From NCBI GenBank assembly GCA_024636005.1, contig JAGXHV010000042.1, positions 1 through 45,524 on the forward strand: a stretch of 45,524 bases of DNA, in the 5' to 3' direction. The notes beneath the pieces are model-generated. The model worked only from the letters and a program-made list of their open reading frames with translations. It was not told where the DNA came from and did not search any database. This stretch comes from Bacillota bacterium. GTDB lineage: Bacteria > Bacillota > Clostridia > Peptostreptococcales > Acidaminobacteraceae. This document shows positions 1-45,524 of the stretch, piece by piece. Each line of letters starts with the position of its first letter. The first letter of the stretch is position 1. The position numbers were made by a program, and so were the translations under genes.

Positions 1-28
1 AAAGTCTACCTAAATCGGTAGTCTTTTT
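1..28. terminator. Hairpin (AAAGTCTACC..GGTAGTCTTTTTT) at the 3' end of the DMT transporter gene
   Basis: Inverted repeat with flanking A/T tract at the window edge, overlapping the stop codon. Confidence 0.5.
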
Positions 29-888
29 TCTCTTAGAAATACAGGCAACAATGTGGCAGTCGTTATGATGAATGCACCTACTATGCCTTGTGCTCCAAAT
101 TGTTCTCCTAGAAGTAGCCAGCCTAAAAAAGCTCCAAAGATGGGTTCAAAAACATAAAGTAGTGATGTCCTGGATGCCGAGATAACGCGTTGGCAATAGT
201 TTGCGATCAGATAGGCTATACTTGTGCATCCTATACTCAGAATCAAAAGGTTCCGAATCGCAATTTCAGACAGTTCAAGGGAAGGGGATTCAAACATAAT
301 CGCTGGAACAAGGCTGAACAGACCAACTGTAAGAACTTGAATAGCTGCTATGTTGATTGGATTTTCACTTCGCACATATATTTCAACCGTGAGAATGTAG
401 AATGCGACTATGACCGTACCAATCAGTGTTATGAAGTCACCAATATTGATCCCACCTTGAATGCCATCGAGTGTGACCATTCCAAGGCCTATTAGAGCTA
501 GGACTGTTGACACCCAGACTTGTCGAGGTTGTCGTTCCTTTCTAAAGAGTGTCATGATTATTGGAACGAAAATGACATTGCTTCCCACGATGAAAGCATT
601 TTTGGAGACCGTTGTATGTTTGAGGCCATAAGTATGGAATATAAATGCCAGAAATAATAAAGTACCGGTAATCATACCTCCCTTGATTTGTCGAGGTGTA
701 GGCTTGAATCTGCCAATAATCATAAGGACAAAAATTAGGATTAGTCCGCCCAAGACAAATCTATATGCCATAAAAGTGAAGACTCCCATTTCGGACAGCA
801 GTGGTTTGGTTAGTGCAAAGGATGAGCCCCATAATGCCACAGCTACAAGCAGCAACATTTCATTTATTATCTTTTTCAATTCGTTCAC
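10..888 (-). CDS. EamA/DMT-family transporter
   Basis: 292-aa ORF with about 10 hydrophobic segments and two EamA-like repeats (LWGSSFALTKPLL; FEPIFGAFLGWLLLGE). Confidence 0.85.
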   Translation of the reverse strand: MNELKKIINEMLLLVAVALWGSSFALTKPLLSEMGVFTFMAYRFVLGGLILIFVLMIIGRFKPTPRQIKGGMITGTLLFLAFIFHTYGLKHTTVSKNAFIVGSNVIFVPIIMTLFRKERQPRQVWVSTVLALIGLGMVTLDGIQGGINIGDFITLIGTVIVAFYILTVEIYVRSENPINIAAIQVLTVGLFSLVPAIMFESPSLELSEIAIRNLLILSIGCTSIAYLIANYCQRVISASRTSLLYVFEPIFGAFLGWLLLGEQFGAQGIVGAFIITTATLLPVFLREKRLPI

Positions 889-944
889 CTCATAAACAAT
901 TTAGCACAGAATTCCCAAAACTGCCAGATGTGATTGATATAAAA

Positions 945-968
945 AAAAATCCTCAAATGAGGATTTTT
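945..968. terminator. Bidirectional rho-independent-type terminator
   Basis: AAAAATCCTC-aaat-GAGGATTTTT perfect stem. Confidence 0.75.
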
Positions 969-970
969 AA

Positions 971-2176
971 TTAAGAGGGGAACATCACTTTTTCCTTATG
1001 CATTAGATTTCTTGAAAGACTGAGTAATACTATTGTGATAACAGATGAAGTAACAAAAGAGATCATTACTCTTCCAAGATCACCGTCACCTAGAAGTACC
1101 TGTTGCATGTTGACCAGGTTGTTATAAATCGGGATATAATAACTCATAGAACTTACAGTCCCCGATCCGAACATATTCATGAAACCTGCTATCATAACCA
1201 TCATATAAGCTGGAGTGATATATGCACCAGCCTCTTTAACTGAGTTGGCAATCATGGAGAGTACGGAAATGATGGTGACATACATTCCGACCAGTCCAAT
1301 CATACTAATGAAGAACATCAGGAAATCAAAACCGCCTAGTGACATTTGTGACATTTCAAAAGCGCCACTCGCCGATAGGAAACCTGCAGAGAATGGAATG
1401 GATATCATTACCCCAATAAAAGAAGAAACCATTGAGATCAACGCAACCACAGATAAACTAATGACTTTTCCACCGATAATCACGCCACGGTCGACCGGTG
1501 TTAGAAGCATTGTCGCAATAGTTCCACGTTCCTTTTCGCCCGCAATCGAATCAATTCCAATACTCATAGCTCCTGCAAAGATGAAAATTGAGACGAGCAT
1601 AGGAACCAAATTGGCTATTCCTCGATCGATACCTTGGTTCTCCTGAGGTATTTCAATGCTGGAAGTTACCAAATCATAAACTTGTAAATAGGAAGCATCA
1701 CCAATGCGTTCCGCTAAAATGGTTTGGCGGTATTCTTCAAGTAATGTTCTCATTTTATAATTTGCATTCATGGATTGGTCACTTTTAGGAGAATAAGCCC
1801 CTTCAATTACTGGCAACGGCCCTGACTCAAAAGCCATGAGTTTATCTTCAAACTCGGGATCGAAATAGATGTAGTAATCATAGGTCTCCTCTAGAATCAA
1901 TTCTTTAGCTGTATTTTTATCAAATGCACCTGGTATGAATTCAATGGACTCATCTGCATCCATCATATCAATTACCGCTATTGGGATACTTGAGCCAATA
2001 ACTTTGGAAACATGAGCTTCAATATCATCCTGAGATCGTTGAATCATGTAGCCCATCATGGAATAAATAAGAGCAATACTGAGCATTGGAAGAACAAAAC
2101 TTGTGATGACAAGTCTTTTATCAGTGAATACCCTTCGAAGTTCTTTTTTTGTAATGATCATTAACGACTTAAACAT
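971..2176 (-). CDS. ABC transporter permease, NatB-like (ABC-2 type)
   Basis: 401 aa; N- and C-terminal TM segments, GEKERGTIATMLLTPVDR motif typical of NatB/ABC-2 permeases; overlaps the NatA-like ORF. Confidence 0.8.
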   Translation of the reverse strand: MFKSLMIITKKELRRVFTDKRLVITSFVLPMLSIALIYSMMGYMIQRSQDDIEAHVSKVIGSSIPIAVIDMMDADESIEFIPGAFDKNTAKELILEETYDYYIYFDPEFEDKLMAFESGPLPVIEGAYSPKSDQSMNANYKMRTLLEEYRQTILAERIGDASYLQVYDLVTSSIEIPQENQGIDRGIANLVPMLVSIFIFAGAMSIGIDSIAGEKERGTIATMLLTPVDRGVIIGGKVISLSVVALISMVSSFIGVMISIPFSAGFLSASGAFEMSQMSLGGFDFLMFFISMIGLVGMYVTIISVLSMIANSVKEAGAYITPAYMMVMIAGFMNMFGSGTVSSMSYYIPIYNNLVNMQQVLLGDGDLGRVMISFVTSSVITIVLLSLSRNLMHKEKVMFPS

Positions 2177-2948
2177 TGCTCACACCTCCAGAATTGTTGT
2201 ATAATTGGAAAAACGAATCATCCAAATTGTCTTGTCCTGTTAGTGCATAGATTTCATCCAACGTTCCCATTGCCTTGATGTCACCGTCCATAATTATGGC
2301 GATTCGATCACAAAGTTTCTCTGCAACATGCATCATATGTGTGGAAATTATGATTGTTTTGCCTTCGTTTTTAAGAAGCTTGAGATAATCTGTCACTGCT
2401 CGAGCTGTTATGATATCAAGTCCTGTCGTGGGTTCATCAAAAATAATGACATTTGGATTATGGATCAAACTCACCACTATGGACAACTTTTGTTTCATAC
2501 CGGTAGACAAGTCTGAAATTTTAGTGTGTCTGAAGGGTGTGACCCCAAAATAATCAAAGAGGTGGTTCATACGTTCATCAATTAAACGCTCAGGCATATC
2601 ATGAAGTCTGCCAAAAAATTTCGTTGTATACTCTGGAGTGAAATGAGTATCAAGTTTGAGTTCGTTTGTAAGAAAGGCGAGTTCTCGTCTTACAGATTCA
2701 CCTTGTGAGTGACCTTCAAATCCATTGACGTTGATGCTGCCTTCAGTGGGTTCAATGAGTGTGGCAAGACATCTTAGTGTTGTGGTTTTACCAGCACCAT
2801 TTGGACCAATCAAACCGAAAATTTCGTTGTCATTCACTTTAAAACTGATGTTGTTTACGGCTGTTTTGAATTTCACTTTATCTTCGTTTGCAAGCATTTG
2901 TTTTTTTGAAAGATTAAAAGTCTTTTTGAGATTGCTTATTTGTATCAT
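2169..2948 (-). CDS. ABC transporter ATP-binding protein, NatA-like
   Basis: Walker A GPNGAGKTT, signature LSTGMKQKL, Walker B VIIFDEPTTGLD. Confidence 0.88.
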   Translation of the reverse strand: MIQISNLKKTFNLSKKQMLANEDKVKFKTAVNNISFKVNDNEIFGLIGPNGAGKTTTLRCLATLIEPTEGSINVNGFEGHSQGESVRRELAFLTNELKLDTHFTPEYTTKFFGRLHDMPERLIDERMNHLFDYFGVTPFRHTKISDLSTGMKQKLSIVVSLIHNPNVIIFDEPTTGLDIITARAVTDYLKLLKNEGKTIIISTHMMHVAEKLCDRIAIIMDGDIKAMGTLDEIYALTGQDNLDDSFFQLYNNSGGVSNV

Positions 2949-3060
2949 GTTTTCCTCCTATATGAAATACATATGTACTGAGAACACTTTAACACTTATT
3001 CCTGAAACAAGGCTTACTAAAATCTTAAATTCCTATTAAATAACAAAAAAGGAGCACGTA

Positions 3061-3942
3061 ATGATTAATTATTTTATCAAATTAAAAACCTATTTGTCAA
3101 AGCAGGACGTCGCTGACATAAAGACGCTTGAAGTAAAATGTTGCAATTTTAATCCTGTGGCGTTAAAGCTGGAGCTCGAATACAAAACGGCTGACCTTCT
3201 TGAGGCTTCCGAACCGCTCCTTGAGATCAACGAGTTCATGTACTATGATGACAAGAGGCTAATTGGATATTTGGGAATTGGAAGCTTCGGGGGATCGACA
3301 CCTGAACTGAACGGTATGGTCGATCCGGATTACAGGAAAAAGGGAATCTTTGGGGAACTCATGAGACTTGCGGTGGATGAATGTCGTAGACGTAAGATGA
3401 ACAGCATGCTACTTTTGAGTGATCGCAATTCCATCTCAGGTCAAGCATTTATTAAATCAATGGGTGCTGACTTTCATCACACAGAGTTTGAAATGCATAT
3501 CCGCTCACTAAAAAATGAGGTCCCTCCAACCGGGATTTTTCTAAGAAAAGCGACCGATTCTGATGCAATTGAGGTCGCACGACAAAATGTGATTTATTTT
3601 AACGGTTCAGACGAGGAACATAATATGATTATGCCTGAAACAGAAGAAAAAAGAGGCATGAGAATTTATATCGCGGAATATAATGGGAATATTGTCGGTA
3701 AAACACACCTCCAAATTATAGGAGATGAAGGCAGTATATTTGGACTCGGGATTTTACCGGAGTCCAGAGGTCTTGGACTCGGAAGAAAACTTTTGCTCGA
3801 ATCCATAAGACAACTTTATGAATTGAATGCATCCAGCATCATGCTTCAAGTGGAGTCCGAGAATTCAAATGCACTCAATCTTTATAAATCTTGTGGTTTC
3901 GAAGAAACTTCAGTGATGGATTATTATAAACTCGATTTATAA
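3061..3942 (+). CDS. GNAT-family N-acetyltransferase (two GNAT-like halves)
   Basis: GMVDPDYRKKGIFGELMR and LGILPESRGLGLGRKLL motifs. Confidence 0.82.
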   Translation: MINYFIKLKTYLSKQDVADIKTLEVKCCNFNPVALKLELEYKTADLLEASEPLLEINEFMYYDDKRLIGYLGIGSFGGSTPELNGMVDPDYRKKGIFGELMRLAVDECRRRKMNSMLLLSDRNSISGQAFIKSMGADFHHTEFEMHIRSLKNEVPPTGIFLRKATDSDAIEVARQNVIYFNGSDEEHNMIMPETEEKRGMRIYIAEYNGNIVGKTHLQIIGDEGSIFGLGILPESRGLGLGRKLLLESIRQLYELNASSIMLQVESENSNALNLYKSCGFEETSVMDYYKLDL

Positions 3943-4014
3943 TTCTTATGCTTGACTAAATTTTCATCTAGAATTATTATTGGAATAGACTACATTAGAG
4001 AAGGGGTACATATA

Positions 4015-4431
4015 ATGATTAAGTGGGACGCACAATACGAACTTGGAATCTCTACAATCGACGAGCAACATAAGGAACTTATTAAAATCACAGGAAGATT
4101 GTCGGATTTACTCACAAATGCGATTGAGGGAGATGATATCTATGATGAGATGGTAACAATCATCGGAGCCGTCACTGATTATACGGTATATCATTTCCAA
4201 TTTGAGGAAGAGCTGTTCAACAAATTTGACTATGAGTATAAGGATTCCCACATAGCTGAACACAATAAATTGATTGATGAAATCAGAAGTCTTGATTTGA
4301 GGGCGGTTGACGAGGATCAAGTTGTTTACGGCAAAAAAATCCTTAAATTTTTGATCACATGGGTGTTCAAACATATCACCGGGTCTGATTTTCTGTACAA
4401 AAATTTATTTGTTGAAAAAGGAATCGCTTAA
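4015..4431 (+). CDS. Bacteriohemerythrin
   Basis: Start reassigned to ATG 4015 after GAGAAGGGG; DEQHKEL, VYHFQFEEELF, HIAEHNKL, FKHITGSD motifs. Confidence 0.88.
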   Translation: MIKWDAQYELGISTIDEQHKELIKITGRLSDLLTNAIEGDDIYDEMVTIIGAVTDYTVYHFQFEEELFNKFDYEYKDSHIAEHNKLIDEIRSLDLRAVDEDQVVYGKKILKFLITWVFKHITGSDFLYKNLFVEKGIA

Positions 4432-4456
4432 AAATGCATGGAATTTACCTAAAAAA

Positions 4457-4490
4457 AGCCGCCAGTCCTAGATTGACGGCTTCAAATTTT
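4457..4490 (+). terminator. Probable terminator
   Basis: AGCCGCCA..TTGACGGCT imperfect stem between A-rich and T-rich tracts. Confidence 0.55.
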
Positions 4491-4519
4491 GGTATAAATC
4501 GATTATGTGGAGGTGTTTA

Positions 4520-5461
4520 ATGAAAAATTATATTGGGCTAGATATCGGTGGTACAAAAATTCTTGGTGTTCTTTACGATGAAAAGGGCAATCCGATTTCA
4601 AAAAGCAAGAAAAAGACCAAAGCATCCGATGGCGTAGAGGTGGTTATGGAGCAAATCACTAAGGTCATCGACGAACTATTGGAAGACAATACTGTGGAAC
4701 TCGCAGGAATTGGTGCTGGAATTCCAGGTCTTGTCACTGATGAGGGCATCATAACTTTTTCGCCCAACATTCCACTTAGGGATTTCAATCTCAGAAAAAT
4801 ATTGAGTAAAAAATATGATGTACCCGTGGTGATTGGAAATGACGTAAATGTTGCGATGTATGGAGAATTCAAATATTTGAATAGTGATGATTTGAAACAT
4901 GTCCTCGGTCTCTTTATTGGCACCGGAGTTGGTGGAGCCATCATCATAGATGGGAAACTCTATCAAGGACAGGGGACTGCTGCTGAATTCGGCCACATGG
5001 TTGTAAACTCTGATGGCGTTTTCTGTGGATGTGGTTCACAAGGGTGTCTTGAAGCATATGCATCAAAGTGGGCCATACAGGAATTTTTACGTTCACAAAT
5101 CAAGAAAGGACGTCAGTCAACTCTGAGGGATACACTTGAAAATGGCGATGTCATAAAGAGTTCAGCCATTGAAAAGGCATATTCTGAGGGAGATGAAATC
5201 ACAGTTGAGGCTATAGATCGAGCAATCAGATATTTGGGCATTGCTCTTGGTAGTCTAATCAATTTATTCAATCCCCAAATGATTATTCTTGGCGGTGGTA
5301 TGATGGAGTCCATGGGCAAGATACTTCGGTCAAAGCTCATGGAGGAATCAGAACTGCACGCGATGCCGGGACTTATGAAAACGGTTGAGTTCAAATTATC
5401 CGAACTCGGTGACGATGCCGGAGTCTATGGCGCTTACCAGCTAATTATTAACAACAAATGA
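4520..5461 (+). CDS. ROK-family sugar kinase (glucokinase-like)
   Basis: GLDIGGTKILGVL, GNDVNVAMYGE, CGCGSQGCLEAYAS ROK signature; start ATG 4520 after GGAGGTG. Confidence 0.9.
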   Translation: MKNYIGLDIGGTKILGVLYDEKGNPISKSKKKTKASDGVEVVMEQITKVIDELLEDNTVELAGIGAGIPGLVTDEGIITFSPNIPLRDFNLRKILSKKYDVPVVIGNDVNVAMYGEFKYLNSDDLKHVLGLFIGTGVGGAIIIDGKLYQGQGTAAEFGHMVVNSDGVFCGCGSQGCLEAYASKWAIQEFLRSQIKKGRQSTLRDTLENGDVIKSSAIEKAYSEGDEITVEAIDRAIRYLGIALGSLINLFNPQMIILGGGMMESMGKILRSKLMEESELHAMPGLMKTVEFKLSELGDDAGVYGAYQLIINNK

Positions 5462-5476
5462 ATTTTGGAGGATAAA

Positions 5477-5650
5477 ATGTCAAAAAAACTATGCAAACTC
5501 GTTAAAGATGATATCTTGGAAGATGATTTCAAGACCTATGTCAAATATGTCAGAAAACCTCGCTATGTCTGTAAAAAGTGTGGCAGGGCCGCAGCAGATG
5601 AGGATATGCTTTGCAATCCAAAAAAAATAAAAGAAAAAGACAAGGAATGA
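5477..5650 (+). CDS. Small CxxC...C putative Zn-ribbon protein
   Basis: 57 aa, YVCKKCGRAAADEDMLCNPKK; RBS GGAGG; immediately upstream of the Ppx/GppA gene. Confidence 0.7.
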   Translation: MSKKLCKLVKDDILEDDFKTYVKYVRKPRYVCKKCGRAAADEDMLCNPKKIKEKDKE

Positions 5651-5654
5651 TATT

Positions 5655-7163
5655 ATGGAACAGACATTTGCAGCAATCGATTTGGGATCCAACGCCATAA
5701 AACTGAAAGTCGTTCAGATTGACGGCCAAAGTTTTATGACACTGGAAGACCTGAGTGTGCCCATTCGAGTCGGAGAAGAAGTCTATTTGTCAGGTATGAT
5801 ATCGCTGGACACAGTCAATGAAATAGTGGAAACTCTAAAATACTTCAGTCAAGTGCTACTGGAGTATGATGTGAAAACATTTGAAATCATCGCTACAAGT
5901 GCGCTTAGAGAAGCCAGCAACACGAAAAATGTGGTGGAATTGATTCATATGAAGACAGGTCTTACAGTAGAAGTCGCTGAGGACACAATCGAAAAGTTTC
6001 TCACTTATAAATCCATTCGAGATCAAATGGACAATTACAGGGAAATAAGAAGTGGTTCCTTGCTCGTCGAAGTTAACTCTGGAAGCTGTGATATCAGCAT
6101 TTACAGCCAAAACAAATTGATCAAGAACGAAGAAATAAAATTAGGGATCAAAGCTCTCAAGTATACTCTGATGGATCTTGAAAAAAGAACAGTGCTATAT
6201 CCAAATGTGCTGAAGGAATTGATCGAAACAAGGACCTCTCATATATGGCCATCAATAACATCTAGAAAATTAAAACATTTGGTAGCCATAGGCGGCGATG
6301 CCAAGCTGATCAGAGAAGTCCTTTTCAATAATGATGTGGTAATTCCCATGGCAGATTTCAAAGCAATGTGTGTCAGAGCGTTGGAATGTGATTATGAAGT
6401 CAGGGCTTTGATTGAGAAATCGGGTGCCAACTGGTATGAATTCCTAGCGACCATCATTGTCTATGATGTGTTTTCTGATTTGGTTGAAACAGAATTCATC
6501 TGGATTCCTGAAATTTCACTCAGAGATGGTATGATAGCGGAACTTGTCGAAAAAAATAGAAATTTGATGAGATATCGCAGTTTCAATAATGATATCTACA
6601 CCTTGACAAAAGAAATTTGCAAACGGTACAGAACCAGTGAGAGCCATGTTAAACAGGTAGAAAAGATGGCGCTTGCTTTTTTTGGAGCCCTGAAAAAGGA
6701 TTATGAGTTCAACTCCAGGGACTATATGTTGCTGCGACTCGCCGCAAATCTCCATGAGATAGGCAAATATACGAGAATGAAAGACTACTTGGTTACAACT
6801 TATGACAAGATAATCAATTTGAATATTTTAGGAGTGACCCATAATGAGATTATGATGATTGCCCATACCAGCAGATTAATCACCAGTTCAGAACACAAAA
6901 CCTATGGTTCGGAACTGGAAGGCATAAGAGATGAAGATCAAATCAGAGTATATAAACTCGCTTCCATACTTTCAATGGCTGATGCTCTGGACAAGGGCAA
7001 GAAACAAAAGATCCATGTGGTCAAAGCCTATGTGGAGGAGGAGCTGTTTGTCATTGAAATTGCCAAGGATGAACAAAGTGTTTTAGAGGAATGGAGTTTC
7101 GAATTCACTATTACTAATTTTGAGAACACATTCGGAATCAGACCAGAATTGAGGGAAATATGA
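5655..7163 (+). CDS. Ppx/GppA-family exopolyphosphatase with C-terminal HD domain
   Basis: FAAIDLGSNAIKLKVVQ, ATSALREASN, LVEVNSGSCDISI; LAANLHEIGKY HD-like segment. Confidence 0.88.
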   Translation: MEQTFAAIDLGSNAIKLKVVQIDGQSFMTLEDLSVPIRVGEEVYLSGMISLDTVNEIVETLKYFSQVLLEYDVKTFEIIATSALREASNTKNVVELIHMKTGLTVEVAEDTIEKFLTYKSIRDQMDNYREIRSGSLLVEVNSGSCDISIYSQNKLIKNEEIKLGIKALKYTLMDLEKRTVLYPNVLKELIETRTSHIWPSITSRKLKHLVAIGGDAKLIREVLFNNDVVIPMADFKAMCVRALECDYEVRALIEKSGANWYEFLATIIVYDVFSDLVETEFIWIPEISLRDGMIAELVEKNRNLMRYRSFNNDIYTLTKEICKRYRTSESHVKQVEKMALAFFGALKKDYEFNSRDYMLLRLAANLHEIGKYTRMKDYLVTTYDKIINLNILGVTHNEIMMIAHTSRLITSSEHKTYGSELEGIRDEDQIRVYKLASILSMADALDKGKKQKIHVVKAYVEEELFVIEIAKDEQSVLEEWSFEFTITNFENTFGIRPELREI

Positions 7164-9214
7164 TGAGATTATTTAACAGAGAACTAAGCTGGCTGGAGTT
7201 CAATGAACGCGTCCTTCTGGAATCAAAGGACGAATCATTGCCGCTGCTCGAAAGAGTGAAGTTCAGTGCGATTTTTTCTTCCAACCTCGATGAATTTTTT
7301 ATGGTTCGTGTAGCTGCGATCAAAAATCAGATATCACTGGGGTATGAAGCTGTGGATCCTTCTGGATATACCGCAAGAGAAAAACTTTCTGCCATAAACA
7401 ACAAGGTCAGCGATCTTGTGGAGCTTCAGAGCAAGATTCAAACCAAACTCATAAAAGATATGGACAAAGAAGGCATTCATTTTTTGAGAAAAGAGAATTA
7501 CAGCGAGGCTGACCTGCAAAAGCTTGAGATGACGTTCAATATGGATATTTTTCCGGTTTTGACTCCGATGGCTGTTGATTTTACCAGGAGATTTCCTCTG
7601 GTTAACAACAAAGGACTTTACATCGCAGTCAAGCTTTTGATTGGTTTTGACACCAAACTGGCCATTGTCCAAGTTCCAAGTGTATTGGATCGATTTATTG
7701 TTTTTTCAAAAGATGATGATAATATAGTTTATGTTTTACTTGAGGATATCATAGAAACCTTCATAGATAGGTTGTTTTTGGGGCATCAGGTACTGTCCAC
7801 TTCACTTTTCAGAGTGACGCGAAATGGAGACCTTAACATTATCGAAGATGAAGCGGAAGATTTGTTGATGGTCATCGAAGAGGCGGTAAGACTGAGAAAA
7901 TGGGGAGAGACTGTTCGCCTTGAGATCACAGGAGGAGCAGATCCGTGGCTTTACAAAGTCCTTCAAGATGCGCTGATGCTCGATTTTAAGCAGGTATATG
8001 AAATCAAGGAAATCATGGATGCGACTGGCTTTTTTAAATTGAAGGCTCCAAAATCAAAGAATGAACTAGTCAAAAAAATATATAAGCCCAAAAAATTGGC
8101 ATTCATGGATAAAAAGAATATTTTTAAATTCATCAAAAATGAAGATTTATTTGTGCATCACCCCTACGAATCTTTTGATTGTGTAGTGGATTTCATCAAG
8201 CAGTCCAGCAAAGATCCACATGTACTCGCCATCAAACAGACGCTTTACAGGGTGAGTGGAGACTCTCAAATCGTCAAAGCTCTTTCAGAAGCCGCTGATC
8301 GAGGCAAACAAGTCACTGTTCTTGTAGAGTTGATGGCGCGGTTTGATGAGGAAAACAACATCAACTGGGCCAAAAAACTTGAACAACGGGGAGTCCATGT
8401 CATTTATGGCATTTATGGTCTGAAGACTCACTCTAAAATCACCTTGGTGGTGAGAAGAGAAAAGAACAAAATTCGAAGATATCTACATCTTGGAACAGGA
8501 AATTACAATGACCAGACCTCAAAGTTATACACCGATATGGGAATATTCACTTCTCGTGAAAATTTTGGGTCGGACGCATCGGTTTTCTTCAATATGGTTT
8601 CCGGTTTCGCGACCTCAGTAAACACCCACGTTCTAAGTGTAGCTCCTTTTAATTTAAGACAGAAGTTTTATCAACTCATCGATCAGGAAATCAAATATGC
8701 CAAAGAAGGCAAGAAGGCTAAAATCACTGCTAAAATGAATTCCCTGGTCGATATTGAGATGATTGAAAAATTGTACGATGCCTCCAGAGCCGGAGTCAAA
8801 ATCAGGCTTGTGGTCAGAGGGATTTGCACCCTTGTTCCCGGAGTTGAGAAGATGAGTGAAAATATTGAAATCATAAGTATTGTAGGAGAATTCCTCGAAC
8901 ATAGTAGAATCTACATCTTTCATAACAACGGGGATCATAAAGTGTTTCTCTCAAGTGCGGACTGGATGACCAGAAATCTGAACAGAAGAATTGAACTCAT
9001 GTTTCCGATTGAGGAAAAAACCATAGCAGACCGAATTATCAAAACAATGGATTTGTATCTCAGTGATAATTTGAAAGCGTGGGAGCTGACCTCAGAAGGA
9101 CAATATGTCAAGCGTAAATCCAAGGGAAAAACAATTCATGCCCAAGAGATATTAAAGCAACTGGAATATGATGACAATACGTCATTCATATCAAAATTGT
9201 CGGAGAGGATGTAA
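7160..9214 (+). CDS. ppk1: Polyphosphate kinase 1
   Basis: FNRELSWLEFNERVL; HHPYESFDCVVDFI; ALSEAADRGKQVTVLVELMARFDEENNI; YLHLGTGNYN; 4-nt overlap with upstream gene. Confidence 0.95.
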   Translation: MMRLFNRELSWLEFNERVLLESKDESLPLLERVKFSAIFSSNLDEFFMVRVAAIKNQISLGYEAVDPSGYTAREKLSAINNKVSDLVELQSKIQTKLIKDMDKEGIHFLRKENYSEADLQKLEMTFNMDIFPVLTPMAVDFTRRFPLVNNKGLYIAVKLLIGFDTKLAIVQVPSVLDRFIVFSKDDDNIVYVLLEDIIETFIDRLFLGHQVLSTSLFRVTRNGDLNIIEDEAEDLLMVIEEAVRLRKWGETVRLEITGGADPWLYKVLQDALMLDFKQVYEIKEIMDATGFFKLKAPKSKNELVKKIYKPKKLAFMDKKNIFKFIKNEDLFVHHPYESFDCVVDFIKQSSKDPHVLAIKQTLYRVSGDSQIVKALSEAADRGKQVTVLVELMARFDEENNINWAKKLEQRGVHVIYGIYGLKTHSKITLVVRREKNKIRRYLHLGTGNYNDQTSKLYTDMGIFTSRENFGSDASVFFNMVSGFATSVNTHVLSVAPFNLRQKFYQLIDQEIKYAKEGKKAKITAKMNSLVDIEMIEKLYDASRAGVKIRLVVRGICTLVPGVEKMSENIEIISIVGEFLEHSRIYIFHNNGDHKVFLSSADWMTRNLNRRIELMFPIEEKTIADRIIKTMDLYLSDNLKAWELTSEGQYVKRKSKGKTIHAQEILKQLEYDDNTSFISKLSERM

Positions 9215-9224
9215 GGTGTAAATC

Positions 9225-10388
9225 ATGTTTTTAAACTATTTGAAAGGGTTTGCAGAAGCTAGTGCATTATATAGTGAAGAACCTGAATTTGAGACGACTC
9301 ATCTCGAGAACGTCATTCTTCATTCCATGCATCTAAGTAAAAAAAGGAATCTGGATGAAAAATTGGTAATGGCAATTGCCATGGGTCATGATTTGGGAAG
9401 AACCCATTTGAAAATTCATGGCAAAAAGCACGCTAAAACTGGCTCGAAGCTGATGAAGAAGCTCCTTAAGGATTCAGATTTCAGCGAAGAAGAAAAGAGG
9501 ATCATTTGTGATGCGATTGAACACCATAATGAAAAGAATAAAATCCATAATGAGTATGATGAACTGATCAAGGATGCCGATTCATTGGCCCATAGGGATG
9601 ATGGCATTCTTGCTGAGGACAACAAATATGAACAATCAAGAATCATTGCGAGCGAGTGTGATCTTCTGGAGATGGCATTTGCACCTGTCTTTGAATGGAT
9701 TAGTGTGTATAATGAACATGTCGAAATACTCAAAGCAAAATATTTGGACATGGACAAATGCAATAATCATCCTGAGGAATGGGTTCACGAGATAAGAACC
9801 GGTATAAGAAAGTTAAGAACGATATTGAAGTTGCTTGCACCTTCTGAAAAAAAAATTCAGAGGAAGTTGGATCAGTGGGCACTTGAAATGTCAGAAGCTA
9901 GGTTTCTCCATGTGGCCACAGTGAAATCAGATCGTTTATCTCCAAAAGTGAACAAAAAATTGAATGGACTTTATAAAGAGCTCGGTTCGAAACTCACTCA
10001 AAAGAAAATTGAAAAAAGAATTGAACAATTGAATATAGAGTTTGATCACGAAAAAATCATGTCAGATTCACTTGCTAGGTATGAGCGATTGATCATGGAT
10101 GCTACTCCGAAAAACATGCATAAACTGAGGGTCAAAGGAAAATCCATCAAATATTTGACACAGATGGGACTGATGGAGTTGTCACCTCGTGAGATGGTGG
10201 ACGCAGTGCTCAGACTACATGATTTGCTTGGAGATTATAATGATTTTCTAGAGATGGCTGATTATTTCAAAGACTCAAGTTATAAAGATGAGGCGAAAAA
10301 TCTCATGGAGTCGATTCAAATGGAAATTTTTTTTATACGAAAAATCATTCTTTGTTGTACAACAACAAAGAATGTAAGGTATAATTAG
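9225..10388 (+). CDS. HD-domain / CHAD-domain fusion protein
   Basis: N-term HD (MGHDLGRTHLKIHG, IEHHNEKN, KDADSLAH), C-term CHAD (VHEIRTGIRKLRTILKLL; MHKLRVKGKSIKYL). Confidence 0.85.
   Translation: MFLNYLKGFAEASALYSEEPEFETTHLENVILHSMHLSKKRNLDEKLVMAIAMGHDLGRTHLKIHGKKHAKTGSKLMKKLLKDSDFSEEEKRIICDAIEHHNEKNKIHNEYDELIKDADSLAHRDDGILAEDNKYEQSRIIASECDLLEMAFAPVFEWISVYNEHVEILKAKYLDMDKCNNHPEEWVHEIRTGIRKLRTILKLLAPSEKKIQRKLDQWALEMSEARFLHVATVKSDRLSPKVNKKLNGLYKELGSKLTQKKIEKRIEQLNIEFDHEKIMSDSLARYERLIMDATPKNMHKLRVKGKSIKYLTQMGLMELSPREMVDAVLRLHDLLGDYNDFLEMADYFKDSSYKDEAKNLMESIQMEIFFIRKIILCCTTTKNVRYN
10346..10374. promoter_or_regulatory. Perfect 13-bp inverted repeat CATTCTTTGTTGT-aca-ACAACAAAGAATG
   Basis: Read directly; lies just upstream of TATAATTA (10380) and the amidase operon. 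Confidence 0.5.
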
Positions 10389-10447
10389 TTGTAATTCATG
10401 AAGGAATTGTAATTAAAAAGTCAAATTTCTCAAGGATATAGTTATTT

Positions 10448-11911
10448 ATGAAGGGGAGAAAAATGATGAATCAGGAAATGACAATCTCAAAATTCCATAA
10501 AGCCTTGTTGGAAGGAAAGACAACAGTTAAAGAATTGGTAGAGTACTATTTGGATCGCATCGAGAAAGTCGATCCAAAAATAAAAGCGGTAATCTCCATA
10601 AATATGGATGTTGTCAAAGATGCTGAAAAATTGGACGAGTATTTTAAGAATAATGGGTTGGTCGGACCGCTACACGGTGTGCCAATCCTGGTCAAAGACA
10701 ATATTGAAACTATTGAAAATGCAACTACTGCAGGAAGCTTAAGCCTCAAAGACCATGAACCTCATAGAGACGCTTTTATCATTGAGAGATTAAGAGCAGC
10801 TGGCGGGCTCGTGATCGCCAAGGCTAATCTTCATGAATTTGCGATATGGGGTGAAACCATCAGCTCGATACTTGGTCAGACTATTAATCCATATGACTTC
10901 ACCAGAACTCCAGGTGGATCGAGTGGGGGGACCGGAGCCGGACTGGCCGCTGATTTCGCATTGGTGGGGCTCGGAACTGATACCATCAATTCTGTGCGAT
11001 CTCCAGCTTCAGCCAACAATCTTGTCGGTATCAGACCCACAATTGGCGTAGTAAGTAGATCCGGGATCGTACCTTATTCATATACTCAAGATACGGCAGG
11101 ACCACTAGCTAGAACTGTTGAAGATGCTGTAATGTGTCTGGATGTCATGAAAGGCTATGATAGTGATGACGAGATTACAGCATGGTATTTCAAGAACCAA
11201 TCGGAAACGTTCCAGTCCCATTTGAAACAAGATGGATTAAAAAGCAAACGTGTTGGGGTAATTAAAGAATTGTTTGGTGAGAAAGATGTTCATATGGACA
11301 CCACAACTGCCGTATTGAGTGCAGTTGAACAGATGAGGGCGGGTGGTGCAATCATCATTGAAATCGAGGATATCTTTGACACTGGTGCGCTCGTCAAAGA
11401 AGTAAGTGTTCACCTTCACGATTTTAAGGATCATTTGAACAGTTATTTGGCTACGATTCCAGAATCACTTCCATGTAAAAATATGCAGGAGATAGTGGAT
11501 AGTGGTTTGCATCATCCAGGTGTGAAAGACAACATGCTGACTGCACTCTCGCTTTCTACAGATTCTGATGAGTATAGAATGCGTCTGGTCAAGAGGACGA
11601 AACTCCAAAACAAAGTCATGAAAATAATGGCTGATCACGATTTGGATGCTTTTGTGTATCCACATCAGAAACAATTGGTCTGTAAAGTGGGATCGTCACA
11701 AAACGAACGCAATGGTGTTATTGCTTCTGTTACAGGTTTCCCGTCGATTTGTGTTCCAGTGGGATTCTCAACACCAGATGAAAATGCTCCGATTGGTGTT
11801 CCGATAGGCATGGAGATCATGGGTAGACCGTTCTCTGAAGGTGTGCTCATTGAAATTGCATATGCATATGAACAAATGGCAAAAATGAGGAAAGCACCCA
11901 TAGGATTATAA
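10448..11911 (+). CDS. Amidase-signature family amidase
   Basis: PGGSSGGTGAGLAADFALVGLGTDTINSVRSPAS signature; GPLHGVPILVKDNIET. Start could be one of the internal ATGs (about 10463/10466). Confidence 0.9.
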   Translation: MKGRKMMNQEMTISKFHKALLEGKTTVKELVEYYLDRIEKVDPKIKAVISINMDVVKDAEKLDEYFKNNGLVGPLHGVPILVKDNIETIENATTAGSLSLKDHEPHRDAFIIERLRAAGGLVIAKANLHEFAIWGETISSILGQTINPYDFTRTPGGSSGGTGAGLAADFALVGLGTDTINSVRSPASANNLVGIRPTIGVVSRSGIVPYSYTQDTAGPLARTVEDAVMCLDVMKGYDSDDEITAWYFKNQSETFQSHLKQDGLKSKRVGVIKELFGEKDVHMDTTTAVLSAVEQMRAGGAIIIEIEDIFDTGALVKEVSVHLHDFKDHLNSYLATIPESLPCKNMQEIVDSGLHHPGVKDNMLTALSLSTDSDEYRMRLVKRTKLQNKVMKIMADHDLDAFVYPHQKQLVCKVGSSQNERNGVIASVTGFPSICVPVGFSTPDENAPIGVPIGMEIMGRPFSEGVLIEIAYAYEQMAKMRKAPIGL

Positions 11912-11929
11912 AATAGAAAGGTGGTTATT

Positions 11930-12244
11930 ATGAGTAAAATCAGCGACAACTTAAACTATTTCCAAACAAATCACAAAGAAATTTATGAGGCTTACTCCAA
12001 TTACGGAAAGTTGATTCACAAAGAGGGCGGTCCTCTAGATGAAAAGACAAGATCACTTGTGAAAATCGCCATATCATCGGTCGGAGAACATCATCTGGCT
12101 CTTGAAACCCATATCAGAAAAGCCATAAAAGCAGGTTGTACACTTGAGGAAATTGAACATGTCATACTTTTGACCGCACCATCAGTAGGTTTCCCAAGTA
12201 TGATGGAGTCTTTACTGGTATTCAGGGAATTCATTGAAAAATAA
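11930..12244 (+). CDS. Carboxymuconolactone decarboxylase (CMD)-family protein
   Basis: LDEKTRSLVKIAISSVGEHHLALETHIRKAIKAGCTLEEIEHVILLTAPSVGFPSM; lacks the AhpD CxxC. Confidence 0.8.
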   Translation: MSKISDNLNYFQTNHKEIYEAYSNYGKLIHKEGGPLDEKTRSLVKIAISSVGEHHLALETHIRKAIKAGCTLEEIEHVILLTAPSVGFPSMMESLLVFREFIEK

Positions 12245-12255
12245 GGGGGAATGAA

Positions 12256-13788
12256 ATGGTATATATAGGCGTTTTGCTCGCATCCGTTTTTTGGATTTTG
12301 GTCTTTTCAATCGTATTGAATATGATGGGAAAAGATAACGAGGCACTTGTGGTATTGATCAAGAAATATGCACAAGGTAATTTTCTTGCGGAAAATGATC
12401 AAAAGTTAAGATTCACAAACAACAAAAAATTGGAAGATGAAATTGGCGGACTTCAAAAGACAATGAAGGACTGGCTATATAACATGCTGAAATCTGAACT
12501 TGAATTGTCCAAATATGCCAAAATGTTGCAGGAAAATGCTGAGGAATCATTAAAGCATATGTCTTTGATAGAATCGCAAATCAACATAATCAAGGGCAAC
12601 TCGCATCAGATTGCAAGTGCTTCTCTGGAAAACGCTTCTGTTTCGGAGGAACTTCAGAGTGCCAATGACCAAATGGCAAATGACAGCCATGAGTATATGG
12701 AAGTGACCGAGGGGACAATCAAGAACATTCAGACTGGGAAACACGCTATCGTTGGTGCACTGGAAGGCATTGATGAAGTGGAACTCAAAATGAAAAGCTC
12801 TGTTGATAAAGTCAATGCACTTCAAGACTTGATGGACGCAATTCAGACCATGACTCAAGGCATCTCAAAAATTTCTGACCAGACCAACCTCTTAGCGCTC
12901 AATGCGTCCATTGAATCCGCACGCGCGGGTGAGGCCGGTAGAGGTTTTGCGGTAGTGGCAAATGAAGTCACCAAGTTGGCTGATGAAAGTTCAAGACTCG
13001 CTGAAGATATCGATCGAAAAGTCATGGCGATTGCCGAAAACATGAAATCCGTTGTGACAGAGATCAATGGTGGTATGAAAACAACGCAAGCACTTAAAGG
13101 TAATAATCAGGAAGCGATTTCTCATTTGGATGAAATGGTCAAGGGTTCTGAAAGCATGCTTACATTCATTCGAAATATTTCGATTGGAATTCAGGAACAA
13201 TTGAAGGCAACTGAAGTGTTGTCGGGAAATGTTGAGAAGCTTGCTGGCATAGCTGCAGATTCCGATGGTGCGACTGTAGAGGCTGGAAAAGACGTTGAGG
13301 ACCATCGACATAAAACAAATGAAAATGCGGTTCTTGCACAGTCCATTAAAGGAATTTCACAAAACTTGAATGCATTTGTACAGATGTTTGACGAGGCGCT
13401 TAGCGAAGAATTGTTCAGTACTGGCGAAAAACTTGCAGATATAATGAAAAAGCAAAAGATCGACAATGCTTACCTCCAGAAATTTTCAAAGGAAACCGGA
13501 ATTTCTGAATTTTATATCACTGATGAAAATGGGGTTACGGTACTATCGAACAATCCCGCAGGAATAGGATTTACAATTGAAAATGATCCTACCACTCAAG
13601 CTTATCCGTTTTATGCAATTCTTAAAAATCCGAAACACACAGTCTCACAATCTATGATGGTTAGAGATATTGACGGAAAATACTTTAAGTTTGTAGGGTT
13701 GTCCAGAACGGATCAAAGTGGAATCATTCAGTTAGGACTCAGTCTTGAAGATTTGTTGAAATTCAGAGGAAGATATGCGTTACTTTAA
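12256..13788 (+). CDS. Methyl-accepting chemotaxis protein with C-terminal sensor-like region
   Basis: ISDQTNLLALNASIESARAGEAGRGFAVVANEVTKLADESS hairpin tip; single N-terminal TM; about 130-aa Cache/PAS-like tail (ISEFYITDENGVTVLSNNPAGIGF). Confidence 0.88.
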   Translation: MVYIGVLLASVFWILVFSIVLNMMGKDNEALVVLIKKYAQGNFLAENDQKLRFTNNKKLEDEIGGLQKTMKDWLYNMLKSELELSKYAKMLQENAEESLKHMSLIESQINIIKGNSHQIASASLENASVSEELQSANDQMANDSHEYMEVTEGTIKNIQTGKHAIVGALEGIDEVELKMKSSVDKVNALQDLMDAIQTMTQGISKISDQTNLLALNASIESARAGEAGRGFAVVANEVTKLADESSRLAEDIDRKVMAIAENMKSVVTEINGGMKTTQALKGNNQEAISHLDEMVKGSESMLTFIRNISIGIQEQLKATEVLSGNVEKLAGIAADSDGATVEAGKDVEDHRHKTNENAVLAQSIKGISQNLNAFVQMFDEALSEELFSTGEKLADIMKKQKIDNAYLQKFSKETGISEFYITDENGVTVLSNNPAGIGFTIENDPTTQAYPFYAILKNPKHTVSQSMMVRDIDGKYFKFVGLSRTDQSGIIQLGLSLEDLLKFRGRYALL

Positions 13789-15016
13789 TACAATAGTAGT
13801 TGGTGGAGGACCCAGCGGCATCACTTGTTCTTATCACTTGAAAATGAATAATATTGAACACTTGATTATAGAAAAAGGTGAAATGCTTCAGACGTGGAAG
13901 TATGAACGCTGGGATTCCTTTTATCTCGTGACACCTAACTGGATGACCAATCTTCCGGGGTTGAATCACGAGATTCCATACAATAATGAATATATGTCTA
14001 AAGATGAGATCTTGCGAGTATTTGAGTGTTATCTCAATTTTGTGTGTCCAAATTACATGGAAAATACCAATATAGGTCGCATCTCAAAATGCGAAGAAGG
14101 TTATCTTCTTGAGACGGACCAAGGTAAATTCATGGCTAAGCACATCATAATCGCAACAGGGATGTACAATAATCCTTTTTTTCCCGGAATTAGTGAAAAA
14201 ATCCCTAAAAACATCTTTCAGATGCATTCATCAGACTACAGAAACCCAGATCAACTAAAGCCAGGAAATGTTGTTGTGGTCGGTAGCGGATGGTCTGGTG
14301 TTCAAATTGCACTCGAATTACGTAAGTTGACAGGTCGTGATATATATCTTTCGATAGGAAGCATGACACCGCTGCCAACGGTCTATAGAAATGTAAATGG
14401 CGTATACTGGTTGAATCGATTATCCGGTTTCAAAAAAGGAAAAGCGATACTAAGTTATCATCTCGATGATTTCAAAAATGACAATATTGCCAACAAATTG
14501 AATCAGAATTTGAAACAGTGTCAAATGAAAGGTGTTCAGATTTTAGGTCGAATGAATGATGTGGAAGAGGAAATTCTGATCTTTTCCGATTCGCTTCTCA
14601 AATCCATTGAAGATGCTGATGACTATTTGGACCAGGTCAAAATTAGAATTGAAGAGCATATTGCAAAAGAGAAAGTGGAAGTTTCGAGCGGAACACTGGA
14701 TCATTATAATAATCGTTTGGATTTGGATCTGCTGAACAGGATTACAGAACTTGACTTAGACCGAAACAAAATTGGTAATATCATATGGTGCACTGGTTTT
14801 AAGAGAGATTATTCGTGGATTGATTTGCCGATCTTCAATGAAAAAGGTTTGCCTAAAGTTGAAGATGGAGAATCCATATCTGAAAATATCTACTTTTGCA
14901 GCCTGGGTCTCAAAGTGGACAATAAGCTCAAATCTGCGTTTGGAGTGGGTCTTTTTGCAATCAACGAGTCTGCCGAACGAACTGTTCAAATGTTGCTTGA
15001 TAATACTATGAAGTAA
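13775..15016 (+). CDS. FMO-like NAD(P)/FAD-dependent oxidoreductase
   Basis: VVGGGPSGITCSYHL, ERWDSFYLVTPNWMTNLPG, VVGSGWSGVQIALEL dual Rossmann motifs; 14-nt overlap with the MCP gene. Confidence 0.85.
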   Translation: MRYFNTIVVGGGPSGITCSYHLKMNNIEHLIIEKGEMLQTWKYERWDSFYLVTPNWMTNLPGLNHEIPYNNEYMSKDEILRVFECYLNFVCPNYMENTNIGRISKCEEGYLLETDQGKFMAKHIIIATGMYNNPFFPGISEKIPKNIFQMHSSDYRNPDQLKPGNVVVVGSGWSGVQIALELRKLTGRDIYLSIGSMTPLPTVYRNVNGVYWLNRLSGFKKGKAILSYHLDDFKNDNIANKLNQNLKQCQMKGVQILGRMNDVEEEILIFSDSLLKSIEDADDYLDQVKIRIEEHIAKEKVEVSSGTLDHYNNRLDLDLLNRITELDLDRNKIGNIIWCTGFKRDYSWIDLPIFNEKGLPKVEDGESISENIYFCSLGLKVDNKLKSAFGVGLFAINESAERTVQMLLDNTMK

Positions 15017-15025
15017 GGGGGCACA

Positions 15026-17356
15026 ATGAATATAAAAAATGGTATTGGAATTTCTTTGACAAGAAAAGAAAGTTTGGATAAGGTTTCAGGACGAGTTATG
15101 TATGGGAGCGACAATATGACGCCTCAAATGCTTTATGGTGCTCTTAAATCAAGTCCACATGCACATGCGAAAATTTTAAAGATGGACACTGAAAAAGCTG
15201 AAGCCATGAAAGGCGTCAAAGCAATTTTTACAGGAAATGACTACAAAGACAATTTGGGATTATATCTATGTGATAAACCTCCTGTTGCACGAAATGTCGT
15301 CAGGCATTATGGGGAGGTTGTAGCGGCTGTCGTTGCAGATACGTATGCCAATGCAAAGGCTGCAGCAGATGCGATTGCGGTGGAATACGAAGTGATGACA
15401 CCAATTTTATCACCAATGGAAGCGCTAAGTGATGAAGCGTATATCATTCATGAAGAGATGGAATCATATAGTCACATCAAACCGATTCATCCTGAACCGG
15501 GTACCAACGTCGCAAACAGAACTAAAATTAGAAAAGGTAATCCCACAGAGGCTTTTAAAAGTGCTCATGTGACTATAGAGACTTTTGTTGAAATACCACC
15601 GGGAGACCATGTTGCCATGGAACCCAGAGTGGCTATCGCAGAAATCAAAAAGACCGGAAATGTCCATATTTTGTCGTCGACTCAAGCGCCTTTTGTTGTC
15701 AAAGGGTTGATGCATCAATTCTTCGGAATCGATCCAGGGAAAATTATTGTGAAAGCACCCTTGATTGGTGGTGGATTCGGAGGTAAGGCCGGGATCCAAC
15801 TTGAAGGTCTAGCTTATTTGCTATCGTTAAAAGTTGGAGGTAGACCTGTAAAACTCGTCAACACACGTGAGGAAGATTTGACCGGTTCTCCTGGACATAT
15901 TGGACTTCAAGCGAAAGTTAAAATAGCCGCTGATGCCGAAGGAAAAATCATGGGCATGGATATGGATTATTATTTCAACAGTGGCGCATATGCCGATTAT
16001 GCTGTCAACGTCTCCAGAGCGGCAGCGATTTCTTGTACTGGACCATATTATGTACCCAATATAAGATGCGACTCCATGTGTATTTATACCAACATGCCAT
16101 TTGCCACAGCCTATAGAGGGTTCGGACATATTGAAATGGCATTCGCTATCGAACGCGCCATGGATGAACTGGCAAATGCGCTGGAGATGGATCCACTTGA
16201 ACTCAGAATTAAAAATGGAGTCAAACCACATGATACCACACCCGTTCAAAGTGTACTCAATGAGAGCACGGGAGATATTATCAAGTGTTTTGAAGAAGTT
16301 GGAGCAATGCTCGGTGGTGACATTGGAGCCATAGAACAGATGGATAACAATGTGGTTCGTGTCAAAGGTGTTACTGGACTCTGGAAAGCGCCTGCCATGC
16401 CAACCAATACAGATGCTGGTGCTATTCTTACGTTCAATGCCGACGGCAGTTGCAACCTAAACACTGGCGTTGTTGAAATCGGTCAAGGCACAAAGACCGG
16501 ACTTGCTCAAATCGCATCTGAACGACTTGGAATACCAGTGGATAAGGTACATGTAGTCATGGAAGTGGACACAAGCATTTCTCCAAGCGATTGGGCAACT
16601 GCTGCCAGCCGCGGCCTTATGATGGCTGGAATGGCAACACTTGAAGCTTGTGAAGATGCTGAAAATCAAATCAAAGAAATTGCATCGGCAGTATTGAGAG
16701 TGCCGACAAGAGATCTGAAAGTGGCTGGCGAACGCGTTTTTGTACCGGATGAACCCAAAATAGGACTAAACCTTTCTGAGGTGGTGCTAGGCTATGTCTA
16801 TCCAAATGGAAACGCAATCCATGGACAAGTGATCGGTTCCGGAAAATATATCGCAAAACATCTGACGGACATAGATCCTGAAACCGGAGAAGGTCATCCG
16901 GATCTCGAATGGACACTCGGTGCTGAGGGCGTTGAAATTGAAGTGAATTTAAGTACTGGAAAATATAAGATTCTAAAAGCGGTTTGTTGCATCGATGTCG
17001 GCAAAGTGATCAGTCCGGCATTGGCAAGAGGACAAATTGTTGGTGGCATGGCAATGGGTATGGGCTATACAACCATGGAGGGTTTCACATTCAATGATAG
17101 GGGACAGGTCACCAATGGTGTTCTTAGAGATTATAAGATCATGCGTTATGGGGACGAACCAGAATACCAAGTTAAATTTCTCGAAACGCCTCAGCAAGAT
17201 GGACCATATGGTGCGAGAGGGCTTGGGGAACAATCCGTAATAGGAATGCCAGGCGCAATCGCAAACGCACTTTCAAGAGCTGTTGGCAAAGGAATGAACC
17301 AGATTCCATTGACACCGGAGAAAGTTTGGAAGACATCAATGGAGGTGAAGAGATGA
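15026..17356 (+). CDS. Xanthine dehydrogenase-family molybdopterin-binding subunit (copy 1)
   Basis: APLIGGGFGGKAG, AYRGFGHIEMAFAIERAMDELA, ARGLGEQSVIG (catalytic Glu). Confidence 0.93.
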   Translation: MNIKNGIGISLTRKESLDKVSGRVMYGSDNMTPQMLYGALKSSPHAHAKILKMDTEKAEAMKGVKAIFTGNDYKDNLGLYLCDKPPVARNVVRHYGEVVAAVVADTYANAKAAADAIAVEYEVMTPILSPMEALSDEAYIIHEEMESYSHIKPIHPEPGTNVANRTKIRKGNPTEAFKSAHVTIETFVEIPPGDHVAMEPRVAIAEIKKTGNVHILSSTQAPFVVKGLMHQFFGIDPGKIIVKAPLIGGGFGGKAGIQLEGLAYLLSLKVGGRPVKLVNTREEDLTGSPGHIGLQAKVKIAADAEGKIMGMDMDYYFNSGAYADYAVNVSRAAAISCTGPYYVPNIRCDSMCIYTNMPFATAYRGFGHIEMAFAIERAMDELANALEMDPLELRIKNGVKPHDTTPVQSVLNESTGDIIKCFEEVGAMLGGDIGAIEQMDNNVVRVKGVTGLWKAPAMPTNTDAGAILTFNADGSCNLNTGVVEIGQGTKTGLAQIASERLGIPVDKVHVVMEVDTSISPSDWATAASRGLMMAGMATLEACEDAENQIKEIASAVLRVPTRDLKVAGERVFVPDEPKIGLNLSEVVLGYVYPNGNAIHGQVIGSGKYIAKHLTDIDPETGEGHPDLEWTLGAEGVEIEVNLSTGKYKILKAVCCIDVGKVISPALARGQIVGGMAMGMGYTTMEGFTFNDRGQVTNGVLRDYKIMRYGDEPEYQVKFLETPQQDGPYGARGLGEQSVIGMPGAIANALSRAVGKGMNQIPLTPEKVWKTSMEVKR

Positions 17357-18174
17357 TCGCATACAATCTTGATTACTTTAAACCAGAGACAACTGAAGAG
17401 GCATATGAATGCATGAAATCGCTGAAAGAGGAAAAAGTCAATGCTCTTTATTATTCAGGAGGCACTGAGGTAATCACCAATCTCAGAAAAGGCGCTGTAA
17501 AGGCCGATGCGGTAATCGACCTTAAAGGAATTGGTGAAATGTCAGAAATCCTCGTTGAAGACCAATACATCATTGTTGGAGCAAATGTTCCGCTGAATGC
17601 GATGATAGAACATGTAGAACTGGGAACTGTGATGCCGATTCTCAATAAAATTGCTGATCATACCGTCAGAAATGCATTGACCATTGGCGGAAATATTTGT
17701 GGTAAATTGCCATTTAGAGAAGCAGTGCTCCCTCTGCTGGCATTGAACTCTCTAGTAAAATGGGTCGATGAGAGCGGAGTTAAAGAATCTTTGCTTAGAG
17801 ATGTTTTTGATAAAAGATTGAAATTGCCTCCAAATGCATTTTTATATCAGATTATGATCCCAAGAAAAGCAAGTGGAAAGATGATGTCAAAGAGAATGGA
17901 AGCCCACACTGAAGTTGATTACCCAATTTTACATGTGGTCATGAATATATCTGATACTGAAGTGTTTGTTGGTTTATCCGGATTCGCAAGTTTTCCGGTT
18001 TATCAGGTGGTACCAAGAAATGAGTACGACGAGTGGTCTGATCCGGTGGAATCGATTGCTGCGATGTTTGAAAAAGATGCAAAATCAGATGAGCGTGCCA
18101 GCAAAGAATATCGAGTTCATCTTTTGAAAAACCAGATTGCATTGTTTACCGGAGGTGCTTATGATTCAATATAG
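17353..18174 (+). CDS. Xanthine dehydrogenase-family FAD-binding subunit (copy 1)
   Basis: YYSGGTEVITNLRKG, VRNALTIGGNICGKLPF; ATGA overlap with upstream gene. Confidence 0.87.
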   Translation: MIAYNLDYFKPETTEEAYECMKSLKEEKVNALYYSGGTEVITNLRKGAVKADAVIDLKGIGEMSEILVEDQYIIVGANVPLNAMIEHVELGTVMPILNKIADHTVRNALTIGGNICGKLPFREAVLPLLALNSLVKWVDESGVKESLLRDVFDKRLKLPPNAFLYQIMIPRKASGKMMSKRMEAHTEVDYPILHVVMNISDTEVFVGLSGFASFPVYQVVPRNEYDEWSDPVESIAAMFEKDAKSDERASKEYRVHLLKNQIALFTGGAYDSI

Positions 18175-18643
18175 TGGAAATGTCAATATTCAGTTGAATG
18201 TCAATCGTGAAATCCATGAAGTGGTTGTAATGCCTCAGGATACTTTGCTCAGGGTATTAAGAGAAAAAGTTGGATATACGGGTCCCAAAGCGGGATGTGA
18301 GAACGGAGATTGTGGAGCTTGTACGGTTTTACTAGATGGAAAACCGGTTAAAGCCTGTCTCATGCTTGCGGTTGAAACTGTGGGAAAAGAAATTTTGACT
18401 GTTGAAGGCCTTGAAGATACTGAGATTCAAAAGGCATTCGTATCCGAAGGTGGATTCCAGTGTGGTTTTTGTACAGCGGGATTTCTTATGAATGCATTTG
18501 CACTACTTGAGACTAAGCCGGATGCAAATGAAGCGGAAAAAAAAGATTGGCTAAGCGCAAATCTATGTCGGTGCACTGGATATGAAGGTATTGAAAATGC
18601 CCTAAACCTTGCACAAAAGAGAGTTCAAGAGAAAAAAAGATAA
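18161..18643 (+). CDS. (2Fe-2S)-binding subunit of Mo hydroxylase (copy 1)
   Basis: CENGDCGACTVLLDGKPVKAC and CGFCTAGFLMNA...NLCRCTGYEGI. Confidence 0.93.
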   Translation: MIQYSGNVNIQLNVNREIHEVVVMPQDTLLRVLREKVGYTGPKAGCENGDCGACTVLLDGKPVKACLMLAVETVGKEILTVEGLEDTEIQKAFVSEGGFQCGFCTAGFLMNAFALLETKPDANEAEKKDWLSANLCRCTGYEGIENALNLAQKRVQEKKR

Positions 18644-18666
18644 GAACGATCCGCGTTCTTATCTTT
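18636..18666. terminator. 13-bp perfect hairpin at xdh stop codon
   Basis: AAAGATAAGAACG-atccg-CGTTCTTATCTTT overlapping TAA 18641-18643. Confidence 0.6.
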
Positions 18667-18790
18667 CAGACTGTAGACAAACGCCCAAATCCATCGTTAC
18701 TGGATAAAATCCATTTCAGTTACGACGCTATAGGTCACGCCTTCACTGGATTATATCCGTGCCTTGACTTTGAACGTTTACTACAGTCTG
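18667..18790. repeat. Intergenic element with 10-bp perfect terminal inverted repeat
   Basis: CAGACTGTAG (18667-18676) / CTACAGTCTG (18781-18790), stem continues AAACG/CGTTT; internal CACTGGATTATATCCGTG hairpin. Confidence 0.5.
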
Positions 18791-18816
18791 CAGTTTAATG
18801 ACTTTGTCATCACCCT

Positions 18817-18867
18817 AAAAGGGGTTGTTGCAAAACTGATGTAACTAGTTTTGCAACAGCCCCTTTT
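18817..18867. terminator. Strong bidirectional terminator between convergent genes
   Basis: AAAAGGGGTTGTTGCAAAACT / AGTTTTGCAACAGCCCCTTTT, 21-bp stem with one wobble. Confidence 0.8.
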
Positions 18868-20079
18868 TTATGATGTGAGTGCCATTCGCTCTTTTGTAAG
18901 TCTTTTATAGGTATTATCGATGAATTCCAAAACTGCTTTAATTTCTGGATGTTGTGATGTGTCTCTATAACTGGCGGAAATGTTTTCAATCAGTTTCATC
19001 AAATCGGATAATGCCTGTTTGTAAAGTTTGTCAATATCAAAATTTGGAAATTCTTTTTGATTTTCAATGTGTCGATCCAATTCATCGAGAATGGATGTAA
19101 GTACTTTCTCGTATTTCTTGGCATCCTTTCCTGGTTTATCCAAAGTCTCGTAAATGACTTCTTTGACTTTCAAAATATCCTCTTCCTTCTGCCAAAATGA
19201 AAATTGGAGAGCGTTTAAATCTTCGGGGATACAATGGGATCTTCCTTCGAATATGGCACTTGCTTTAACTAGATTTCGGCTGAGTTTCAATCGTCTTGGT
19301 GATATGGAGATTTTGTGTTTTTCTTCGAGTTGAGTGGCAATGCTTACCATGCTTCTTGCTATTTCGGTATTCATCTTTATTTTGGGAAGTTCGTCTTGAA
19401 TCAACATCAGTTCTGATAATTTGATTCTGGACTTGCAGGTCAAATCATCATCCATCAAAATCATTTTCACTTTGTTGTCAGGATCTTTAAGTGGTTTGAG
19501 ATGATAACGCGCAAGGAATCTGTCGTGAAGTGCCTGAAGTTTGAAGTCGGTTTCTTCAGCGTCAAGATCGTCTTTTTGTTTTGGAAAAAAATTGGTATCT
19601 GCCATGAAGAATCGAAGATTGGTTTTTATGGTCTCGGTTCCGTTTTTAAACTCACCTTCATTCAGAATGGTCAATAAACCAGAGTTGGCAACTTGATCGC
19701 TGACTCTATAGAATTCTGAGCAAAATGCAATCACTGCATCGGGTAAAAACCCTTTGTAATGACGTTTAATAATGCCGTGTGTTTTGAAATAGGCAATGTC
19801 TGGAGCTCCGAAAATATTGTTTGGGGATATATCGGCACCCATTTGAATATGAAAATAGGGGGTGCCTTCTGCTTGATCGAAATCCATGTGAGCTACAAAT
19901 TCTCTCAGAATGGCTGACTTTGCTATCCCAGGTTCCCCCAGTACAATCATGTGGGTCCTTGAGATCATGGATAACATCAGACAGGTCACAAATTCATCCA
20001 CTTCATAATATTTGGAAGCGATGTGATTACGGATATCGTGTAATTTTTGGCTTGCTGATATGAGTTCATTGGTTTTCAT
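18868..20079 (-). CDS. RavA-like MoxR-family AAA+ ATPase
   Basis: Walker A GEPGIAKSA; ADISPNNIFGAPDI; LLTILNEGEFKNGTE; NFFPK sensor region; RavA-like layout next to a VWA gene. Confidence 0.82.
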   Translation of the reverse strand: MKTNELISASQKLHDIRNHIASKYYEVDEFVTCLMLSMISRTHMIVLGEPGIAKSAILREFVAHMDFDQAEGTPYFHIQMGADISPNNIFGAPDIAYFKTHGIIKRHYKGFLPDAVIAFCSEFYRVSDQVANSGLLTILNEGEFKNGTETIKTNLRFFMADTNFFPKQKDDLDAEETDFKLQALHDRFLARYHLKPLKDPDNKVKMILMDDDLTCKSRIKLSELMLIQDELPKIKMNTEIARSMVSIATQLEEKHKISISPRRLKLSRNLVKASAIFEGRSHCIPEDLNALQFSFWQKEEDILKVKEVIYETLDKPGKDAKKYEKVLTSILDELDRHIENQKEFPNFDIDKLYKQALSDLMKLIENISASYRDTSQHPEIKAVLEFIDNTYKRLTKERMALTS

Positions 20080-20092
20080 AAATCGTATCCTC

Positions 20093-22036
20093 CTATATCA
20101 AAGTGTATAATCGCTGATTCGTCAGGTTGTTCCAATTGCCTAAATTATCGCCCCTAATGTCAAGGATCTCATCTGAAATGAGGCCGATATCACCATAGTC
20201 CTTGTAGGTGTATGAATGCATTATTATGGTGTAGAGCTTGAATTTCCGCTCCCTTTTAAGTGCGAGGAATTTTTCTCTGAAATTCGGATGAATCTCACAT
20301 TGACCATCTGTAATGAATAAAATGTCGCTGTTCTTATGTTTGGCTTGTTTTATGATTTCCATAGCCGTGGAGAGAGGTTTCTCAAAGTCTGTGCCACCAC
20401 AGATGAAAGTATCCATGATGTCCAGGACATCTCCCGCAGTTATTGTGAGTGGGTTGATTTCTTTAATGTATAAAGGCTCAGACGCTGATGCAAATTGGAT
20501 CAGCACCAATTTTCGCTTTTGGATTTTTGAAATTTCAAGGATCGCTAAAATATGTGCAAGTGTCTCATCGAATTTTTTACCTTGCATGGATCCTGAACCG
20601 TCGTAACACAGAATGATGGGTCCCTTTCGTTTGTCTTTTTTTGCTGCCATCTCAATAGTCAGAAGATTGTCATTGAGGTATCTGTCGTAAAAATCGTTCT
20701 CGAATGCCTCGATGTCCAGTGCTATACCGATGAGTTCATCCTCAATAAGTCCCTCGATATCATTTGAGTACCGGATACCATCTTGCGGTGTTATTTTTTC
20801 TCGCTTTTTTTTATAGGCAATGGTACTGGCGTGTTTTTTATTTTTTCCCACTTTGTTGATGAATTCTATGAATCGGGCAGATTTTGTTCGACTGTATAGG
20901 GATATGATCTCATCAAAAGTAAGATCGGAAATAGTGCGCCCCGGTATGCCAAGTGTCTTGATTTGGGTGTTGAAGTGATCCAGTTTTTCATTTGTGGCCA
21001 CGATAATATCATCCCAGTCCAGTGATTCCGTCTTTTTTTGAATTTCACCCAGTTTGTCTTCGAGCTCTTTTTTGAGTTCAGGTGTCATTTTCAACATTTC
21101 GGTTTCAATGGGAGGACTCTTTGGAGTTGCTTTGCCATCGATTATCTTATTTTGGTCCACATGTTCATTGTCGTCAATAGTATCCGTTTGTTTATGGAAT
21201 GGAGAGGCACCATGTGATTCACCGATGGAAAAGGATTTGATATAGGGTTTGAAACGGGATTCCAGATCGTCCTTGATATACTCTTCGTAATCCGAATCCA
21301 CTTCGCCTTCCTTCCTTAGCACTTCTTCCAGAGCATCCTCGACAGTTGTGGACGTTTCTGATTGGTCGAGATGTTCCCTCACTTTTTCGATGTAATCAGT
21401 GAGTGGCTTTTTCTCCTCGTTTTCTTGTGATGTAGAAGGCAATACTTTATCAGGTTGATTGTCTGAAGGATCAGTATTTTTAATGGATTCGTCATTTTTG
21501 CTTAGCAATGGGATCAACGTCATTAAAAATGCTTTAGGTTCTTCAATTTGAGAGGATGTTTGAGATAAAATTTCATTGATCATCTCAATTTCTCTTGAAC
21601 TTAGGATATCAGTAAATTCAAAATTTTCAAAGTCATTACTTTTGATCTTTGACAACAAGTTGTTGTAGGACTCTATATGTTCTTCCATCTCGCTCAAAAA
21701 TTCGGATCCTCTCAGTTTTTCAAGCAACTGATCGAGTAGGAGTTTCATTGCCAGATAAGATTCGCCTTTTGAACCTGCACACCTCAGCCTAAGAATTGTA
21801 GTTCTGGGATGCGATGCAATTGATTCAATGATGACATCGTGCATGGAAAGAGAATCTTCGGAGTTGAGTTTTATTACAATTTTGTATAGAATAAGAAATA
21901 GATCCATTGAAATCGCGTCGAACTCTGGAATGAGTCTTTGACCGTTTTCGATGAACTGTCGCAACAAATTTGATTTTGCAAGGGTTTCCCTGAATATCAG
22001 CTCATCCATTAAGTTATGGGTTACTATGCTTTGCAA
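20093..22036 (-). CDS. VWA-domain (ViaA/CoxE-like) protein
   Basis: MIDAS ILCYDGSGSMQGKKF, ICGGTDFEKPL, ILFITDGQCEI; probable TTG start at 22036 after AAAGGTGG (longest ORF to 22102). Confidence 0.82.
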   Translation of the reverse strand: MQSIVTHNLMDELIFRETLAKSNLLRQFIENGQRLIPEFDAISMDLFLILYKIVIKLNSEDSLSMHDVIIESIASHPRTTILRLRCAGSKGESYLAMKLLLDQLLEKLRGSEFLSEMEEHIESYNNLLSKIKSNDFENFEFTDILSSREIEMINEILSQTSSQIEEPKAFLMTLIPLLSKNDESIKNTDPSDNQPDKVLPSTSQENEEKKPLTDYIEKVREHLDQSETSTTVEDALEEVLRKEGEVDSDYEEYIKDDLESRFKPYIKSFSIGESHGASPFHKQTDTIDDNEHVDQNKIIDGKATPKSPPIETEMLKMTPELKKELEDKLGEIQKKTESLDWDDIIVATNEKLDHFNTQIKTLGIPGRTISDLTFDEIISLYSRTKSARFIEFINKVGKNKKHASTIAYKKKREKITPQDGIRYSNDIEGLIEDELIGIALDIEAFENDFYDRYLNDNLLTIEMAAKKDKRKGPIILCYDGSGSMQGKKFDETLAHILAILEISKIQKRKLVLIQFASASEPLYIKEINPLTITAGDVLDIMDTFICGGTDFEKPLSTAMEIIKQAKHKNSDILFITDGQCEIHPNFREKFLALKRERKFKLYTIIMHSYTYKDYGDIGLISDEILDIRGDNLGNWNNLTNQRLYTLI

Positions 22037-22118
22037 AACATCACCACCTTTATATGTTGTAGAAATGTTTACCCTAAAGTACACTTGGTAATCTGATAAC
22101 AATTATAATGCCAAATTT

Positions 22119-22137
22119 ACTAACAATGTTTGTTAGT
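22119..22137. promoter_or_regulatory. Inverted repeat ACTAACA-atgtt-TGTTAGT in divergent intergenic region
   Basis: Read directly; right half extends to TTTGTTAGTTGGTAC, repeated upstream of pucR (27215). Confidence 0.5.
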
Positions 22138-22149
22138 TGGTACTAAATA

Positions 22150-22182
22150 AATAGACTTTATCGTCTGAAAATTTAGTCTATT
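22150..22182. promoter_or_regulatory. Inverted repeat AATAGACT-N17-AGTCTATT in divergent intergenic region
   Basis: Read directly; upstream of TATAAT at 22213. Confidence 0.45.
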
Positions 22183-22258
22183 ACAATAATGAGATAAATG
22201 TGTAAAAAAAGATATAATGAGAGAGAGACGTACTGAATTATTGTTGGAGGTCATTAAA

Positions 22259-23089
22259 ATGAAAACATTTGAATACTTGAGACCAACGTCGCTAAAAGAA
22301 GCGTTGGACATGCTAAAGAAACATGACGGAAATGTATCCATACTCAACGGGGGAACAGACCTCATAGTGAGAATGCGTGAAGGTCACTCATCACCTGAAA
22401 TTGTTATGGACATCAAAAAAATACCGGGCCTTGATCAAATACAAGTGGATGAAGACCGTATCACAATTGGCGCAACGGTATTACTCAATGATTTGGGATT
22501 GAACGAGGTCATAAAAACAAGATATCCTTATCTTGCACAAGCCGCGTTATCAGTTGGCTCGAAGCAAGTCAGAAACAGAGCGACGTGCATAGGCAATATT
22601 TGCAACGCTTCACCGCTTGCAGATACAGCAACTCCACTTCTCGCTTTAAATGCGGATGTCCACATTTATGGAGAAGAGGGTATAAAGACTGTACCTCTCA
22701 AGGATTTTTTTGTTTTTGTTAGAAAAACAATTCTGAAACCTACTGAGATAGTGACGGGAATTTCTTTTAAACAAGATCCAGAAGCACTGGGAATCTTCAC
22801 AAAAATGTCACGTCGCAAAGAAGTAGATTTATCGACTGTGTGTTCCACTGTCATTCGCTCAGGTTCTGAATATAGAATCAGTTGCGGCGCAGTAGCTCCA
22901 ACACCTGTGAGATTAGCTAAAACTGAAGCTTTTTTAACTGGAAAAGCATTGACCAGTGAAGTCATTGATGAGGCATGTAAATTGGCTTCAGGAGAAGTTA
23001 CACCTATAAGTGACATTAGAGCTTCTGAAGAGTATAGACGTGAAATGGTCGGAGTTATGCTTCGCCACGCGCTCTCGGAATGGCTATAG
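22259..23089 (+). CDS. Xanthine dehydrogenase-family FAD-binding subunit (copy 2)
   Basis: SILNGGTDLIVRMREG, NRATCIGNICNASPLADTATPLLAL; start ATG 22259 after GGAGG. Confidence 0.92.
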   Translation: MKTFEYLRPTSLKEALDMLKKHDGNVSILNGGTDLIVRMREGHSSPEIVMDIKKIPGLDQIQVDEDRITIGATVLLNDLGLNEVIKTRYPYLAQAALSVGSKQVRNRATCIGNICNASPLADTATPLLALNADVHIYGEEGIKTVPLKDFFVFVRKTILKPTEIVTGISFKQDPEALGIFTKMSRRKEVDLSTVCSTVIRSGSEYRISCGAVAPTPVRLAKTEAFLTGKALTSEVIDEACKLASGEVTPISDIRASEEYRREMVGVMLRHALSEWL

Positions 23090-23099
23090 GAGGATAAAC

Positions 23100-23570
23100 A
23101 TGAAAACTATGATAGAATTTACACTCAATGGAGAAGTTGTTGAGTGTTTGGTAGATAATCAAAGAACCCTACTTAAGATGATCAGAGAAGATTTCGATCT
23201 TACTGGAGCTAAAGAAGGTTGTGGTGCTGGAGAATGTGGTGCTTGTACGATTATTATGAATGGCAAGGCGCTAAACGCTTGTCTCGTACTTGCAGTTGAA
23301 GCAGATGGCACAGAGATTACAACAATTGAAGGATTGGTAGTGGACGGAGAGCTCGATCCGCTTCAAGTGTCATTCATAGACAATGCGGCTCTTCAGTGCG
23401 GTTATTGCACACCAGGTATGATTATGACTGCAAAAGCGATGCTGGAAGAAAATCCACATCCAACTGAAAATGAGATCAGAGAAGGCATCAGCGGCAACTT
23501 GTGTCGTTGTACCGGTTATAAAAAAATAATAGAGGCAATCCAAGTAGTTGCCGACCAAAATAAAGCGTAG
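23100..23570 (+). CDS. (2Fe-2S)-binding subunit of Mo hydroxylase (copy 2)
   Basis: CGAGECGACTIIMNGKALNAC, CGYCTPGMIMTAKAML, NLCRCTGYKKI; start ATG 23100 after AGGAGG. Confidence 0.94.
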   Translation: MKTMIEFTLNGEVVECLVDNQRTLLKMIREDFDLTGAKEGCGAGECGACTIIMNGKALNACLVLAVEADGTEITTIEGLVVDGELDPLQVSFIDNAALQCGYCTPGMIMTAKAMLEENPHPTENEIREGISGNLCRCTGYKKIIEAIQVVADQNKA

Positions 23571-23582
23571 GAGGTGGGAGAC

Positions 23583-25895
23583 TTGAAGTTTGTAGGAACT
23601 AGCGTAAAACGTGTCGACGGAGTGAAAAAAGTCACAGGCTCCTTAAAATATGTGGATGACATCAAATTATCAAAAATGCTATATGTGGCTGTAAAAAGAA
23701 GTCCTCATCCGCACGCAAAAATACTGAACATCAATTTTGAAAAAGCATTGGCCATCAAAGGTGTCAAGGACATCATCACTGGAGATTTATTCACCAAACG
23801 TGGTGGACTTTATTTGGAAGACAAAAACTTTTTAGCTGTTGGAAAAGTGAGATATAGAGGCGAAGCCGTAGTCGCTGTTTGTGCCATTACAGAGGAAATC
23901 GCCCAATCGGCACTAGAATTCATTGAGATAGAATATGAAGTGTTACCTGCAGTTACCAATGCCAAAGATGCTATGAAACCCGATTCACCACTTGTGCATC
24001 CGGATTTAGGTGAATACAAATGGGCGCCAATATTCTTCCCGGTGCCAGGTACTAACATTTCAAATCACTATACACTTAGAAAAGGTGATGCGAAAAAGGC
24101 ATTTGAGACAGTAGATTTTGTAGTTGAAAATGATTTTTATGTTCCTCATGTACAGCACGTTCCTATTGAAACACATACAGCAATAGCTCAAATGGATGCG
24201 GATGGGTTTTTGACAGTTTGGGCAAGTTGTCAATCGCCATATGCTGTAAGGCAAGCCCTTTCAGAAGCATTCGACATTCCACTCAATAGACTGCGCGTAC
24301 TTTCGCCAGCAGTTGGTGGCGGTTTCGGATCGAAGGCAGGAACCACCCTTGAAGGCATTTTGATTCCTTTTGCGAAAAAATTTCCAGACCGTCCAGTCAA
24401 ATTGACTTATTCAAGACAAGATGAGTTTGAAAATGCTTATGTAAGACAAGGTCTTCATGCGAGAATAAAGACAGGTGTCAACAAAGATGGTAAAATTATA
24501 GCTGTTGAAAATGAATTCATTTGGGATGGTGGCGCATATAATGAGTATGGCGTCAACATCGCAAAAGCAGCAGGATATGCTTCGGCAGGTCCTTATGATA
24601 TTGAAAACGTTTATACAGATTCATACTGTGTTTATACAAATCACCCGGTAGGTGGACCATACAGAGGTTTCGGAATGAGTGAAATTCATTTTGGTATTGA
24701 ACAAAATCTCGATATGGTAGCTGAACAAATTGGAATCGATCCGGTTGAAATAAGACGAATCAACGGAATGAAGCCAGGTGGTGTAACAGGTACAGGCGAA
24801 GTGGTTGAAGTTGCTGGCTTGATGGAATGCTTAGATATCGCTGTGGATGAAATCAAATTCTATGAAAAAAGTGAATCCACAAGTCCTACTAAAGTCAGAG
24901 GTAAAGGAATCGCATGTGGTTGGAAAGCTCCATCTATGCCAACAAATGCGGCATCCTCAGCAATCATCAAACTGAATGAGGACGGAACTGCGCATCTATT
25001 AGTTAGTGCACAGGATATCGGTCAAGGTTCAGACACAGTCATGACACAAATTGCAGCTGAAGTGCTTTCCATTTCACCTGAGAAAATTACCATTCGCACA
25101 GGTGACACAGACCAAACACCATACGAGTGGCAAACAGTTGCATCCAGAATCACTTATTCGACGGGCAGAGCTGTATTTGAAGCAGCAAATGATGCGATGA
25201 ACCAATTGCTTGAACTCGCCCAAATTAAAATAGGACTATCCAAGCGCGATTTGGAACTTAGAGATGGTTATGTGGTCTCAAAAATCTATCCAGATAGAAA
25301 AGTTGCAATTTCAGAACTTGCTCTTGGACTAACTTTTGAAGACGGATCAGGTATTCATGGACCAATTATAGGCCGTGGCGCTTTTATTCCTCCAAATGTT
25401 CGTAATGCCGATAAGAAAACCGGTCTGGGGGAACATCCGGTTGTGTTCTGGACCTATGGCGCACAAGCAATTGAAGTTGAAGTGGATTTGGAGACTGGAG
25501 CAGTAAAAGTTCTGAAAGTTGTCTCTGTATTTGATGTCGGTAAAGTCATGAATCCACAATTACTCGAAGGACAAATGGAAGGTGCTATCGCACAAGGGAT
25601 AGGTACAGCACTATTTGAGGAACTTATGCTGAAAGATGGTAAAGTACTCAATCCTTCATTTGTTGACTACAAAATTCCAACAGCAGACGATATGCCTGAG
25701 ATGGTCATAAAGTTTGTGGAAAATCCGGAGGAAACTGGTCCATTTGGAGCCAGAGGTGTTGCCGAACCGGCAATGGTTCCTACCGCACCTGCAATAGCGA
25801 ATGCGATATATGCTGCTACAGGTATTCGCTTAAATACAATGCCTTTGACTGCAGAAAGAGTTTTGAATGCAATCAAGGCGAAAGACAACGATTAA
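23583..25895 (+). CDS. Xanthine dehydrogenase-family molybdopterin-binding subunit (copy 2)
   Basis: GGGFGSKAGTTLEG, GPYRGFGMSEIHF, GARGVAEPAMVP; TTG 23583 fits GGAGGTG spacing better than GTG 23574. Confidence 0.92.
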   Translation: MKFVGTSVKRVDGVKKVTGSLKYVDDIKLSKMLYVAVKRSPHPHAKILNINFEKALAIKGVKDIITGDLFTKRGGLYLEDKNFLAVGKVRYRGEAVVAVCAITEEIAQSALEFIEIEYEVLPAVTNAKDAMKPDSPLVHPDLGEYKWAPIFFPVPGTNISNHYTLRKGDAKKAFETVDFVVENDFYVPHVQHVPIETHTAIAQMDADGFLTVWASCQSPYAVRQALSEAFDIPLNRLRVLSPAVGGGFGSKAGTTLEGILIPFAKKFPDRPVKLTYSRQDEFENAYVRQGLHARIKTGVNKDGKIIAVENEFIWDGGAYNEYGVNIAKAAGYASAGPYDIENVYTDSYCVYTNHPVGGPYRGFGMSEIHFGIEQNLDMVAEQIGIDPVEIRRINGMKPGGVTGTGEVVEVAGLMECLDIAVDEIKFYEKSESTSPTKVRGKGIACGWKAPSMPTNAASSAIIKLNEDGTAHLLVSAQDIGQGSDTVMTQIAAEVLSISPEKITIRTGDTDQTPYEWQTVASRITYSTGRAVFEAANDAMNQLLELAQIKIGLSKRDLELRDGYVVSKIYPDRKVAISELALGLTFEDGSGIHGPIIGRGAFIPPNVRNADKKTGLGEHPVVFWTYGAQAIEVEVDLETGAVKVLKVVSVFDVGKVMNPQLLEGQMEGAIAQGIGTALFEELMLKDGKVLNPSFVDYKIPTADDMPEMVIKFVENPEETGPFGARGVAEPAMVPTAPAIANAIYAATGIRLNTMPLTAERVLNAIKAKDND

Positions 25896-25928
25896 CGGAG
25901 AAGCTATTTAATTAAGGGGAGGGGTTTT

Positions 25929-27161
25929 ATGTCTAAAAAAGATGAGAATTTGGTAAATAAGCACGCAATTACTGATGTATCGGCACTTGGAACACCCAAA
26001 ATGCTTACATTGGGCTTACAGCACGCATTTACAATGTTCGGTGCTACGGTACTTGTTCCAATCATCACAGGTCTAGACGTTTCGGTATCATTGTTCTTGG
26101 CCGGTGTAGGTACACTTTTATTCCACCTTGTAACAGGTGGCATGGTACCTGCATTCTTAGGATCTTCATTTGCATTTATTGCGCCAATGCTCGCTGTGGC
26201 TAGTAGTCACGGTCTTGATTATGCGCGAGGCGGCATAGTTGTCGCCGGTGTCATCTACCTGATTCTTGCGGGTTTGATGCAATTATTCGGTACTGACAGA
26301 ATTATCAAATTTTTCCCACCAATCGTCACTGGTCCGATCATTCTTGTTATCGGTCTTAAACTGGCGCCGGTTGCAATCGATATGGCATCAACGAATTGGT
26401 TGTTAGCGATTCTTGCGTTTACGATCGTAACTGTTGTCAGTGTCTTTGCTAAAGGTTTCCTAAAAGTAATTCCTGTAATCATTGGTTTGATTGGTTCTTA
26501 TATTGTTGCGGCAGTATTTGGATTAATTGATTTTACACCAATCAATGATGCGGCAATCTTCGGAATTCCTGCATTCTCATTAGCTAAATTTAATTTGGAC
26601 GCTGTATTGACTGTAGCTCCGATTGCTCTTGCTACAATGGTTGAGCATATCGGTGATGTTATAGCAATTGGCGCTACTGTTGAAAAAGACTTCATCAAAA
26701 AGCCAGGTTTATCTAGAACACTTCTTGGTGACGGTCTCGCAACTTCAATATCTGCTATGTTTGGTGGTCCTGCGAACACGACTTATTCTGAAAATACAGG
26801 CGTTTTGGCACTTACAAAAGCTTGGGATCCAAAAATAATGAGAGTCGCAGCGGTATTTGCAATCATTTTGGGTCTCGTACCTAAATTAGGCGCACTTATT
26901 GCTACAATCCCAACAGCAGTAATTGGTGGTATCTCTATAATTCTTTTCGGTATGATCGCAGCTATTGGTGCTAGAACACTTGTTGAAAATCAAGTGGATT
27001 TCAACAAACCAAGAAACTTGATCATCGCAGCAGTCATAGTTGTTTTAGGACTTGGTGGAGCAGTGCTTCCAATCAACATAGGCGCATTATCTCTCAGCAT
27101 CGAAGGTATGGCACTTGCAGCAATAGTCGGCATTTTCTTAAACATCGTTTTACCAGAATAA
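25929..27161 (+). CDS. NCS2/NAT-family nucleobase permease, UraA/PyrP-like
   Basis: QHAFTMFGATVLVP, VPAFLGSSFAFIAP, MVEHIGD, ANTTYSENTGVLALTK. Confidence 0.92.
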   Translation: MSKKDENLVNKHAITDVSALGTPKMLTLGLQHAFTMFGATVLVPIITGLDVSVSLFLAGVGTLLFHLVTGGMVPAFLGSSFAFIAPMLAVASSHGLDYARGGIVVAGVIYLILAGLMQLFGTDRIIKFFPPIVTGPIILVIGLKLAPVAIDMASTNWLLAILAFTIVTVVSVFAKGFLKVIPVIIGLIGSYIVAAVFGLIDFTPINDAAIFGIPAFSLAKFNLDAVLTVAPIALATMVEHIGDVIAIGATVEKDFIKKPGLSRTLLGDGLATSISAMFGGPANTTYSENTGVLALTKAWDPKIMRVAAVFAIILGLVPKLGALIATIPTAVIGGISIILFGMIAAIGARTLVENQVDFNKPRNLIIAAVIVVLGLGGAVLPINIGALSLSIEGMALAAIVGIFLNIVLPE

Positions 27162-27186
27162 TGAAGTACGCTTCTCGTTAATCCAT

Positions 27187-27213
27187 TATGCCGGTAAGCA
27201 GCTTACCGGCATA
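27187..27213 (+). terminator. Hairpin terminator after permease gene
   Basis: TATGCCGGTAAG-cag-CTTACCGGCATA perfect 12-bp stem followed by ATTTGTT. Confidence 0.6.
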
Positions 27214-27331
27214 ATTTGTTAGTTGGTTACAACAATATCAATATTTTGTGCAAAACATTGTATCTCAACAACAACAAATAGTATAATTAATACACAGAAT
27301 ATTTAGTATAATATTGTTGGGAGGTTTGATC

Positions 27332-29032
27332 ATGCAAAATAAAATGGGAGTTCGACTGAGCGAAATTATTTCTCTTGAAGCTTTTGAAGGCTGTGAAGTT
27401 ATTAGTGGTTCAAACGGACTATCCAGACCAGTCACCAAAGTCAATGTAATGGAAGTTCCTGATATTGTTCAGTGGCTTCAACCTGGAGAGATGCTACTTA
27501 CTACGGCTTACTCTATAAAAGACAATGTTTTCAAGTTAAATGAAATGATTCCGAAGATGCATGAGATCGGAGTCGCAGGACTTGGGATAAAAATGAAACG
27601 TTATATAGAAGAATTACCGGCATCGGTCATCACACTTTCCGATGAGATAGGGTTTCCTATCATAAAGATTCCTATGGAAATATCTTTCGGTGATTTAATC
27701 ACATCAGTTCTTACGACAGTTGTGAGCAATCAAACCAATTTACTCATTCAAATTGACGCATTCAATAATCAACTTAAAGACATCATGCTTAGAGGTGGTG
27801 ATTTGAGGGAAATATGCGATATGATTGGGGACGTTGTTGGTGCACCTGTAGCCATTACTGAAGAATTATTTAAGGATTTTGTCATCAATTCTAATCAAGA
27901 GCATGAAGATGAAATTGAAGAAATTGTCAACAAAATGCTTTTTAAACGTACTGATAAATTCAGAAGAATTTATAAAGACCAAGGAATTGAAACGGCTGTG
28001 GATGTTATAGGTGGTCATCCGGTCAAACGGTTGATGATTCCGATTTTCTCGGAAGAAGTTCTTTACGGGCAGGTTATCATTTGGAATATTGATGAGAAAG
28101 TCGAAGAAAAGACACTGTTCATGATTCAAGCTGCAGTATCACTTATTGCACTACATTCAACAAAAAAATTATCTATTTATGAAAATGAAAACAAACATAA
28201 GATTGAATTTATCGAAGAATTGCTATCACCACAAGAGAGTCAGCAACAGAGGGCAATCGAAAAATCCAATTATTTTGATTTTGATAGAAATAAGGCACAT
28301 GGTGTTGTTTTGGTTAAAACAGTGGATGCACCATATGACGTAAGAATGACACCAAATAACACTCAAATCATGAAACAACTCAATTCTAAATTGGTTAGTG
28401 TTGTTGAAAGGATGCAAAGACACTATAAGGGTACTTTGCTTTATGGAAATAAAAGTGACCGAGTCATATTTTTGCTTAGTTTTGATCCATATGCCTCTCC
28501 TGAGGACAGCAAAAATGCCATGATTTCCTTTTCCAAGGAACTTACAAATTTTGCAAAATTCGAAAATATCGACAAAAAGATTCACATTGGAATTGGTCGG
28601 GTTTATTCACCGCTTGGCATGCTTCATAAAAGTTACAAAGAATCTGAGCGCGCCATTCACAAACTAGAACTGAGCAATTCAGATCAAAACGCACTTCATT
28701 TTGATGATTTGGGCATTTATAGAATACTTTCAAATGAAAGCATTCAACCCGAACTTGTTCAGTTTTTCATGGAAGTTCTAGGACCGATAGTCAATTATGA
28801 TAGGGATAAAGACGCAGAGCTCCTCAATACACTTAAAATGTATTATGCCTGTGGATGCAATCTCAAAAAAGTATCCGAAGAAATGTATACACATTACAAT
28901 ACAGTGATTTACCGTATGCAACGGATTAAGGAAATAGGAAATATTGATTTTAGCAATCCAGATGTATCACTCAATGTGCATATAGCTATTAAAATAATGG
29001 ATGTAATTAAATTGGACTTAATTAAGAAATAG
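27332..29032 (+). CDS. PucR/CdaR-family transcriptional regulator
   Basis: N-terminal PucR-type domain (VTKVNVMEVPDIVQWLQPGEMLLTTAYSIKD), C-terminal HTH_30 (YACGCNLKKVSEEMYTHYNTVIYRMQRIKEI). Confidence 0.92.
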   Translation: MQNKMGVRLSEIISLEAFEGCEVISGSNGLSRPVTKVNVMEVPDIVQWLQPGEMLLTTAYSIKDNVFKLNEMIPKMHEIGVAGLGIKMKRYIEELPASVITLSDEIGFPIIKIPMEISFGDLITSVLTTVVSNQTNLLIQIDAFNNQLKDIMLRGGDLREICDMIGDVVGAPVAITEELFKDFVINSNQEHEDEIEEIVNKMLFKRTDKFRRIYKDQGIETAVDVIGGHPVKRLMIPIFSEEVLYGQVIIWNIDEKVEEKTLFMIQAAVSLIALHSTKKLSIYENENKHKIEFIEELLSPQESQQQRAIEKSNYFDFDRNKAHGVVLVKTVDAPYDVRMTPNNTQIMKQLNSKLVSVVERMQRHYKGTLLYGNKSDRVIFLLSFDPYASPEDSKNAMISFSKELTNFAKFENIDKKIHIGIGRVYSPLGMLHKSYKESERAIHKLELSNSDQNALHFDDLGIYRILSNESIQPELVQFFMEVLGPIVNYDRDKDAELLNTLKMYYACGCNLKKVSEEMYTHYNTVIYRMQRIKEIGNIDFSNPDVSLNVHIAIKIMDVIKLDLIKK

Positions 29033-29042
29033 TGGGGGCGCT

Positions 29043-29963
29043 ATGAACGCAATTAGAATTTCCAAGGAGCTTAAGGATCACTTCGCTCAGAACAGATCGA
29101 ACAAGTACGTTGTTCACTCTATATTCAAAGAAGCGATCAATCTTATGGATGATTCTCGTGAACTTATAACTCTCCTGACTGAAAATAAGGATTTGGCACC
29201 AATGAGTGTTGTAATAGCTGGCAGATCATCTGGTTTTAGAAATGTACTTGCAAATGATGAAGTTGAGATTACGGATAATGGAATGACATTTGTCCATAGT
29301 CAGATGCAACTTGATTTTTCAAATGCTTCGGTGACTCCATGTGTTCTGATGCTCAAAGGTACAAGTTTGAATCTAGAGGAGCAAATCACTAAATTAAATT
29401 TGTTGAGAGATGTTTTGTGTGAACGTGGCGATACAAGTGGCTTATTACCTCTGCTGGATACTGTCGAACGATATAGAGGACTCGACTCTAACCCTTGTGG
29501 ACTGAGAATGAACACTTATTGTGAATTCATACAGGAGGTCTTCATAGAAATAATTAAGAGTCTTGATCGTAAAAATTTCAATGAGGTTGTGGATTGGCTT
29601 CCAAAGTTCATCGGATTCGGTCCGGGATTAACACCTTCTACAGATGATTTTTTAACAGGTGTGATCTTAACTTACACTGCCAGTGCAATGATGGGTGAAG
29701 ATTCAATGGAAGCCACCAAAGATTTTGCACACAACATTTACAGGTTCTCTATCGATCGTACAACTAAAGTGAGTGAAACGATGTTGAAGCAGGCAGCGCT
29801 TGGAAGGGCATCTGAAAATCATTTGAAAGTGGTTCAATCACTTTTTATAAGTAACAATTCAAATTTTGAATTTCTGGTTAAACGAGTGTTGGCCAATGGT
29901 GCGACTTCAGGTGCGGATTTTCTACTCGGAGTGTATTGTGCCATGGTGTTAAACAAATACTAA
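29043..29963 (+). CDS. DUF2877 protein, AllH/YlbF-like oxamate carbamoyltransferase subunit homologue
   Basis: LPKFIGFGPGLTPSTDDFLTGVIL signature; position next to FdrA. Confidence 0.82.
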   Translation: MNAIRISKELKDHFAQNRSNKYVVHSIFKEAINLMDDSRELITLLTENKDLAPMSVVIAGRSSGFRNVLANDEVEITDNGMTFVHSQMQLDFSNASVTPCVLMLKGTSLNLEEQITKLNLLRDVLCERGDTSGLLPLLDTVERYRGLDSNPCGLRMNTYCEFIQEVFIEIIKSLDRKNFNEVVDWLPKFIGFGPGLTPSTDDFLTGVILTYTASAMMGEDSMEATKDFAHNIYRFSIDRTTKVSETMLKQAALGRASENHLKVVQSLFISNNSNFEFLVKRVLANGATSGADFLLGVYCAMVLNKY

Positions 29964-29987
29964 TATATGAATAAAGGAGGCTAAATC

Positions 29988-31541
29988 ATGATTTGTTATG
30001 AGGTCCGAAAGAATTCTTACTATGATTCCGTGACACTTATGTTGATTTCCAAAGAAGTCAAAAATATCGAAGGTGTCAAAGATGTCATGGTAGGAATGGG
30101 TACCGATTTGAACAAAGAACTGTCGAACAATTTAGGACTTGGCAGTGAGAAACTAGATGAACTTTCTCCAAATGACTTTTTCATCTCTGCTGACGTTGTG
30201 GATGAAGCAATCATGGAAGTAGTAGTTGAACGAGTCGATGGACTTTTGAAGGAAAAGAAATCTTCAGCGGGTAGTGATTACAGACCAGCCACTATCAAAT
30301 CCGCACTTGAGATGATGCCTGAGGCAAACCTGGCCGTTGTATCAATAGCTGGTCAATATGCTGAAGGTGAAGTGTCAAGACTGCTTGACAACGATTTACA
30401 TGTCATGTTATTTTCTGACAATGTATCGGTAGAAGCTGAGCTTCGATTAAAACAAAAAGCAGTTGAAAAAGGCTTGTTGATGATGGGGCCGGATTGTGGT
30501 ACTGCAATCATAAATGGCGTGCCACTTGCATTTGCTAATGTTGTAAAAAAAGGACCTATTGGAATCGTTGGCGCATCTGGCACAGGGACTCAAGAAGTGA
30601 GTGCGTTAATTGACAAACTTGGATCGGGCTTATCTCAGGTCATCGGAACCGGAGGTCGCGATCTAAAATCTGAAATTGGTGGACTAATGATGTTGCAAGG
30701 TTTTGATGCATTGATGCGAGATGATTCAACTGAAGTCATCGTTTTGATTTCAAAGCCGCCATCACCAGAAGTCGCTGAAAAGATTCTAAAGAAAGTATCA
30801 GAGACTAAGAAACCTGTTGTTGTTGATTTTATAGGTGGAGACATTGAAGCCATCAAAGCTGCTGGTGCATATCCATGTCTGACCCTTGAAGATGCAGCCT
30901 ACAAAGCTGTGGCGCTTGCTAAAGGTGAAACACCGGTTGATTTCACAGGATTTTCATTAAAAGATGATGAAATTGAGACTATTGTGAATAAGAAAGTTGC
31001 AGCATTAAAACCAGAACAAAAATATTTCAGAGGCTTGTTTACTGGTGGTACTTTGGCAGACGAAGCAATGAAAATGCTTGGTCAATCTTTTGGAGGCATC
31101 TATTCCAACATACCACTTTCTCCTGAATATGCCATAGAGAATTTAACCACACTCACAGGACATGTGTGTCTTGACCTGGGTGAAGATCAGTTCACAGTAG
31201 GAAGACCTCACCCGATGATTGATCCTTCAACCAGATCTGATCGCTTCAAGACTGACATTGCAGATGATGTCGCAGTTGTGCTCGTAGATGTCGTCTTGGG
31301 ATATGGCTCACATGAAAACCCTGCAAAAGAAGTAGCAGACGCCATTCATGAAGTGAACAAAAAACTTGACAACAATGTGATTTACGTAGCATCAATCACA
31401 GGAACTGAGGGTGATCCACAAGATTTGAAAGCATCACAAAGCGTGCTTGAAGCTGAAGGATTCATAGTAATGCCTTCCAACGCACAAGCCGTTCGTCTTG
31501 TTCAAAAAATCATGGATCAACTGAACAAGAAAGGAGCTTAA
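29988..31541 (+). CDS. fdrA: FdrA-like protein (AllF homologue; CoA-binding/ligase-CoA fold)
   Basis: GPIGIVGASGTGTQEVSALIDKLGSGLSQVIGTGGRDLKSEIGG; GPDCGTAIINGVPLAFAN. Confidence 0.88.
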   Translation: MICYEVRKNSYYDSVTLMLISKEVKNIEGVKDVMVGMGTDLNKELSNNLGLGSEKLDELSPNDFFISADVVDEAIMEVVVERVDGLLKEKKSSAGSDYRPATIKSALEMMPEANLAVVSIAGQYAEGEVSRLLDNDLHVMLFSDNVSVEAELRLKQKAVEKGLLMMGPDCGTAIINGVPLAFANVVKKGPIGIVGASGTGTQEVSALIDKLGSGLSQVIGTGGRDLKSEIGGLMMLQGFDALMRDDSTEVIVLISKPPSPEVAEKILKKVSETKKPVVVDFIGGDIEAIKAAGAYPCLTLEDAAYKAVALAKGETPVDFTGFSLKDDEIETIVNKKVAALKPEQKYFRGLFTGGTLADEAMKMLGQSFGGIYSNIPLSPEYAIENLTTLTGHVCLDLGEDQFTVGRPHPMIDPSTRSDRFKTDIADDVAVVLVDVVLGYGSHENPAKEVADAIHEVNKKLDNNVIYVASITGTEGDPQDLKASQSVLEAEGFIVMPSNAQAVRLVQKIMDQLNKKGA

Positions 31542-31542
31542 G

Positions 31543-31722
31543 ATGAATAGAATCGATCGTTTATTCAGCCAAGATTTAAAAGTCATCAACATGGGCCTTG
31601 AATCTTTTTCCAAAGATCTTAAGAACCAAGAAGTTCCAGTGGTTCAGATGGATTGGAGACCACGTGCAGGCGGCAATGCTAAGCTGGGTGCCCTACTCGA
31701 TAAATTGAAATCAAATAAATAA
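31543..31722 (+). CDS. 59-aa small protein between fdrA and DUF1116 gene
   Basis: ATG after AAGGAGC; MNRIDRLFSQDLKVINMGLESFSKDLKNQEVPVVQMDWRPRAGGNAKLGALLDKLKSNK; absent from the supplied ORF track. Confidence 0.75.
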   Translation: MNRIDRLFSQDLKVINMGLESFSKDLKNQEVPVVQMDWRPRAGGNAKLGALLDKLKSNK

Positions 31723-31739
31723 CCAAAGGAGATGATGAG

Positions 31740-33002
31740 GTGGAAGAATTAATTAGAAAAGCCAATGAACAAGCTCTAAACAATCTTCAAAAAGCGAGAC
31801 CTACCTTGATTGGTATGGGTGTAGCTAAAGATATGATTCCTGGTATGGATAAAAAGACTATTTTGCATGCGGGACCTCCAATTAAGTGGGAGAACATGAG
31901 TGGTCCACTTAAAGGTGCTGTAATAGGCGGTTTAATTTATGAAGGCCTTGCAAGCAATGAAGATGAAGCGACGAAACTTGCCGCATCTGGTGAAATCAAG
32001 TTTGACTCTTGTCACCATCATGATGCTGTTGGTCCTATGGCTGGCGTCACAACTTACAGCATGCCAGTTTGGATTGTCAAAAATGAAACTTTTGGGAATT
32101 ACGCTTACTGTACATTGAATGAAGGACTTGGAAAAGTATTAAGATATGGCGCGTTTAACGAGGAAGTCATTACAAGACTCAAGTGGATGGAGAACGTTCT
32201 TTACCCAGTGCTTAAAGCTGCTCTCGAATTACATGGTCCACTTGATTTAAAATCTATGATCGCACAAGTGGTTCAAATGGGAGATGAGGGGCATAATAGA
32301 AATAAAGCAGGCACTTCTCTCTTTATCAGAGAATTCGCACCACATATTGTACTCACTGAGTTCAGCAATGAAGATAAGGCTGATGTTCTCAAGTTTATGC
32401 ATTCGAACGATCACTTTTTCTTGAATTTGACTATGCCTTCAGCAAAATGTACTTTGGATCCAGTTGGAAACATTCCTTATTCTACAATTGTTTATGCTAT
32501 GGCGCGTAATGGCACTGAATTCGGTATAAGAGTTTCAGGTCTTGGAGATCAATGGTTTACAGCTCCAGCAGAAGTCATTGATGGATTATTTTTCCCTGGT
32601 TTCACTCTTGAAGATGCCAATCCGGACATCGGCGACTCTGTTATTACTGAAACTTCTGGTCTTGGTGGATTTGCAATGGCTACGGCTCCTGCAATCGTCC
32701 AATTTGTTGGCGGAACGCCGCAAGATGCAATCAATTACACAACAATGATGTATGAGATCACAGAAGAAGAAAATGATGCATACAAGATGCCATCAATGAA
32801 CTTCAGAGGAACACCTACCGGTATCGACATCCGTAAAGTCATCGAAACACAAATATTACCGATCATCAACACAGGTATTGCTCATAAAGATCCGGGTGTT
32901 GGACAGGTAGGAGCAGGTCTTGTAAGACCACCGATGAAATGTTTTGAAGATGCACTCGAAGCTTTTGTTGATAAAATGACTTCAGAGGGTATCATTAAAT
33001 AG
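31740..33002 (+). CDS. DUF1116 protein, AllG/YlbE-like oxamate carbamoyltransferase subunit homologue
   Basis: LHAGPPIKWENMSGPLKGA, CHHHDAVGPMAGVTTYSMP, NTGIAHKDPGVGQVGAGLVRPPMKCFEDALEA closely resemble remembered E. coli YlbE; ORF start codon GTG. Confidence 0.9.
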   Translation: MEELIRKANEQALNNLQKARPTLIGMGVAKDMIPGMDKKTILHAGPPIKWENMSGPLKGAVIGGLIYEGLASNEDEATKLAASGEIKFDSCHHHDAVGPMAGVTTYSMPVWIVKNETFGNYAYCTLNEGLGKVLRYGAFNEEVITRLKWMENVLYPVLKAALELHGPLDLKSMIAQVVQMGDEGHNRNKAGTSLFIREFAPHIVLTEFSNEDKADVLKFMHSNDHFFLNLTMPSAKCTLDPVGNIPYSTIVYAMARNGTEFGIRVSGLGDQWFTAPAEVIDGLFFPGFTLEDANPDIGDSVITETSGLGGFAMATAPAIVQFVGGTPQDAINYTTMMYEITEEENDAYKMPSMNFRGTPTGIDIRKVIETQILPIINTGIAHKDPGVGQVGAGLVRPPMKCFEDALEAFVDKMTSEGIIK

Positions 33003-33036
33003 TAAACACATATCTAATTATTTTAGGAGGTAACAT

Positions 33037-33834
33037 ATGAAATTCTGGGACAAAATTAAAATGTACGATTTAACAGTAAATACGAGCCACTTGACACCAC
33101 CGTGGCCAACTTATGAGCCACTTCAAGTGAAATTCTTTAAGAGATTGTCTCCAAATGGTGCAAACGGTCAATTGATCACTACTTCAAATCACGTAGGTAC
33201 ACATCTTGATGGACCACTTCACTTCGATACTGCAGGAAGAGATATTGCTTCTCTTGAACTTGAAAAACTTTGTGGACCTGGTGTTGTAGTTGATTTATCT
33301 GATCAAGCTGAAGATTTTGGAATTTATACACCACAAGATATCATGGATAGAGTTGAAGTGAAAAAGGGTGATATTTTAATCATCAACACTGGTTACAACA
33401 AGTATGGATTTGATCAACCAGAAGCAGATGAAAGAAGATACATGCTTAGACATCCAGGTCCTTCACTTGACTTTATGGCTTGGGCTCAAGAAATGGAAAT
33501 CGCTTGGATTGGTGTTGACTGTGGTTCTGCGGATCATCCGATGAACACTAAGATTCGTGACTGGGAGCCAGGCGAAGCTAAAATTTGTGATGAGCTTTTC
33601 CAAAAGAAATATGGAAAAACATTAAATGAAGTTTATCCATGGCCAGAGCAATACCAAGCAATGCACATACAAATGTTTGGAAAAAAATATGGCGAAATCA
33701 TCCATGCTGAGAACGTCGGTGGACAAATCAATGAGTTATCAAACAAAAGATTGATTATCGGTTGTTTCCCATGGAAATTCCAATATGGTGAGTCAGCATT
33801 CTGTCGTATTGTAGGATTTGAAGAGCAAGAATAA
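33037..33834 (+). CDS. Cyclase-family metal-dependent hydrolase (kynurenine formamidase / isatin hydrolase-like)
   Basis: TSNHVGTHLDGPLHFD metal-binding motif; GDILIINTGY. Confidence 0.85.
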   Translation: MKFWDKIKMYDLTVNTSHLTPPWPTYEPLQVKFFKRLSPNGANGQLITTSNHVGTHLDGPLHFDTAGRDIASLELEKLCGPGVVVDLSDQAEDFGIYTPQDIMDRVEVKKGDILIINTGYNKYGFDQPEADERRYMLRHPGPSLDFMAWAQEMEIAWIGVDCGSADHPMNTKIRDWEPGEAKICDELFQKKYGKTLNEVYPWPEQYQAMHIQMFGKKYGEIIHAENVGGQINELSNKRLIIGCFPWKFQYGESAFCRIVGFEEQE

Positions 33835-33850
33835 AAAAGTTTAGGGCGTG

Positions 33851-33890
33851 CCCATGGGAACCTTAGGGTTCCCGTGGGTATGTTTTATTT
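33851..33890 (+). terminator. Intra-operonic hairpin between cyclase and CoA-transferase genes
   Basis: CCCATGGGAACC..GGTTCCCGTGGG then TATGTTTTATTT. Confidence 0.55.
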
Positions 33891-33903
33891 GAGGAGGAAG
33901 TTT

Positions 33904-35088
33904 ATGGGACCTTTAGAAGGTTTGAAAGTACTTGATTTGACTCGGGTTTTAGCAGGCCCTTATTGTACTATGATGCTCGGCGATTTAGGCGCAGAAATCA
34001 TCAAAATTGAAGTCCCGGTTAAAGGGGACGACTCAAGACACTTTGGTCCTTATCAACATGGTGAAAGTGCTTATTTTATGAGTTTGAACAGAAACAAAAA
34101 AAGTGTGACACTGAATTTAAAGACCGAGCGCGGCAAAGCACTTCTGAAATCTTTTGTTGAAAAAGTCGATGTGATTATTGAGAACTTCAGACCGGGTACG
34201 ATGGAAAAATTGGGACTTGGTTATGATGTCTTAAAAGAAATCAATCCAAAAATAATATACGCAGCTTCCTCTGGATTTGGTCACTCAGGTCCTTACAGCA
34301 CCAGACCAGCTTATGACGGAGTTGTACAGGCTATGGGCGGGATCATGAGTATTACAGGTCCTGAAAACGGAGAGCCAACAAGAGTCGGTCCATCCATCGG
34401 TGATATTGGTGCAGGTCTTTTTACTGCCATAGGTGTACTTGCTGCCCTTAATCACAGAAACAACACTGGAATTGGACAAAAGGTTGACGTCGCAATGCTC
34501 GATTGTCAAGTCGCAATGCTTGAAAATGCAATTGCAAGATATGTGACAACGAATGAAGTGCCACGACCATCAGGAAACAAACATTCATCGATTGCTCCAT
34601 TTGAGCCATTTGACACCAATGACACGAAAATTGTTGTTGCCGTAGGTAATGATCAGATTTGGAAGCGTTTCTGTGAAGTTGCTGATCTCAAGGATATTGT
34701 CGATGATCCAAAGTTCGCAACCAATCCACAACGTCATCACAATTACAATGAAATGAGACCTTTAATTGCTGAAAAAATGAAAATGAAGTCCACAAAAGAA
34801 TGGCAAAAGACATTAGATGCCGCAGGTGTTCCAAACGGACCAATCAACTCTATCAAAGAGGTCCTTGAAGATGAACAGGTTATTGCCAGGGAGATGATTG
34901 TTGAGGTCGAACATCCAATCGCCGGCAAACTCAAAATGGCAGGAGTTGCAATCAAGCTCAGTGAAACTCCAGGAGAGATCAATTCACCAGCACCTATTTT
35001 GGGACAACACAATTTTGAAGTTCTAAAACAATATTTTGAATACACAGACGAAGAAATTGAGACACTTATCGCGGAAGGTGTTTTGTAG
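33904..35088 (+). CDS. Class III (CaiB/BaiF/Frc-like) CoA-transferase
   Basis: GPLEGLKVLDLTRVLAGPYCTMMLGDLGAEIIKIE; FMSLNRNKKSVTLNLK; start ATG 33904 after GAGGAGG. Confidence 0.93.
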   Translation: MGPLEGLKVLDLTRVLAGPYCTMMLGDLGAEIIKIEVPVKGDDSRHFGPYQHGESAYFMSLNRNKKSVTLNLKTERGKALLKSFVEKVDVIIENFRPGTMEKLGLGYDVLKEINPKIIYAASSGFGHSGPYSTRPAYDGVVQAMGGIMSITGPENGEPTRVGPSIGDIGAGLFTAIGVLAALNHRNNTGIGQKVDVAMLDCQVAMLENAIARYVTTNEVPRPSGNKHSSIAPFEPFDTNDTKIVVAVGNDQIWKRFCEVADLKDIVDDPKFATNPQRHHNYNEMRPLIAEKMKMKSTKEWQKTLDAAGVPNGPINSIKEVLEDEQVIAREMIVEVEHPIAGKLKMAGVAIKLSETPGEINSPAPILGQHNFEVLKQYFEYTDEEIETLIAEGVL

Positions 35089-35097
35089 GAGGCTGAA

Positions 35098-35931
35098 ATG
35101 GAAGCTCAACTCATGAAAAAAATATTGAAGTATATCGACAAAGGAGAGGCTGTTGCACTTGTGACTGTCACCAGCAAACTCGGAAGTGGTCCTAGAGACA
35201 CTGGAAGCATGATGCTGGTGGGTTTAGGTGGTAAGTTGATTGACGGCACAATCGGTGGAGGCAAAGTTGAAGAACAGGCAAAACTTGACGCTGCTGAGTG
35301 TATCAGGAAGAACGAATCCTCTGCATTCAAATATGAACTGACTCTTAAAGATACGGAACATTCACTTGGAATGGCTTGTGGAGGAGCAGTGGAAATATTT
35401 GTGAAGGTTTTTTCCGCACAGGACAATTTGGTGATATTCGGAGGGGGGCACATTTCCCTTGAGTTGAGTAGCTTTGCTAAAGCACTGAATTATCGAGTGA
35501 CAATCATCGATCATCGACCAGAGTATATCAGTAATGAGCGATTTCCGAACGTAGAAAGCAAGATGTCAATGGACGACTTTATAGCTGAACCTTATGAAAT
35601 GGATTCAAACACCAGTGTCGTCATTGTTACACATGGTCATACCTATGACCTGGAAGCTCTTAAAATGGTCATCGATTCCCCAGCTAGATATATTGGAATG
35701 ATAGGCAGCAGAAGCAAAATAAACTTTTGTTACACGCAGCTTCAGAATGAAGGGGTATCAGAAGATCTTTTGGCAACTGTACATGCGCCGATTGGAATTG
35801 ACATCGGAGGGGAGACCCCTCCTGAAATCGCACTCGCTATCATGGGTGAGATTCAAGCAGTCAAGTACAATCGTTCAGGAGGATTTTTAAGTAAAGTAAG
35901 GAGGCCTCCAAGTGACAGAAACTCAAAATAA
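35098..35931 (+). CDS. XdhC-family Mo-cofactor insertion/sulfuration protein
   Basis: GPRDTGSMMLV, GMACGGAVEIFVKV, IGMIGSRSK, APIGIDIGGETPPEIALAIMGEI. Confidence 0.92.
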   Translation: MEAQLMKKILKYIDKGEAVALVTVTSKLGSGPRDTGSMMLVGLGGKLIDGTIGGGKVEEQAKLDAAECIRKNESSAFKYELTLKDTEHSLGMACGGAVEIFVKVFSAQDNLVIFGGGHISLELSSFAKALNYRVTIIDHRPEYISNERFPNVESKMSMDDFIAEPYEMDSNTSVVIVTHGHTYDLEALKMVIDSPARYIGMIGSRSKINFCYTQLQNEGVSEDLLATVHAPIGIDIGGETPPEIALAIMGEIQAVKYNRSGGFLSKVRRPPSDRNSK

Positions 35932-36727
35932 AGTGCTTGTAAGAGGTGGTGGCGATCTCGCCACCGCTGTCATACAAAAATTGTTTAAAAGTGGGTTCAG
36001 AGTTGTAGTTTCTGAACTTGAGAACCCTAAAATGGTTCGTAGAACCGTATCTTTTTCAAGTGCAATATATGAAGGCACTCATTCGGTTGAAGGTATTGAG
36101 GCGATTTATTGCAAACATGTCGATGAGATTGATGTGCATCTCAATGCTAATAAGATTCCTGTTTTGACCTGTAATGAAGATGTAATCATGGAGGCTTTCA
36201 AACCTGACATTTTTGTTGATGCGACCCTATCCAAGAAGAAAGTGGATTATGATTTGGATAAAGCTGAAATTGTTATCGGACTGGGGCCTGAAATCAATGC
36301 AGGTCAGGATGCCCATGTTGTCATAGAGACGGCAAGAGGTCATGATTTGGGACGATTGATTTATGTCGGGTATGCTAAAGAAAACACGCATTGTCCTGGA
36401 GACATAGCTGGGTATACAACTGAACGAGTGCTTCGTTCACCTTGTGATGGTGTCATAAGATCCTTGAAAAGAATTGGAGACCATATCGAGAAAAACGAGA
36501 CAGTTGCTTTTGTGAACGATATGCCGGTGATTTCCCAGGTTGAAGGTGTCTTAAGAGGCTTGATCCATGACAATGTCGAAATAATAAAAGGCATGAAAGT
36601 TGGGGATGTCGATCCTCGTGGCATCACTGAATATTGCTATACAATAAGCGAAAAGGGAAGAAATATCGCCGGTGGTGTTCTTGAAGCCATCATGTGGAGG
36701 CGCGATGTTTTTAGTAAAGCGGATTAA
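35912..36727 (+). CDS. yqeB: YqeB-family selenium-dependent molybdenum hydroxylase accessory protein
   Basis: VLVRGGGDLATAVIQKLFKSGFRVVVSELENPKMVRRTVSFSSAIYEG; GPGINAG-type stretch GLGPEINAGQDAHVVIETARGHDLGRLI. Confidence 0.87.
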   Translation: MTETQNKVLVRGGGDLATAVIQKLFKSGFRVVVSELENPKMVRRTVSFSSAIYEGTHSVEGIEAIYCKHVDEIDVHLNANKIPVLTCNEDVIMEAFKPDIFVDATLSKKKVDYDLDKAEIVIGLGPEINAGQDAHVVIETARGHDLGRLIYVGYAKENTHCPGDIAGYTTERVLRSPCDGVIRSLKRIGDHIEKNETVAFVNDMPVISQVEGVLRGLIHDNVEIIKGMKVGDVDPRGITEYCYTISEKGRNIAGGVLEAIMWRRDVFSKAD

Positions 36728-37511
36728 ATCTATATTTAATGAGAATGATACCTGTCTGGTGTCCATCATCGGTGGAGGCGGAAAAACAACTACGCTTTAT
36801 GAACTGAGCAAAATATTGAGTAGGGATCATAGGGTCCTCGTGACATCTACCACCGCCATGTTCAGACCAGGTCTCAGCCAAGTCAGTGAAATATATTTTA
36901 ATGAATTGCCTAGTTTCAATCCTGATACTAAAGGTGTAGTGGGGTTTTTTTCTCATGTGCATGAAGAGAATGATCAAAAAGTGAAAGGCGTTGAACCTTC
37001 TGTGTTGGACGCTTTTGTTATTGAAAAAAGACCAATGGTCATTTTGAATGAAGCGGATGGTGCGAAGCACAGACCAATTAAAGCTCACCTAGATCATGAG
37101 CCTGTCATACCTGAAAAAACGGATATCGTGATTATTGTTTTGGGACTTGATGGAGTGGGTAAACCCGTATCAGAAGAATGGATTCTCAGAACAGAGAGAT
37201 TCTGTGAAATTACTGGGGCTCATTTAAGTGATAAAATTGAAGTATCTCATTTAATCTGTCTCATATCCGATCCAAGGGGACTTGGAAAAGGGATCCCTGA
37301 TCATGCGGAAGTGATCCTTATACTCAATAAGTTTTCAAAGCTTGAGGTGGACATTGATTTCAAGTTGTTTTTTGATGCATTACCAAGTTGGATTTCGGCG
37401 CTTGTTGTAGCTGAAATGGAAGAAAGTAAAGAAATGATAGTCATTAGGAGAGAATATGATAGTAGCGGTGATCCTCGCAGCGGGACTCTCATCACGAATG
37501 AAGAAAAATAA
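36705..37511 (+). CDS. yqeC: YqeC-family selenium cofactor biosynthesis protein
   Basis: IIGGGGKTTTLYELSK, VTSTTAMF, EADGAKHRPIKAHLDHEPVIP; start ATG 36705 overlaps yqeB. Confidence 0.87.
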   Translation: MFLVKRIKSIFNENDTCLVSIIGGGGKTTTLYELSKILSRDHRVLVTSTTAMFRPGLSQVSEIYFNELPSFNPDTKGVVGFFSHVHEENDQKVKGVEPSVLDAFVIEKRPMVILNEADGAKHRPIKAHLDHEPVIPEKTDIVIIVLGLDGVGKPVSEEWILRTERFCEITGAHLSDKIEVSHLICLISDPRGLGKGIPDHAEVILILNKFSKLEVDIDFKLFFDALPSWISALVVAEMEESKEMIVIRREYDSSGDPRSGTLITNEEK

Positions 37512-38076
37512 ATTGTTATTGCCACTTGGCAAAACAACTGTCATAGAGCATGTGGTCAAAACGGTATTGTCATCCAAAGTGGATTATGTCATTGTGGTTT
37601 CTGGACGTGATCATGAATTCGTTCATAAACTACTGAAGTATTACCCGATACGGCTTTTATACAACGACCAATATGAAAATGGTCAAAGCACTTCAATCAT
37701 AAAAGGGATGGAGACGTTGCCTAGAACAGGTATCGAGGGAGTACTTTTTGCAATGGGTGATCAGCCACTCATCACAGTAGAGGGATTAAATGCGATTATT
37801 GATGCCTTTACGATGAAAAAAGGCAAAATTATAGTACCTGTGAATCAAGAAACAGGTAAAAAAGGAGCACCTGTGCTTTTCGAGCAATCCTTTTTTAGTG
37901 AAATCAGAAAAATTGAAGGGGATCAAGGCGGAAAAGTCGTGATCAGACAATTTCCTGATGCCGTTTTTGAATGTGAAATTCAGAGTTCTGAATTTTTTGA
38001 TGATATAGACACGGAAGAAGCATATGAATCGATTATTGAACTATGGAGGCGACATGAAACAATTGATGAAACTTAA
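37456..38076 (+). CDS. mocA: MocA-like molybdenum cofactor nucleotidyltransferase
   Basis: VAVILAAGLSSRMKKNKLLLPLG; FAMGDQPLITVEGLNAII. Confidence 0.85.
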   Translation: MIVAVILAAGLSSRMKKNKLLLPLGKTTVIEHVVKTVLSSKVDYVIVVSGRDHEFVHKLLKYYPIRLLYNDQYENGQSTSIIKGMETLPRTGIEGVLFAMGDQPLITVEGLNAIIDAFTMKKGKIIVPVNQETGKKGAPVLFEQSFFSEIRKIEGDQGGKVVIRQFPDAVFECEIQSSEFFDDIDTEEAYESIIELWRRHETIDET

Positions 38077-39265
38077 TCCAATAGAAAAAGTATTGAGCGA
38101 TATTCATGTTTTTTTTGGCAGATCGTACGATCCTATTGAACGGATTGAACTCACTCGAGCGTTTGGAAGGTATTTGGCCAGTGATATCATTAGCAAAGAA
38201 ATGATTCCTGATTTTTCAAAATCGACAGTAGACGGTTATGCTGTACATTTCTTAAGCGGTCCATGTACCCTCAAAAAAGTTGGCGAATCCTTGATGGGAA
38301 GCGGCAATATGAGTGTACTCAATAAAGGAGAATGCATTTATGTACCTACCGGAGGAATGATTCCCGAGGGTACCGAGACAATGGTCATGATTGAAGATAC
38401 AGAAGTTTTGTCTGCGGATTCGGTATATTTTAAAGAAGCATTTGTCGAAAGGGAGAACATCATAGAGCGGGGATCCGATATGTCCATCGGGCAGGTGGTG
38501 CTGACCAAGGGAATGAGAATCGGTACTCACGAGATTGGAGCATTGGCGGCACTGGGACACTTTCAGGTTGAAGTCATGAAAAGCCCTGAGGTGACTTTTA
38601 TTTCCACAGGAGATGAACTCACAGAATCAAGCGAACCGCTCAAAATGGGTCAAATTAGAGAAATCAATACATTTGCACTCGCATCCATAGCACAAAAGCA
38701 AGGGCTCGAAGTGATCATGAGAAAGATAGTAAAAGATGATTATGCTGAGATCAAGGCCACTATTGAAGATGCCATATCCAAGTCGGATTTGGTGTTTATT
38801 TCGGGTGGCAGTTCAGTTGGAGAAAAAGATTACACTTATGAATTGCTCGACGAAATTTGTGACGCGGGGGTTCTGATCAATGGAATGGCAATCAAGCCTG
38901 GCAAACCTACTATTGTTTCGAAACACGGAGACAAACCAGTTATAGGTCTTCCGGGGCATCCTGTTTCATCCATCATTGTATATGAACTTTTGGCATCAGA
39001 AATCCTAAGAAGTTGGGGGTTTAAAGTTCCAAGGCATAAAAGTGTAGAAGTGACATTATCTCAATCGGTTCGTCCCGCCAAAGGTAGAGATACCTACCAG
39101 ATGGTTCAAATAAAAGAAGTCGACAACCAATTTGTGGCTGTGCCGACTTCGGGAAAATCAGGGATGATTACATTGCTGACAGGTTCAAACGGGTATGTCA
39201 TCGTTCCGAAGGAATTAGATCAGCTAACGGAAGGATCAAAGGTTAGGGCGTATTACTTCAATTGA
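38054..39265 (+). CDS. moeA: Molybdopterin molybdenumtransferase MoeA
   Basis: FSKSTVDGYAV, VPTGGMIPEGTETMVMIED, SGGSSVGEKDYT, GLPGHPVSSIIVYELL. Confidence 0.93.
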   Translation: MKQLMKLNPIEKVLSDIHVFFGRSYDPIERIELTRAFGRYLASDIISKEMIPDFSKSTVDGYAVHFLSGPCTLKKVGESLMGSGNMSVLNKGECIYVPTGGMIPEGTETMVMIEDTEVLSADSVYFKEAFVERENIIERGSDMSIGQVVLTKGMRIGTHEIGALAALGHFQVEVMKSPEVTFISTGDELTESSEPLKMGQIREINTFALASIAQKQGLEVIMRKIVKDDYAEIKATIEDAISKSDLVFISGGSSVGEKDYTYELLDEICDAGVLINGMAIKPGKPTIVSKHGDKPVIGLPGHPVSSIIVYELLASEILRSWGFKVPRHKSVEVTLSQSVRPAKGRDTYQMVQIKEVDNQFVAVPTSGKSGMITLLTGSNGYVIVPKELDQLTEGSKVRAYYFN

Positions 39266-40351
39266 TATTTTCATATCTATAAAGGACTCAATAGACTCTA
39301 ATCTTTTAGAGTCTTTTTCTGTTAATAAGGTAATGGCAATGCCACTTTCTCCTGCTCGACCAGTCCTACCAATTCTGTGTACGTAGTTTTCTGGATCGTC
39401 GGGTAAATTGTAATTGATGACATGCGTTATGCCTTCAACGTCAAGTCCTCTCGATGCCACATCTGTCGCAACCAAGTACTTAAGATTTCCATCTTTGAAG
39501 GACGCCATCACAAATTCACGTTTGGCTTGTGTCAAATCTCCATGTAATGCTTCGACATCATATCCGGCTGCCAGCATTTCCTCATAGAGGGAATGCGTTC
39601 CAAGACGGCTTCGACAAAAGATCATGGCTTTGTTTGGTTTTTCCCTATCGAGTATGGTCTTTAAATCTTCGAATTTTTTGCGATTGGATGTATGAATGAC
39701 CGATTGAGTGATTTTCTCAAGAGTAATCTGCTTTTTAGGGGCGATGACAACTACAGGGTCATTAAGATGTTTGTTTGAAAAACCATCGACCGTGTGGCTT
39801 AATGTCGCTGAAAAACATAATGTCTGACGATGTGTTGGAAGTGCTTCAATAATTGCATCCACGTCTTTTTTGAATCCGATATGAAACATTTGATCGGCTT
39901 CATCGACAATGAACATCGCAAGAGCATCAAAATTGATGGAACCTCTCCTGATATGATCAAGGATTCTACCAGGTGTGCCTATGACCATATGGACATTTTC
40001 TTTAAGTTTACTTAGCTGTGCGTTGACATCTTGTCCGCCGTAAGCCGCCAAAATACCGATTGGGACTACTTCTGATAGTGTTTTGGCTACGCCCGTGATT
40101 TGAAGAGCAAGTTCTCTTGTTGGCGTGATGATCAGAATCTGTATGGACTGCAGTGAAGGGTCGATGGCTTGAAATGCGGGGAGTAGGAAAGCCATGGTTT
40201 TCCCTGTGCCAGTCTGTGCTTCAGCTAAAAGATCTTTGCCTTTGTTTATTTTTGGAATAGCCAATTGTTGAATGGGAGTCGGAGTCAGAATGTTTTGGCA
40301 TTCCAGTGCATATACCAAATCTGATCGAATACCGAGTTTATAGAAATTCAA
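39236..40351 (-). CDS. DEAD-box ATP-dependent RNA helicase
   Basis: AEAQTGTGKTMAF, PTRELALQI, FIVDEADQM, CFSATL, ATDVASRGLDV, HRIGRTGRAG. Confidence 0.95.
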   Translation of the reverse strand: MNFYKLGIRSDLVYALECQNILTPTPIQQLAIPKINKGKDLLAEAQTGTGKTMAFLLPAFQAIDPSLQSIQILIITPTRELALQITGVAKTLSEVVPIGILAAYGGQDVNAQLSKLKENVHMVIGTPGRILDHIRRGSINFDALAMFIVDEADQMFHIGFKKDVDAIIEALPTHRQTLCFSATLSHTVDGFSNKHLNDPVVVIAPKKQITLEKITQSVIHTSNRKKFEDLKTILDREKPNKAMIFCRSRLGTHSLYEEMLAAGYDVEALHGDLTQAKREFVMASFKDGNLKYLVATDVASRGLDVEGITHVINYNLPDDPENYVHRIGRTGRAGESGIAITLLTEKDSKRLESIESFIDMKISIEVIRPNL

Positions 40352-40391
40352 AAGGAATACCTCATTTCTTTAGTGGGTGTCATAACGTATA

Positions 40392-40420
40392 ATTATAGCG
40401 TATTGGCATGGGAATTGCAA
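40392..40420 (-). promoter_or_regulatory. Sigma-A-type promoter for the DEAD-box helicase
   Basis: On minus strand TTGCAA-N17-TATAAT; -10 lies inside palindrome TATAATTATA. Confidence 0.55.
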
Positions 40421-40458
40421 CGATGTTGATAGAGGCAAAATAACATTGGGAGGTTAAG

Positions 40459-41256
40459 ATGAAAGTTTTTATTAGCGCAGATATGGAGGGTGTTACAGGA
40501 ACAACTTTGTGGGAGGAATGTGATCGGAACAGTCCGTTTTATGCAAGGTTTGCTCAGCAAATGACGAAAGAAGTCGTTGCGGCTTGTAAAGGTGCATTTG
40601 CTGCTGGAGCAACAGAAGTGGTGGTCAAAGATTCACATGCATCAGGTACAAATATTGATATCACACAGTTGCCACCTGGAACAAAATTGATCAGAAATTG
40701 GAGTGGTCACCCTTATTCCATGGTGGAAGGGATAGATTCCAGCTTTGATGCCGCCATGTTCATCGGATATCATGCTGCGGCAGGAAGACCAGGAAACCCT
40801 CTGTCACATACGATGTCTTCTGTACCTTATAGGATGAAAATCAATGGCGAGTGGGCAAGTGAATTTCTGATCTATAGCTATGCGGCAGCATATGAAGGTG
40901 TACCGACAGTATTTCTGTCAGGCGATGCAATGCTATGCGAAGATTCTCACGCCATTCATCCACTACTTAAGACGGTTGTTGTAAAAGATGGTAAAGGTGG
41001 TTTGACCATCAATGAATCACCAATTTCAACACTCGAGTGGATAGAAAAAGGAGCTACTGAAGCTCTAAAGCAAAATTTGAATAATGCTAAAATCACTTTA
41101 CCTGAACATTTTGAAGTGGAATTGATGTTCAGAGAACATAAGGTCATGAGACGAAAATCTTACTATCCAGGTATGGAAATCGTAGATGATCTAACGCTTC
41201 GGTTTGAAGCGGATGATTATTTTGAAGTTCTTAGAATGATATCTTTTGTATTATAA
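40459..41256 (+). CDS. M55-family D-aminopeptidase (DppA-like)
   Basis: MKVFISADMEGVTGTT, VVKDSHASGTNID, FIGYHAAAGRPGNPLSHT. Confidence 0.93.
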   Translation: MKVFISADMEGVTGTTLWEECDRNSPFYARFAQQMTKEVVAACKGAFAAGATEVVVKDSHASGTNIDITQLPPGTKLIRNWSGHPYSMVEGIDSSFDAAMFIGYHAAAGRPGNPLSHTMSSVPYRMKINGEWASEFLIYSYAAAYEGVPTVFLSGDAMLCEDSHAIHPLLKTVVVKDGKGGLTINESPISTLEWIEKGATEALKQNLNNAKITLPEHFEVELMFREHKVMRRKSYYPGMEIVDDLTLRFEADDYFEVLRMISFVL

Positions 41257-41258
41257 AC

Positions 41259-41295
41259 AAAATCCCGATTGCTGAAATTGCAGTCGGGATTTTAT
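41259..41295. terminator. Bidirectional terminator between convergent genes
   Basis: AAAATCCCGATTGC-tgaaat-tGCAGTCGGGATTTT. Confidence 0.8.
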
Positions 41296-41304
41296 ATTTC
41301 GTTG

Positions 41305-42546
41305 TCATATGTTTTCGATGATTTGAGTTGTTCGATTCACGTCACCAGATTTGGACGTGTACTCGAAAGTGGCCACATAAAATCGTTCAATAAGCGTCTC
41401 ATCAATCAAACTGTATAGTTGATTGGAGAGGGAATCAAGCCAAGCATCATGCCGGATGCCATTCAACCAAAAATAGGAACCAATGCTATAGTCCAAATCT
41501 ACGGGTTCTGTTTCAAAGCGATTAATGTTGCCACGAATCAAAGTTATTGAACCTGTTTTTGAATTGGGAGGAGAAAAACTCATTTCATCAAGCAACCTTA
41601 GGGAGTTGAGTCCCATAATTTTATCTATTGTGCCCTCTGAAAAACCTCTATCCTTCATAGTCTTTGCGACAAGCTGCATGTGGGAAATATCTGGTATGTC
41701 AACTGGCATTGTAGCGCCATCGAAGTCGGACCCTAGACCGACATGATCTTCGCCGATCACATTGATGATGTGTTCAATGTGGTCGACGAGAACGTCAACA
41801 CCAGAATTGACATCACCGATGAAATAACGACAGAATACAACATGCACAACACCGCCTGAGTCAGCAATGGCTTTGAGTTGACTGTCTTTGAGATTTCTGA
41901 CATGAGGCTTGATCGAATAAGCACCTGAATGTGTCGCTATCAATGGTTTATTTGTTGTTTGGATTGTGGATTCAAAAGTTTCCTCATCCATGTGAGAAAC
42001 ATCGACTAGAATCCCTAATTCATTCATGGCTTTGACAACTTCTTTGCCAAGTTTTGTCAATCCACCAGAAGTAGGGGTACCCAGTGCGGTGATTTTTTTT
42101 GTACCTTCTCCTAATGTGTTGGAGTGGTCCCAAACCAACGTGATGATTCTAACACCAAGATCGTGGTATTGTCTTAGCAAACCCATGGCATTTTCTTCGT
42201 TAAGTGAATAGGCACCTTCGATGGTCTGGACGGCCACAAATTTATGCCTGTCTATGGATTTGATGATCCCTTGATGGGTGTAGCCTTTTTCCATTCTGAC
42301 CGAATTGAGTTCAACGGTTTTATCAAGAGCTTGCATCATAGAGAGCAGCCGACTGTTGTTGCGATCGGGATTGCCCATATCATCCGTAAAAGCTGCGAAG
42401 AAAGCGACATTGACATGTCCGGTGACTAGTTTTTCAAGGTCGATATTAAAGTCCGTTACCAGCCCAATATCAGCTGAAAAAGACCAATCGTCTTGATTGA
42501 TGATTTTCATCAGGGTATCGTTATGTGCATCAACAGTCAATCTCAT
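41305..42546 (-). CDS. M19-family membrane dipeptidase
   Basis: DAHNDTL, VAVQTIEGAYSL, VDVSHMDEETF, IATHSGAYSI, VGLGSDFDG. Confidence 0.93.
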   Translation of the reverse strand: MRLTVDAHNDTLMKIINQDDWSFSADIGLVTDFNIDLEKLVTGHVNVAFFAAFTDDMGNPDRNNSRLLSMMQALDKTVELNSVRMEKGYTHQGIIKSIDRHKFVAVQTIEGAYSLNEENAMGLLRQYHDLGVRIITLVWDHSNTLGEGTKKITALGTPTSGGLTKLGKEVVKAMNELGILVDVSHMDEETFESTIQTTNKPLIATHSGAYSIKPHVRNLKDSQLKAIADSGGVVHVVFCRYFIGDVNSGVDVLVDHIEHIINVIGEDHVGLGSDFDGATMPVDIPDISHMQLVAKTMKDRGFSEGTIDKIMGLNSLRLLDEMSFSPPNSKTGSITLIRGNINRFETEPVDLDYSIGSYFWLNGIRHDAWLDSLSNQLYSLIDETLIERFYVATFEYTSKSGDVNRTTQIIENI

Positions 42547-43504
42547 GAGATGGCCTTTCGATTACATAAATAAGGTGCTTCCAAGCTTTTAGAAATTGAG
42601 TGTATTTGTATTTTCTTGAAATGTTTTCAATAGACTTTGTGGCAGGGTCATTGACACATACCATTACGCCGGAATCACTTTGTTCTACTCCCGTCACAAC
42701 TATAAGATGACCGCTTGGATAAGCTTGTGATGAGCCTTCCAATTCACTGACGTCTTTTGTTTTTATGGATGCGATGACTGGAGTTCCACGTCTCAAAAGT
42801 TCTAAAACGCAATCAAAACTGTCACAATACTGTACAGATGCTTTAAAGCCACATTCCCCCGCATAGGCGACATTGTAAGACCAATTCCCATAAATTGAAG
42901 TACCGTTATCTATGGTGCCTTTTGCGACTTGTTCAGTGGGGAGGTTAAGCCCATGGAAAGCAAACACCATCGAGAGGGATGTGGGACTACATATGATGTT
43001 TCCGATTTCTTCTACAATAAGTTGAGAGCGGGTGGGAACGTCAAGCAATATATCTTCGGAATCCACAATGCATTCAAATCGGTTTTCTGGCAGACTGAAT
43101 GTAGCATAGACTGATTTGACTGAAGGAGACTGGATCTCAACATTTTTTCTGGTGAGTGCCAATTTCACTTGTACTGCTTCTCCATGTCCAGAATGTACTA
43201 CCAGTTCATCGATGTCCAAACGTGCAATATTGTCCTTTTGTCCAGAAAAGCTCCCAGTATTGTTGCCATCGGTTGTCCATTTGCCATAACTGAACCACAT
43301 GCTCCAGTTTTGTGAAGTACGAACTCTGATCCACACTTCAATATTGGTGTTTTCGTAAGTTGTGGTATTCCATGAGACTACCAATCGTTCAAATGGTCCT
43401 ACTTCCTTGACTTCAGACACCCATTCTGCGGTTAGGCTGTCATTTTCAAGGTGGAAAGGGCGATTGGATAATTTGGGTTCCCATATAAGCAAATTGTTTT
43501 GCAT
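42530..43504 (-). CDS. C39-like (C39_2) cysteine peptidase family protein without obvious signal peptide
   Basis: EEIGNIICSPTSLSMVFAFHG, SGHLIVVTGVE, CVNDPAT motifs. Confidence 0.75.
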   Translation of the reverse strand: MQNNLLIWEPKLSNRPFHLENDSLTAEWVSEVKEVGPFERLVVSWNTTTYENTNIEVWIRVRTSQNWSMWFSYGKWTTDGNNTGSFSGQKDNIARLDIDELVVHSGHGEAVQVKLALTRKNVEIQSPSVKSVYATFSLPENRFECIVDSEDILLDVPTRSQLIVEEIGNIICSPTSLSMVFAFHGLNLPTEQVAKGTIDNGTSIYGNWSYNVAYAGECGFKASVQYCDSFDCVLELLRRGTPVIASIKTKDVSELEGSSQAYPSGHLIVVTGVEQSDSGVMVCVNDPATKSIENISRKYKYTQFLKAWKHLIYVIERPSHEIDC

Positions 43505-43507
43505 AGT

Positions 43508-44458
43508 CTATTCCCCCTTGATGTTGGATTCCAACATAGTCTTGTATACATCTACCTCAGGTTGGTTAGCGAGTATGAAATGACCTTCTTTAATTTCGAC
43601 CCATTTGGGTGCTTCGAGATGGTACTGGTGCTGCTTGGGATCGTAAAAAATGACCTTTCTACTCTTCTCGTAATTGGGATTGGGCATGGGGATCGCCGAT
43701 AATAGACTCTTCGTATAAGGATGTAAAGGATTGTTGTAGAGTTCTTCTGTTTCGGCGAGTTCCACTAGACGTCCTTTATGAATGACGCCTACTCGGTCTG
43801 TGATGAAGCGCACAATGGACAAGTCATGGGCAATGAAAAGATAAGTTAAACCCAGATCCTTCTTCAATCGGTTCATCAGATTGAGCACTTGAGCTCTAAT
43901 GGAGACATCCAGTGCAGAGATCGGCTCATCGGCAATTATGAATTTTGGTTGCATGACCAGTGAACGTGCGATGCCGATACGCTGGCGCTGCCCACCTGAA
44001 AATTCATGAGGAAACCTACTGGAGAATTCAGGTAGAAGTCCGACTTCAAGCAATGCATCATCAACGATTTTCTTGCGTTCGGCGTCATTGGCATAATTTC
44101 TTAGATTATATAAACCTTCAGAGATAATGTAATCCACTTTAGCACGCTCATTGAGTGAAGACATGGGATCTTGAAATATCATCTGTATGTCTTGGACAAC
44201 TTTTTTGTCTTTCTTTCTGTCAATCTTTCCACTGATGCGCTCGCCTTCAAATGTGACTTCTCCTGAAGTGATTGCATTGATCCGGATGATTGCTCTGCCG
44301 ATGGTTGTTTTGCCTGATCCTGATTCACCAACCAGACCGAATGTCTCACCTTCATAGATATCGAAGCTGACATCGTCTACAGCTGTAAAAGCCTTTTTCC
44401 TACTACCGAAAACGACACTTATATTCTTAACTTCGAGAAGTTTTTTTCTTTCACTCAT
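43508..44458 (-). CDS. Oligopeptide/dipeptide ABC transporter ATP-binding protein (OppF-like)
   Basis: [53 protein letters not shown]. Confidence 0.93.
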
Positions 44459-45513
44459 TCGCTTGACCCCCATTCATTTTTGAGTCTAATGACATTTTCT
44501 GAAACCGGCACTTTAGGTGCACGGGGGTCGAGTAGCCACGTTTTGGCTTTATGTGTCGGTGAAACCTGTACCATAGGCGGTTCATAAAGGAAATCCACTT
44601 TTAAAGCATTTGGATTTCTAGGTGCAAAAGCATCGCCCACGATAGTCTTAAATAAGTTTGGAGGCGTCCCTTTTATGGCACTAAGATCTTCTCCTTTAAC
44701 ACCAAGTTGAGGCAACGAGCTTAAAAGTGCATTGGTATAGGGGTGTATTGGTTCATAGAAAATCTCATCAGCTGTTCCCACTTCAACGATTTCACCTGCA
44801 TACATGACGGCGACTCTGTCTGCAACGTGGGCGACAACACCTAGGTCGTGAGTGATGTAAACGATTGTAAGCTCATATACGCGTTGAAGTTTTTCAAGCA
44901 GTTCTATGATTTGAGCTTGTATGGTCACATCAAGTGCAGTGGTCGGTTCGTCACAAATGAGAATTTCCGGTCTGCAAGCTACTGCTATAGCAATAACAAT
45001 TCTTTGTCTCATGCCTCCTGAAAATTCGTGTGGGTATTGTTTATATCTGTTTTCGGGATTGTCGATGCCCACACTGGTCAACAGTTCATACGTGGCAGTT
45101 CTCGCATCGGTTTTATTCAAATATTTCTGATGCAGTTCCAATGTTTCCTGTAATTGCTTCCCTATAGTTTTGAGAGGATTGAGAGAGGTCATTGGATCTT
45201 GAAAGACCATTGCAATCTCTTTTCCTCTGATTTTCAGCCAATCTTTTTCAACTTTATATGTTGACATGTTGTTCCCTTTATAAATGATTTCACCTGAATC
45301 AATCCAACCATTCGCATCTAAAAGGCCCATACAGGATTTGGTGAGCACAGATTTTCCAGATCCGGATTCACCTACAATCGCCAAGCTTTCTCCCTTGAAA
45401 ATTTCCAAGGAGGCACTTCTTATGGCGGTCAATGTTTTTCCTCTCAAATTGAATTTGATGACGAGGTCTTTAAGTTCGAGTATGGGTTTTAGAGTTCTGT
45501 CTATAGTATTCAT
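44455..45513 (-). CDS. Oligopeptide/dipeptide ABC transporter ATP-binding protein (OppD-like)
   Basis: [55 protein letters not shown]. Confidence 0.93.
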
Positions 45514-45524
45514 AATGACCTCCT

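Follow-up and report, generated by a model that had tools for sequence, protein, structure and literature searches.

A stretch of 45,524 nucleotides from a Bacillota genome, referred to here as the window, carries a gene pair of the RavA/ViaA kind, encoding a MoxR-family AAA+ ATPase and a VWA-domain protein, and in related genomes the intact pair is always found divergent from the operon for one particular molybdenum hydroxylase, xdh2. This conserved linkage suggests a role for the pair in the assembly or control of the xdh2 enzyme. On balance, we consider it probable, if not strongly so, that the two proteins form a RavA/ViaA-derived MoxR AAA+/VWA machine dedicated to the assembly or final activation of xdh2BCA, the molybdenum hydroxylase of a purine cluster. 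Even for Escherichia coli, there is no agreement on the normal client of RavA/ViaA-type pairs; here, the genome points to one soluble enzyme, and the question is directly testable because the family has an available isolate, Acidaminobacter hydrogenoformans DSM 2784.

The gene pair and its genomic setting

Two operons for molybdenum hydroxylases flank the pair, which is convergent with xdh1 and divergent from xdh2 (Table 1); both the location of the two reading frames and their orientation agree with the preliminary description of this DNA. The longest reading frame of the VWA gene opens at TTG 22102, and an alternative start at position 22036 is also a TTG codon. Like that description, we favor the start at 22036 since it fits the homologues better and is preceded by the ribosome-binding-like sequence AAGGTGGTGA. 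The reading frame of xdh2C as listed overlaps xdh2B, and its true start is therefore probably located further downstream.

Table 1. Position of the gene pair and of neighboring features in the window.
Feature	Position	Strand	Remarks
xdh1 operon	15026-18643	+	Order Mo-FAD-FeS
AAA+ gene	18868-20079	-	MoxR-family AAA+ ATPase, RavA/bpMoxR clade, 403 aa (Pfam, NCBIfam, structure match); Walker A GEPGIAKS, Walker B IAFCSEF, sensor 1 MADTN, Arg finger region HDRFLAR, sensor 2 SPRR
VWA gene	20093-22036	-	ViaA-like VWA protein, about 647 aa from TTG 22036 (Pfam, NCBIfam, homologues)
Divergent spacer VWA gene/xdh2B	22037-22258	.	222 bp
xdh2 operon	22259-25895	+	Order FAD-FeS-Mo
xdh2B	22259-23089	+	FAD subunit; ATG 22259 after GGAGGT
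xdh2C	23010-23570	+	[2Fe-2S] subunit
xdh2A	23574-25895	+	Mo-binding subunit
NCS2 nucleobase permease	25929-27161	+	
PucR-type regulator	27314-29032	+	
Mo/Se cofactor genes	35098-39265	+	XdhC family, YqeB, YqeC, MocA-type cytidylyltransferase, MoeA

A single inverted repeat, CTAAAT-N22-ATTTAG (22143-22176; chance expectation 0.13 in the whole window), lies in the spacer that separates the VWA gene from xdh2B; it is a possible operator, perhaps of the PucR-type regulator. Similar pieces, ACTAAAT and AAAATTTAG, are also present upstream of xdh2B in genome G019, and parts of them in G036 and G039. Downstream of xdh2 follow the NCS2 permease and the PucR-type regulator, an arrangement found in most xdh2 loci, and then homologues of AllH, FdrA, and AllG (oxamate carbamoyltransferase type), a putative cyclase, and a family III CoA-transferase. 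Together with the cofactor genes, these make up a cluster for anaerobic purine/allantoin degradation that carries marker genes of selenium-dependent molybdenum hydroxylases; we infer the selenium dependence of xdh2 from this gene content. Full use of xanthine and uric acid by C. difficile requires yqeB (PMC11448449). The window belongs to a genome that is 77% complete.

On the other side of the pair, the xdh1B product (17326-18174) matches the FAD-binding domain and lacks the match to CO_deh_flav_C that xdh2B has; it is a diverged flavoprotein subunit. Genes for a methyl-accepting chemotaxis protein and for an MSMEG_0569-like flavin-dependent oxidoreductase (score below cut-off) directly precede xdh1 (12256-15016) and perhaps form one operon with it. 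Further upstream, genes for an exopolyphosphatase, a polyphosphate kinase, and CHAD-domain proteins lie in a row (5655-10388) and represent a polyphosphate cluster.

The AAA+ protein matches the Pfam families bpMoxR (PF20030; E 6e-28, 97.7 bits), AAA_lid_8 (PF17868), and AAA_5 (PF07728), and this bpMoxR/AAA_5 core with AAA_lid_8 is the same Pfam set as that of E. coli RavA. RavA is also its top NCBIfam model, at 110 bits and hence below the cut-off of 681, and its top match among solved structures (E 7e-25); it was still the first structural match when the AlphaFold model of the AAA+ protein, of low confidence (pLDDT below 50 for residues 71-186), was used as the query. The LARA (PF20265) and RavA_C (PF12592) domains of E. 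coli RavA were both missing from the window protein in the Pfam search, and its C-terminal part consists of helices. By BLAST, the protein is 28% identical to RavA (E 4e-30) and about 31% identical to its relatives in the Bacillota.

The VWA protein is composed of an N-terminal helical domain, a low-complexity linker, which is predicted with low confidence in the structural model, a middle helical part, and a C-terminal VWA domain, with VWA_2 (PF13519) taking up the last third. Its MIDAS is intact, and the DGSGS, GGTDF, and TDG motifs are invariant; the VWA domain of NorD is among the fold matches of the model. ViaA is the top NCBIfam model (55.6 bits, below the cut-off of 500), and the alignment to E. 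coli ViaA given by both BLAST (23% identity, E 2e-12) and hhalign (98.4%, E 6e-15) covers the middle part and the VWA domain. Profile comparison aligns it over its full length with ViaA-like proteins of the Bacillota (probability 100), which share its helical N-terminus; this region had no match to the N-terminal (VAN-fold) region of E. coli ViaA. Judged by sequence, both proteins fall on the RavA/ViaA side of MoxR/VWA pairs, which corrects the membership given in the preliminary description; the pair is a branch of the RavA/ViaA kind that is neither RavA/ViaA proper nor CoxDE. Between congeneric genomes, dN/dS values of 0.04-0.05 for the AAA gene and 0.07-0.08 for the VWA gene indicate purifying selection within the genus and hence real, conserved genes.

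Linkage of the pair to xdh2 in related genomes

Among 99 related genomes, 9 contain a full VWA gene, while an intact AAA gene, which was searched for in all 41 available genomes of the family, is present in 10 and a remnant of it in an eleventh. The VWA gene of each of the nine intact pairs is divergent from a gene for a molybdenum subunit, and this is always the xdh2A orthologue; the linkage may descend from one ancient insertion, so that the nine cases are not independent. Across these pairs, the identity of the VWA protein to that of the window falls to about 31-38%. A pair-holding genome has between 2 and 7 molybdenum hydroxylase matches, so that the pair is specific in its partner, although related genomes do not count as independent observations. 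Orthologues of xdh2A (63-100% identity; the next matches drop to 44%) occur in 27 of the 99 genomes. The pair is found in 9 of these 27 versus none of the 72 genomes without xdh2 (Fisher p 3e-6, or 1e-5 within the family, kinship being ignored in both).

The opposite flank of the pair is not kept. It is occupied by xdh1 only in the genus of the window (G000, G001, and G002), by an amidase gene in G036, by a permease gene in G033, and by unrelated genes in G004, G015, and G024. The permease of G033 was relocated to the far side of the pair, and xdh2 is still divergent from the pair. Since one flank changes and the other is kept, the arrangement between two operons is local to the genus; of the link to molybdenum hydroxylases suggested in the preliminary description, the part that concerns xdh2 stands, whereas an equal link to both operons does not.

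Loss events point in the same direction. In G019, what remains of the AAA gene is a 139-aa piece interrupted by a TGA codon (C5:205530-205946), directly upstream of an intact xdh2 operon. In G022 (C37), xdh2, pucR, and the allH-fdrA-allG block are gone from the purine cluster; here the AAA gene is intact and the VWA gene is reduced to a 60-aa remnant. G003, a member of the window's genus, has neither the pair, nor xdh2, nor yqeB. These observations support the conclusion that pairs decay where either partner is lost. The intact AAA+ gene of G022, accompanied by a VWA remnant, is a natural orphan.

The pair is not generally required by xdh2-containing bacteria, as an intact copy is absent from 18 of the 27 xdh2 genomes, among them each of the 12 that lie outside the family; no CoxDE-like substitute was found at the pair-less xdh2 loci in the stretches examined. 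In the xdh2A tree, eight of the nine pair holders belong to a supported clade that also contains two genomes lacking an intact pair (G019 with its remnant, and G039 with none), and the ninth, G015, branches elsewhere, where the tree is not resolved. No position in the alignment of the xdh2A orthologues separates pair holders from other xdh2 genomes. The gene yqeB is present in 24 of the 27 xdh2 genomes, and both xdh2 and yqeB accompany the pair in all nine genomes that hold it. The pair is likewise missing from the three xdh2 genomes of the family that lack yqeB, a co-absence that is suggestive in this small sample.

Proposed role in the maturation of XDH2

Several MoxR/VWA pairs serve metal enzymes. 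CoxD and CoxE mature the Mo/Cu site of CO dehydrogenase (PMC3471820, PMC4240915), NorQ and NorD insert iron in NO reductase (PMC9976466), and in such systems the MIDAS of the VWA protein contacts the client and the AAA ring remodels it (PMC9976466, PMC3471820, PMC4240915). ViaA binds the flavoprotein FrdA through its VWA domain and stimulates the ATPase of RavA through its middle domain; the stimulation depends on RavA parts outside the AAA+ module (PMC10585395). If the pair works like NorQD, CoxDE, and RavA-ViaA, its VWA protein would use the MIDAS site to bind the folded apo-enzyme and would itself dock onto the AAA+ ring; remodeling driven by ATP would then open XDH2 for its last maturation step. 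This step would most plausibly be the delivery, or the sulfuration/selenation, of a molybdenum cofactor supplied by the neighboring XdhC, YqeB, YqeC, and MocA products. It is from these precedents that we infer a physical interaction with XDH2, an ATPase cycle, and the step assisted.

In favor of a dedicated xdh2 chaperone count the linkage in nine of nine pairs, the cases of decay, the presence of yqeB in every pair holder, and the CoxDE, NorQD, and ViaA precedents; against it count the xdh2 genomes that have no intact pair, the absence of a discriminating xdh2A residue, and the possibility of a single insertion. That a MoxR/VWA chaperone might serve such enzymes is in general not a new idea, since CoxDE-type MoxR-VWA-XdhC sets adjoin molybdenum hydroxylases other than CO dehydrogenase, e.g., on pAO1 and in Azospirillum. 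A pair of the RavA/ViaA lineage beside a molybdenum hydroxylase appears to be unreported in the literature searched, and if our reading is true, two separate MoxR/VWA lineages were recruited to these enzymes.

Rather than assisting assembly, the pair might modulate activity: it would then bind mature XDH2, e.g., through the flavoprotein XdhB, and restrain or redirect electron transfer. Such a role would explain why many xdh2 genomes manage without the pair (18 of 27), the change in Walker B described below could slow the ATPase, and RavA/ViaA, the closest characterized relative by sequence, lowers Frd activity via direct binding of ViaA to FrdA (PMC10585395). However, CoxDE-type pairs beside molybdenum hydroxylases act in maturation where tested (PMC4240915), and the cluster carries a full set of cofactor-maturation genes, and we regard modulation as unlikely.

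Synteny alone cannot prove function, and the linkage could stem from a single insertion, an event that the family-restricted distribution of the pair would fit. A chaperone with a general stress or membrane function, or a gene of the purine regulon with another client such as the NCS2 permease, might in this manner have become fixed beside xdh2 by chance and then been co-inherited; a divergent promoter region would by itself give co-regulation, and the wider RavA/ViaA-like pairs have unrelated neighbors. We deem this origin unlikely, since the xdh2 side is kept in nine of nine cases while the opposite flank changes completely, since xdh2 stays divergent in G033 where the permease has moved, and since the pair decays in G022 where xdh2 is lost.

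Position among MoxR/VWA lineages and the altered AAA+ motor

That the genes are a set of CoxDE orthologues performing Mo/Cu assembly of the CO dehydrogenase type is highly improbable, because, despite the same MoxR-plus-VWA logic beside a molybdenum hydroxylase and an XdhC family protein in the cluster, BLAST against CoxD and CoxE gave best E values of only 1.5 and 8.2 (no detectable similarity), the CoxE-type VWA family PF05762 is matched by CoxE with 288 bits and not by the window protein, the xdh2A loop PYRGFG is without the Cu-binding Cys of CoxL (AYRCSFR), and the CoxD-type Walker B LLIDE is not common to the window AAA+ protein. The CoxDE homology invoked in the preliminary description is consequently not supported beyond the MoxR/VWA superfamily.

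The CoxD-CoxE system of Afipia (Oligotropha) carboxidovorans, with CoxF/XdhC, and the CoxDE-like sets next to other molybdenum hydroxylases resemble the pair in placing a MoxR AAA+/VWA couple beside an enzyme of the xanthine oxidase family, but they belong to another MoxR/VWA lineage, and sit downstream in the enzyme operon instead of divergent from it; the enzyme here has no Cu site. E. coli RavA-ViaA is homologous at the level of the clade, with RavA as the top structural match, and shares the layout of middle part and C-terminal VWA domain and, apparently, a helical N-terminus in front of them; it differs in gene order (AAA-VWA versus VWA-AAA here), in its location beside kup/asnA rather than a molybdenum hydroxylase, and in having LARA/RavA_C and the Walker B Asp, none of which is found here, where a Ser replaces the latter. 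NorQ-NorD and CbbQ-CbbO are MoxR AAA+/VWA machines with one metalloenzyme client each, and their MoxR clade and clients differ from those of the pair. The nearest sequence relatives are RavA/ViaA-like pairs of the Bacillota (e.g., G701 and G677), with about 31% AAA identity and a VWA protein that aligns over its full length by profile; in these, the AAA gene comes first where both genes were found, Walker B has the canonical DE, and the stretches examined contain no molybdenum hydroxylase.

A sample of such distant relatives (17 AAA proteins from 399 genomes of the phylum and 3 VWA proteins from 391 genomes of the class) had a molybdenum hydroxylase subunit nearby in none of 20 neighborhoods, which spanned 4-20 kb and in some cases ended at contig ends. 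The occurrence of the pair without a molybdenum hydroxylase, which the preliminary description had regarded as contrary to its proposal, thus applies to the wider RavA/ViaA-like family and not to this subfamily. When about 85,000 species genomes were scanned for patterns derived from the AAA alignment, a search that depends on exact matches to short peptides and would overlook diverged members, only 9 distinct loci were returned, apparently those already found, among them the loci of A. hydrogenoformans DSM 2784 and Acidaminobacter sp. JC074. All members of the subfamily that were found belong to the family of Acidaminobacter. Viral contigs yielded no relative, and plasmids, among the matches listed, only generic VWA/AAA relatives of about 22-33% identity. 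A role as a defense system is unsupported: PADLOC gave no match, and the Pfam label "MoxR-vWA-beta-propeller" is also attached to E. coli RavA.

All ten AAA members of the subfamily have IAFCSEF or IAFFSEF as their Walker B motif in the alignment, i.e., Ser-Glu in place of Asp-Glu, with the Asp-to-Ser change located at residue 121 of the window protein. The Asp is present in all 21 relatives compared (RavA and 20 generic relatives), and in the structure of RavA this residue (D114) coordinates the nucleotide (PMC6987120). Sensor 1 of the same ten members reads MADTN, with an invariant added Asp at a position where the relatives have Ala, Cys, or Thr. Our guess from these sequences is that D161 may stand in for the Walker B Asp in metal binding. 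As a tentative extension of the assembly reading, possible rather than probable, a RavA/ViaA-lineage machine would have been recruited, independently of CoxDE, to complete the assembly of a purine hydroxylase that probably depends on selenium; the Mg-ATP site of this machine would have been rebuilt by the exchange of the Walker B Asp for Ser, with the invariant Asp of the sensor-1 strand as a possible substitute carboxylate, and its ATPase cycle would be unusual, either slow or altered. The Walker A Lys, the catalytic Glu, the sensor-1 Asn, the Arg-finger region, and sensor 2 are all kept in the AAA members, and the fixed Walker B change makes them a natural variant of the AAA+ motor.
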